Positions 1 to 64,000 of a stretch of 64,000 nt of DNA are shown here, in pieces. The number at the start of each line of letters is the position of its first letter. Position 1 is the stretch's first letter. Source of the DNA: Trileptium ribeirensis (Eukaryota; Nematoda; Enoplea; Enoplida; Thoracostomopsidae); assembly GCA_030248225.1 (NCBI GenBank), contig JASANE010029094.1:1-64000 (forward strand), in the 5' to 3' direction. Below the pieces are notes generated by a model. That model was not told where the DNA came from, did no database searches, and was given only the letters and a program-made list of their open reading frames with translations. The translations under genes and the position numbers were made by a program.

Positions 1-18
1 TATAAATAGCATTATAGT

Positions 19-28
19 CTTTTCATGT
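19..28 (-). promoter_or_regulatory. Shared upstream motif copy 1 (next gene off the left edge)
   Basis: Minus-strand ACATGAAAAG, identical to the seven copies ahead of the element's other genes. It lies just past the stop of the TBP-like gene (56), so it presumably serves a gene beginning at or left of the window edge. Confidence 0.7.
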
Positions 29-55
29 AGTGCTGTTGTTTTTTTTATTTTTTCT

Positions 56-574
56 TTATTTCAAAATTAAGCTATCTACATCATATACAATATCATACAT
101 ATCACCAAGAGACTTTACACCCGTTATTACAATTTTCCCTGTTCTAAAGACGGACAATGTCCCGCTTTTATGTCTAAAATTCAAACTTGGAAATAATTCC
201 GGTAGGTATGTTATAGTGTAATGGTCTCTCAGCTTTTCATACAATACATTTAAATCAATAGCAGCATTACATTTACACACACCAGTTACAGAACAAATTT
301 CAAATTCAAATTCATCAGTCCAGTATCCAAAATTTTTCAAAATTTTCTTCAAATTCTTCGCATCCAAACGCATATCATCCATCGACTTATATCCCATAAA
401 TACCAGTTTGCCATTTGGCCATACCATAACACTTCCGCTTGACAACTTTAAAGTTCCAGCACGAAACCGTCGTGGGTTGTATCGTAATCGCTCTAGAACA
501 CTGCTGAGTTGTAGCAAGCTAATGTTATTACTGGTTGTGGTCTTTACCACTAAGTTGGTTATTTTGAAGTCCAT
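56..574 (-). CDS. TATA-binding protein homologue encoded by the Polinton
   Basis: This 172-residue protein has the length and architecture of a complete TBP core, made of two imperfect repeats. Repeat 1 spans about residues 4-84 and has the YNPRRF block followed by VWPNGKLVFMGYKS. Repeat 2 spans about 90-172 and has PELFPSLNF followed by VFRTGKIVITGVKS. The aromatic residues that kink TATA DNA in TBP correspond to F37 and W52 in repeat 1 and F128 and F143 in repeat 2; one Phe is replaced by Trp, and both inter-strand loops are two residues shorter than in cellular TBP. The PELFP stirrup, where TFIIB binds cellular TBP, is largely kept. The ATG at 574 places residue 1 right at the start of the fold. 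The gene overlaps the NADAR gene by 47 nt and has no motif of its own, so it probably shares that transcript. Known TBPs nucleate transcription complexes; a role on the element's own promoters is inference. A captured cellular TBP is the likely origin. Confidence 0.9.
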   Translation of the reverse strand: MDFKITNLVVKTTTSNNISLLQLSSVLERLRYNPRRFRAGTLKLSSGSVMVWPNGKLVFMGYKSMDDMRLDAKNLKKILKNFGYWTDEFEFEICSVTGVCKCNAAIDLNVLYEKLRDHYTITYLPELFPSLNFRHKSGTLSVFRTGKIVITGVKSLGDMYDIVYDVDSLILK

Positions 575-1067
575 AGCGAATTGACATCCAAAGACGACCG
601 TACCAGTTGTCTTTAGTCCAAAGACTGATGTCGTTGACGTTTGCGTCTTCTATATATAGCCCAATACCGTTGCCAAATTTGCTTGCCTCTGCAATCACAG
701 CATTTTTTGTAGACATCAACAGGTCGTAAGTGGGGTTATGTTGATTGGCTTTAGCCTCCATTGCTTTAAGTACGACGTCATACCTGACCTTGTCCCATTC
801 TGGTTGGTCGAAAAATTTTAAATTTTCCCCAATATTTATTATCTTCTTTGGAGAACGCTCCATCAATATTTCATATCTTGCTTCATAGCAGTTGAAGTAA
901 TTCGCCTTTTCCGATTCATAATATTGCTGAATACTACTATATGTCATATCGTCCACCTTGAAGTCAGCGACATGTACGCTGCTCAACGGACAGTAGCCTG
1001 TAGCAAATAGCGCCAAGGCTCGACCGTCTTTCGATTCACAAATCTTAAACGTAGTTGATGTTGACAT
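528..1067 (-). CDS. NADAR (YbiA-like) domain protein
   Basis: This 179-residue protein matches the NADAR/YbiA (DUF1768) fold over nearly its full length. It has the N-terminal block with FKVDDMTYSSIQQYYESEKA (residues 36-55), then WDKVRYDVVLKAMEAK (91-106), LLMST (116-120), EASKFGNGIG (127-136) and the C-terminal GRLWMSIR (157-164). In the family the first block usually carries a Glu before the His/Tyr pair; here that position is Gln, which could affect catalysis. Characterised family members act on N-glycosidic or ADP-ribosyl-guanine linkages, and some reverse DNA ADP-ribosylation by toxins; a counter-defence or nucleotide-metabolism role here is inference. The ATG at 1067 is preferred over an upstream GTG at 1091 because it lies 36 nt from the shared motif (1103-1112), within the spacing seen for the other genes. 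Its 3' end overlaps the TBP-like gene by 47 nt. Confidence 0.85.
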   Translation of the reverse strand: MSTSTTFKICESKDGRALALFATGYCPLSSVHVADFKVDDMTYSSIQQYYESEKANYFNCYEARYEILMERSPKKIINIGENLKFFDQPEWDKVRYDVVLKAMEAKANQHNPTYDLLMSTKNAVIAEASKFGNGIGLYIEDANVNDISLWTKDNWYGRLWMSIRYGLQNNQLSGKDHNQ

Positions 1068-1072
1068 ATTGT

Positions 1073-1483
1073 TCAATATAAACGTTTCCACTCGATACTT
1101 TTCTTTTCATGTACTTCTTTACCTCTCCCTAAAGCTCCATTCGGTACACCTTTCATATACTCTGTTCGAAATTGGTCAATGTCTATTGGACGAGGAGCTG
1201 AAAATTTTCCGCTATCAGTTACCAAATACCTTAATATATCGTATAGGGTTGATCCTACAGATCCGTCAGAATACTCAACACGATTGTTTGCATCTTGCTT
1301 TATGGGTTTCAAATGACTGGAAAGGAGTTTGACCTTGGACTGTAGGCGCTTGGAAAATAGACTTGAAATATCTTCCTTTGGCTTGTCCTCAAGTGTATCT
1401 ACGCTTACTTTCACTGGTTCTCCATTAGTTTGAGTTTGTTTCTCTAACCAGCTGGGAGACACTAACAGATATCGTTTGGCCAT
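1073..1483 (-). CDS. Small conserved Polinton-type protein (GSTLYDILRYL type)
   Basis: This 136-residue protein has a variable N-terminal half and a better-defined C-terminal half. A basic helical stretch (about 43-60) is followed by a segment where a D-G-S-V-G-S turn leads into LYDILRYLV, and then P-x-D-x-D-Q-F and a GVPNGALGRG end. This layout resembles a short protein of unknown function that recurs in Polintons, where a Lys/Leu-rich helix precedes a G-S-x-x-x-D-L/I segment and a terminal N-V-P-like motif. I recognise the pattern, not a function. The start overlaps the end of the upstream gene by 22 nt. Its own motif copy (1526-1535) lies 43 nt upstream, inside that gene's coding sequence. 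Its last codons in turn contain the motif copy (1103-1112) that precedes the NADAR gene. Confidence 0.7.
   Translation of the reverse strand: MAKRYLLVSPSWLEKQTQTNGEPVKVSVDTLEDKPKEDISSLFSKRLQSKVKLLSSHLKPIKQDANNRVEYSDGSVGSTLYDILRYLVTDSGKFSAPRPIDIDQFRTEYMKGVPNGALGRGKEVHEKKSIEWKRLY
1103..1112 (-). promoter_or_regulatory. Shared upstream motif copy 2 (NADAR gene)
   Basis: ACATGAAAAG on the minus strand, 36 nt before the ATG at 1067. It lies inside the last codons of the preceding gene, where it is read as part of Val-His-Glu-Lys-Lys. Confidence 0.7.
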
Positions 1484-1764
1484 ACTGCAATCAATGTTTT
1501 TAAAAGATCCATTGTAACATGTTGTCTTTTCATGTTATCAGACAACTTCAGAGATGATAGTTTGTAAATTGTAGAACGTTGTTTGCGTAGCAGCTTAATC
1601 TGTTGCTCAGTAAGAGGAATGTTGCCATATAAAATATTATAACAAATTTCGCTCAAAGACTTGATTATGGATACAGGGGCAGACTTCATAAAACTTTTAA
1701 CACATTTCTTGTCAGTTTTAACCAAGGCACAGGCCAGAGATATTGTTGCGGAATGACGTTCCAT
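1462..1764 (-). CDS. Small conserved Polinton protein (NILxGNIPL motif)
   Basis: This protein has 100 residues from the ATG at 1764. Its centre reads ICYNILYGNIPLTEQQIK, followed by a basic L-R-K-Q stretch and a second K/R-rich helix. This matches a short, basic, uncharacterised protein present in many metazoan Polintons, whose core is a N-I/V-L-x-G-N-I/V-P-L segment followed by a Lys-rich helix. Function is unknown; the basic charge would suit nucleic-acid binding. An ATG inside the motif itself (1800) is in frame and would add 12 residues, but the 1764 start has the motif-to-start spacing (29 nt) seen for the neighbours. The coding region contains the motif copy for the next gene (1526-1535), read as Asn-Met-Lys-Arg. 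Confidence 0.75.
   Translation of the reverse strand: MERHSATISLACALVKTDKKCVKSFMKSAPVSIIKSLSEICYNILYGNIPLTEQQIKLLRKQRSTIYKLSSLKLSDNMKRQHVTMDLLKTLIAVWPNDIC
1526..1535 (-). promoter_or_regulatory. Shared upstream motif copy 3 (gene 1073-1483)
   Basis: ACATGAAAAG on the minus strand, 43 nt before the ATG at 1483. It is embedded in the coding sequence of the preceding small protein. Confidence 0.7.
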
Positions 1765-1792
1765 ATCTTTTATAGATATCAAGATAACGTGT

Positions 1793-1802
1793 CTTTTCAT
1801 GT
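1793..1802 (-). promoter_or_regulatory. Shared upstream motif copy 4 (gene 1462-1764)
   Basis: ACATGAAAAG on the minus strand, 29 nt before the ATG at 1764. The TGA stop codon of the ATPase gene (1797-1799) is contained in the motif. Confidence 0.7.
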
Positions 1803-2414
1803 AGGTTTGTATACTGCAGTTTGATCAAAAATATTTTCCCTAACACGTAAATCCTCAGGTGTATTAGGTTTCAGATCGATCATCAGATAGCTGTATGGCT
1901 TCTCATTGGTTGCCATTTCAAACGCTGTAGATAAAAAGTTGGGCTTATGAGGCCACATTTGTCTTCCTAATGTTGCAATCATTGATTTCGAACGTGGGTT
2001 TGGAAATAGAAATAAGTACTGAGCGTTTCTGGAAATTTCTGTCATGTACTTTCCAGAATGATAAAAGTTTTGCACTATAAATATAGTACTAATATTTGCA
2101 TGTCGCATTCGGGTAAACATATTTGCCAATGTTTTGTCATTTGAGTACTCCATTAAATCATCAAGAATGTAGAGTGTTTGTCCTTCATTCCTTTCAACCA
2201 CGGTGGGGAATCCTTCTTCAAACGTTAAATGATCCATTTCCTCTGACAATTGATGATACATAGGTTGCATCATTCCATAACACCAAACAACCTTTTCAAA
2301 TTGCTTATCAAATAGATTTTTACGCAACAGTTGAGCCACAAGATGAGTTTTCCCTACTCCTGTTGCGCCTGACACAATACAGGTAAACGGTACTTCTAAC
2401 GGTATTGACTCCAT
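1797..2414 (-). CDS. A32/FtsK-HerA-like DNA packaging ATPase
   Basis: This 205-residue P-loop ATPase matches the compact genome-packaging ATPases of Polintons, adintoviruses and large DNA viruses (poxvirus A32 family). The Walker A motif GATGVGKT is at residues 16-23. The Walker B motif TLYILDDL has acidic residues D85 and D86. A following IFIVQNFYHSG segment supplies the conserved Gln-Asn sensor typical of the family. In relatives it pumps the element's DNA into preformed capsids, which implies a capsid gene elsewhere in this element. The ATG at 2414 lies 28 nt from its motif copy. An upstream ATG at 2438 would leave only a few bases between motif and start and adds eight residues before the conserved fold. 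Confidence 0.93.
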   Translation of the reverse strand: MESIPLEVPFTCIVSGATGVGKTHLVAQLLRKNLFDKQFEKVVWCYGMMQPMYHQLSEEMDHLTFEEGFPTVVERNEGQTLYILDDLMEYSNDKTLANMFTRMRHANISTIFIVQNFYHSGKYMTEISRNAQYLFLFPNPRSKSMIATLGRQMWPHKPNFLSTAFEMATNEKPYSYLMIDLKPNTPEDLRVRENIFDQTAVYKPT

Positions 2415-2434
2415 TTTTAAAATTGATAAGTGGG

Positions 2435-3487
2435 TCATACTCTTTTCATGTCTTGTTCACCCACCCAGCTGTTGAATTTTTCAGGATATCCAAGCCATTT
2501 TACTAAATATTGACGAGTACCATCTTTCATTCTACGTTTTCGCAATATTTTCTCAATCTTAAATGTATCTCCTACACGTACCTTTTGAAGTTCCTGCTCG
2601 TACCATGTTCCCAAGATATCTTCTTTTCCGTAATCACTAATTTTGTAACGCGGTGGATCTGAAGTTATTCGTCTTGTAATATAAAATACTTCTTGAGACC
2701 ATTGGGGTTTGTACCCCTTATCGAAGATAAATTGAGCACTTGCAACTCTTACAGCATCGTTGAGCTTAAACTTGTATAAAATGTTTCTATGTCCTCGTGG
2801 AGGGTACAAAATGTTTAAAATATCAGATTCATTTTCAACAGTTACATCTACCGGACGGAAACCATAACGATTCTTTGTATGGTTGTAGTTATCAACAATG
2901 TCTTGTAAAATGTCGATATATCGATAGGTATTGTGTTTGGTAAGGTATCGGTATATTTTGGATTTCAAAGTACGGATACACCTCTCTGCAACTGCAGCCT
3001 TGGTTTCGACATTCTGAGCAGTGTAGCAAATTATTCCATACTGTTGACAAAGGTTTCTGAAGGTGATATTTGTAAATTCAGTTCCACGATCGGAGAAAAT
3101 ATGATTTGGACGGGTAATGCGAAACATGGTTTCCAATGCTTCACAAACTAATTTTGAGTTTTTAGACTTTAAGGGGGCAACTCTGACAAATTTAGACAGC
3201 ACATCTATAACCACTAGTAGATATTTGTTGCCATCATTATACCTAGACAATCGAGTCATATCTGCAAGATCAGCTTGCCATAAATCATTGAGACCCTTTG
3301 TTATTGTTTTAACCCTTCGAAACCTCTTCCGTTTGGGTTTATGAAGTGTATATGTATCCTGACCTTGTAGCCACTCTTTAACTTGCTGCTTGGAATAACC
3401 ATATTTTTCAGCATGTTGCAATAGTTTGTTTATCCCTGAAAACGCGGCAGGGCTTTTCAAGTTGTAATATAAATCTTCCAGCTTCAT
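2435..3487 (-). CDS. Polinton integrase: DDE core plus C-terminal chromodomain
   Basis: This 350-residue retroviral-type integrase has its catalytic triad at D73 (in WQADLADM), D133 (in FSDRGTEF) and E169 (in AAVAERC). The D-to-E spacing is exactly the D,D35E arrangement. A C-terminal chromodomain occupies about 298-350, with KIEKILRKR, YLVKWLGYP and SWV. The enzyme would join the element's ends to host chromosomal DNA, and the chromodomain would direct it to modified histones, as known for this class. There is no clear zinc-binding HHCC region at the N-terminus, only a helical lead-in. The ATG at 3487 is 27 nt from its motif copy. The last codons (Asp-Met-Lys-Arg) contain the motif copy of the ATPase gene. 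All three catalytic residues are present, so this gene looks intact. Confidence 0.95.
   Translation of the reverse strand: MKLEDLYYNLKSPAAFSGINKLLQHAEKYGYSKQQVKEWLQGQDTYTLHKPKRKRFRRVKTITKGLNDLWQADLADMTRLSRYNDGNKYLLVVIDVLSKFVRVAPLKSKNSKLVCEALETMFRITRPNHIFSDRGTEFTNITFRNLCQQYGIICYTAQNVETKAAVAERCIRTLKSKIYRYLTKHNTYRYIDILQDIVDNYNHTKNRYGFRPVDVTVENESDILNILYPPRGHRNILYKFKLNDAVRVASAQFIFDKGYKPQWSQEVFYITRRITSDPPRYKISDYGKEDILGTWYEQELQKVRVGDTFKIEKILRKRRMKDGTRQYLVKWLGYPEKFNSWVGEQDMKRV
2442..2451 (-). promoter_or_regulatory. Shared upstream motif copy 5 (ATPase gene)
   Basis: ACATGAAAAG on the minus strand, 28 nt before the preferred ATG at 2414. It lies inside the final codons of the integrase. Confidence 0.7.
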
Positions 3488-3509
3488 GATTAATATATAC
3501 AAGATGCTA

Positions 3510-3800
3510 TTATCTTTTCATGTTTATTGGGTAACTGGTTACAATCTTATCTTTATAAATATCATATACAATCCTCACTGTACATGTTAACATACCACAG
3601 GGCATTACCACACCAACAATATCATCAAATTGTTTCTCCATTATATATTCATTGTTTCCAATATACTTTATATAATCAAATTCAGTCAAACATTTTTCAA
3701 TCACCCATTGTCTCGATTCTTCTGTCACAACAAACCACGACGTACTGCTGTTTTCATACTCCAAATGTTTCGTTTGCGCGTGATAGGAATAGGTCAGCAT
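3510..3800 (-). CDS. Uncharacterised 96-residue protein overlapping the membrane-protein gene
   Basis: I do not recognise this 96-residue protein. It has no membrane segment or signal peptide and a mixed alpha/beta-like composition, with two Cys near the C-terminus (in VVMPCGMLTCTV). It starts with an ATG inside the last 47 nt of the preceding gene, in the +1 frame relative to it, and has no motif of its own. It may therefore be translated from the same transcript by reinitiation or coupling. The stop codon falls directly after Met-Lys-Arg encoded by the integrase gene's motif copy. A +1 frameshift fusion with the upstream membrane protein is an alternative. Compact placement between two clear genes supports it being real. 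Confidence 0.6.
   Translation of the reverse strand: MLTYSYHAQTKHLEYENSSTSWFVVTEESRQWVIEKCLTEFDYIKYIGNNEYIMEKQFDDIVGVVMPCGMLTCTVRIVYDIYKDKIVTSYPINMKR
3514..3523 (-). promoter_or_regulatory. Shared upstream motif copy 6 (integrase gene)
   Basis: ACATGAAAAG on the minus strand, 27 nt before the integrase ATG at 3487. It overlaps the last sense codons of the 96-residue ORF. Confidence 0.7.
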
Positions 3801-4371
3801 TTCTAATGTTTACTCTAAACAGTCGTTTTTCAAAGACCCGTTGCAGATTGAAGGTTGACAATTTCGCGATGAAGGAGTATTCCAGATTGCAATTTGTTAA
3901 ATAAAATCCCTTGTATGTATCGTCTGTTTGAATCAGCACGAGGAGATTCTTATACGGTACCACAAACCTTCGAAATAGATGTTCAGATACATCAAATAGA
4001 TAGACGACTTTTTCACTCCACAGTTTGATGGAACGAGGAGGGTGAAGTATTATCTCAAATTGTAGATTATCACTTGCTCGATTGACCCAATGAATGTTGT
4101 AACCACGAGCTGGAAACCAAGATTCAATTCGAGGCTTTGTCCAATCTTCGAAACATAACGGTCCATTGAGTGATATTCCTTCAACACAGGATTTCTTTTC
4201 ATGCTTGTTAACCAGAAAACCAGTCTCTATTGCGATTGTTGTAAGCAGGGTAACGACTATTGCAATCACTTTTTTCAAATCAATTCTTTTACCACAGAAA
4301 TTTTGCTTCTTCTGATATATTTCGGGTTCTTGTTCCACAAATTCAGAAAACGAAACAGATTTCTTAGCCAT
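3754..4371 (-). CDS. Single-pass membrane protein of the element, function unknown
   Basis: This protein has 205 residues. A charged N-terminal tail of about 34 residues is followed by one hydrophobic segment (about 35-54, VIAIVVTLLTTIAIETGFLV), and then a 150-residue domain with Cys at about 63 and 73 that could pair. The basic residues just before the segment suggest a type II orientation, with the large domain outside the cytosol or on a virion membrane; that is inference. I do not recognise the domain. The ATG at 4371 lies 30 nt from its motif copy. The 3' end overlaps the next gene by 47 nt. Position between polymerase and integrase genes, together with the motif, supports it being part of the element. 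Confidence 0.7.
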   Translation of the reverse strand: MAKKSVSFSEFVEQEPEIYQKKQNFCGKRIDLKKVIAIVVTLLTTIAIETGFLVNKHEKKSCVEGISLNGPLCFEDWTKPRIESWFPARGYNIHWVNRASDNLQFEIILHPPRSIKLWSEKVVYLFDVSEHLFRRFVVPYKNLLVLIQTDDTYKGFYLTNCNLEYSFIAKLSTFNLQRVFEKRLFRVNIRNADLFLSRANETFGV

Positions 4372-4484
4372 ATTAACTTGTAAAATATAGTATGTGCATC
4401 CTTTTCATGTATTTCATGCTAATTTTTTAAATTTTATTATAAATACAATAAAATACATATATCAAAACATACAAAGTATAAATA
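4372..4484 (-). terminator. Gap after polymerase gene with possible poly(A) signal
   Basis: Minus-strand AATAAA at 4433-4438 lies about 50 nt past the polymerase stop and before the next motif copy (4401-4410). It could be a poly(A) signal, but the stretch is very AT-rich so chance is possible. Confidence 0.3.
4401..4410 (-). promoter_or_regulatory. Shared upstream motif copy 7 (membrane-protein gene)
   Basis: ACATGAAAAG on the minus strand, 30 nt before the ATG at 4371. It sits in a true intergenic gap here, so its conservation is not explained by coding constraint. Confidence 0.75.
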
Positions 4485-6089
4485 TCAATCAGAACAATCC
4501 ATAATATCACAATGTCCGTATGGAATAGAAGTTACCCCATCTAGTAAAATATATCGCTTATCGTCATAAGCACTCAAACTAATCTTATTCTGCTCAACCG
4601 TATACAGTTGATGTTTATTGTTTGAAATCTTTTTCATTAAATGTCTTAGTCTAGTGGTATTTCTTAGAGTCTGGATGTAATCATCCATATGTATAGCTTT
4701 TTTGAGTGTTTGTTTTTTGACGCCCTTTGCTCTCTTTTTCTCAACACCTCCACATTTTAACGAGTACATTTTTGGTTTCAATCCGCAAAACTCTTCAATA
4801 GGAATCCCAGCAGTTTCATCTTTCATTTTACCCAAAACTTTTTTGTTTTTGGTTGAATGTAAAAAGTGGTCGGGTGAATAGTCACTGGTGTCAAAATATT
4901 CTATGTCCTCCTTCATGTCACCGTAGATATCCTCTGTGTATATATCATAGCAGAGACTGTCGGTATCGGTAAATAGCAGATGACAATCATATCTGCTCTT
5001 GATATATTTGTAGTGGAAATCGTACATTAACATTTTGGAAAGCTCAAGAACAGTAAAACCCACGTAAATTGGTTTGCATAAACAAACACTAGGTTTCTTC
5101 ATTGAAACCGCCACTAAATTTTCATCAAAGATTGTACTGCCACTGTAACGAGGGTTCGATACCAACTTTTGAAACTTTTTCGGACAATTTATAAGTTTAA
5201 TGTCCTTATAGGCCCGTACATTTTCCATAGTTTTTCCAAAGACTGCGTTATTTAGCAGTTTAAATAAATCCTTTTCAAAATCACTCTTTGCCTGTTTGCG
5301 TTTTTCGGTATTAAACAAAATGTAGGGTTTCATCCAATCCCGCTGGTTAAACTGAATTGCCCTATGAATTTTAGTTACCTTGAGACCCAATTCGGTATAC
5401 AGTTTCAGATTCCTAGCATGTACGATATATTTAGCCTTGTTGTTCAAATTAGGGACAAGTTTTCTAATTGGGGTATATTTCATTCGGAAATCCTCCTTTA
5501 CTTGGAGGCAATACGGGGACAACATTGAGTCTTCAATTTTCATAGATTCCGGAGCAAGAGGGTAATCACTGTGTAAGGTGTGTAAATAATCTGGGTATTC
5601 CAGATCAACTTCAAGCACATAACCAATATCCTCATCGTTTTCCCAATTTATCTTTGACAGATGACTCTCTTCTACCCACTTGAATCCATCTACGGGTAAC
5701 TTCTGAACCATAGTCCATCCATATAAATTATTCGCATCCAAGTACATTATATAGTTTGACTCCTTAGTTGGGTCATAATTTTCAAGATACTTGTTGTTGG
5801 CTTTGGCATATCGGTGTGAAATCATTGAAATGCCTCCTCGTATGCCATGTTCAAAAAACATGTACATATTAGAGTCTTTCAACAATTGTAACCGCACGCC
5901 TGTCAACTTTAAACAAGCATCCCATCCAAAACTTGGGAGTGTTATATAATGTACCGGGTCCAACTTATAATTATCAATAGCAAAATTTCTAAAACTTTCA
6001 AATACATCACATAGTAATAAAGCATCAATCTTCACATAGCGATCATGGTATTTTTCGATGTTCTCTAAATTCAGTTCATTCCAAATTTT
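4485..6089 (-). pseudogene. Protein-primed DNA polymerase B, C-terminal (polymerase) part after an in-frame stop
   Basis: This is the direct in-frame continuation of 6090-8189 beyond a TAA at 6090-6092. The frame is open from 6089 to the stop near 4485, and there is no ATG at its start (the first possible initiator is a GTG at 6035). Counting from that GTG, polymerase motif A is at YLDANNLYGW (Asp 100), motif B at KLLNNAVFGKTMENVR (259-274) and motif C at FTDTDS (Asp 357 and 359). These are the residues that bind the two catalytic metals in family B enzymes. The exonuclease motifs lie in the upstream part, so the break divides proofreading from polymerisation. Everything else is well preserved, which points to a recent lesion, a sequence error or recoding. 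Confidence 0.9.
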
Positions 6090-8189
6090 TTATGCATGTT
6101 TATAATTATCTTTAGTTATACTTGGTTCATTTAGTTTATTGTAGAACGCATCCATAGAAGGTAGCTGCGTATCATCAAAGCGTTCCCAATGGTCCATATA
6201 ATCATAGGGGTACAGCCCCTTTCGTAATAATAGTTCTGTATTGTCGCCAAACTCCTCCGTCATTGCCGGAAATTTACCATCCTTCTTTAAATTGTCCACC
6301 AACGCTTGAAGGGAAGACGATAGAAATTGAAAACTGTCTTTAAATTTGAGAGACCAAGTATATTTTTTAGGTTTTGGACTCTCTTCCGCTGCCTTGGTAT
6401 CTTCAGCCGCAATATTATCCAAAAGTTCGTTATCCTCTATATCGCTATCTTCGCCCTCACCTAGTTGATCAAGAGAAATCACATCAGACAGTTCGTCTTC
6501 GTCAATTTCTAGATGAGGTTGAATATTTGGTTGCATTGAGTCGTGTATAGCAAAGAGATGAGCGAGGTATCCATTGGGGTCATATGTTGCAGATCGTTGT
6601 TGTTGTTCCACAATTTGATGTTGAAGTTTGATGCTAAAGGACAGATAATCCTCAGCACCTTTGGGTATACAATCGAGCTCCATTTTGAGTTGATTGGTTA
6701 ATTTACCAATCTCTTGCATGATTAGATGACCATCATACTTTCGCAAGTTGTGGAAAAATATATTGACATCCCGGTTTATCTTGTAGCTAATGTTGCATTC
6801 ATTGTGGACTGCACCGCGGAATCGACCACAAAGATGACAGTGGTCTCTGACACGATCGTAAAGTAGTTGTTTGTCACAAATGAAACAGTCTTTAGTGTAA
6901 TGGTATTGATACCAGTCGTCTTTAGTCATCTGCAGCGGTATTTGATTATTGACACGCTCTTGGTACTTGATACCCAATTCAATTACATTGAGTAAAAAGT
7001 TTTTGACACAGTCTTTACCGCGATATACCACAGGTTTCCCCATTTCCTTTGTATCGTCTCCACAACATTGCAAAATGTCAATCATCCCATATCCACACAC
7101 TTGATGTTTTTGATAAGCTTCGGTGTATGAAGTTGATGGACATGGTTGACAAGAATCGATGGGGAGAAGTAGCGTTTCAAAATCAGCATAGATGGTGTAC
7201 GGAGCTCGAAGCATTTTATGGGTGTTTCGGAATTGAAGAATGTCGTCTTTGGGGAATGTTATTCGAGTATATTCGTTATTTTTACACATTTCTGTATGGA
7301 GATCCAGCTTTGCTTGCGAATATTGAGGGAGTAGACATCGTTGACAAAAATACTTTTTGTGTTGATATCCTCGTTGGCTATGGAGCAACCGATCCAAATC
7401 CTTGATCCAGCAATAATGTCCTTTGTATAACAGCAGATTAACCACTCGTTCATAGGGTCCCTCGTATATCCGAAGAGGAACTAGTTTGCCATCGTCGCAC
7501 GATATCACGCTGACACCAATATTGTTGAGCTTTTCAAATTTGTTGATGTCGCTGACTTGTACTGGGAAGTTGATGCCGTCAAACTTAGGATTATCAACAT
7601 ATTGTTCATATTTAGATTGACGAGTAGGGTGTTCATTGATTGGAACCGGGTACAGAGCTGACAATATTGCCCATTGAAAACATCTATTATCAGTGTTTTG
7701 AACATTGATTATCGCCTTTTTCGACTGAACTGTTTTTGGGAGAGGCTTGTACGTAGCCCCTCTTAGTCCAACGTATCGAGCCAGATGTAAATCCAAATGT
7801 TCCACTTGTTTGACTATCCAGCCAGATCCACGTTGAACAAACGTGTCAATGTTCTTTAAAATGTCGTCAAAAATCATTGATGTATGTTGATTGACGGTTG
7901 AAAAATTGAGTATCCGTTGTAATTTGCCAGAGAAGGTTGCGCTGATTGTCGTATCAGGATCCATATCCTTCTCGAACGTAACCTTCATTCCTACATACGC
8001 CTTGAGTCCATTCCATGTAGAAAGTCGTTCTTTGATTGCATCCTCCAGCTGTCGTCTGCTATGATTAAGGAAAACAGCAGGGTCCACTACAGGACGACGT
8101 GATGTAATTTGATAGCTCTCCAAAAAACCACGAAGTGGTCTTGAAAGCAACGAGAGCATAAAACCAAGCAGTTCAGAAATGAAAGCCAT
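6090..8189 (-). CDS. Protein-primed DNA polymerase B, N-terminal part (exonuclease, endonuclease-VII-like insert)
   Basis: This ORF has 699 codons and ends at an in-frame TAA (6090-6092). In order it contains an N-terminal region with DNRCFQWAILSALYP (167-181) and HYCWIKDLDRLL (258-269), which is a widespread module of Polinton and adintovirus polymerases. Next come a Cys/His cluster YFCQRC...H...C (280-302), exonuclease motif I YADFETLL (D336, E338), and an endonuclease-VII-like zinc block CFIC...DHCHLCGRFRG...HNEC (435-465). Exonuclease motif II is FFHNLRKYDGHLI (478-490). An acidic insert of roughly 90 residues (523-610) follows, and then LKFKDSFQFLSSSL. The gene would replicate the element from a terminal protein primer. 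Its motif copy lies 45 nt before the ATG at 8189, the longest spacing in the set. It is the first gene of the array and the outermost on this side. Confidence 0.92.
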   Translation of the reverse strand: MAFISELLGFMLSLLSRPLRGFLESYQITSRRPVVDPAVFLNHSRRQLEDAIKERLSTWNGLKAYVGMKVTFEKDMDPDTTISATFSGKLQRILNFSTVNQHTSMIFDDILKNIDTFVQRGSGWIVKQVEHLDLHLARYVGLRGATYKPLPKTVQSKKAIINVQNTDNRCFQWAILSALYPVPINEHPTRQSKYEQYVDNPKFDGINFPVQVSDINKFEKLNNIGVSVISCDDGKLVPLRIYEGPYERVVNLLLYKGHYCWIKDLDRLLHSQRGYQHKKYFCQRCLLPQYSQAKLDLHTEMCKNNEYTRITFPKDDILQFRNTHKMLRAPYTIYADFETLLLPIDSCQPCPSTSYTEAYQKHQVCGYGMIDILQCCGDDTKEMGKPVVYRGKDCVKNFLLNVIELGIKYQERVNNQIPLQMTKDDWYQYHYTKDCFICDKQLLYDRVRDHCHLCGRFRGAVHNECNISYKINRDVNIFFHNLRKYDGHLIMQEIGKLTNQLKMELDCIPKGAEDYLSFSIKLQHQIVEQQQRSATYDPNGYLAHLFAIHDSMQPNIQPHLEIDEDELSDVISLDQLGEGEDSDIEDNELLDNIAAEDTKAAEESPKPKKYTWSLKFKDSFQFLSSSLQALVDNLKKDGKFPAMTEEFGDNTELLLRKGLYPYDYMDHWERFDDTQLPSMDAFYNKLNEPSITKDNYKHA

Positions 8190-8233
8190 ATCAAACTGAT
8201 TGAAATTTTTGAAATTACACAGCCTTTTATACC

Positions 8234-8243
8234 CTTTTCATGT
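8234..8243 (-). promoter_or_regulatory. Shared upstream motif copy 8 (polymerase gene)
   Basis: ACATGAAAAG on the minus strand in non-coding DNA, 45 nt before the polymerase ATG at 8189. It is followed three bases later by TATAAAAG, the only copy with a near-canonical TATA box beside it. Confidence 0.75.
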
Positions 8244-8344
8244 ATTCTCTGCTGACGCTAATTGGTTGAATTTTTGGAATTGTGCCAATGGAAGCTTCTA
8301 GAACATTCCAAAGTGATGAGTCATTAATTATAATGAATGCCTGT

Positions 8345-8505
8345 GTGGAGGGGACCATCATATGTATGTATTACGTATACATGTGTATGTATATATTATT
8401 TATTGCGTGGGCGGAGGGGGACTATTATTATATGTATTACGTATATATGTGTATGTATATATTATAATAAGGGTAGCATGTATTACGTATACTTGTATAT
8501 GTAAT
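8345..8505. repeat. Short tandem repeat built on ATGTATTACGTATA units
   Basis: Two copies of about 65 bp plus a partial third share ATGTATTACGTATA followed by a GTATGTATATATTAT tract. A 12-bp perfect palindrome GGTCACGTGACC follows at 8533-8544, and TGACAGGTCA-type repeats continue to about 8600. The array lies just outside the polymerase gene, where the Polinton terminus is expected. Confidence 0.7.
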
Positions 8506-8599
8506 TAATCATTTTGCAGGTCATTTTTGACAGGTCACGTGACCCAGGGTCATTAATCATTATTTCCCCTGAAAATTTGACAGGTCATTAATCAAGTGG

Positions 8600-10778
8600 C
8601 CCAGAACCGCTATTTTTCCTACTACTCGTATCATTACTTACTGGGTAAAAGTTCGCTTATTTAATCGCCAAGTTAAACATAGCTTACTCATACTAAATAA
8701 TACTTGAATTACTAGTTGAGTCAAACAATTTTATAGCACGCTAAGTTAAAATTTGGTTCATTTTTTCTGACTTAGAAAAGAATGGTTCGATTAAGTCAAA
8801 TTCTAAATCAGAGATACTTAAGAGCGCAGACCGGTTTGATTACAAAAACCTTTAATTCCTGGCTGGACCCGTATGCACATCTCCTTTGTGAACGATAAGG
8901 TTTGTAGTGCCATAGACTCCATGTTAACATTTGAGATGGACTATTTTAGAAACGTTGCCAGTTCATAACTCTATGAGTTTCAAAAGTTAGGATAGATTGA
9001 CGAAAACTGTCTAAGTAAAACACAGAGTCCAAAGTTCTTCTCTCCACAGAATGTATATATTTAATTAGCTATAAGCCGCATTCGAAACAAAACCATTTGC
9101 TAGGTGCAGCTGTTGTGTACGGATTTTCAAATTCAGCTATACTATGACTGAGCTATTCGAAGGTTTCCAAACCTTGATTTCAAGAGCATAGATTGATTTT
9201 TTATACGCTATAATATATATTTAAATAACCGTTTCATATGTATCATATATCTTTAATAAAGGGACAACTTAATTGCTGTTATGTTCTTGTCTCCGGCTTC
9301 CAAGTCTAGACAAAACTAACGAATATATAACCTTGTGCGTTAGTGCACTGAAACTGATTTCGTTACAAACCTTTTTTGCCATGTCAAAACAGTTTAATAA
9401 GAAAATTATGTTACTGCTTAGTACTTAAAATAGTCGTAGTATGTTTTTTTTAAATTGGCACCCCCTTTAGCCTCTTATAAAATGATTATAGTTGTCAAGT
9501 TTGTGTTTTAAGAGCGCATTTTTTACGAGATATTTTCTAAAACCAGGAGCGGGCCATAACATAAGTGCACCCTAAGGATGATGTGTTTTGTGGGTTACGT
9601 TTAGCAGTACTAAACAACAGAAGCATAGACTACCGATAAACTAAAGCACAACTACTGATAAACAAAAGCATTTATTAAATCATTCATCATTGTAATTTGA
9701 CGCAGCAAAACTTATCATCAAGAGATTCGCTTTGTAGTATCGAGGGGGGCATGGCACCTTTGGTGTGTATGTGTGCGGCGCCTGCTGAGCCGTCAGGATG
9801 GTGAAAGTGGCTGAGTCATCAGGAACGGGCTTGGAGCCTCGGGGGAGTAACTCACTACTATGAGCATGTATGAACCACAAATTTCAAATTGTATCAAAAA
9901 CCTATTTGTTAACAAGGAAACGCAGACTTTAGTTCTGGTGAAAATTTAATCAACGTATATATTAGATATCGAATAGTTACGTTAAAACACCAAAATCTGA
10001 GGAATAACAATCGAAATTAAGCGATATTTCTCGTGATATTTTAATTAATGTCGGGCGCAGAAAAGTAAATTTATATTTCCTAATCTCATAACTGTCTTTT
10101 ATATGTTTAGCAAACTGACAGACGTTTTTAAAATATTCATTTAGGCTAATCATAACATTATTAAGGCTAACCATAACATTAGCCAGTAAGAAGACATCTT
10201 TTTTGTGTAAATATAATTAAATTCACAACACCGCAGACGTCATTTTCATGTTACCGGCATGTCCACCTGCGCTATCATGAGCTCTTATATTTTTAAGACA
10301 ACCAAACATACGCCGCGATATGATTTTTACGAACAGTTTGTTTTGAAACGTGGAACTTGTTATAAAGACAGCAGTCAGTATTGCCTGCAGCCACATATCA
10401 TGGGTATCTAAGGCCTGTCGGCTTAGGAACCAGATGGTTCCCGTTGATGGGCAGTGTGGCCGGCGTTGGGGCTAGAGTAACCAAGAATTTTCACCAATCT
10501 CAAGGATATTTTCTCATATTTTTCCCTCATTTAAGTCAATTTTTTCCTAAATTTTTTTAGTTTTTAAAAATGATGACATTTTCCGCGTTCGGCGCGCGAA
10601 ATGGGAGGGCGGTGCGATGCTTGGCGTGCACGGCCTCAAGTTAATAAATATGGTATAATGACGTGGTCGTCTATTAAATAAAATTTGCTCTTGCTAACCT
10701 ATGGATACATGATATGTATATAAATTCCTCTATACTTATATATTAAAACGTAATGAAATCATCCCAATTTAGTTTTGT
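8600..10778. other. Non-coding stretch, nothing recognised
   Basis: AT-rich DNA without convincing coding regions. A GC-richer patch at about 9720-9860 has a 66-codon minus-strand reading frame that I do not consider a gene. Confidence 0.5.
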
Positions 10779-10913
10779 ATGCGGGCACTGATCACTCTTT
10801 TTGTAGTATTAATAGGCGCAGCTGGCGAAGCCCAAGCCGTATACCAGTCCCGACGCAGAAAGCCTGTTTACCGTATGATCAAGCTCCTACGCAGTTTCAG
10901 GTGGATATCTTAG
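10779..10913 (+). CDS. Short ORF for a secreted cationic peptide (44 aa)
   Basis: The ORF has 44 codons from ATG 10779 to TAG 10911-10913. Residues 1-20 (MRALITLFVVLIGAAGEAQA) form a textbook signal peptide: Arg at position 2, a hydrophobic core, and an A-Q-A cleavage site. The remaining 24 residues carry eight Arg/Lys and no acidic residue (SRRRKPVYRMIKLLRSFR within it). This could be a complete small secreted peptide, or the first exon of a longer secreted protein, because CAG|GTGGAT at about 10900 resembles a splice donor. After the stop another frame stays open to 11023 (in it QVDILERRQPLFFAQGDYV), so a frameshifted or spliced remnant is also possible. Local GC is above its surroundings. 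There is no homologue I can name. Confidence 0.45.
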   Translation: MRALITLFVVLIGAAGEAQAVYQSRRRKPVYRMIKLLRSFRWIS

Positions 10914-11249
10914 AGCGAAGGCAACCTTTGTTTTTTGCCCAAGGAGATTATGTGATACAGGAAAGTTCGAATAAATTTCCTCATGACTGTGAAACGCGCG
11001 CATTGTTGTTGCTGGTTTATTAGATATTTTTGAATGATTTACATTGAACATGCTTTAAGCTGAAATTTCCCACCGTGTACTCTTTAGGTTTTTCTATTAA
11101 CAACGAGATTTTGTTACGTGAAACTGTAATGACGTTTTGTGTTAGACTTACTACTTAAATCAGGTGACCTTTAGATTGCGTATTATTTTAAAAAGTTAAT
11201 ATGAATGTTGGATGAGGTTAATATATAATACTTATATATTATATATTAG

Positions 11250-11700
11250 TTCTACAAACATACAAGCTCATAGGTGTGAGAGGGGCGAATGATCCCCATA
11301 CGGCGTTGGACCCCCTCGTGCGAAGCGTCGATCCCCCTTGCAGGCAGCCCTACTCCATCCTGAGGGTCCGCACCCCTACTCCCCAGGCCTCGGACCTCCC
11401 CACCGGAATTTGTCTCCTTAGCGTAGTACCACTACCGTTATATATAATATACAAATAATGTATGACTTTCGGCCTCCCTTATGAGGGGTTCAGCCGGTCG
11501 GCGGGAAGGGAAAAGGGAGTGTGGCGTCTTCGACGCCTATGGTATCGGAACCTGAAGCTCCGCCGAGGGGTGGAAAAGGGTTGGGATATCTGCCAGGGCG
11601 AGTTGTCGACGCTTCGCGCTGAGGGCATGGGAAGTCCGGAAGTCCGATGCTCCGGGGTAATAATTCCCCTACCTCCTGTGAGTATGTATGTAAATATAAT
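11250..11700. mobile_element. GC-rich inverted-repeat (MITE-like) element
   Basis: This is a GC-rich island in AT-rich DNA. Its two ends are imperfect inverted copies (left GAGGGGCGAATGATCCCC, right GGGGTAATAATTCCCC context), and internal arms share GTCGACGCTTCGC in opposite orientation. It has no transposase. Confidence 0.5.
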
Positions 11701-11759
11701 TTATTATACATTAATGCTATAAGCATGGTATATTATATAAAATTTACAGATAAATTTAC

Positions 11760-12165
11760 TGCGGCTTTTCCGTTACAATAGAGTCCTTTTTGAAAGTTTT
11801 GTCTGCCAATTTTCTACACCATACAATCCAATTTTATGCAGTACATAAGTATGCTATATCATAGACCAGATGGTGTTTGGGAAACCGCTAGTTAAACTAT
11901 ATAGTCTAAATCTACAAACTGTTTCACTGATGGTGTCAAGGTCATCATACACAAATATATAAGGTGTGTAAATAACACAATGGCGTATCTGAAAGCACTT
12001 ATTTTTTTGAGAAATGTTATGGTGAAGTGTACACCATACCTTTACACTACCGATGCTACACTACCTATGTATACTATCATGAAAGATGCCATATAATGGA
12101 TGGCGGCAGAGATACACAGGTGGATAAAACTTTTACATGAGGTTTTTTATAATGTAAACTCCGCG
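11760..12165. mobile_element. MITE, copy A of a family seen five times here
   Basis: The terminal inverted repeats are diverged copies of those at 45797-46218 and 56533-57005 (GTTTACGTTATAAAGGACC type). The interior shares GGTGTCAAGG and GTGTGTAAATAACA segments with them. It is non-coding and ends about 100 bp before the RGS gene's first coding exon. Confidence 0.65.
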
Positions 12166-12267
12166 TAATATAGCATAATACATGCACATAACATTATTCC
12201 TTATTTATAGATTGGTAATTATTGAATGTAAATTGTAAAAAATTCAGTGCATAACTTCATAATTAAT

Positions 12268-13789
12268 ATGTCTCAGTCTGCCAGAACAGTGTCGGTAAAA
12301 AAGTATTCGTCTTCTACGGCAAGCACCAAGAAATCGCAACGAAAGTCTTCGTCGCCAACTGGTAGTAGTAGTGGCAAAAAATTTTTTCGCATTCGATCGG
12401 CTAGACATGGAGTGTTATGCAAAGACACTGCAAGTACTTGTCTCGAAAATTTGAGCGGAACTAATGCAGCAACGAGTGAGAAAATTTCAGCAGTTAACAA
12501 TCCCTTGGGGTCATTGTCAGCTAGGCCAATCAGTGCATCGTCATCGCCGTCGGAAACGACCAACCATCAACAAAAATTTCGTCAGTCATACTTTCGAGCC
12601 AGCCCCCAAATTTGGCGACGAAAAAAGACTTCAAATTCCACAGCTACCGAAGCTACAATTCCTGTTGCTACTCAGTCTACGCTGCTAAATCGTCGAACAT
12701 TTGACATTAAGGATGCGGGTATTTATTGCGGAGAGCCTATCGCCCGTGATGAAGTTCGGGATCCTCTGTTAGTATCTAGCGAAACTCCACGAACACGCAG
12801 CTTTGACGATGTCTTGAGGTCTCAGTTCGATAACAAGGACCAAAATGGTTGCACAGAAGAAGCTGAAGGAACAGTTGCATCACATTTGGGTTCAGCAAAG
12901 CCCATAGAACGAGGAACACCGCACAGTAAATCAGTCGACCGGAAGGATTCAAAATCTGCGAATACTTCAATTCCGATGCTTCCGTTCGATGGAATCATTT
13001 TGTCAGTGAAATCCGCGACAAACCACGAAATAAACCACTCGAACACATGCGTCGATGACAGCAATTTGAATGATGGCCTTTTGACACCTGGAAGCATCCT
13101 GAGCGCTAGCTCTGATCCAACTTGCGACGACATATTTCAACAACTGTCACCACATAATTTATCTCCTATAACTGCTGAAAAGTTTCAGTCTGGCTATGGG
13201 ACGGATAATTATAGCAGACCCCATGGAAGTTCTGACGAAATTCTTCTTGGTAGTGGACTAAATACAAATCACCATAACTTATCGTGTTCAAGATCCCAAC
13301 TGCCGTCAATTTCTGTTGACGTGTGTGAAGTGTCGCTGTCAGCCGGTTCATCTTCGTCGCAGATTGGTGATGCAACGACGGAAGCCACCCCAAGCACTTG
13401 CCTTTTACAATGGAGTAATACGAGCTGCAAAACAAAGAAAAAACAACACGGCAAATCAGATTTTCCCAAGCCAGACACTAATCGCCCGTCAGATCCGGCG
13501 TATGTCTGTTTGCCTAATGCAAAAAACACAAAGCGCCTAGACGGTAGCATTGACAATCCTAGTGTTGATTTTGATGTAGACGCGGACAGTTTATCGCTGG
13601 ATAGCGATACAACAAATGATTCTTATCGACATCGCGCGTCAAGACAAAAATTGCAGTCGCCTCGTAGTAGGAATAGCTTGGAGTTACACGCTCAAATGTC
13701 AGCAGAAATGTTACGCTGTGATCAACCATTTCCGGCCTCGTCTACATCATGTTGCACTATTGCTCGAGATGTGTCTGGTTCACTTGCAG
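12268..13789 (+). CDS. RGS3-like regulator of G-protein signalling, coding exon 1
   Basis: This is the first coding exon of a six-exon gene. Translation begins at ATG 12268 with A at -3; the frame is open upstream only to a GTG. The exon gives 507 codons plus one base and ends at GCAG|GTTAGT (donor 13790), phase 1. The protein is Ser/Thr-rich, basic at the N-terminus (residues 10-50) and low-complexity throughout, with no folded domain that I recognise. It has several R-x-x-S and S-P sites suited to kinases or 14-3-3 binding. Long disordered N-terminal parts ahead of a C-terminal RGS domain are known for RGS3-type proteins. AATTCAG at 12241-12247 could be an acceptor, so 5' exons upstream are possible. 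Confidence 0.8.
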
Positions 13790-16625
13790 GTTAGTCAGGA
13801 CTGCCTTACATGAACGTTTATAATTATAATACTCAAGTCTGTGTGCCTTTGTCGATTCGATATATCTAACAAATGACCTTCCAAAAATTTTAGTAGCACA
13901 TCATTACTGTTGGTTCTACCTAGGTAATTGAAGACAATGGTTTAGAAAAATGCCGGTTTCAACCTGTTAATTCCTTAACTCAAAGATGAACATGCCCGCG
14001 TACTATTTTATGTTGTGGGTACGCGTTGATGTCACGTACCACTGATGTCTTGATTGTGACAGGGCCTTACATTATTTAGTATGCACTATGAAACTTACAA
14101 ACCGGAAATTACATTTTGAATAATTTAATAAAAATTAACAAAATACATAACACAGCTAATGTTTATAATATTTGCGTTACCTGCTATGTAATTCTTGAAA
14201 TTTTGCTGTAACTGTTTTAATTCAGAAACCGATTGAGATATTTTAGACAAATTTTTCTATTGCGTGCGTTTAAACCTTCTCGTCCCCAGCAACTATATTT
14301 ACATATATTGCGCCTGTTGGTGAACCGGTACCAAAAGCAACAAATTTCAGGTTAAGATAAGCCAATTTTATGCTGTTACTGTTTGTAGCGATGTTGCAAG
14401 TGAACCGATTCAGTTGAACTTTCACAGTAGATGCGGCCTTAAAAATTGCTACTTTCGTTTTACTGCTCTGATTCTGAGTCACTGTAACTTTGAGGATCGG
14501 AAGTGAAATGATTGCATGCTGTTCTCGATATACTAATCCTAAGCTCTGGCCTAAGCTAAGGTCCCTATATGAGCCATATACTAAGTCTAAACCTGAGTGG
14601 TGGGACTGCAGCTCCCCGAAACCCCCGCTCTAAACTGTCGTTTTGTCACGAAATAGCGTCCGGCTGTTTAAGATCACACGAGCTCAGTTTTGGATGATCA
14701 TAGTGCATAATTTTGAAGCTGATGTGTTAGATTATATTTAAGTCATTACGTAATCGACAAGCGTTAATGCTTCGTTACCGCTTATTAGAAGTCTAAAATT
14801 AATGCATCTAACTAAAATCAAATTAAAGCTATAAGCCCAACTGTATCAGCGCAGCGTCTAGTATATATGCACCCCTTTAATATATGTGTAGATGAGTGAC
14901 AAAGTAGCAAGAATAAAGGTAAATTCAGAACAGTTCAAATGAAAATGTCCGTGAATTATAACCGATTTTCACTTGCATAGTTTGCTTGTAGAAAGGCATG
15001 AATACTAACTGCGTTGAGTTGACATCATCTCAGGAACTGTGAATTGAATCGCTACATTATGTGCCTTCGGCGTGAGCGATGTGAATGCTATAATATTTAA
15101 TGGCACCAGGCGGTAGACAATATAAATGTGTATCCAGCTCTTGTTAATATTGCTAAACAAGTTTGTTGGACAAAATGTCCTCCCAATATAGCAAACCCCA
15201 AATGTGTTTCAAACTGCAATTTCAAATAGAGCAGAATTTTCATGCTCTGCCTCGACTCGGCTTCTCCTGAACCGTGTCCAACTCGGCTTGGCTCGGCTTT
15301 CATAGTTAGATCTTAGTCTCTGTCAGCTAAACTCTTCAGACATCAAGGACGGTTTGGTTCTGCTCTTCCGATGGAAAACGAGGCTCGGCTTGGCTCTGAG
15401 CTTCCTAATTATAAAATTTCGCTATTCAATAATCTTGGGGAGAACGATACAAACCAACAAACGAACTATACATACAGTTGATTTTAGAACTTTTAAGATC
15501 CGAGCAGAAGTTACCTCATCTGTTCTTGCTCTGCGGTGACTAATGTACTATGCATTAATTGTTATAATTACGTTCGTTATTTTAAAAAAGGAGCTTTTAA
15601 GAGACAACCGCAGCTCTTTCAGACATACTAGATTAGACTAGGTACGGCTCTCACGGACAGACCTTAGGCTCTTGCTCGGCTCGGCTCGTCGAACATCATG
15701 GCCGGCTCGACTGGACTCTAAAGGTGAACAAAGCCGTGCCGAGCCTAGAGCCTAGATACGCACTCTAGTTTCGAATGAGGGTTTCACGTAACCGTCTTTT
15801 TCGTAAACACATCTTAAAATTGTTTTCCTACTCCAGATAGATTGATTTCATACATTCAATGCTAAATTAGCTTCCTCGTTTTCGTATATCGAAAACCTCT
15901 ACAATTTCGTCAAACTGATTCTAACGTAAAATCGACAAAATATTTGGGAACAGTACGCTGTTCCAATTGGGCTGAACCTCTACTTTTTATAGAATATTTG
16001 GCACAGTTTTCACAAATGGTGCCGGCGCTGCTCTCCCTGACTTTTCGAGAAAAGTTAAGTGTGTTTAAAAATCGCGAAAAACATGCAAAAATTGCATATT
16101 TAGTCATTGCAAGCACGTAGTCCTTTTCTACGGAGCACTGCTAATGTTGTTTATGTAGCAGCTATGAAGACCAAGCGGATTTTATACGTGATCTCCATAC
16201 AATTTTAATAAATGAGGACGTGAAAGACGACAAAGAATCAAATTTGTTGAGTGATCCCAGACAATTTTAAAATTTTCCGTTTTCGGTGACCTAAATTTTT
16301 CAATCTTGATCATATCGTCGGAGGCAAGGTTGAATTGGGTCAGAATTATTGTAATCTGAAGGCAAAGAACCGTATACCAAAAATTCGCGGAATTTATGTA
16401 CGCATAAATATAGATACAAGAATTTTGATGCAATAGTCTGCTTACGGACCTTGTTCCTTTCCCACTTTCGCCGATGTCAGTGGGACAAAACCTTCTCCTC
16501 ACCTTTGAAATTTCTGGCTATGCCCCTGATGTAGTTTCTTGTATCATTACAATTTGTTTGAGAAAGAAACAAACCAAGAATTAAGTAATATCATTTTAAT
16601 TAATTACGTTGTAGTTTTGTTTCAG
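13790..16625 (+). other. Intron 1 of the RGS gene
   Basis: GT-AG intron joining phase 1 ends. It contains a GAGCC/GGCTC-rich repeat cluster (15225-15760); otherwise nothing recognised. Confidence 0.75.
15225..15760. repeat. CTCGGCT-rich repeat cluster with inverted arms
   Basis: Many degenerate CTCGGCT/GGCTCGG copies occur in two blocks (15235-15400 and 15655-15755). The right block folds on itself (GGCTCTTGCTCGGCTCGG against CCGTGCCGAGCCTAGAGCC). It is probably a non-autonomous DNA transposon remnant. Confidence 0.5.
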
Positions 16626-16837
16626 CTGCTCATAGCGGTCATTCCATGCAACAGCAATCGTCTCTACAAGAATTCAACGCGCTTAATTCGGTGAAATCAG
16701 ACCCTACACTTGACTCACCGAAAGTAGAACGTGCTAGCAATAGTAAAGCGTATGTATGCCATGTGCGACCTATAAGCGTTAGCAATAGTACAAGTGGGAG
16801 TATGACTGAACGACTACCGCGTAAAGCCAGTCAGCCG
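16626..16837 (+). CDS. RGS3-like gene, coding exon 2
   Basis: Acceptor TTTTGTTTCAG ends at 16625 and donor CCG|GTAAGC starts at 16838. The 212 bases complete the split codon from exon 1 and give 71 codons, ending in phase 0. The product continues the Ser-rich linker (HSMQQQSSLQEFNALNSVKS, then KAYVCHVRPISVSNSTSGS) with no recognised domain. The exact agreement of phases with exons 1 and 3 is the main support. Confidence 0.78.
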
Positions 16838-19800
16838 GTAAGCGCGTGTTACGTGGTTGGAATTTGTCGTTGTAGGCTGTAAAATTCTTAAAATACGATA
16901 TTAACAGCAAAGCAGTATTATTGGCGCTTTGTTGCTGTAAGCATCTACGTACTTGTCTAGATATAGATCACGGCAAGAGAGACCTAAATACATTTATCGA
17001 CCTCAGCGGTGTGATCTGTAGTACCGTGATATAATAGCTGAACCCAGAACAATATTTGATTTGGGTATATATTCTGTTGTATCGCCGTGGTTTATAGCCT
17101 TCGATGCTTCGAATGGTCTTCAAATCATTAGCCCCGCATTGTTTTCCTTAACTTCAGTAGGTCTAATGTAAACACTTAACGATGTGCCATGCATATGTGT
17201 GGCGATAAATACGTGTGGCGTCTGATAAAAATAGGAAAACTAGTTAAACTGTGAGGGTAATCTCAGCTTGTGAGGTGTAGAGTCCTAAGACTAAGCTTTT
17301 ACTGATCTTAGCCGCATAACAATCTGACTATCACTGCTTCATCGGAACAATATTCGCGAATTTGACATGCTAAGTTGGCACGGTGCGCGTGCACCGTGGG
17401 GGACTTACAACTTTTGCATTATCACGCATGCTATAGCTGCGACTGAATTATTGTTTTCCACATATGATTTTCTGTCATTCAAAAATGATATACTGACGCT
17501 GACAGAAGGGGTTTATTTTTTGTGGACTTTTTCGACTCCACGAAATCTTCCTGCTTACAGTGAGTTTTTTGTAACCGATGGCTGTAATTTATTGCGCTCT
17601 AAAACCCGTTATTTTTCAGGTGTTTTACTTTTCACGGTTCTACCAAATGTTGCTTTTGTAGAACTTAAAGCGCTTCCACAAATTTCTTGGACGCATTCTA
17701 TCATAAATTCTCAGCTTCAGGCTTCCATCCAATAAGTATATACCGATGATAAACTTCTGCATTATCGATACAGTCATTGGTTAGGGCAATTATTGCTTCT
17801 AACATATACAGACATTTTTATTTACAGATAAATCGGTCATATTGTAAAAATACTTTCGATTTTGATGTATTATTTAAGTAGCTTATTTCACAATATAATG
17901 GCTCCGCACCTGTTCTTTACCCTCTACGTGACATAATTTCATTGAAAATTTTGCCTGGAAGGTATGTTAAGGAATTTCAATCCGTCCTGGGCTATTACAG
18001 TACTTTTAAGTAAACTAAACAAAATGCTGTAGAAGTCTTTACGTTTTTTCACCGGTTGAACAGACTAGAACAGGGCGTGGGATAAAATATAAAATGAGAC
18101 CTAATTTGCCTTTCCAGAAGTACAATGGCTTTATACCTGAAATTCTGGTAGCTATATTTTATTATTACCACGTTGGTGCGGTTTGTTGCTATGTTCTGTT
18201 CGATCCGGTCAATTAAGTTTCGCGCTCTTAGGGAAACGCACACAGCAGCTAAAGCGACACACTTTGTAATGTAGGACACCTTGATAAAACTTTGCTCTAG
18301 TGTTCTAGTGTGCGTTGCTATCAATTAAGAGTTTGAGTCTTCTCTGCAGCTGTATTTTTGCAGTTTTTGTAGTTTTTTGTTTCAGCAAATAAATGCTGCT
18401 CTTAATTTATAATAATATTACCAGACTAATACAGTACTAATGACAAGTAGATTGAAAACCTTGTTATCTTGTTTGATAGAGTTGATAAATGCTTAATTTA
18501 TATATTCATATGCGGCGTTCAATGCCCCCACATTTTGAACCTGTGTACCCCACCCCACACAGTGTTAGGCACACAATCGACAACAGGTTGTTTAGACACC
18601 CCATGTTATTTATAAAAACTTTCAATGGTAGTTATCTATCTGGTGTTATCATTTCCTGACGGTGTCAAAGACAACGTGTCTTTGTTGTAGTTTTATTGAG
18701 GGTATACAATTTTGTCATGACGCCAATATCAATATGTTCAAAAATATTAATAATACTAAATAATACACCGGATTAGCTACACGGTACCTATTATTGTTAA
18801 TACACGAAAACGTGGTAGCTAAGGATATATGCAACACCGCAAATAAAATATGTAGTAGATAGGGCTCTCGGAAACGGATTTACGGTGACGGTATGACCCT
18901 GATTGATATGATATGGTCGCGAAAACAGGAAAACAAAAGATTCTAGCGTTATAACGTGATCGCTGCAAAAGTCGACTGTATGTTGCTTCAAAAATATTAA
19001 CGAACAGAACTATAGCAGCTCAGATCACAATATAACCGGCTTCATGTTGAAATATCACCCAGAATTACTATTCTTCAAAAGCATTAATTACCGGTACACT
19101 TAAAATATTTTATAGGGGTTTTGTCACCAGTTTCGTCATTCATCAAAAACATTTTCAGTGAGCTTTTGAAAACGGAACCCTTTGCTTGAAATGAGGGTTT
19201 TCAAATTTCGTCTAGTTGACATAAAACACATTTACTGTCAGGTTTGCCCAGTAGAACGTAAGGTTAAAAATGGTCAAAATTCAATTCAATTTATTCAACG
19301 ACAAAAGGTAGAGTATATAGTTTATAAATCTTCTCATTAACTGTGCTAATATGGCCTTTATTGATGATAAAACAAGTCTTAAAGAAATTTCATCATAATG
19401 TACCAATTTTTAGTATAACAATAATCAAATTATCAGGTTTTTGGGTCAGTTGCAGCAGTTTACAGGCGGAAACAAAACATTATTACCAACGGAAAATATG
19501 CTAAATGAGAAGATTTTTATCGAGTCGCACGAACCAAGTGGGAGGGGCATCTGTTTTGTAAAGGAAGTACTAAAAAAGTCAGCCCTTACTTCACAACTTC
19601 AGGGATACAGCAATAAATGGTTATTCTGTATTTATGAAATATCCTATAATACTTTTGAACTTGGTGAACGGAAGATAAACGTATCAATAATATGGCGTCG
19701 TTGACACACTGGCAACATTAACGCTTTGTATAATTCTTAAACTATAGCGTTGTTAAATACATGTTCCGTAGCCCATATTCCACCATGCTCTGCATATACC

Positions 19801-20101
19801 GTCATAGATTAGCAAAACGGTGCAAAAATTACGGAAAAACAACGGTTCCACGAAGGATCTAGTTATCGGAAAATAAACGGCGTGTCACACTTCATCTTGC
19901 GTAAATCTCTATGAGAAATTCGGAAAGCAACCACCACCACCATGCAATGCGAGTGTATATTATTCATTAAGCACATGGCTGTGCTGAATTTTCGAAATAT
20001 CCGCTAATACGTCGTAGATTGCCGAAGAGAACCCACATGCTCTTGGTAGATGTTGATGATTCAGGTGCATTATTTTAATCTAATAATAGTTATTATTTCA
20101 G
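16838..20101 (+). other. Intron 2 of the RGS gene
   Basis: GT-AG, phase 0. It carries a MITE (18511-19044). A 122-codon reading frame at 17367-17735 has no coding signature that I trust. Confidence 0.7.
18511..19044. mobile_element. MITE, copy related to 38407-38897
   Basis: The left end TGCGGCGTTC and the following segment (GAACCTGTGTA, ACACAGTGTTAGGCACACA) align with the element at 38407. The interior has GGTGTCAAAGACA and a diverged ACCGTAAATAAAATATGTAGTAG-type right half. The right end is approximate. Confidence 0.5.
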
Positions 20102-20193
20102 GTACGACGCCACGCGCAGACACGTTCGACAGAGCGTAAATCTCATCAACAGCCGAAGTCAGCCTCAACAGTCAAAGTGAAGAAGAATTCAAT
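20102..20193 (+). CDS. RGS3-like gene, coding exon 3
   Basis: Acceptor TTATTATTTCAG ends at 20101 and donor AAT|GTAAGTC begins at 20194. The exon gives 30 codons plus two bases (phase 2), encoding a very basic linker (RRHAQTRSTERKSHQQ, then a Lys-rich end). Both flanking phases match: exon 2 ends in phase 0, and exon 4 supplies the single base needed. Further exons in the following 20-kb intron cannot be excluded. Confidence 0.7.
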
Positions 20194-20473
20194 GTAAGTC
20201 AATAACAGTCAGTTAAATATGATATAATATGTACGAAAAGCCTGAAATAAGTTCGCTTTAAACTTTTGGTTATTTGTAGTGTGGCTTGGTACCGTAATTT
20301 GTCATATTAATAGTCATTCAGAAAACAGCTTTGCTATAACCAGAACCACAAATGAAGTCCCGATCGTCAGTGGCCTAAATAACTTCTCTTCACGTTCGTT
20401 CTGCTTTGCCACAAGTTGAAACATTAATTAAAATAATAAACTAATACAGTAAAAAATCAGTAAATTATATTGT

Positions 20474-21572
20474 TTCCTCATCGTCGAATTAAATCTAGTT
20501 TTTTTGCAACCTAGGTAAAAAAATTGAGCAGCAACTGGGCGCGATTCCTAGTTGGCTTTGCATCGTCGGATTAAATCTGAATTTTTTTAGACTTAAATAT
20601 AAAGATTGAATAGCGACTGAGTGCGATTTCTAGTTGGCTTTGAATCGTCGAATTATCTCTACGTTTTTCCGACTGAAGTAAAAAATTGAGGAACAACTGA
20701 GTGCGAATTTTAGTTGGCTTTGCATCGTCGAATTATATCTATGTTTTTACGACTTAAGTAAAAAATTGAGCAGCAACTCAGTGTGATTTCTAGTTGGATT
20801 TTCATTGTCGAATTAAATCTACGTTTTTGCGACTTAAGTAAAAAATTTAGCAGAAACTAAGTGCGACTTTTAGTTGGTTAGCATCGTCGAATTAGATCTA
20901 CGTTTTTGCGACTTAAATAAAACAAAATTGAGCAGTAACTGAATGCGATTTCTAGTTGGCTTTGCATCGTCGAATTATACCTGAGTTTTTCCGACTTAAG
21001 TAAAAAATTGAGAAGCAATTCAGTGCGATTTTTAGTAGGCTTTGCATCGTCGAATTAGATCTATGTTTTTGCGACTTAAATAAAAAAATTGTTTGTAACT
21101 GAGCGCGATTACTAGTTGGCTTTGCATCGTCGTATTAAATCTACATTTATTTGCGACTTAAGTACAAAAATGGGCAGCAATTCAATGCTAATTTTAGTTG
21201 ACTTTGCATCGTCGAATTAGATCTACGTTTTTGCGACTTAAATAAAATTTTTTTTTGCAACTGAGCGCGATTATTAGTTGGCTTTGCATTGTCGTATTAA
21301 ATCTACGTTTATTTGCAACTTAAGTAAAAAATGAGCAGCAACTGAGTGTGAGTTCTAGTTGGCTTTGTATCGTCGAATTAAATCTACAGTTTTTCGAAAA
21401 CATTGAGCAGCAACTGAGTGCTAATTTTGGTTGGCTTTTCATCGTCGAATTAAATTAACGTTTTTTGCGAATTAACTAAAAATATTGAACATCAACTGAG
21501 TGCGATTACTAGGTGGCTTTGCTTCGTCGAATCACATCGACATTATTCTACTTAAATAAAAAATTAGCAGCA
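20474..21572. repeat. Tandem array, about 80-bp unit, 14 copies
   Basis: Fourteen copies of a unit centred on GCATCGTCGAATTAAATCTACG, followed by TTTTTGCGACTTAAGTAAAAAATTGAGCAGCAACTGAG-type sequence, are spaced 80-84 bp. From about 20880 two unit variants alternate (TCGAATTAGATC and TCGTATTAAATC), producing a 162-bp dimeric period. It lies about 280 bp after exon 3. Confidence 0.9.
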
Positions 21573-23747
21573 ATCGACGACGAATTCATTTGCCGAACCC
21601 CTTTCGCAGCTATTTGGTCCATGAAACCCACAGATGCTACCTGTATTTACCTTATGGACTCGACCACGTCCGCCGTGACAAATTACCTATCCATAAATAA
21701 ATCGGTTCGCTTAGCCATCATAACATAGAGATAATTCTTAACCCAATAATTTATACACTTAACTAAAACACAAAAATCAATAAATTGCTTACGTAACATT
21801 ACATTGAGGTAATTTTGAACCCAGTAACCATGAGACTTATCTACGACACGCGAATAGTACCACTTGAGGCTGTATCTTTAGTGGCGCCATTTAATGACGT
21901 GCCAAATGCGTGGTTTAATTGCACTTCCTTAACTCCTGCGTGGTTTTAGCTTTAGTTCGTATTTTTATCTTTAAAACATATTTTTTTCACATTAGTCACT
22001 CAACTTTTGTGTTTGGTTCTCTTTTTTATATTTAATTGCCTGCTGTTGCGTGAAACAATGAAGTGAAACAGCGACATTAAAGAACTATTAAGATTTTATA
22101 AGTATATAAGCATTTTCTTGACTATATGGCTTGAACAATTTGGATTTAGATAAATTACAATTTAGCAGTCATATAACTTTATGGGAGCATACAAGGGAGA
22201 GCTGGAGTTAAGAACCTGAAATTTTTCAACCATTCGGCTTGTCAGCGGATATAAAAAATTTATGTAAAAGACGGACAACGAATGAAAAACCGGCTACACA
22301 TAGTGTTGTTGTCAGGCCCGTTTGATAAATTTATTAGCAGAGCATACAACGGAGGTCCGAAGTTAAGAACCTGAAACCTTCGAACGTTCCACTTGGCGGC
22401 GGATATTAAAAAATTATGTAAAAGACGGATAACGAACAAAAATCGGCCAGACGTAGAGTTGCTATCAGGCCCGTTTGCACAATATAGCCGCTTGATCTAC
22501 GTTTTCGTTGAGTCGGACAGCAAATTCGTTTGTTATAATCGAAAATATATGTGAATCTGTTTCGAACGAATAATTTATCTTATTGATTTGTCCGCAATAA
22601 GCTTAATAATCATATCAAAGTTAAAGATATGTTAATATATTTCCAGACTTATTGTAAGGCAACAAGAAATTCAAAAACTTTGAAAGGTTTCTTTACGTCC
22701 AAGTGCTAAAAAAACTTGTGTTATTTGTGATGGAAACATAAATTTTCAATAAGTCTTCAAAATTCCTATAGTAACGGTGTCATGAAATATGGACATCCTC
22801 ATTTGCTAAAAAAATTTCGGAGAGTTTATACTTTAACATTATTTTCTCAAAAGCAGGATAATTCGAATTTTGTCTTTGAGACATTAAATAGCGCACTGCC
22901 TGGTTCGTTTGTTCATCTGTTTGATTTTTAATTTCAAGATTGTCAAAACTCAATTTCTTTTTTTCAACGCCAAAAGTTAATCTGTTAATGAATCGCTTCA
23001 ACAAATATAGCTTTACCTTAATAGACGTTAAATGCGAATTTTAATCAAAGTTTCAGATAAATTATATATTTTATTTTATTAGTACACTATTAGTATTACA
23101 CAACGTTCAGCGTCTAGTTATCAAATTTTCAATAACTGAGACTGAGCAAAGGAAACAATCCGTACACAATGATATTTCATAGTTGGTGAACTAAATAACA
23201 TTCAAGCTTTGTGTGTAATGCTTAAAGTGAACATTGCAGAGTACAACACACATATCTATCCTGCTGTGCTCTAAACATAGTGCCATGCAAGTTAGCAAAA
23301 CGTTTCCAAAATTCTGCTAATCCAAGTTTCCCAACCCAAGTTAACATCCAGTCCTTCGTGCGTGTATTCGTAGTCGTTGTAACCTTTCTGGCATTTCATT
23401 TCCTTTGATAAAATTGCGCACGGTGATTTCAAAGGATAGTTGGCCAGTTGAAATCGCGTGATTGCACATTTATTATCAGAATAATATATTACCAGCTATG
23501 AGGTTAATCCATTGGCAAAGCAAGATTTAAGCCTGAAACCAATTATGCTAATAGTTTTACACTTCGATGAATCTGCTAAAGGCTAATTTTGCATCAGGTT
23601 CTAGGCATAAATTTAAATTAGTAGCGTAGATGGTGAGGAATAAACTGTAAACTTGGATTTTGTACGGCAATTTGACGATTAAAATTCAATGTCGATTTTT
23701 CTGTGCAAAGTAGGATTTGGTAACAAATGGTTCAATAGTTAAAAGTC

Positions 23748-24214
23748 CACGATAGATTCTTACACAAAAAGTGTGACACTCATGTCATACTACGTTATGT
23801 ATACTTTGCTGGATGACGCGGTAGACTTTTGCGTCATTTAACCTTCTTCCCTACATTCCTCCTCTCGCTACTACTTTTCTTCTGTACGCACCAACTTTCG
23901 TTCTCTCCCTTTCCTAACTTTTATCCAGTCTACCAACTGTTGTCATTTCAGAAACAAAAATTTTATAATTTTTTTTCTAAAATATTTTAAATAAATTTTT
24001 TCTTACTGGAACAAATGTTTGCAAGACAAACAAAAGTTGTGCTGGGACACCGAACGAAAGTTGCAGTAGGTGTGCGGGAACATAAGAGGCAGGACGAAAA
24101 TGGGCAAATCCTCTAAAGTTGAGACAAATTACCCAAAAATTTAGCACGTCATCGCGCGGAACGTATAACGTAGTGTGACACGAGCGCCACGCTCTTCTTC
24201 AAGAGTCTATCGTA
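23748..24214. mobile_element. MITE with long terminal inverted repeats
   Basis: The left end CGATAGATTCTT...GTCATACTACGTTATG and right end CATAACGTAGTGTGACACGAGCG...AAGAGTCTATCG are inverted copies over about 70 bp. The 465-bp element has a T-rich centre and no coding capacity. Confidence 0.65.
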
Positions 24215-24639
24215 GGCTTTTGTTAATATATGTAAACAATTACATAGTAATTTGATTTGTATTTTTAATATTTTAAATAATTATCTTCGTTTGGATTCAG
24301 TTTCGTTATAATTTGGATTTAGAGCGAAATGTGTATTTTGCAAATATTGCTTTCATTAAAGGTTCAATGCAACTTTCACTTTAATTCGATAATGATAGAA
24401 TTTTGTAACTCTTATATTCATTACATTTCGTCATAGATCAAAATTTTGTAGCTAGTATTTGAAGTGAATTTTATTGTAGTTATGTATTGCGGTCACATAC
24501 TCCCTGAAAATGTTAGTAACAGTTTTTGAGAATATAAAACTGACTCAATCGCTGACATTAACATGTTTCGTCTTAAGAATCATATTTTTGTACTGTTTTC
24601 TCTTGCATACTTAAAACTAGATGTCACGCGGAGGCTATT

Positions 24640-25190
24640 CGGATGGCAGGTTTTAGTTGATTTTACTGCGATAGATTATGGGCAAATAAAATTAAAATGA
24701 ACCTACCAACCATCCTGCATTCCTACGATTTCGCATAAAATCTTTTTGGTCAATTGATATTCGGCATAAAACTGTTCGCGAGCACCACTGCTCTGCGACT
24801 GAAATCTAACCCTTTTGCGTTCACAAATATTCCAGTAAAATTATCGAAATATTTGGAAACGAAAAATTGTTAAATTTTAATTAAGCGGGTTTTGTTAGCG
24901 AACACCAAGACCTTAGCTATAAAATCGATTTGTTTGTGACGTCACTTTGTATTAAATTTGCTTGCGAACGCTGTATATTTCACATAAAATCGTAATAGGC
25001 ATTAGCGAAGTGAATTTATGCGAAATTAAAATCTCAAAAATTCTGTCCGAGAACAATGTTTAATTTCTGGCACTTGGATTTGATTTTGCTAATTTTCGAT
25101 TAGCGAAAGACCAATTGAAATTCAGCATTTTTTCCCAACACGAGTTCGTCATTCGACATCTGCTTTTACAAAATAGGATAGTTGGTGGTG
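24640..25190. repeat. Interspersed repeat, related to 58760-59670
   Basis: It shares TAATTTCTGGCA-type and GACAAAATAGGATG-type segments, in the same order, with sequence near 59520-59660. An internal inverted pair (GGATGGCAGG and CCTACCAACCATCC) lies at the left. Confidence 0.45.
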
Positions 25191-28100
25191 TCACCTAATG
25201 TTTATTAACACTTTTATACTAAAAGCAATGATAAACTAGTGGACATTGATGATGTCACGCTGCATCATGTATCTAACTTAATGATTATGCATTTTAAATT
25301 TATTAGCCATACCCGATCAGTTATAAAAACATTATATTTTGTAATAATATGGGTCTCTTACGTCACATGCCTGCAGCAAGTAAATCGCCAATTTTCAAGA
25401 AACCCCGTTGATTTTGGTGTCATTTAGATCCAACTCGTCGAGGCGATCAAAATCTTTATCGGGACTATATTTATGACATTTTTTCGATTTTGGCTAGCCT
25501 TGGTACCCAAAAATTTTTCTTGGTAAATGTGTAATTTTAAACACCATTCGAACAGAGTTGCCAAACTAAGTCGAATGATTTCAAAATCTTTTGAAATCGT
25601 GGTTGAACGAGTTATGGCTTAGGAGTTCACTAAAATAAATCGTAACTGCTTAACCTTAGCCGATTCTCTTACAATATGGCTACAAACAATAATTGCAAAA
25701 AAACCGGTCACATATTAGCCTGAAACATATTTTTTGACCACTCGGTCAGAACACTCGAACATATATGAATAATATTTTAATTGGAGATACGTAACTTTAA
25801 ACGCACCCAATAGTAAAACATTAAGCCCACTTGATCGGTTGTACAATTATTATAAAATTGTAATAGCAGTTCATGAATTACTTAGTCTACAACGTAAATA
25901 TTGTAAAAACAACTAGCGATGTGACGTTTTTGATAATTTTTGTTAAAACATCGAACTTTGGATATTTGATTTTATACATTTGACGGTATATCTTATTTAA
26001 TGCAGTGTCTATCATGATCGATGTATAATTTGCTCGTGACGCCTACGCTTGACTAAAACAAAACGCAGTTTGGCAGCATCTTTACGTTTGAGTTGAGAAA
26101 TTACAGAGTTAAAATATGCATTTTTGCCGAATTAATATCTACGATTACCAAAGGTAAACCCACCGGTAACAATCGTTAAACTCCAATTATCACTATAGAG
26201 AGTCATTATTAACAATGTTTTATATTCGAAATAATTTATTCATTTAGCATAAAGTCACTCATCAATATCGGTTTGATCATATTAATGATTCATCACCTTT
26301 ATCAACAGTGCATTAGGGATGTCAACAGGCATAATGCACTCTTGCCTTTATTAATAGTTTTATGGTGATTTTTGTAAATTTGCATTATTTAGTAGCCCAA
26401 TTCTCAGCGGCTATCTGCTAAAGTTTAATCTTAACTCACTCTAATATTTTGAGTTAAACCGCTGATTTAGTAATCTGAAAATATTTCTCATCGTATTTGC
26501 GATGAAATTCTAGCCGCATATATAAAATATATTGGTATCATGATCGTTATATTTTCTTGGGAAACTCTTAATTCAATCGATAAGTACACAAAAAGCGCAT
26601 TATACATTATGATAATACAATATAAATTTATTCAGTTCTGTTATTGCAGATACGATACTTTAGATTTACTACAATCTCTGCTTCCGAAAATTAGAACGAA
26701 CCGATAAGGAGAATTTATTAATTAAACATCGTTCGCACAACATGCTTTTAACGTTCACAGAACGACAGAACACTACCACGCATTGTTATATAACTAGGAA
26801 AATCGTCAGTTCAGTTACCTCAAAGAAATATTTCTATCACGTAATAAATTATTTTTGTCAGTCGTAGGAGAAACAGTATCGTAAAATTCTCAGCAATTTA
26901 TCTGTTGTTTATCTATTACGTCATTGTAGACGAAGGGAATACGTGTTTGTGTTTCTTCAATTGTGCCAAATTTTTGTTTGAAGTTCTTTTTATGCCGCAG
27001 AAAAAGTCATCAACTAGCTGCGAAATGTTGCTGAGTAAAAACCACGCATCTGTCAATCATCAATAAGAGACCTCAGATATATATGGCTTTACATATGTAT
27101 CATAGATATCGAAAGTTTGTCGGCTTAGGTAGAGTGGTTAATGGTTGCCTTATGAGAGGTAGGGGTGGTGAGCGGCGACTGCGAAGAGGGTGTTGATTTA
27201 TTGCTACCACCCTAACTACTCATAATTATCTATGATTTGTTCTAATTTGCATATTTTTACTCATAATTGCTACAATTTAAAAATGGTCACAGAATTAATT
27301 ATCTGCGTATTAATTTTCAACAAAACTATAATGTTTGTTACCAAATAGCGCCACCTTGCTTGATATTATGTAATTAACGAAAACTAATCCAGTCACATTT
27401 CATGTCGTACAAATATATTCGTTCTTGCCCAATAGCCGGCATTAGCTGCTGTGAAAACTGATGACAGCCTAAGTTTATACACTTTTTCGGCCACAGCAAA
27501 CGGTTCATTATTTGGAAATATTTATATCACTGTTTTATGAAACTAAGCAAAAAAGAAGTATTTTTATGAGGTCTTTAGTGTAGTGTTGTTTTTAATCCGT
27601 TATGTATAACATTTTGATTATTGCTTTAATGATTTGGTTGTTATTTGGAAATTTTGTCCACACCATAATGTCTAAATGCAATGCAATGCGAAAGAATATT
27701 CTATACTGATTATTTTCTGATAGCTTAGTAATGAGGCGGTATAGTTGCTTCGAAATCTTAAGCTTTTTGTAGCAAACTAGCAAGTGCCCGTGGATTTCGG
27801 CATTTGGCGTAAAGGCGGTGGTAAACAGAGAATTTTATAGAATCATAAACGATCTTATATACACAAGTTTATTATGTATAAATAGGGAATTGCTGGCACT
27901 CAATGGCCAGCAAAATGTTGCCTCGCATGAACGAGGCAAAATACATATTTTTTTCGCAAAAACACACAAAAGAATTTAAAAACAGAATGGTTTATGGAAG
28001 AACTAATTGCTCGATTGTATCTGGCTTTTCTTATATTCGACACATGACTGACCAGTAACCAGGACAGCAAATAACTTTGTCTTAATACACCAAGATTTCT

Positions 28101-28493
28101 CATGATATTTTCTGGGATTGCCATCAGCTGAATCCTCGTACTTTATATTACTAACCTTTGCTTAGGATGTTAAACTATGGTACTTCGGAAGGCGCATGAC
28201 GTCATAAAGTTATTGTTTTCAAATTTTAGCCAGATGCTATATGATTATACAATGATGAGTGTACAATCATGATTATATAACGAGCAATATCATTATTGGA
28301 AAATTGGGTTAAATTATAACGGCCATTGATTGCGACTGCTGGATCGTTTCATGTTCAGTTTTAAGATAAATTTATTTAACTTTGGTTCTAAAACTTATAA
28401 AATATAGTTTTGAATAAAAACCCGACATAAACTGAGACTATATTTTGTTTGCACGGTCACTAACTAGCAAAAGCTAATAAATCACACAGTGCT

Positions 28494-28825
28494 TACAAAA
28501 TCAAATTTTCTAACGTATTGTGTAGGTTTATTGGATATTAATCCAACCTAGCAAAATAATCGTATGCTGACGAGTGTTTTTTAAAGCTCCTGGCTTTCAG
28601 CTAGGGGTACCTGTGCGAAATCTGCCACAAACGTCGTGATTCGGGGTCGCACAATATTTTCAAAATCAAATTTTCTAACATATTGAGTAGTTTTATTGCG
28701 TTTGGATTATTGTTAATTAATCCAACCTAGCAATATAATCGTATGTCTATGCATGTTTTTTAAAGCTCCTGGCTTTCAGCTAGAGTTCTCTGTATGAAAT
28801 TATGCTGTAACGTCGTGATTTGGAT
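28494..28825. repeat. Two tandem copies of a roughly 170-bp unit
   Basis: Both copies contain AAAATCAAATTTTCTAAC, TTAATCCAACCTAGCAA and TTTTTAAAGCTCCTGGCTTTCAGCTAG in order, with about 10% divergence. Confidence 0.8.
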
Positions 28826-31090
28826 CGGTGTATGTGTTTGAACTTGGAAATATGGAACCTGAGGTCCAGATTTATGAAAAATAAACCCGCGGGACTTTAA
28901 GCACTGTGGTCATCGGCAGTAATGATCGTTTCACGCGTTTCCCAAAACAATATATATTTACGAAGTATATTTATTTTGATACAGCTTTTGCATGTACTTT
29001 AATATGTTGGATCACAATTTCTCGTATATAGTTGGAGTTCGCTGAGTATCTGTCCGCGCTTAGGCATAAGGTGATGGTTTTTGAAGGACTAAGCTGCTGT
29101 TCTAAGGCCATATTTATTTATCGATTTGAATTCGGTTGTTTGCGTGAAGGATTTAAAGTTTTAAAATTTTCTCGAGTCAGACATGAGACATACTACTTGA
29201 GGTACATTATATGATTTAACCTGTCTAGAATTCCATTAAATACTTCACTGATTATTTTGACAATAACGTTTGTCATAAAAATACTTCGAATAATACATGT
29301 GGCACATAATGGCAATTGTAATGTTGAGATAAATATGTTTGTTGTTTATATTTTAATGGTCATCACACGTTGTAACTCTTATTAACCCTTATATCCATTA
29401 TGCGCTCCGTTTAGACATATGTAATACTTGAGGCTTGACTTGCTGTACATTCAGAGATTTATGCATATTGTAGTAAAATTTTGATCGTGTTTAGATGGAA
29501 CAACTGGAAATCCAAATTTTCTAAAGTACCACGAGCGGATCTTCATCTAACTTGTGACACGGTTATAGCACAGTTTGCATCGTATATGATATTTTATAAA
29601 TTATATATCTGCACATAACGCCATGGGAAAAGACCTATTGAAAACAATCTGGGGAATAACATTACCTAAGATTATTTTAGTAATTGCTAACGCTAAAAAG
29701 ACTAAAACGGTAGGCAAAATGTCTATGTTTAGAGTAAAAGTGGGGAGATTCAGTCGTAGAGTCTAGAAAATAGCGGTCTATACCATACCCCTTAGCCAGA
29801 GCAACTAGGGCAAGATAAATTTCAAGCTGCGATGGGAGGCCTCAAATTTGATTATAAGAATAAAAAAACAAATTTGAAATTTATTCCCCATCACAGCAGG
29901 AGAGGCTTATGCTGGAGCAATATATTGAGCCCCGCTTGGCTCCATCTTCTTTCCTTAATTACGAGACTTTATGCCGTCTCCTTGTCCGCATTTTATATAC
30001 GACGGCAATGCATGATAATACTATCACACAGATTTTAACTTTCAGAACTGACCGAGATATCTATGCCTAAATATCATCAAAAAATCTTTATTACGATAAT
30101 TATATTAATATTTTATGAGCACTGTTATCTAATTTATTTGAAAAAAATGTTCCCTGTGCAACTAAGCATGTTTGAAATTTGATATTTCTGACTTTATATC
30201 GTTCGATGTGTACTGTTTATTGCAACGGGACAAGTATAAATAAATATGAGTATGATCACATTACTATATAATCGAGAAAGACATAATGGAGAGGTTTGGG
30301 TTTTATATTCATTTGATCACAAGCATTCTTCAAAATACGGTTGGCTGGCCGGCACCGTAGCCAAAGTACACGGTCCGTGTAGTTGCTGGCAGGCTTATAT
30401 AGTTGGATTTTCCAAAAAAAAATGGCCACATAAATGAATAGACGTAGAGTGCTTCTTACTACAATAAGAGCTTTTCTTTCAAAGAGTGATGCAGCAGGAC
30501 ATATTCATATATTTATTATATACATTTATTTATTTTTGAATTTATTTACATACTTATTTATGCACATATATTTATTTTTCTCATCGACGATTATTGTACT
30601 CGTCCATTATATTATATTCTTGAGCTGTGCCAATAAAAGGTCCACTTGAATTTGCATGCAAGAGCGCACAATTAGTCTAAAAATGCATCGCTGGAACACA
30701 CTGTACCACTTTATTATTATAATTCTTTCTGATAACGTTTTTTCATGAAACTATTATGTTGTGCCCTTAGTACCATTTATTTTCAGTACTTGTATTAAAA
30801 TAAAATAACCAAATTTATAAGCATTAAATCATAAACATTGTTGAGATTTCAGATATTGATAAGCTTCCGGTGTTTAACTTATTCTAATAGACGAATCGCA
30901 GTTTTGGTTGTGGCGCTATCTTTTCAACTTAACATACATTTACACCTCTCCTTCATAAATTGATGTGTATTTTTTACAGTCTTGAACATACGTTTGCCAC
31001 CACGACGGACTGCATTTGAATCGTTTGGCTGAAAGCGTCTTACGCTAATACCTACGCTATTTAAGAGTTATTACTCGATCGGTTTTTCAG

Positions 31091-31147
31091 GGAACCTCCC
31101 AAAGCAAGCGCGTAACGACGCACATGCAAACGCACGCCACACCATAA
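31091..31147 (+). other. Weak candidate alternative terminal exon of the RGS gene
   Basis: A good acceptor (GATCGGTTTTTCAG) precedes 18 codons and a TAA in phase 0, which would fit splicing from exon 2. The peptide (GTSQSKRVTTHMQTHATP) is basic like exon 3. Use of this exon would give a protein without the RGS domain. Chance is quite possible. Confidence 0.2.
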
Positions 31148-32688
31148 ACTCGGTTAGTATGCTGTGTCAAATCTGTTAATTTGCTAACCAAAAGAATTAA
31201 TAAGTTTCGGACAATATGGATAATATATTGTTTATAACCCAAATCGTATTTTATAATTTAGCCACGAAACACTTTGAATATATGTTTAATTTCTATCATA
31301 CCGTTAATTTTCAATCTTCAATACTCTTGAAAATTGGAATAACGTACTCATACATGTCGGGCCATCAACAGTGCTGAACTTAAATGTATAATTGAATCGC
31401 CCAGAGGGCTTTATGGCCGATTAGCGCTAGAGTTTGTTGCTATTTCCTTACCTTAAACACATTTGATACAATTTGGAAAATATATGCTGCCTATTGATAT
31501 AATCAACCTTAGATTTTATATAATACTGTAGTTTAATTAAGCCACGAGTGTTCATACATTTAACACATTTTGTATTATTTTAGCACCGTTTACCACTGAG
31601 AAATTTCCCTACTAGAATCTCTGTGTAACTGCGATGATGGTCGCGGTAGTCATAATTCATTAAATGCTAATATTGAGAATAATTTTTAAATAATTTCCAA
31701 GTGGCAATCGCGTTTTCGGACTTAGTGTATATCAAAAAGCAAAACCGTATTGCGTTTTTTCACTGTTCTTGCTACGCACTAAAGATCATCATTTGAGTAA
31801 TGCTTTCAAATAAGCATTGTATCGTTAACTCATATGTGTGCCTGGGTACGTCGGCCCAGGGGGTACATTGTCCCAACGGGGTAGAGGTGGAGTTCCGGCC
31901 AGAGGAATTAACAAAATGTTTCTATGTCTCTTCAATTTTTCCTCATCAATTTTCTCTTTTTTCGTACTTCTTAAAATTTCTGTAGTTCATGTTACGTCGT
32001 CGCGCAGGAGTGCTTACATTAGGTTAGGGCTGGGAAAGGAGGAAATATAGTTTTGGGGATCCGATCCTTAGAGCGGGAAACAACCACCTCGCCCTCCTTT
32101 GGACTCCCAATTGTTAATGATAATGATTAATATTTTTTCTAATTTTTCATGTGACCGTTTTGTTTCGGTGCGAAAAAGCTATGTTTTCTTCTATTTTACA
32201 TGTTGCTCATTGTATTCTGTACCACTAGGCTAAATTTTGTCATTAATATTTAGTCATTACAGTTGTGGGTATCGCCAGGTATATGGCCTCGCTCTTTGCC
32301 GTCAACAAAGTGTGAAAGCGATGTCACAAACTTAGATAAGCAAATATAAAGTTATCAATATTTTATGTCTTTCTCAAAAAATTACAAGTTTTCTATGGCG
32401 GATTATTGAAACTATGAGATCCGTTTGAGCAAATTTGTATAAGCTTAAAGAGATTTGTACCCGCTTTGACAGAGTATTGTCTAGCAGTTTTCGAAACAAC
32501 AATAATTCTATTTGATACGCTACAATTTTGACTTTAAAAACGTTACAGGGTTTTTCAATATTTTACCGACAACCCGGCCTATTGAAGCTATTGTTTGTGT
32601 GAATTACATATATACACCTATTTTGTAGATATTCATATAAAGTTATATAAATGTATTCTGATAGGTTATACATATATATTTAGGTTGT

Positions 32689-34203
32689 GAATGAAATTAC
32701 ACCAATAAGTATCAGTCATCAGGAAGAAAACTGTCTCAGTAGTTTGTAAGCGTTAACGTTATTAAGTTTAAGGTATTGTTTTTGACCGTGTGGTCTTTCA
32801 GAATTCGTAGCAATTTGTCATTATTTTGGTTATTATTACCCATCTGCGCAATAATGGAAATATTCTCTAGTTTTGGTTGCGTTTGGCACGTGAAAGAATA
32901 TATGAAGACAGTCGAATTAGCGGCTTTGGGATTGTATATTTTATTACCAGTACGGACTGAGGCATCTAAATGTTCAGAGATAATCACTGCCATGTGTCGG
33001 TTGGAATTCCTGGAGTAGTCGGCTTCACAAGCGGCTCATGAATTTTGATAGACAAAAGAGGATCAAGACCATCGGGAATGTCATCTATTAACTTAAAACT
33101 ATGTTGAAGTCCTTTGCCTGCACAAAACACTATTCGAAAGCTTCAATGCAGAAAGGCTTAACTTCGTATCGTTGAGATCGATTTTCTAAGTTTGTGGAAA
33201 AGTTGCAGATAAAAAGAAGTTTCGCAGATTGTCCAACTCAATTTCCATGGTAAATCTTACGGCCCATGTATGGAACACTCGTCATGGCACAATAAAATTT
33301 ACAATGGAAATTGTGTCGGACAATGCAATCTCTTTTCTGTAAGACGAACTTGAAAAATCAGCAGTAACTTTGTTACCTCCACATTACAAAAACGAGATTT
33401 ACTGCTGATTGCGTCAACACGATCCTGTTCGTATTACCACGACACAAAATTGGACTAATTCAATGTCTTTTTACGCCCGGTTTTTATAAGTGGTTCAAAT
33501 TTCAACGTATTTCATAATGAGATTACTGTGGAACAATGGCTTTTTACTAAAATCGTGGACAAAAAACGGACTTCATTAGTAAGTGGATGAAATAGAAATA
33601 ACAGCAGCTCTTGCGTAGTATCCGGTACCCAGGCCAAGAACGGTCACAAGATTGCAAATCAACAATATTTCGTTCTGAAACATCTTTTTGTATGCAATTT
33701 CTCCAATAATCTGAGAAAACAGAGCGCAACAATATTAAGATCGGCTTTTCCGAATTGCAGCTTTCGAATGCCAGACAGGCAAAAGAATGCAGCATTGTTT
33801 TAAGTTTAGAGATAATTATTCTTCATGGTCTTGATCCTCTGTTGTCTATCAAAATTCACGAGCCGCTTGTGAAGCCGACTACTTCGGGAATTCCAACAGA
33901 GACATGGCAACGAGAATCTCTGAATATTTAGGTGTCTCAGCCCGTTCTGGTAATAAATTAAACAATTCCAAAGCAGCTAATTCAGCTGTTTTCGGACATT
34001 CTTTCACATGCCAAACGTAACCAAAACTGGAGAATATTTCAATTATTGCGCAGGTGGGTAATGATAACGAACTACTGACAAAGTGCTACGAATTCTGGAA
34101 GACCACACGGTCAGAAACGATATCCGTAAACTTAATAACGTTAACGATCTCAAGCTACTGAGACTGATTTCTGTTTAATCAACTTATTGGCGTAATTTCA
34201 TTA
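32689..34203. mobile_element. Foldback element, 1.5-kb imperfect inverted repeat
   Basis: The outer ends match in inverted orientation (AATGAAATTACACCAATAAGT at left, ACTTATTGGCGTAATTTCATT at right). Complementarity continues inward through the CCGTGTGGTCTTTCAGAATTCGTAG, GCGGCTTTGGG and GAGGATCAAGACCAT segments to at least about 33235 and 33660, so arms exceed 500 bp. The centre holds smaller inverted pairs (TCCAACTCAATTTCCATGG with CAATGGAAATTGTGTCGGA, and AAATCAGCAGTAA with TTACTGCTGATT). There is no transposase. As it lies in a transcribed intron, the RNA could form a long hairpin. Confidence 0.85.
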
Positions 34204-34399
34204 ATATTATTTGTATACTATTTTGATATATATATGTATATATAGATTTGTGCATATATATCAAGATTGTATATCTTTACATAGTACTGCTAAACTTTCT
34301 GCGGAGTTCCATCGACGACAAATCTGATCTCTCGCCATGCCAAATCTAAAACATTTTTCATTGAAATTTACGAGAACTTGTCTTAGATTTTCCAATACC

Positions 34400-34690
34400 A
34401 GACATTCTTTTAAAATTCAAAGAACTATTCCTTGAAATTGCAAAGAAATATTTTTTCAAAATATAAGATTTATTTAAATTTCAGTGGGTTGAGACTAAAG
34501 GAAAAGGCTGGAAACTTTCTAAGAAAATATTGTTTCGCGAAAACATTCACATAATATTTTCTATGAAAATTTTCGGTCGTTTCTTTTAGGCACACCTCAC
34601 CGAAATTTAAATAAATCTTATATTTTGGAAAAATTTTTTAAAAATTTTAAGAAACAGTTCTTTGAATTTCAAAAGAATATCTGGAGGTGC
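34400..34690. repeat. Inverted repeat with roughly 95-bp arms
   Basis: The left arm (CAGACATTCTTTTAAAATTC to AAATTTCAGTGGGTTGAG) is the inverted partner of the right arm (CACCTCACCGAAATTT to GAATTTCAAAAGAATATCTGG). Confidence 0.7.
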
Positions 34691-35354
34691 CAAAATGTTA
34701 GAATGCTTCTATTAAATATCATGTAAGGTATAATGAGTGCATACAGCTATACATTCATTGTCATATAACTACACAAATCTATAAATTTATGCAGATATAT
34801 AAATATATTCTGATATATTTATGCATATATGTCATTATTATATAGTTTGGGGACACTAGTGGAGAATGATGTCCTGGCGGTATGTCCTCGAACTTTTCAT
34901 CAATTTTTGCTAATTTGTGCCAATTTTTGGCATTGTGTGCCAATTTTCTTCGGTTTGCATTAACTCTTCCGCGCGTCGTATAATGTCAATTATGAATATA
35001 GCTTGAGGAGTAGGGCCGACCCCCAGGCAGGTAACCGCCTTCTAGACATGGGCACCTATGCTATATATCTACATAGTATATATAATTTATTTTACTTTGT
35101 CCTGACCGGAGGTCAATTTGTTTCATCTTAGATCATTCTCATGTTAAGACTTGAAATGTCGAACCTTTTAATAGGAACATGTAGTTTCTCGTACTTCTCC
35201 CAATTTCTATTTTGCAGCACATAGATAAACCTACAATTTTTCTTTATCAGTATTAATGGCTATTTGTTTCGTTATGCCAGATGTTTGATAAAATTGTTTC
35301 ATAAAAGTTTTTCAACGATTGATTGAACAGAGCGGTACAATTAATTAATGTTCA

Positions 35355-36830
35355 CTCGCTATTTTTAATGGTTACAAAATACATAGTGTGTTGTTACTTC
35401 CTCGTCATTATTGGAAATAACTTGCCTTGTATTTATAAGTTATAAACGATATTGCATAGATTTCGGATGGAAAATGTTATACTCTCTTCGACGCTATTTA
35501 ATGGTTACAAAATACAATGATGCATAGCGTGTTGTTACTTCTGCGTCATTATTAGAAATATGTTCCCTTGTATTTGTATGTTATAAACGATATTGCATAG
35601 ATTTCGGATAGAAAAGTTTCTAATTCTTCACGCTAGTTAATGGTTACAAAATACAATGATGCATAGCGTGTTGTTACTTCTTCGGATAGAAAAGTTTCTA
35701 CTCTCTCGACGCTAGTTAATGGTTACAAAATACAATGATGCATAGCGTGTTGTTACTTCTGCGTCATTATTAGAAATATGTTCCCTTGTGTTTGTATGTT
35801 ATAAACGATATTGCACAGATTTCGTATAGAAGAGTTTCTTCTCTCTTCGACGCTATTTAATGGTTACAAAATACAATGATGCATAGCGTGTTGTTATTTC
35901 TGCGTCATTATTAGAAATAACTTCCCTTGTATTTGTATGTTATAAACGATATTGCATAGATTTCGGATAGAAAAGTTTCTACTCTCTTCGACGCTAGTTA
36001 ATGGTTACAAAATACAATGATGCATAGCGTGTTGTTACTTCTGCGTCATTATTAGAAATATGTTCCCTTGTATTTGTATGTTATAAACGATATTGCATAG
36101 ATTTCGGATAGAAAAGTTTCTACGACGCTATTTAATGGTTACAAAATACAATGATGCATAGCGTGTTGTTACTTCTGCGTCATTATTGGAAATAACTTCC
36201 TTTGTATTTGTATGTTATAAACGACATTGCTTCTTATAGAAAAGTCTCTACTCTCTTCGACGCGATTGAATTGTTTCAAAATGCAATGATACATAGCGTG
36301 TTGTTACTTCTGCGTCATTATTAGAAATATGTTCCCTTGTATTTGTATATTATAAACGATATTGCATAAGTTTCGGATAGAAAAGTTTCTACTCTCTTCG
36401 ACGCTATTTAATGGTTACAAAATACAATGATGCATAGCGTGTTGTTACTTCTGCGTCATTATTAGAAATATGTTCCCTTGTATTTGTATGTTATAAACGA
36501 TATTGCATAGATTTCGGATAGAAAAGTTTCTACTCTCTTCGACGCTATTTAATGGTTACAAAATACAATGATGCATAGCGTGTTGTTACTTCTGTGTCAT
36601 TATTAGAAATATCTTCCCTTGTATTTGTATGTTATAAACGACATTGCATAGATTTCGGATAGAAAAGTTTCTACTCTCTTCGACGCGATTGAATTGTTAC
36701 ACAATGCAATGATACATAGCGAGTTATTACTTCCGCATCATTATTAGAAATAACTTCCTTTGTATTTGTATGTTATAAACGATATTGCATTAATTTCGGA
36801 TAGAAAAGTTTCTACTCTCTTCGACGTTTT
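35355..36830. repeat. Tandem array, 141-bp unit, about 11 copies
   Basis: The repeated unit contains AATGGTTACAAAATACAATG, ATGCATAGCGTGTTGTTACT, TGCGTCATTATTAGAAATA and ATTGCATAGATTTCGGATAG. Copy starts fall at about 141-bp steps (35501, 35640, 35860, 36001, 36411, 36552). One copy (35640-35718) has lost its middle. Neighbouring copies are nearly identical, suggesting recent homogenisation. Confidence 0.93.
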
Positions 36831-38406
36831 AGTTACAATTGAATTATCTGTGACAGAAGATTTTAACATACCTTTGCAAAAGTATTCGGAGTTGGATTTA
36901 ATGTTAGTTGAAGATATTTTCCAAAGAATTGGCAGTTTTAGCAGTAGTGATCTAAATATGTGTTAATTTTGTGCCTCTATTTACTGACAGTTAGTAAGAA
37001 TAAAAGCGAGTTAAATTACCGATTAAACTTTTGATCCTACACTATCCATATTTATAACTAACCATTCGAAAAAGTCATACATAACAAGAATTTTTTAACG
37101 CTCAGTGTTAAATAGTAATTGAAACAATTGTTCTGTATCTGAAGTTTTGTAGCAAAATAATATACATTTTTGGAAATTTCATTTTGATAACAGCAAACTT
37201 TCAAAGAAAATCTTTTCCGGCTGGGCGTATGTTTGTTGGTCCTACCTTAGACCTCATAAACAAAATGTACTATAGTAATCATAGGGAATGCTGTATTTTA
37301 AGTATACAAACGCGCAGTAATCTCAAGTCTCAAATTGAAATCTGTTAGCAGTTCGATTCAGGATTTTCGATACCACTTGTACGAAATTACAAGCAAGGCG
37401 AAATGTCATGATTTGTGATATCAAAACACACCTCAGGGATTTATCTAGTATGATTATTAAAATTTTTCTAGTGGACCAGATTTTGTATTATTCCAGATTA
37501 GTGGCAAATTTAGTTCAAAATTTCAGCTAATTTCAGTCACACGTATCGTTTACCCCAGGGCTGGTATTGTTAAATCGCGACAGCTAAAATTATGTTTACA
37601 TTATTTTTTGCTGTAAATTACGCAAAATTTAACTTATGTATTTCATTGGTTGAAAGTTGCTTAATGCTAATTTTTTCGAGCCCATGATTGGCAAAATCTG
37701 TATAATTTTAACTTCATTGTTTCAAGTTTACCATTCAATTATTAGACCATATGTTGAGAAACATGCGTGCTGTTTACAAGCATTGAAATAGCTATCACAG
37801 ATAATAATCTTTGTAACTGCTGTAGATAGTCTTCGATCACTATGTAACAATTAAACTGCTCAACTGCGATACAGGTATTCTAGTACAGAAAACACAATAA
37901 CAACTCCCGAGATTTATCCTGACACTTTATCTATGAACAGCTTGTGGCAATCACGCAATAAGCGCTGTATCTCTGTGAAACTATTTTATGTTGTTCGCCA
38001 AGAAATCTGAAGTTTATCATTACTATAATAAATTTAGTCCGTGAAAAAAATTTATTAAAACTGTAAAATATTTTAGCTGTTTTGAGCCAAGTACTCAAAG
38101 CTACAAATCTAGGAACAATAAAAGTTGTGAAGTATAATGAAAGTCATATATATCGAAGCAATTAATGAAAAATTTGAATAAAACCGATTCGTATATTGTT
38201 TAGTTCGATTATTTGCATTCCTAGGAACCCTCTGGAGGCCTTATTATCTTCGAACAAAGACTGATCTGACTGGGCGTCGCTTATCAAGCGGTTACAGATT
38301 TACGATTTTGCTCTGTTATATTAAAACATAACATGCGACCTAATTTATTTGGCAAAATTCCTGCTTTAATATAACTATTAATTAGTATAAACCTTATTCG
38401 ACCTGA

Positions 38407-38897
38407 TGCGGCGCTCACGTTATAATATCCCCAACGTTTGGAACCTATGTATTCAACACAGTGTCAGTCAGACACACTGTCGTCAACACGGCGTCTTTGA
38501 AACCTCCAAGTATTTTTATAAAAATATCCAAGGGTAGCTAGCTAAGGGTATTGCCAATTTTCTACGTTATCAAGTACACCATCTCTTCTTTGTAATTTCA
38601 TTGACTATTTGCGGCATAACCATTCAAATCATATGGTATAGATACAAATGTCTAAATTAAGTCAACTACGCTGCACAACATCGCATTAGCTACAGGCGGT
38701 GCCGGTTTCTGTTAAAAAATTACTAGCTAAAGGTGTGTACGACACCGTAAATAAAAATGTGGTAGCTACGGTTGTGTTTTACACGGTCGGAATTTTATTT
38801 ACAGAATGGGTGTGACCGTGACTGTCTATACTGTAGCGTTCCGAATATAGTTGACAATAATTCCAAACAGCAAGGACATTATAACCTGAATGCCGCA
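38407..38897. mobile_element. MITE, related to the GTTATAAAGGACCCCC family
   Basis: The ends TGCGGCGCTCACGTTATAA (left) and TTATAACCTGAATGCCGCA (right) are inverted copies. The interior resembles the element at 18511. It is 491 bp and non-coding. Confidence 0.65.
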
Positions 38898-40287
38898 TAA
38901 TTAGTGCCTGTGCTTTCGTAAATAAGTGTGTCGTTGCTGCGTTTAGTTTAAACATGGCTTTTCATAGTTAAGTACCTTCATTGACTCATTGCTCTTGTAA
39001 TGTAGAATTTTTTTATTGATGAATTGTTGGTTTGAATTATCCGAAGTTTGGTTAAATTACACTTATTTAATTGTCATGTTTTCAGACTTAAATAATAATG
39101 GAGGTAACCACTTGGCGAAAAGTTGGGGCGGGGTGGTTCCGAACCAAATTATTAAATCAGCACGAGTTAAGGTTACAGTTAGCTTGAGATGTATAAATGA
39201 GCTATGGAAAGTGAGTTACAAAACTGGGGGATGTATAGTTAGAGGGACCCGCACAACTAAAAATTGGGAGAGCGTGCCCTCAAAAATCTAGCTTAGAACG
39301 TGTACTTGTAAAAAATTTGTTTTTAGAAATTTTCGAAACACTAACAACTATCGAAAACCGTTTTATTTAACGGTAATTTCGGGATACATATACCGCACAA
39401 TTAGGAATATCTGAATGTTTTACATTTAAAACAAATCGTGAATATTTTCATTAACGTCAAAATTAAAAAATACAACGTTAATAATTTCATAATATTGCGG
39501 AGCTTACGACTAATAATACACAAACTTTCCAATTATAAACAAAGTGTTTATTATTACTGCGACCATGAGAGTGATTTAGCCATACGACGTGTAAGCAGGC
39601 GCGGACGCTGATGTAAACTTTGGTTAAAATAATCAAGCCACCACCATGGTTGAAGTATCACAATCCGAAACAACTGCCCGACAGTTACGGACTCTTCCAG
39701 TTGTTGCACAATATTTGTTGCGTCATAAAAGTCGTTTCCCGTCTTAAGTATATTACTAAGTACGAGGGCATCCACGTCGTTTGAGCCTACTTCTCATGTA
39801 TAGGCCGGAACCGTGCTTTCTCCAAGGCGAAGCGCTTTGGGTAGACACCATTTCGCTTAAAACTTAACCAGCCAGTGCAGCTGCCGAAATGGCACTTATT
39901 GGACTAGTAGCAGATTGAAAGGCGCCGGGAAGACCGGAAAACCCCTCCTGCAGTTTAAGCTAAAGATCTGGATAGCCATTAAGTGATTATTTGATGACGT
40001 GGTACGTTGATTTACTTTCCAGGTTGATACAAACTGATATTAATACGTGGGCCAATGTTAATATAGAATATTTTAAATATTAATTCGGACCCTAACATAG
40101 CCTAATCCCAGTTGTCACAATTTAACCTTGAAATTCTTAATTCTGAAATTTTAGACGTTTGTCGCAGTCCTGAGTTAATCGGTCATTATATATTTGTTCG
40201 AGATATTACACCTAACAGTGATATTGTAAAGCCACTAAAAAGCATCACAGCCAGAATTTTGTCGCTTTAGTTTCAATTTCACTACAG

Positions 40288-40493
40288 ATTAAGCAATCTG
40301 GCTGACAATTCGCTAACGCGAAAAATTCCGTTTTTGTCAAAGAAAAAGTCTGCATCGTTTGCCGACGAAAGTGTTGCAGCGGCTCGAGTGGCGTCAACAA
40401 CATCGTCATCATCATCGTCGGCAGCAGCGACAACAACAAAGGATGATCCAAAGGTTTGGGCAAACTCATTCGACAATTTACTTAACAGCAAAC
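40288..40493 (+). CDS. RGS3-like gene, coding exon 4 (start of RGS domain)
   Basis: Acceptor TTTCACTACAG ends at 40287 and donor AAAC|GTAAGTA starts at 40494. One leading base completes exon 3's split codon; 68 codons and one base follow (phase 1). The first two thirds are basic and Ser/Ala/Thr-rich, including a run of six Ser codons. The end, KVWANSFDNLLNSK, is the conserved first helix of an RGS domain (W-x-x-S-F-x-x-L-L). Its split last codon is completed by the first two bases of exon 5, continuing directly into the next RGS helix. Confidence 0.88.
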
Positions 40494-41164
40494 GTAAGTA
40501 TATGTAAGCAAATTTATATAAAATACAAGATTTGTCATGTACATGATACACCATCTGAAAACAAATCTGTTTAGAGAGTCTATCACGTCAAAAGATACAT
40601 TTTTGTTCTAGAAGAAGCATGCCACAGCAGTATTATACTTGGAAAGCTATCTGCAAATGCATTTTTACCGAGGGTTGCTTTTGTGAATAAGCTGTGTAAA
40701 ACACAGAAGCAATGTCACACAACTAATAAAAATTAACAACTGCATGCAGCTATATTGTGGTCCAACAATTGCTCAACACCACGTTTCAGAGGTGGATTTT
40801 CCGGGCACGCAGAAGTCGTACGAAGAAACGGCTCGTTTCGCCTTGTTCATTGTAGTGGTTTCGAAATATTGATGTTTTCCCTCTGTATGAAGTACAAGGC
40901 TAACAGATAATCCTGTTTATGGGGCACACATTAGAACGCTGGGAATTTAAATATAATCTACAATATGTTTATAACTTCGTAGAAATAATATTTACGATAG
41001 TTAGTGCTTTATGTATGATTTCGTAATGAATAAAAAATTTCATAATTGTCATTTCATTTGTATCACATGCTGCTTTGTACTGAAGTAGCAAGCATGCCAA
41101 GCGTATAATCAGAAAAAATGGCTAATTGGATGTTGTATCAGGTTGTTCAACGCATTGCAAAAGC

Positions 41165-41960
41165 GCCTGCGCTTAAACTAACGAAGCGTCGAGGGTTAAT
41201 TAATGTTTGATAGGAAAAAGGGTTTTAAACCCAACGATGAAGATATACATATTTGAACAAATCGCAATCACATATGTAGGCAGTAAACTGGTTGATTTAT
41301 TAATTGGCATCGCAGCTTCACCGTTTTGTCGCAGTTCGCAAGAATATATGCGTGCTCTAAAATTTCACGCATCTGTCAAACACTTAGACTATAACGCAGC
41401 AGCGCGGGTTTATTAATGTTTGATAGGAAAAAGGAAAAAGGGTTTTCAACCCAACGATTAAAATATACATATTTGGACAAATTCCAATCAAATATTTAGG
41501 CAGTAAACTGGTTGAATAACTGGCATCGCAGCCTCGCAGTTTTCCCAAAGTTCGCAAAATTATATGCGTGCTCTAAAATTTCACGCATCTGTCAAACACT
41601 TAGACTATAACGCAGCAGCGCGGGTTTATTAATGTTTGATAGGAAAAAGGGTTTTCAACCAACGATTAAAATATAGATTGATTAAATCACAGTCAGATAT
41701 TTAGGCAGTAAACTGGTTGAATAACTGGCATCGTAGCCTCACCGTTTTGGCGCAGTTCGCAAAATCATATGCGTACTTTGACGTTTTACGCGTCTGTCTA
41801 ACACTTACACTAACGCAGCAGCGCGGATAAGTTAATGTTTGATGGAAAAAAGGATTTTCAACCCAACGCTTAAAATATAAATATTTGAACGAAGAAATCA
41901 CTGTCAGATATTTATGCAGTAAACTGGCTGAATTATTATTTGCTGTCGCAACCTCGTCTA
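41165..41960. repeat. Tandem array, about 215-bp unit, four copies
   Basis: The repeated segments are TTAATGTTTGATAGGAAAAA, TTAGGCAGTAAACTGGTTGA, CGCAGTTCGCAA, TTTCACGCATCTGTC and AACGCAGCAGCGCGG, at about 205-225-bp steps. The last copy is the most diverged. Confidence 0.85.
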
Positions 41961-44579
41961 CTTTTAAATTTAAGCACATTGTGTCTCAGATCGAGTCATA
42001 TTTACATGATTCATAGAACTAGTATGCATATACGCACAATACGGTTACGCAAACAGTGCAATCGGAAATCATATAGTGAACATGGAACTTCGAGTAGCGT
42101 CAATCCACAAATACAACTCGTTACTGAACATAGTTCCCAACATACCGAGCAAAATTAAATTCAGGGAATAACTGCGCTGAGTCTGCAAACTTAGACATAA
42201 TTAAGTTTGGAATTAGCTTACGTACAAAAAGTGTCAGATTTGCGCATTATAGCGTATCAGCGTAATCCCGTTAACAGTAAAGCGCTTCACAACTAAGATA
42301 AATATAGGAACAAACATGGAATAACCATGCATCACTGGTATTAGAATCAACAGAAATTTTTCACGAAGCCACATTGACGCTTAATTCAGATCATTGAGGG
42401 ACACTTTCAAATATGAATATTCCTGTAATACTTTTGTACTTATCATTTTTTCAACCGTAAGAAATGTATCATTCACTTCAGTCCGTCCTCGACTCGCAGG
42501 AGCTGAGCCCATTAACTATCCGCAATACCCAAATTCCCTCTTTAATTTATATTTATGGGATATTGCTAAAACTCGTGAATGTATTTCATACCTACACATA
42601 CCTAAGGTGCTACATCTCATCTCTAGAGAAAGTATAAAATCTCGAAGTTGCTGATTGCCCAAGACGTTTCTTCAGATTCACAGATCTAGATGCGCGATAC
42701 TTGCTTTGTGTATGAACTCTCTGGTAAACCACTAAGGTCATCAACCAACTCGCCAAATTATGACAATTTAACCCACCAACATATCTCAGTGAGCGGTGAA
42801 AATATGCAGATAGTTATTCCGATCACAAAATTCTAACTCGTATGATCATAGACAATAGCCGATGTTTGGTATAACACTTTGTATTATTTCAGCGCACACA
42901 GAGAAAAAAAGAATCTATCTGTTAAGTGGACGAACTTTTGATTTGTGACAAAGGGATACATATTTAACATACTTGTGAAAATATTAAATCTATATGTATA
43001 CAATTAACGCAAGCACAACGGATCGCATAAATTATCTCTGGAACAGTTTTCACACTAAACTTCAGCACTACACTTTCATTGTTCTAAAACTTCCCTCTGA
43101 TTCCACAATTGGATTCAACAATAGCAGAATTAAGAATGAGTGGATTCAAAAGACATCAGCTTATCACGTTGTATGCTGGAAATTATCCAATCCAATATTA
43201 GACTAAAGGGTAGCTTATGACTTATTTAAGGAATAGAATAATACTGAAGCTTAGGCTTGGCATTTAGTATTTTGAGAACAGTATTGCCGACAATGCACTT
43301 CAGCACTTAAAGTGTCTTAACGTTATTTAATAAAATACGAACTTCGGATTTTGTCGTGTTTGTGATTATTTGCAGAAAATATACTATATCCCGGGTGTAG
43401 CTAACAAACCATAGATTATTATTCGTTGACCAAACAAAATTGCAATAAGTTTCAATAATTTAAATTTTTAAAAGACTCACTACGTGAGTGAAGGCGGAAT
43501 AAAATATATAACTTTTGTGTGGTTAAGGATACTGTGCAGTCTAGTCTCGTGGTCGGCTAATTTTTATTCGTATTTTTGTTCTGCTTGTGCAGTACAACAA
43601 TTAAGATTCACAAATTTAGATCCTGGATATTGCATTGATACTATTCAAATTGATTGAATCTGCAATTATATTGCTCATAGGATGTATTTCTGGAATATGG
43701 GGCCTGGTATTCCAAAGTCATATTACTGGGCAACTCGAACACCAATGTATTGGTCAAAAGAAAATAAACGAAATTTGGCAGCTAGCCGTTATTCCGAAAC
43801 ACAATTTCGAACCATCACTTGGTGTTGAGTGACGAAAAGTAATGTGAACAATACCTTATACTCGGATGTACTGAGAGAGGGTGACACGCAGTGGATAAAT
43901 CTTTCTAATCCTCAACACTTCAATCTTCTGTAGCCAGATTGGCAGATAACGGGACAAATCTATACGCAGAATATGATTTGGAACGGTATAGGATGATGTA
44001 CAGAGTGACTGCCTGTTGCACAACGACAGTGAATCTGGTGTACTTCGGTACATTTTGTCAGTGAGGGTGGCTCATTGTCATCGGAACAGGAGACGTTTTT
44101 TTTATTTTGTGCTATCGTGTTCATGCTTATATAGTTTCATATTGTTATAAATTGTACACCCTCAAACAGTTTAATTTTTGGTGCGATTACCATACCCAAA
44201 TTAGCCGTGAAACGTACGTTAAATGAATTAGGCTTCCAGTGGCTGATGTTTCTCGACCATGTTGTCTGACGAAATGGACGCTGAAATTTCAACCGTCCTA
44301 ACACACGACCCACTTTCATGAACATATCGTTTCTTCTAACCTTTTCAAAAATTTAATCGCTGATGGATGTTTGTCGACTATCACTTGCCACTGTCTACTA
44401 AAAAGCTTTTCTGCCAAAAATACTTTAAAGTGTCGCATTCTGTAATATGTAATACCTGAACTGTATGTATGTATGTATATGTGCACCGTTTAAGAAACGC
44501 TAAAAATCGCCCGTAAATAAAGAAATAGCGCTAATATGAAGGAAATGTTTATGTGGAAGATGTATTTTTCGTTTCTTCA

Positions 44580-45570
44580 ATCACTATTGTTGAGTAAATG
44601 TATTATTAAGTCGAGCAAAGCGAAGCGTTTTTGTTTTCTTCGTAGAGGGAAAATTCGGCACCGTCTGTCCGTCCGTCCGTCCGTTGAACTCCTCAATAAC
44701 TACTGGGCCGATTAAAAAAAACTTTTTTTGTTTGAAACGCCTAATGTCGACAGGTGCAAGACATATAGATTTTGTCAAAACTTGCTTTAGTTAATTAGTA
44801 ATTGCCTAATTAGTTAAGTTTGTTAGCCTATTTTTAGCATTTTCAAACAAAAGTTGCATATTTTTCAATAAATAATTACTGCAACGCTATTATGTTGGTG
44901 CCTATACTACATCTCGCCGTGGTGAATGTGAATCTGTGGCTTATTTGTTATTCGAGGAAGTTAAAGACATACTATTTACTTAGAATTAGCTAATTGCTAA
45001 TTAATTGTTTAATTAGCTAATTTTTTGAAAAATTTCAAAGTGCTCAAAAATTAATAATAAATTGCACCCGGGGGTTTTCTATGTCGCTGATCACGAATAT
45101 GACATTTTTGAAGCTCTAAAATCTGGCTGTATATGCTAATTATCTGATTAATTAACTAGCTAATTAGGTAATTTTATGCAAATTTTAAAATCACTTCAAA
45201 ATTGCTAATTTCTTGCGGTCGGGGGTTTTTGATGTTGCTCATTATGAATATGTGGCTTTTAAAGCTCTATAATTTTATTATGGGTGCTAATTATGTAATT
45301 AATTAGCTAATTAGTTGATGTTAATTATTACCTAATTTCGTTAGCTAGCGAGTTTTTGTAGGTGGATTTGACATCAATTGCCTAAAACGTGATACTTATT
45401 ATATATGGATTAAATAGTTAGTTGAAACACATGCACACACAAATAAGATACCAAATAGTTTGCTGTTGCTCCGCTCACTTTTTGTAATTTATTACGTTTA
45501 CTAGTTAGTAAATAACCTTTTGACAACAAATTAGATCAGCTTGTTTTGTATGAAGATAAAAATTAGTCGC
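44580..45570. repeat. Interspersed AT-rich repeat with CCGT microsatellite
   Basis: It contains a (CCGT)n tract at 44661-44685 and many short TTAATTAGCTAATTA-type palindromes to about 45330. This resembles non-autonomous repeats seen in many invertebrates; the boundaries are a guess. Confidence 0.4.
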
Positions 45571-45796
45571 CCTATATATTTCTATCTTAATGCAACGACT
45601 ACTAATTTTTGATTAACCCTTTAATGCCCGAGCTAGTTTGTGTATCATGCAATGTTTGGCAAACCAAAGCATCGTATCCTGGTCGTATTGGTGAGAACGG
45701 CGTACAAAAACCACTGGGCTATCTGATAACTGTTGCTCGAAATCTGAACTATGGAATAACAACACGTGCGCAAACATCCGCTGCGCGACATACTTA

Positions 45797-46218
45797 TGCC
45801 GCGTTTACGTTATAAAGGACCCCCATGTGAAAGTTTTGTCCCGCAATGGGCCATTTGGCCACCCCATCCAGTAGTATACGGTATATACTTACGCTATAGA
45901 ATGCAAACGAGACACCATCAACTCAATTATAGTTGCCAAATTTACCTATTGTATATTACTGACGGTGTCAAGGATACCGTCCACAAACACATTATATAAG
46001 GCGTGTAAATAACAGACAGCATGGTGTAGCTAACGCCATGTAAATTTTATGGTGTGGTCTACACCATACTATTATCGACACTGCACTACCTATGTATACT
46101 ATCTGAAAATACAATCACAAACCCCATGGTGTCAAAGACACCATTTATTTGATGGTGGCGAGACACTGAGGGTGAACAAAAGTTTCACATGGGGGTTCTA
46201 TATGACGTAAACGCAGCA
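45797..46218. mobile_element. MITE, copy B
   Basis: The left end GCGTTTACGTTATAAAGGAC and right end (ATATGACGTAAACGC context) form inverted repeats of about 45 bp. The CCCCCATGTGAAAGTTTTGTC and TTTCACATGGGGG segments are as in 56533-57005. Confidence 0.8.
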
Positions 46219-47493
46219 GTTTGCACAACGCTTTGTAATATGCGTTACATGCCAATTATCAGAGTTGGACATCGAAGTGTTAATAAAAGTACAATGTTTT
46301 ATCGTTTTTATTTCTACCAAATCTTTAACACATTAGCTATTGCGAAACCTAAATATGCCGCGTTGAATGATATTTTTAATGGTTGATGAGATGAGCTGTC
46401 ACACCTAGAAATTACGTTGTGCATTGCGAATAATCAACAAATGACATCACTCATGTAAATTTCTCAAATTTTACATACAATTTTTACACATTTAAACAAA
46501 TATGATACAATGAGCTTGTATGGAAGCTATCGCGGAAAATTTCCTTTGTTTCAGTAGTGGTTAATGGCTTAGTTAACTTCTCTGAAAGTTCAGCGCTATC
46601 TTCTTAGCGCAATTCTTCTATCTAGCGCAATCTATTAGATAGAACCTGTGGCTGTGGAGTTATATTAATAATTAATGCGGTAGAAATTTTGCGTATGAGA
46701 CTTTTTAGCAATTTAACACAATAAAATTTCGATTTTTGTTTCTGTCCTCGAACCGTACGTGACACTATTTGGCACATACACTTTTCGATATGAACAACGG
46801 CAGCAGTATAATTTTTTAATTAATGATTAAGCTTTCGAAACTCAAGAAGTCGCAAGAAAAATTTTGATCTTACTTCAGCATAATAGTTATCTTAATATGA
46901 TGTAATCTTAATCTTAATACAAAAAACAGCTAATATTCTAAAATTTATCAACTGTTTCGCAGCTTTCCGTATAGAGTTTAAAGATGATTTCGATATTTGC
47001 TACAAGTGCGAAGAAAGGAGCGAACTCCAATGAACTTGAGGGTATTAATATTTACTTTAATTGCTACAAATACGATAGTTCAAAAGCGAGTACCGACATT
47101 GGGACATTATAGTACAATCTGCATACTGTCACTGGTTGTAAAATTATAATCGAACTGTTTATTTCAACAAAGAAAAGCGATCTTAACTGAACCCAATATT
47201 ATCGACCAAAAACAATATATATGACGTCTACACTCACTTCCACCGAAACAAAAATGCTAAACTTCCTGTTTGAAACTGACTATCTCCTATTAGCTATATC
47301 ATATGCAAATATAACTCGAATTGTCATGTTCGAGACACTGGTATCAAGAGGTAAATAGCAGATAAGTGGAAAACTAGAGTAACCAAATAAAAGTTGTTTC
47401 AGTATAAAATATTAATATATATCAAGTTTATAACTATTGTCTGTTTGATAGAAGTTCCTTTCTGTTGTTATAATATAAACTTTCAAATTTCAG

Positions 47494-47657
47494 AAGGTGT
47501 GGCACTATTCCGACTATTCCTGCAGCGCGAGTTTAGCGACGAAAATATAGAATTCTGGCTCGCGTGTGAAGAATTCAGACACTTAAAAGGTCAACAAATG
47601 TCACAAAAAGCTCGCGAGATTTACACGGACTTCGTTGCTATTCAGTCCAGTCGAGAG
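47494..47657 (+). CDS. RGS3-like gene, coding exon 5 (central RGS domain)
   Basis: Acceptor CAAATTTCAG ends at 47493 and donor GAGAG|GTAATT starts at 47658. Two leading bases complete the codon left by exon 4, and 54 codons follow, ending in phase 0. It encodes GVALFRLFLQREFSDENIEF, then WLACEEFRHLK and KAREIYTDFVAIQSSRE, the central helices of an R4-type RGS domain. The Asn of DENIEFW corresponds to a G-alpha switch-contacting residue of RGS4-like proteins. Confidence 0.95.
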
Positions 47658-49109
47658 GTAATTTTAATTGAAACGTAATTTCGTATACTAGCTGTTTAAC
47701 GGCTCAAAAACATATTTTGTCTGTTTGTATCAACTAAAACTTAGCGAAGCTTAGCGTACGTATTCCTGCATTTTTGTTACTACTTAATTTTCCTTCCAGT
47801 GGAAAGTAAATAAGGCTCTGATTTGAACAATGATTCGAATATCTTATGCCCGTTGACAATTTTATAATTTTGCCATATGGATTTTCAACTATTTTTTAAG
47901 TAATAGCATGTAGTAAAAGCCGAAAACGACATCGACATGGATACCCTAAGTGAAATTTTGTCAGAGCAGCTGTTTTCGAGCGAAAGTGTCAAAAATACCT
48001 CGAAAAAGTGAAATTTGGACTGTTGCAACACCCGACAGGGTTATTTAACATATTGATTGCAATACGCTGGTGTTACTCTTTCAAGCTTGCAAAAGGGATG
48101 TGATTGCTTTTCTGCGGCGCAGCTGGGAATGTTGGAACGCATTTGAATGTTTTTGTTCATGCCAGCATGAAATATTAGATGCTATGTCTTGGAAAGACGA
48201 ATGAACCACTATATTGCTTCAATACAAAGCCATTGTGTTTAACTAACCTTTATGGAACTTTGAATAGATTGGGGATACTCAGAATAGTCAAACTTAATCT
48301 GTTATTAATAGGGAAAATGCTAGTATGTAAGTGGCGCCAACCAACTATAGTGTGAGGGGCCCTCAAACCACGGTGTGGTCGGCCTCGAAACTTTGGGCTA
48401 AGGGACCTGTATATTTTGTCATTTTATAGTGCATATTTTATATATTATACACTTTTTCACGCTCTTGTGCGTTTAGAAGCACCGTCGCTATATTCTCTAA
48501 GCTTTCTCTTTTTATCCAAATCAATTTACAGAACAACATCAGAAATATATTACGCTTTATTGCCACAAATACATTTGGTTAGGCAATTCAAGAAAGAAGA
48601 ACTAATTCCTGTTAAACATTTCAATGATTTTCAGCTCTTATTTTCCGGAAACATCACTTTTCTGCTCAGTAAAAGATTTAGAGTATATGAGGGTCCTTTT
48701 TGATGTATACCCATCTCCCTGCCTCGGTTGTCCTAAGGGAGTTGGTTATTGAGTCCGTTTTGGAGTCATTCTTTGATGGAATGGCAAATGTGTATGTTTT
48801 CGGGTTGCTTAATATGTTTGTAACAATCGACGATTTAATTGCTCCTTTACTCGTTCCGTTTCCGCTCGCTGGCTGAAACTGATTGTTGTTGGCTCAAGCG
48901 ATTTGGAATAATCCGTAAGCGTTTGGCATGGAAAGTTGACTCCACCGCATAGGGACATGGTCGTCGTATTTTTCAATTTGTGAAACTACTCATTTTTTCC
49001 TATATTTGTGTTGAACCAAAAGTGCTTTGCCGAAAAGAGCGTATGTGGGATACGTATAAGAATCAGATTATCTCTGCCGATATTCTTGAAATAACCGTCA
49101 GGTAAATCT

Positions 49110-49500
49110 TACTTCAAGTAACTTTTATCCTACCTTTATCCTTACCCTCAACTTTCACAATCTTAGATAGGGGTTGGGATAAGAGTAAAAATTACGCAGG
49201 AGTAATTTTTTTACTTGCCAATAAAAACATTAACTCCGGGGTAGGCATATTTTATTGGAAGTAATTTTATTACCTCTGGGTAATTTTTTACCTTCGGGTA
49301 ACTTTTTACGTGCAACTAATATTTTTAACCTGCAGATAATTTTGCCCTACCTGCGGGTAATTATTTTTACCTGCGTGTAATTTTGCCCTACCTGCACACA
49401 ATTTTGTCCTATCCGCAGTTAATTTTTTAACCTGCGAGTAACTTTGTCCTACCTGCAGCTAATTTTGCCTGGTAAAGGTACTCTATACAGCACCCATAAA
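49110..49500. repeat. Degenerate tandem repeat of TTTTACCTGCGGGTAA type
   Basis: Short units of about 25-30 bp, containing ACCTGCGGGTAATTTT or close variants, repeat through the interval. A related stretch lies at 52470-52690. Confidence 0.65.
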
Positions 49501-52436
49501 AAAGGTAAAATTTTGTAGACCGGATAATTTTGAGTCCCTGAACACAATTCGAACAGTTATTTTTATGCCGGGCCCACAGGTAAACCAGCTTGGCATCTTA
49601 GATTTCAACTTGGCAGCATATAAAGAACTGCAAGATCCTTAGTTTCAAATGTCTGATGGTATTGCAGGTAAGCAGTATCATTCACACGCGCATAGCCCAC
49701 GTTCGATTCTATCCAGGTCATTTTAGATTTTTTTTTTCGGAATTACGTTTTCATACATTTCTTTGTGAAAATTTTAGTGCAAGTGCAATGCTTGTCTTGG
49801 GCACCCGTAGTTTAGATATGATGGCACAACTTGCTACTACAGCAGACTCATAATCCGAAGCACCGCCATCAGCGGTCAGTGCAGCCCCCCTCCACAAATT
49901 TTTAATGGGAGGCCAAGTATCGCTGCCCCTGCTCACAAATATTTATTAGAACGGCGTTCTCACAATGAAGTGGCAGTTTATTACGTAACAGCAACATGCA
50001 CAAATACGGTCGAAGGCTACCGGAGCCAGCATAAGCGAAGTACTCGGGATGCCGGGGATTGCTCTATGATTTAAGATCTGTGTGACGAATTTACGTGGAG
50101 GACAACGAGGGAATTTATGGAATAGACAGCTGGCTATCGCTCGAAAAGGCGCAGGCATAGAAGATTGACACTCCTAGGTTTTTTATAGAAACAGAATATC
50201 AGATCAAATTTGAAGTTCTGATGAACGAAATAATAGTTGTAATGCTGCCTAGTCTTAAAGTATGAAAAACATGACACCTTGAAATCAAACGGTGCGGCTC
50301 GATCTCACGCATAACAAGTGCTGCTGTGATATACTCTCGGTCATGTTAGAAGCCGTGGCCCAGAATTGAATGCTAACATACATAAAGAACATATTTATGG
50401 GTACGTTTCGTGTGCTATTCTACGATTGAAAAAGATCTGGAGGGTGAGGGTGCTACGCCGACGAAGTATCGTTTTAAAACAGCTCTACGAGTATGTGATG
50501 GTGACAAATGTCAGGGCACAGGTGCGCCTAGTAATGAAGTTAGAGGGCACGCCCTTCGTTCTGCCCCCATTCTCCCACAAAATAAACGTACATTTTGTCA
50601 ATTTCACACAGATTTTCCCACATTTTTTGTAAATTTACGCAAACTTAAATTTGTAATTTTGACAAATTAGCAGACATGGAGCGGCATGAACTGACGTAAA
50701 ATCGATGCGAAATATCAAAGCTATTTGGCTTCGACACACAAATCTATGTTTTAATGCGTATAAGTCCACTTTTGATACATACACTTGGGTTGTTCTTTAT
50801 CCAAATCACTTCACGATCGTAAATGAGATGAACGCCAACAAGTCACGACTTTGCCTTATGTACGGGTACAAGATTTGTAAAGCAGCAATGCGTAGGCGAT
50901 TATTTTGCGATTCAGCATCGCAATTTACAGACCGCAATTTACAAGTTACAACGCGATTACCAGTCACGCTTTTTATCGTATTCTATAGTGCACAAATAGA
51001 CTGCGAAATTTACTGTCTGATTCAGAATATCATTTGGTAACCACGGAAAAACGTGCTAAATCGACAAACGCGCGCGAACGCAAATCATATTCTTACATCG
51101 CAGAGCCCGTGTTCGCATTCACAAAAATGCCAATACCAATGGCAAAAATGTGAAAATGAATTTCTGCGCGAATCAATTCGTGATTTTAACAAAATAACAT
51201 TTTCACAAACTGTGGTGTACGCACTTAAAATGCCCTCACGTATAACCATTTTTGTGGCCACATAAAATTATTGGAACAGTTTTGAAATAAAAACATTGTA
51301 ATAGTGTGGATGCAAATGGCATACATAACTCACATCAGTGTAACAAAATCAAATCTTACCAAATATATCATCATCAGCAGCGGATCTAGTATCTCGCAGT
51401 GGAGAGGTGGTTCCAACATAGACAAATGTCAAACGGCCAGCAAAAAAAGATTTTCTGTGAGTGCCCTGGTTAGCGCTAGCAAAACCCCATTTGAGGGCGT
51501 TCATTGTCTGGACGAGGCTCAAGCGCACTGACATAAACTGTTAAAAATTGAAAATTTATAAATAATCTTACAAATAGTCTAGAAGCTAAGCTTATAAGAT
51601 TTCCATTCCAGATACTGTATTTCCGATCGCACCTTTTTGAGTAAAATTGTGCAAATACGTATGGGGAGGTTAGTACTCGAGGATAATGGTCTTGCAATGC
51701 AGTCTTGACAGAAGCAGGCCTCGTGATGCCTTGTTTAGGGTGTGCTGCGCGGTGTGCGGATGTCAGAAGAATTTGGCCGTATTCTGTCGCCCGGAGCTCA
51801 TATTTCTACTATTTATGACAAAATCCTAAGTAACATAAGTTGCGGCTTGCATAAATACAACTTTTCGGTAGATAAATAATGAATATACAACAAAAATAAC
51901 GATATATAGGTTGTAAATGTACAGAAAAAGGCTAAAAATTCAACTATACTACCATTAAATGACTAGGGGGATGGGGAAAATTCGCCTCTTGTATTTCAAG
52001 TACCTGGCGAGTTTGCGCTGGGTGCCCTTAACTCAAAGCCCACCAGTTAAAATTTTGCTCCAGTAGAGAAGCCAGATATCGTTTAACAAGATTATTGTTG
52101 TTCTTTGTCCTTTTTCTTTCCTTTTCCACGGTATTTTTGTTCGAAATATTTGTGTTGAAAAGTTTTTTGTCATCATAATTAGCAATAATTAAACTTTGGA
52201 AAATGGGGCCTGAACTTGTACAACCGATCAGTTCTGTGATTTCTTACATTCTATAAGGATCGAGAAGGATGCTGGTAATTAATAATGTGGGTACTTAAAA
52301 TAATGCTCAAAAAGTGAGAATAGGTATATTAATGAGATTAACTTCAGTTACCCTGCTGAGTAATAGGGTACGCTAAATCTCTACTCGTATTCTAAAAAGA
52401 ATATAAAATAAAGCCCCACTCTTATTTTAGAATACA

Positions 52437-52551
52437 ACAAATATTCCTCCTACATGTGAGCAATAAACTATAGCAGCAGGTAATTTTTACCTGCGAGTAA
52501 TTTTTTACCTGCTGGTATAGTTTATTGCTCGCATGTAGGAGGAATATTTGT
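52437..52551. repeat. Near-perfect hairpin within an ACCTGC-repeat element
   Basis: Arms of about 47 bp (ACAAATATTCCTCCTACATG at left, CATGTAGGAGGAATATTTGT at right) enclose ACCTGCGAGTAA units. It belongs to a larger repeat, about 52370-52820, related to 49110-49500. Confidence 0.8.
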
Positions 52552-53200
52552 CAAAGTAAACAAAATTACCCGAAAGTAAACAAAATTATCCGCAGATAAT
52601 TATAAATTACCCGCAGGTAATTTGAAATCACTCGTATGTAAATATAAATTACTGGCAGGTAAAATAGCCAACCTGTGGATATAATACGTATATATATTAT
52701 CCCGGTTTTAGAATGCTATAAGCTGTGGGTAGGGATAATTGCAAGTGGGAGTAGGTTAAATTTACTCAAAGCTAAGTCAAAAATTACCTGACGGTAGTGG
52801 CTACACTCATTTAAAAATACGAGCCCAGAGTGTAGTCTGTCGGACTACATTGAGTCTTAGCCTAAGGTTAAATGTTTATATACCCTTTAGTTTTGACTAT
52901 TATTAATCGTAACATTGGACGGGGCCACCTCGTCAAGCACAACTCATTTCTGCTAAATTGTTCTTTTACTTGCAACAATATCAAGCGTAGATCCTCTAGA
53001 GTTACGCATGCTCAAGATTGGCCGAGGGGGGGGGGGGTTGCGAAGTGCCCAACCGCCTCGGAGAGATAATTCCGCTATCCACTTCTTGAACATGTATACG
53101 TAGAGCCATTTATTAATTACGTACCAGCCTTTAAATGTATGATAAAATGATTCTATTTATCCATCGACCTTATTGATATCAAAACATTTTGGTCTTTCAG

Positions 53201-53380
53201 GTAAATTTAGATTCAGCAACTCGGGAACAAACAATTGAAGCTATTAATGCAAATTCAAACGACATTAATATATTCGACAATGCTCAAGCGCGCATCGTAG
53301 CATTGATGGAAAAAGATTCTTATCCACGATTCCTGAAATCAGAGCTGTATTTAAATTTATTGACAAAGCCTGGAAGATAG
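53201..53380 (+). CDS. RGS3-like gene, last coding exon (end of RGS domain)
   Basis: Acceptor TTTGGTCTTTCAG ends at 53200. The exon encodes 59 residues and a TAG in phase 0, beginning VNLDSATREQTIEAI and ending MEKDSYPRFLKSELYLNLL plus six residues. It completes an RGS domain of about 120 residues (about 665-786 of 791). The Asn of VNLDS and the Asp and Arg of DSYPRF match the G-alpha-contacting residues of active R4 proteins, so GTPase-activating activity is likely. The domain ends the protein, as in RGS3. The short tail has no lipidation motif. Confidence 0.95.
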   Translation, partial: VNLDSATREQTIEAINANSNDINIFDNAQARIVALMEKDSYPRFLKSELYLNLLTKPGR

Positions 53381-53960
53381 CAGTGCATATAGATGAAACA
53401 GGATAGCTAGAATTTTTGCGACTACTGCTGCTTGTGATTTCGTGTTAGACAAACTTTGATGATGATTCTGTCCATCGCCAACCATGTAAAATCGCGAAGA
53501 CTCATGTGACGTCGCCTGCCAAACAAACTATGATGGAATACAAAGGAATACGGGCAGATAATATAGCACACTGAACGTTAGCTCTGTTCGATGATGTCCA
53601 GCCAACGTATGGTCCCATCAATACATAAACTGACGCTATATCGGAAGAAGTTCGTAAATCGATGTATGAAGTCATATAATTTCAAATAGATTTAGTATAA
53701 TCTAGTCTAGAAATAGATCTAGTCATAAGAATCCAATTTATGGTGTAGATGTTTGCCGAGTTTTCATTTGGTTCAATTCATATTGAAAATTAGCAAAGTC
53801 ATAATAAAATCTTACTAAAGTTGGTTGGTCACATAGCTAAAAATAATAGAAATTTTATATAGTTAACTTCGCATTTACCGAATTAAATTTAATACGGAAA
53901 ATAGCGAAGCTATGACAATACTGTGCGCCCACCAGTCTAGCTATCAAATAAATGAACACA
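53381..53960 (+). other. Probable 3' UTR of the RGS gene
   Basis: Non-coding sequence after the stop. AATAAA at about 53947-53952 is a candidate poly(A) signal; the true end is unknown. Confidence 0.35.
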
Positions 53961-54129
53961 CTTCTCTAACAACTGTCAGGCTAATCCCGGACATTTTTTG
54001 AATACTATTAGGTGATAATTCGCGCAATAAATAGGAAATCACTTTTTGTATCACTACTGTATCACTCTTCTTAATATGCCATTATCATTGCCCTGTTTAC
54101 TTTGCTTATAGGATGCCATGCGCCTAGTG

Positions 54130-54780
54130 GATGGCATTCCATTAAGGCCTATAAAGGCATGTAGTAGCTAGGCTGTGCATAAACTCGCTCAGTTCCTGAT
54201 ACCGATTCTAGAGCCCATGACAAAAAACCAACATTCGATGAAAAGTTCGTTAGACTTTGCTAATGATATCACCAGGTCCAGTTTTGGTACGAAGTTTTTA
54301 GCTAGCTTTGACATCAAAGCGCTTTTTACTAATGTTCCTGTTGATGAAATACTTGGATTTATTCGCACTGCCGCAGATAACAATGAAATCGTGTCTCCAT
54401 TTCCTACCGATACATTGATACAAGCCGTCAGTATATGTGTTAAAAACATCAATTTCTTGTTCAAAAGTCAAATTTATGAGCAGGTCGACGGTGTGGACAT
54501 AGGTTACCAATTGGTCCCCACTCTGGCTAACATTTTCATATCAAAATATGAGCTTAAATGGCTTGAAAAATGTCCGTGTAGTTTTAAGCTAACATGGTAC
54601 AAAAGATACGTGGATGACACATTTGTTGATTTCGATAATCGACATCAATGTCAACTATTCCTAGAATACTTCAATAACCAACATCTCTTAATTAAATCCA
54701 GTGTTGAAACGGAAAGTGAAGGAACGATTTCGTTTTTAGATGTCAAAGTTTCTAAAACTCGTAACCGAATGAATGAATAA
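54130..54780 (+). pseudogene. Penelope-like reverse transcriptase remnant
   Basis: A translated stretch of about 200 residues matches the core of Penelope-like reverse transcriptases. It has HKLAQFLIPILEPMT, then LASFDIKALFTNVPVDEIL (catalytic Asp), then LANIFIS, and the catalytic YKRYVDDTF box. The frame extends upstream through LRPIKACSS but is broken by an in-frame TAG just before the alanine-valine-histidine segment. The residues before LANIF deviate from the usual Gly-Ser-Pro-Leu-type motif. The thumb and GIY-YIG endonuclease regions are missing. It is a dead fragment, inserted just downstream of the RGS gene. Confidence 0.85.
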
Positions 54781-56532
54781 ATTAAAGAATGAATCCCCCA
54801 GAATGCTCATGAATGCTCGTAACAACATCTGGTAACAAATAGAACTTAACACCACTAGCAATGTCGTTACATACAAACGCTTATGTGTAACAACACACCA
54901 AAGCTGTTACGCAGAACCCAGTTTGCGTAACAACTCATGAATGTTGTTATCTTGTCCATGCGTCCTCCTTCCTAGTTTGTTTAAACACTGATATAATAAT
55001 AAAGATTGCTGCAGCGATTACTTACTTTACTCGGTTACAGCAGTTGCAGCAGCAGCGGAACAGTTAATGGTTGCTATTACCTCAGGCAAACACAACTGTA
55101 ATAATGTTGAAACATGAGCGTAGCTAAACATCCTTAACATACACATTCACGTTTCTTCGGCAAACTATTCACTCCCTTTCCCTTAACCCAGTGGGACTCT
55201 GCATCGGATAACCGTGTTGTGCATCGAAGCAGTATTAACCTCTGTATTCCTCCACGTACGCCAGCCATTAGGCTCTCGGCAACATTAAAGCTTAGGAAAT
55301 TATAGCAATTATAACTTCCACGCCAATTTTGATGCTCAATCTGCTCCTACAAACTAGTGTAGCATCATGGCCGTGTGTGATTTAAGCGACAGTGATTGGT
55401 ATTGGAACGAGATCAACTATTCGTTGAGAATGTTTCTGAACGTATAATAGTAAACCAATTTAGCCCACCCGGGTCGAACGGTGGATCACGCCCTGGGACC
55501 TTTTGGAACCATGTAGTCGTTGTAAGTCTCCATTTTGAGCCTTTCCAAAACATAGCGGTTCCGTTACATTATTTTACTATTAAAGGTACAGTTAGCTAAA
55601 ATAAATATGGATGTAGCAAAATACCTTTATTGTAAATATATTGATGCTCACCTGGCTATTTTTTTAGATTTATTATTGATAGCTCGAATAAAGGTGGATC
55701 TGCTAAAATGTCTTTACAGAGCGAACATTTTGATTGGTCCTGGTGAATTTACTATAAGCAAACTCTATTGAAGCTGCTTTCTTTTCTTCTGTTATATTAT
55801 TGGTTTAACTTGTAGACAGCATTGTTGAAAAAACTTGCAAAAATTGCTACCAAATGTTTTTCTACTACACGATTCGTACTCAAGAATTGCTTGACTGACC
55901 TGTGCACCATTCATGTGTATCGCTTTGCTTCCTGTTTATTGTAGGTTTTGATGCAAGCCAGGTGTAGCTTTCTTGGATGGCCTAGTACTTTGTGATCGAT
56001 GATAGCGTTGTCATTCACATGACTGTCCTGATTTACAATCTTAAATGCAACTAAACTTTTAATGGGTGCTACATACATTGTCTTAGGGTCCTGAATACAT
56101 TGTATTATGATATACCAAGCTCGTGGTATTGAAAACAACCCATGTATATTGTTGATTCATACTGTGAGTTTCAGTTGAACCTGCATGCGTTTGTCCATTG
56201 CTTTCGCGGTAACCTTATAGTTGTAAATCGTACCAATTTAGTGGGCAAATTAGTAAACACATACAACTTCACATATCGGGAATTTTCCGCTTTCCGTTTG
56301 CAATTTGTTTGATGCCGGTTTTTTGTTTTTTCTGTTAAAAATAGAAATATTCTATTAAATACCACTTAGCAGCTTGCAATTAAAACATTATCACCTTAGC
56401 CACAGAAATTCAGGTTGAGTCAATTTTTAGTTTGACTATAAAATTTGAATTGTTCTTTATTTATTGGTGACTATGCATTTCAACCGAAGTGTCGCGCCGT
56501 ATAATTAATAATTATTACCGATTCGTGAGCTA
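54781..56532. other. Non-coding stretch, nothing recognised
   Basis: No convincing genes. A few TGTTAC/GTAACA-type short inverted words occur near 54810-54960. Confidence 0.5.
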
Positions 56533-57005
56533 TGCAACGTTTACGTTATAAAGTACCCCCATGTGAAAGTTTTGTCCTGCTATGGTCTAGACCATACCAT
56601 CCAGAGGTATACAGTGTATACCTACACTATATAATAACACAGATGGTGTATGAAACACCATCAACTTAGCTATATTTTTATAAAGCTGGGCAGCACATGT
56701 TCCCGTCACAAATTATATATATTTATTTATTTTTTAGAATATGTGACAGTGTCCGTACCACCATTTAAATAGCAAATGGTAGCGGCATCAAGAAGTAAAA
56801 ATAAAAATATGGTGTCTCTGACACCATGCAACACTGTTTCAAATTTAATAGTCTAGGCTACACCATACCAATATAGATAGTATATTAGTGGTGTGTACCA
56901 TCAAAAACACTATGGTGTAGCATACGCCATGTAATGGATGGTGGCAGAGACACCCAGGGTGGACAAAACTTTCACATGGGGGTCCTTTATAACGGAAACG
57001 TTGTA
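56533..57005. mobile_element. MITE, copy C (best preserved)
   Basis: It has inverted ends of about 45 bp, CAACGTTTACGTTATAAAG at left and CTTTATAACGGAAACGTTG at right, with CCCCCATGTGAAAGTTTTGTCC and its complement just inside. It is 473 bp with several internal GGTGT/ACACC palindromes and no coding capacity. Confidence 0.85.
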
Positions 57006-58759
57006 TTAGTATCGAGATGTTTAAGCAGCTTAAACATACAGACCTAAATAGGTCAAGATGATTGGAGAAAATTAGTATCGCGTGGAGTTGTATGTTTTTT
57101 ATTTTTCTCTCTCATAAAATATGTGAAGCTAGTGTTAATTTGCGGTCGGTATTTGGTTATATCATATTTTGGATAAAACCAGCAGTTGTTGCTACACATG
57201 TATTTACCGCATGGTCTAATTTATAGAAAAGTGCCGTATAAAGCGAAGTGTCCACTTGCCTGAACGCGGTAGTCCTTTAACCCTGTTCAAAAAACATTTC
57301 GTGTAGGAATTCCGCTGAATAAGCAGGGATTATGTAACACAAATTGACGAAGACTGGGCACATTTATTCAGGAAATACAATATAAAGAAAACGTAGCTGT
57401 TTCGTCCGGTATCACCGTCAGGATAGGAAGTTATATCGTTAAACAAAACTGCACCTTTGTGCAGGGAATGGTGCCCTGACGAATCCGGTTTCCCCCACTC
57501 CCTTGTGAAGCGTTAGTTGACCTAGTAGAATCGGTTAGCTTAGTAGACCGCAGACGGGTTTGTTAGGGTGTTCGGCCTGGCCACTGTACGGTCAATGTTT
57601 GTAGTGGTATAGAGGTCGATCCGAGGGAGGGTCATCCCCTGAGCCTGCTCACAGATAATAAGTCTGACCAGCCTTTCCCCATTCTCTGTGTAACCCCACT
57701 TATTTATTGTCCCCATTTTCCATGCCCATGCATGTGGATGCACTGTTGGATACCCCTGATTGTCCTAACTGGAATCCTACCATAACGGGTAACTCTTGGG
57801 AACACGTGGGAGGTCCTCCCAGGGCCCTTCGTTCTATCTAGTTTCTTTTTACGGTGTAAAGAATAAAGCCCCGTTCTTACAAGTTTTCGAACCGAATTCT
57901 GAGTATGCCAATTAATTTTGAGAAGGCATTTGAGACTGCTTGTTGTCTTAGTTGCCTGTTTTGATCTAGGTTCTTAGTTGTAACCTACCGTTCTCTTGGT
58001 TTCACGATGGACTCGGCTTAACGCTTACCCTATAGGTATTTTTGAATAACACTACCTATCGCTAGTAAATAAATATGTACATATCAACACTTTATTCACA
58101 TAAGCACCAACCGTTAAGTATATACATGGCAGCGAAACAAGCTTAGGTACTCAATTACGATACTGCGCAGGGTACTGTAAACATATGTATACCATTGTAA
58201 TGTGATTTCTCATCGCGGTCACTTCAGTGGATTAACACACGAAACTCTATATCCTCTCATTTTCGTTACCCCATGATTGTGTGTCCCCAAGGTAGGTGTG
58301 CGTTAGTTGACTGGTTCTTGGCTTTTACTACTGCTTGTACACTATTCCAAACATTTAATTTGCACTTTCCATCATATTAACAGAGCCTGGAGTCACCTGC
58401 GCAAACCCTGTCAGACGCTGTGGACCTATGAACTAAGCTTCTATTCCGTAGTCAAAATGTTGGACACCAAGACTGAGCGATAAGTGAAGATAGTTACTTA
58501 ATCCGGTAGACAAACGTTGCGTCTACTAGATAAAGGACGACGTTGCCTGCCCTCCCTAATGCGCGACTAAACTTAAAATGACACCGCCTACCATCTTATT
58601 TTGGGAATTGCCACATTTTTTAACAGAACGCATCTTTGTGATTGCATAATCTAGTAAAAGCCATTTAAGAACAGCAGTAACGTCGTATGAAATTGGTAAT
58701 TTTTGGTTGGCAAATTCGTTAGTGAAATCCACAAATTGTTGAAAACATAATTTTGTGAG
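57006..58759. other. Non-coding; GC-richer block 57290-57860 of probable transposon origin
   Basis: The block differs in composition from its surroundings and lacks a usable reading frame. It ends near AATAAAGCCCC, a string also found at about 52410, suggesting a repeat family. Confidence 0.35.
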
Positions 58760-59670
58760 TTTTAAATTCGTGCGTTTTGTTCGTAAATAGTGTTACAGGG
58801 AGGCATCGCTCGACACATGGGGTGCAATAACTCAGCGATGGAAACTATTTTAAACATGTTGCTCAACATTTTAAATCAAGAATTTTTAACTTGTTCGTGA
58901 ACGCAAACGTATAAAAAATTTAATTTGTTCGCGAACACAAACGCATATTCTTTTTTAGCAAATGTTGTTCGCTAACACAAACGTAGTTCTTAAATAAATT
59001 TATTGGTGTATAGATTATTTTGTCATAGAGAAATACGCAAGCGACATCAAGCATGTATGATTAAAATCACCACACATCAAATGTTTGAGTACATTTCCTT
59101 TTTAAAACTAAAGCTGGGTTGGAGATAATGACTTATTTAATCGTGCTCTCGCTGTGTTTGAATCTACAATTTTTTAATAAACATTTTATGAGTAAAATTG
59201 TGCGCGAACAAGTTCTTTTCTGTATCGTATTCGCCTATGATTTCAGATTAATAATTTAATGATGGTACAAATTTGTTGAGAATTTTAAATATGAAAACTG
59301 TTTCTTCGCGAATACTTGAACATTTACAGAAAATTTATCTCGTTTTGTGAACAACAATTTGTTCAATTTTATTTGAGGTGGCAATGTTCGCGAATGCTGA
59401 AAACTAAAAATTTTAATCACGTTCGTGTTGGCAAACAAAACGAATCCTGAATTAGTCAATGTTCTAACTAGCAGTGAATAGTTTTCTACACATACGAAAT
59501 CGCCAAAATTCTGTTTAGAGACAGTTAGTAATTTCTGGCAAGTGGATTCCACTTTGTCTAATTTTGGTTAACGAAAAAACAGTGTCAAATTCTCTGTTTG
59601 TTCCGTAACAATAATTTTCGATTCCACATCAGCTTTGACAAAATAGGATGACTAACGGTGTTATTTTAAG
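58760..59670. repeat. Interspersed repeat, related to 24640-25190
   Basis: It shares the ordered segments described for 24640-25190 and contains several TTCGCGAACACAAACG-type words (about 58890-58990). Confidence 0.4.
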
Positions 59671-59699
59671 TTCAATCGCGCATAATATCCAATGTTAAA

Positions 59700-61500
59700 A
59701 GAAATCGTTCCGACGGGACCCCTACCATGCTTCAAGGCGTGGGAATCTACGTCTTAATTTTGAGTAGGTTTTAGGAGCGTGCTTCTTTAAAGATTTCACG
59801 AGGGCAGAGGCTCGACTACAAGGGAACGGTCTCGATGATCCTTTATAAATGGAGCAAATTTCTCGGCCGAGCTGATTCCAACTCTTTCGCATGATCTTCC
59901 AGCATCGCGGAGTGATGCTATATCCGCCTGAGGTCTGTGGTCATTTGCACAAGGCCGACACAAAGGTGCCACCTCGTTCCTCAACCGAAATTTTAAAGAA
60001 AAAAATTTTATTTGTATTTTGCAACTCCCAATTAATAAAAACTGCCATTTAAGCCTATTTAGGGAGCTGGCGGAGGAGAAGTAGCGTTCTCTGGCCTGCG
60101 ACACGCCACTCCTCATTTAAGTGGCCGGACCTGCCTAACTGAGGCTACGGTTTCTTTAAAATACGACGAGGCTCCCTACCGTGGCTGCACGGCGTGAGAG
60201 TGCCCGTCTAGACGTTTGTGGGATAGAGTCTACTCAGCGACAAAAACTCACAAGGGCACGCACTTGAAAATTGAGCGTGGCTCCAACGAAAGTCCTTTTT
60301 GTAGCTCTGTCGAATCGCTGCTTTTCGACCTGGTTTACAAATTACCGCGTCCGATTTTTTAGCCTAATTCGAATACAACCCTATACACAATCATGTGCCA
60401 TCGTCCGTAAACGACGTGTTATCTGTCAGACCTGCAGCCACTCGGGCACCACCGGCACCACCAAAACCAAAGAAAACCCCAAGTTCTAAGACAACCGACT
60501 CGATTGGCTCCGACGCTCTATCGGGCAGTCCTCTTTATAACATCTGTGTACCTCCTGTTATTCTCTTGTTCTCTTCACCCGAACACTTTGCCCGGAAAAT
60601 TTTAAATTTTGAAAGGCCTTGTAGCTATACTGACACCCCTGACCAAACAACACACTTAAATATACAAAACTTTTCAATTCAAACCCCACAAGTAATACGA
60701 GCAACATACATATATATATTGACGTCGCCTCAATAACCTCAGAAAATATTCCAATATTGATGTTAGATGGGCAGTGGCCGAAGCTTGCCAACAAAGCTCG
60801 AAAAACAGACTAAACCTAGCGCTGGTCGGCACGGGTTTTCAAAACGGCAATATATATAAACGCTTTCGGCGCTGGAAAATTCTTAGGATTTTAGTAGTTT
60901 ATTTATAATTTCAGAGGACAGTAGGTGGCCGGGGGCGGGATCAGGTCCATGTCCTGGCAAGTCCTGGCCACTAAATAAAATGGAGATTTTGTTGTATATC
61001 TCAAGGTGGCCTCCTAGAGAAGTTTTAGGTGATGTTTACGGCTAAATTTCGTGGACCAAATGGGTTATGGGAATCCTGAATGGACCCGTGGGGATTGATG
61101 AATTCGGTTTTCGGCGAGAATGATAATATAGGAATCCAAAGAGGTGGGATCCCAATAAACGGGAAATTTTTTGCAATTTCGGTTGCCGCTTGAGGCTTAG
61201 AAAAACAGACGTTTAAGCGCCGGGACGAGGGTCACAAAGTACTTACGAGTAAGGGCTGGGTGGCCCCGAGTGTCCAATTTGGAAGCCTGTGAGAAGACCT
61301 AATAGTAGGTTTGTAAATTATTTTACCCTTGGTTCCCGGCAAAACGCGAAATTTTGGGATTTAAATCGCCCTTACTCGCAGGGCTATTTGTTTTAAATTT
61401 TAGGCAAAATTTATCCCTCCCCTAACCCGCGTGCTTACCCGCTACTACTGATAGACTCGTTCACACTCTATTTGAAAGCATATACATTATTAAAATGATG
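59700..61500. other. GC-richer mixed region without a firm gene
   Basis: The interval 59700-60270 is GC-rich and has a 106-codon minus-strand frame of unknown status. At about 60430-60530 a plus-strand frame encodes a Pro-rich piece (RAPPAPPKPKK, SH3-ligand-like) after a possible acceptor, but no matching donor is clear. The rest shows nothing recognised. Confidence 0.25.
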
Positions 61501-61505
61501 AGTGC

Positions 61506-62069
61506 ATGTCAGGATCGGTCTCATCGGAAATATACCATCCCAAATTTGTTGCGTATTCTGACCGGTGTCCCGGACCCGTAATGACACGCACTAGATACTA
61601 CAACTTCACTTTTTGGCACATTATATATGGTACCAGGTTTAACAATTTGTCTGTTCAACACATTTTTATTGGCGAGTATGCGCGCGGGAATCAGTATTTG
61701 GGCACCGAAATCACGGAACTGGAAGAACAACTTAACAAATTGATAAATGTATTCTGCCCGCTTTCCCTGGGCCATCCGTTCAGAACAAAAGCGTTTTACG
61801 ACACAAGACATTATTGCATATGTACTGATTGTAGGATAGGCCGGATACTTACAAATTGGGTTCATTTGATTTCTATTGCCATGCCTAAATCAGGCTCGCG
61901 CATGTGGGGTGGGTGGAGCGCGATTGTTAATAAACAGTACAACATGAATAATATATTGTTTATTTATAACAACTGTAAACTTTACATCGCGCAATACTTG
62001 GATCACGCTCCACTTGTGTCCGCCCGTGCGTCATGTAAAATTGCCACAAAATTTTGGGCTGTTACATAA
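61506..62069 (+). CDS. Orphan 187-codon ORF, function unknown
   Basis: The frame is open from ATG 61506 to the stop at 62067-62069 in DNA of somewhat higher GC than its flanks. The product has several aromatic residues and Cys (CICTDC near residue 108) but no domain, signal peptide or membrane segment that I recognise. No intron signals link it to another gene. It could be an expressed single-exon gene, a remnant of a transposon protein, or a chance frame. Confidence 0.25.
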   Translation: MSGSVSSEIYHPKFVAYSDRCPGPVMTRTRYYNFTFWHIIYGTRFNNLSVQHIFIGEYARGNQYLGTEITELEEQLNKLINVFCPLSLGHPFRTKAFYDTRHYCICTDCRIGRILTNWVHLISIAMPKSGSRMWGGWSAIVNKQYNMNNILFIYNNCKLYIAQYLDHAPLVSARASCKIATKFWAVT

Positions 62070-62165
62070 GGACCTGACGTTACATCGTTGCAAAAATAAC
62101 ACCTTAACGCGGTGTGTTCTTTACTTTAGGCATAGTACTCATATAGGAACCTTATTTTAAACTAA

Positions 62166-62495
62166 AGGCGTGTTCACACGCTTAAACTTTTTGCTCAAAT
62201 TTTGATCAAAATTTGAGCTCAAATTTTGATCAAAATTTGAAAGCAAGTTTTTTGCATTTTTTGCAAGTTTGAACGTGTGAACACAGTTCAAACTTTTCAT
62301 GAATGTTTCTGTAGCCAATCATGGACGAGATGTATTAACTGAAAAAGTTTGAGCTCAAATTTTGATCTCAAATTTTGAAATATCGCAATTTTCATTTAAA
62401 AATCACCGTCAAATTTTGATCAAAATTTGATCAAATTTTGAGCTAAAATTTTGAGCTCAAAATTTGAGCAAAACTTTGAGCGTGTGAACACGCCT
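62166..62495. mobile_element. MITE with TAA target-site duplication (PIF/Harbinger-like)
   Basis: The terminal inverted repeat AGGCGTGTTCACACGC is at 62166, and its complement GCGTGTGAACACGCCT ends at 62495. The direct duplication TAA flanks it (62163-62165 and 62496-62498). The interior is dense in TCAAATTTTGATCAAAATTTGA palindromes. The TAA duplication fits PIF/Harbinger-type transposition. Confidence 0.85.
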
Positions 62496-62498
62496 TAA

Positions 62499-63438
62499 GG
62501 CTAAGGCTTCATGCCAAATATACCGAGAACGGTATAGCATGCTTTTTACTTCAACCCAAAAAAGTTACGTTGGCAAAACAATTTTATTTTGCACACTTAA
62601 CTAACAGATAACAACATGTAAATGCAAAGCGTAAACGTTTTGTTTACCTTTCTGAAATCTTAAATTTGATCTGTCCTGTTTTAAATATCTAATAGATCAA
62701 TATGTTAATGCTGAACACACATTTTATTCGAAACTATATTCAGCTGAATAAAATTTAAAACACGAATCATCTAAAAAAGCTATAGCTTCTCTTCGGATGT
62801 CATAAAACTTCAACTTGTCTTCTATGATTAACAGCGAAATAAAGAATAATTTAAGGTTACCTTCTCATAGGGGCAGGCTCAAAATTAACAAAATTGAGGA
62901 AAATTATGAGTTCCTTAATTTTGACACTCTACTCCTTCCCTACACTGCCCCCTCCGGGAAGACCTTTTCCCCTGAACCCATTGACTTTGGACAGCTTTGC
63001 TGTTAAAGAATATAAAATTGCTCAATCACGGCTAAGATAATATAAAACACGCATCTTGTATGAAATTTTGTTGAACGTAAGAGATTTTTCGTGACAGAGC
63101 GCCCAAAAGTGATTAAGCGATCGAATAACCTTGTTAAGCTTTTAAATAATTTTGGTAATTTGATTGACAGGATAATAATGTACACTTCAATTTTGAATTT
63201 AGTTGTAGCGCGCTGGCAGTGCAGCATCCATACAATAGATACCTACACGCAAACGAACGTACATATATAGCTTGACGTTATTACAGCTACAGTATAAAAT
63301 GCACGACACTGTATAATGTAAAAAAATTTAGATTTTGACAGTTTATCATAAAAAACGTCATAACAAGATGTAAATTAGTAAAGGATAGCTGTATATGTCA
63401 CAATGTGTAGTGTATCTTCAAGTTTATAGATATAAGTA
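62499..63438. other. Non-coding stretch, nothing recognised
   Basis: AT-rich, no convincing features. Confidence 0.5.
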
Positions 63439-63678
63439 TTTCAGAAGCGGACTTTAATTAGAAATTCCAATATCATAATTCTTTGATGCCGTTTTGCTGC
63501 TTCTACGTAGCCAGGTAAACAAATACAAAGCGGCAGTTCTAATTTTTCAGAAGCGAGTGTATTCGGGATAAAAAATGTCATAATTCTTTGATGCCGTTCT
63601 GCTGTTTGTACGTACACAGGCAAACAAATACAAAGCAGCACTTCTGATTTTTCCGAAGCGAGTGTATTCGGGATAGAA
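63439..63678. repeat. Tandem repeat, about 105-bp unit, two copies plus partial
   Basis: TTCTTTGATGCCGTT, CAAACAAATACAAAGC and TTTTCAGAAGCGAGTGTATTCGGGATA recur at about 105-bp spacing. Confidence 0.85.
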
Positions 63679-63818
63679 AGATGTCTACATCATAGGTCTG
63701 TCCACTTAGGTTGGCGGGTGGTGGTGTCGTCCTGGGAATAGGTCATGGAATGTTGTCGAAATTTTTTGGAACATATAATTTTTCTCTCTTAAAATATTTT
63801 TACGCAGCTTCAGCACCA

Positions 63819-63861
63819 ACGGGAGGGAGGGACGGGAACAGGGACAGGGAGGGAGGGGGTA
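63819..63861. repeat. G-rich purine minisatellite (GGGA/ACAGG)
   Basis: A run of GGGAGGGAGGGACGGGAACA-type units on the plus strand. It could form a G-quadruplex. Confidence 0.55.
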
Positions 63862-64000
63862 CCCCAGCAACACCTATTGGCAAACTTATACGATGAGAGG
63901 TATATTTACACAAAATGTATAAACTACAATGAATGTTGCTAAGTGACTTCTATGTGTTCATCAGTGTCTTCTATTCAACTGACAGTTTTAGCCAACTCAA

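What the first reader, a model, noticed from the sequence alone, without database searches (positions are those of the whole stretch)
56..574. A Polinton that carries a complete TATA-binding protein
Seen in sequence: a 172-residue product with both TBP repeats, three of the four kinking phenylalanines plus one Trp, and the PELFP stirrup, lying in the same gene array as integrase, ATPase and polymerase. Established: TBP starts transcription for cellular RNA polymerases, and TBP-like proteins occur in some large DNA viruses; I do not know it as a standard Polinton gene. Inference: the element may bring its own promoter-recognition factor to capture the host polymerase. The shortened loops and Phe-to-Trp change suggest altered DNA preference.
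Basis: partly seen in the sequence, partly recalled or inferred. Interest (0 to 1): 0.92.

Follow-up and report, generated by a model that had tools for sequence, protein, structure and literature searches.

The report
Polinton TATA-binding protein with own promoters
A virus-like mobile element carries its own version of the protein that marks where RNA polymerase starts, and most genes of the element are preceded by an unusual TATA-like box of its own, which suggests that it brings a private on-switch for its genes.

Summary

New: a strand-specific box of 9-10 bases precedes most element genes. Its 3' half, AAAAG, is constant; its 5' half follows the TBP class: CATG (window class), CATA or CATG (second class), CTTA (third class), in 29 of 29 loci, 8 of them fetched after the rule was formed. 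Near-copies are among them, so independent events are few. TBP residues facing the 5' half of a TATA box are changed in the element classes but canonical in the host's own TBP exon. Best reading: an element-owned TBP paired with its own TATA-like promoters, using host polymerase. DNA binding and transcription are inferred, not shown.

The parts
56..574 (-). Element TATA-binding protein, 172 aa
528..1067 (-). NADAR-domain protein; its end overlaps the TBP start
   Evidence: PF08719 E = 4e-22; start codon chosen by me after the box at 1103-1112
1073..1483 (-). Gene g1483, no known domain, upstream of NADAR and TBP in 20 of 20 fetched loci
   Evidence: ORF; no Pfam hit; synteny
1462..1764 (-). 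Gene g1764, no known domain
   Evidence: ORF; start codon chosen by me after the box
1797..2414 (-). Packaging-type ATPase
   Evidence: Pox_A32 E = 2.3e-8; start codon chosen by me after the box
2435..3487 (-). Integrase with C-terminal chromodomain
   Evidence: rve 1.4e-13, Chromo 2.2e-10; start codon chosen by me after the box
3510..3800 (-). Gene g3800, overlaps the gene before it, no box of its own
   Evidence: ORF; no Pfam hit
3754..4371 (-). Gene g4371, no known domain; found again downstream of TBP in third-class loci
   Evidence: ORF; tblastn
4485..8189 (-). DNA polymerase B, in two ORFs of one frame parted by one in-frame stop at 6090-6092
   Evidence: ORFs; 46-47% identity to L001/L002 PolB
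8234..8243 (-). Box ACATGAAAAG before PolB, 45 nt to ATG; a canonical TATAAAAGG follows it
4401..4410 (-). Box ACATGAAAAG before g4371, 30 nt to ATG
3514..3523 (-). Box ACATGAAAAG before integrase, 27 nt to ATG
2442..2451 (-). Box ACATGAAAAG before ATPase, 28 nt to ATG
1793..1802 (-). Box ACATGAAAAG before g1764, 29 nt to ATG
1526..1535 (-). Box ACATGAAAAG before g1483, 43 nt to ATG
1103..1112 (-). Box ACATGAAAAG before NADAR (and NADAR-TBP), 36 nt to ATG
19..28 (-). Box ACATGAAAAG after TBP, before the next gene, which lies off the window

Best explanation
The left end of the window is part of a Polinton-type (Maverick) element in which TBP is a standing gene, inherited with a deep lineage of such elements in this host. 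Most likely mechanism: the element makes its own TBP; this recognises the element's own TATA-like box (CATGAAAAG here, CATAAAAAG or CATGAAAAG and CTTAAAA(A)G in its relatives) a few tens of bases before start codons, bends it as TBP does, holds host TFIIB through the largely kept C-terminal stirrup, and so places host RNA polymerase II at element genes, giving messages with short leaders. Shown: the fold, the conservation, the fixed place, the box with its strand and spacing, and its agreement with TBP class. Inferred: that this TBP binds the box, TFIIB and polymerase recruitment, short leaders, and any time order. NADAR and TBP overlap and would share one box.
For: TBP family and fold. Same place after g1483 and NADAR in 20 of 20 fetched loci, down to 29% identity. 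dN/dS medians 0.31, 0.16, 0.28. One clade of element TBPs, 100/96, with DNA-contact columns left out. Box 8 times on one strand of 1-8300, shuffle mean 0.04, largest 2 of 500; 49 of 87 boxes in 11 loci lie 20-50 nt before an ORF start, 67 of 87 within 100 nt, against 9-16% of random points. Box 42/45 identical between classes one and two where flanks are 81/175. Box class agrees with TBP class in 21 of 21 loci and 8 of 8 later ones. The 5' half of the box differs between classes, and the contact residues changed at 159, 161, 190, 194, 203, 205 lie in the second repeat, which faces the 5' half (from recalled structures); the host TBP exon is canonical there. The one TBP-less Polinton-type contig examined shows no repeated NNNNAAAAG box, in 13.8 of 17.4 kb.
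Against: No binding or expression data. Box class and TBP class may simply descend together; few independent changes, and several loci are near-copies (L020/L021, L024/L025/L026). Classes one and two share the second-repeat contact residues, yet one uses CATG and the other mostly CATA, so no residue-to-base rule holds. CATAAAAAG and CTTAAAAAG are A/T-rich enough that host TBP might read them. PolB also has a canonical TATAAAAGG beside its box. TBP and g3800 have no box of their own. E186, a TFIIB contact (recalled), is Leu in the window TBP. In shuffles some other 10-mer reached 7 copies (mean 2.67). No TBP-less element of this same host was examined. This copy's PolB has a stop.
Confidence: 0.68

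Rival explanations
1. The boxes are weak TATA boxes read by host TBP, and the element TBP does something else, such as competing for TFIIB or other partners to damp host transcription or silencing.
For: Two of three box types are A/T-only over seven bases; PolB has a canonical TATA string too. The TBP keeps the fold and part of the stirrup.
Against: The DNA face is changed at the very residues that are constant in most cellular TBPs, including the host's own; a decoy need not keep a changed DNA face under constraint. The window box has a G that host TBP should read poorly (inference).
Confidence: 0.2
2. The box acts in RNA (leader, terminator or poly(A) signal) or binds another element protein; its agreement with TBP class is shared descent only.
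For: The box often overlaps the end of the gene before it. Shared descent alone would give the same agreement.
Against: It also stands before PolB, the first gene, with no element gene upstream in the window; 49 of 87 boxes lie 20-50 nt before an ORF start.
Confidence: 0.1
3. The TBP is passive cargo, a chance host insertion.
For: Many decaying copies exist; some TBP copies carry stops.
Against: Fixed synteny, dN/dS medians of 0.16-0.31, one clade apart from cellular TBPs; the host TBP lies split over exons on another contig.
Confidence: 0.02

Closest known systems
Cellular TATA-binding protein (yeast, human, archaeal)
   Same: Pfam family, two repeats, saddle fold, three of four kinking Phe, PELF stirrup
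   Different: 25-27% identity to the solved eukaryotic and archaeal TBPs, F116 to Trp, changed contact residues in the second repeat, shorter hairpins, no N-terminal extension, no intron inside the ORF, carried by a mobile element
TBPs of giant viruses and mirusviruses
   Same: Virus-borne TBPs of the same fold; TBP in 59% of mirusvirus genomes against 0% of Nucleocytoviricota in the gene clusters of that paper (PMC10132985, passages)
   Different: Far larger viruses; low identity in structure matches; no tree joining them was made here
Polinton / Maverick / adintovirus elements
   Same: PolB, integrase with chromodomain, packaging-type ATPase
   Different: TBP and NADAR fixed in one gene block; term searches of PMC11071308, PMC11071296, PMC10120064 and PMC4642659 found no TBP
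Altered-specificity TBP mutants (second-repeat triple mutants that use TGTAAA)
   Same: Passage in PMC10005294: three changes in the second repeat alter the TATA sequence used. The yeast positions I194, V203, L205 are recalled; all three are changed in the window TBP
   Different: Natural protein; its box is CATGAAAAG; binding untested
Virophages that use the promoter motif of their giant virus (recalled; search listing only)
   Same: Small related DNA element with one motif before its genes
   Different: There the reading factor comes from the helper virus; here the element carries a candidate factor itself
Haloarcula virus HJTV-2 TBP
   Same: Virus-borne TBP, 27% identity over 89%
   Different: Virus of an archaeon

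Membership tests
TBP family | Profile match over both repeats | tested here: met
   PF00352 E = 1.2e-26, two stretches
TBP family | Two-repeat saddle fold | tested here: met
TBP family | Four kinking Phe | tested here: not met
   Three Phe and one Trp in the window class; in the third class F190 is His, Asn or Tyr. All four are aromatic in the window protein
TBP family | Binding and bending of TATA DNA | not testable with these tools
   Needs a binding test
Host TBP gene or its copy | Groups with cellular TBPs | tested here: not met
   Element TBPs form their own clade 100/96; the host TBP lies in exons on C9496
Polinton / Maverick | PolB, retrovirus-like integrase, packaging ATPase | tested here: met
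Polinton / Maverick | Double jelly-roll capsid protein | tested here: inconclusive
   ORFs of 438 and 428 aa after TBP in L012 and L026; only Capsid_N at E = 0.087 for one, no Pfam hit for the other
Polinton / Maverick | Terminal inverted repeats and target duplication | not tested
   The left part lies off the window; ends were not sought in other copies
Altered-specificity TBP (TGTAAA type) | Changes at second-repeat positions 194, 203, 205 | tested here: met
   N, T, S in the window; of 118 other rows mostly I, V, L; positions recalled
Altered-specificity TBP (TGTAAA type) | Use of a box with G in its 5' half | tested here: inconclusive
   Element boxes have G (CATGAAAAG), but binding was not tested, and the second class with the same residues uses mostly CATAAAAAG

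The most novel reading that the evidence does not exclude
A lineage of Polinton-type elements captured a TBP once, long ago, and has since run a private transcription-initiation system in which TBP and box changed together (CATG, CATA, CTTA before AAAAG): a natural series of orthogonal TBP-box pairs inside one host genome. The short TBPs that group with them (P0026 type; two annotated in the clam Mercenaria mercenaria) may sit in the same kind of element, so the system could be widespread in marine invertebrates.
Probability: 0.55. Interest if true: 0.93.

Novelty: new variant of a known kind. Interest (0 to 1): 0.87.

Why it matters
How Polintons switch on their genes is not addressed in the papers that my searches found (mostly seen as listings). 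An element-borne TBP with its own box gives a direct handle: the boxes mark element promoters, predict start sites and help to find further copies. TBP is among the most constrained proteins of eukaryotes; one host with many diverged TBPs, each beside a repeated box, makes TBP-DNA specificity and its evolution testable by sequence. It also suggests how a mobile element could part its own transcription from that of its host.

Tried and rejected
Scans of IMG/VR (viral contigs) with the window TBP, with TBP alignments A1 and A3, with the ATPase and with the C-terminal PolB ORF confirmed no relative; the GTDB collection with A4 gave none. A PolB DNA pattern and a two-sequence PolB alignment found one contig, L001/L002, with no TBP at E up to 10 in the 13.8 of 17.4 kb held. 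The INPHARED phage set gave only the HJTV-2 TBP, in two records. PHROGs gave only an E = 0.035 row for TBP; tRNA and Rfam scans of the window gave nothing. Considered and dropped: a chance ORF (profile and fold exclude it); a host TBP copy; my first guess that second-repeat changes alone set the G of the box (classes one and two share them but differ at that base); trans-splicing sites (no pyrimidine tract, by eye); an early promoter for TBP from the TATATATA near 650, which lies inside the NADAR frame, such strings being common.

Full report

Element. On the same strand lie NADAR, two small genes, a packaging-type ATPase, an integrase with chromodomain, two more small genes and PolB. PolB has one in-frame stop at 6090-6092, so this copy is probably not fully intact. 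The rest of the element lies off the window to the left.

Relatives. Among 5.8 billion proteins the window TBP found two relatives, P0002 (56%) and P0003 (51%), whose source is given only as 'ena'. A profile search reached cellular TBPs and a second group of short TBPs (P0026 type). A search with seven of these listed many more, two annotated in Mercenaria mercenaria and some in symbiont MAGs, the latter perhaps contamination from the animal (inference). Their genomic context could not be read.

Host genome. The assembly that holds the window (687,459,628 bases, 20,229 contigs) was searched: 150 of 649 candidates were scored and all 150 matched. I fetched 20 of these places, chosen to span the identity range. 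In 20 of 20 TBP is preceded by g1483 and NADAR; in 18 of 20 an ATPase match, partial in L020, is in the stretch. By identity to the window TBP there are three classes: first (L011-L014, 90-95%; L039 is a 78% member), second (L015-L019, 55-57%), third (L020-L030, 29-36%). Of the first 20 ATPase rows, 19 have a TBP row about 1.8 kb away on the same contig; the 20th lies at a contig edge. With a spider TBP-domain protein as query the host's own TBP appears as separate exons on contig C9496 (59% and 61%).

Selection and descent. Nei-Gojobori dN/dS: first class median 0.31 (61 pairs from 12 rows that stand for 9 places; range 0.13-1.45); second 0.16 (10 pairs; 0.05-0.24); third 0.28 (49 usable of 52 pairs; 0-1.73); between first and second dS is saturated (2 usable of 60). 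With 16 DNA-contact columns left out, element TBPs of this genome with P0002 and P0003 form one clade (100/96), and with the P0026 type they stand apart from the cellular TBPs (94/85, short of the tool's star) (earlier trees: 89/69 and 93/82).

The box. ACATGAAAAG occurs 8 times on the minus strand of 1-8300; 500 shuffles give mean 0.04, largest 2, though some other 10-mer reached 7 copies in a shuffle (mean of the largest count 2.67). CATGAAAAG is absent from the plus strand and occurs once in the other 55.7 kb. The 8 copies stand before PolB, g4371, integrase, ATPase, g1764, g1483, NADAR and the gene left of TBP; 27-45 nt separate last base and ATG in the seven that can be measured, with start codons chosen by me where the first ATG lies in the box. 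A ninth, GCATGAAAAG at 4204, lies inside g4371, 394 nt from the next start. TBP and g3800 overlap the gene before them and have no box. In 11 loci 67 of 87 boxes have an ORF start within 100 nt, against 9-16% of random points; 49 lie at 20-50 nt, 36 of these at 20-30.

Box and TBP class. Counts on TBP strand/opposite strand: first class CATGAAAAG 9-11/0 (window and 4 loci); second class CATAAAAAG 3-7/0 and CATGAAAAG 1-2/0 (5 loci; CTTAAAA(A)G 0-1/0-1); third class CTTAAAA(A)G 3-9/0-1 (11 loci; CATGAAAAG 0-1/0). Canonical TATAAAA(A)G is 0-2 per strand throughout. An unforced scan of NNNNAAAAG gives the same leading 5' halves: CATG 43 of 158; CATA 26 and CATG 8 of 138; CTTA 39 of 350, then TCTT 14 and GCTT 11. 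Eight loci that came later (three, five) agree, 8 of 8: seven third-class TBPs with CTTAAAA(A)G 4-7/0-1, one first-class TBP with CATGAAAAG 6/0; stray counts there: CATGAAAAG 1 in L033, CATAAAAAG 1 in L037 and L040, CTTAAAA(A)G 1 in L039. Several loci are near-copies (L020/L021; L024/L025/L026). At five orthologous sites of the first and second class the box is 42/45 identical, flanks 81/175. Control: L002, without TBP, shows no leading NNNN before AAAAG.

Contacts. At yeast positions 159, 161, 190, 194, 203, 205 the first and second classes have S, T, F, N (S in L013, L014, L039), T, S; the third has N, V or A, H/N/Y, K/H/R/Q, V/T/I, L; the host exon has N, V, F, I, V, L. From recalled structures these face the 5' half of the TATA box, the half that differs between classes here. 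First and second class differ at 122 (V, L in L014, against Q); 124 is M or L against L. I claim no residue-to-base rule.

Reading. It works like TBP-directed initiation by host RNA polymerase II with an element-owned TBP (inferred). It belongs to the TBP family (profile and fold met; one of four kinking Phe is Trp) and sits in a Polinton-type element (core genes met, capsid inconclusive, ends not tested). Virus-borne TBPs are known in giant viruses and mirusviruses (PMC10132985, passages), so the kind is known. A TBP fixed in Polinton-type elements with matching boxes was not found in print by searches (listings; passages read only in PMC10132985 and PMC10675990); the main adintovirus paper was not held.

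Noticed in passing
528-1067 (-): NADAR-domain gene (E = 4e-22) kept beside TBP in 20 of 20 fetched loci; NADAR proteins act on ADP-ribosylated nucleic acids in bacteria (recalled), so a counter-defence role is conceivable.
   Followed up: partly
6090-6092 (-): One in-frame stop parts PolB into two ORFs of the same frame; the window copy is probably not fully intact.
   Followed up: partly
protein ids P0026, P0124, P0138, P0174, P0192: Large group of short TBPs of 170-192 aa, two annotated in Mercenaria mercenaria and some in symbiont MAGs, with changed contact residues of their own.
   Followed up: partly
35347-36979 and 20436-21563: Tandem arrays with units of about 141 and 80 nt.
   Followed up: no
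45790-45849, 56531-56585, 56947-57012: Inverted copies of a 46-52 nt sequence, like ends of a small DNA transposon.
   Followed up: no
54175-54780 (+): Reverse transcriptase fragment, RVT_1 E = 1.3e-8.
   Followed up: no
L022, L036, L037, L040: Third-class loci contain many copies of a short repeat like TAGGGGTACAA, function unknown.
   Followed up: no
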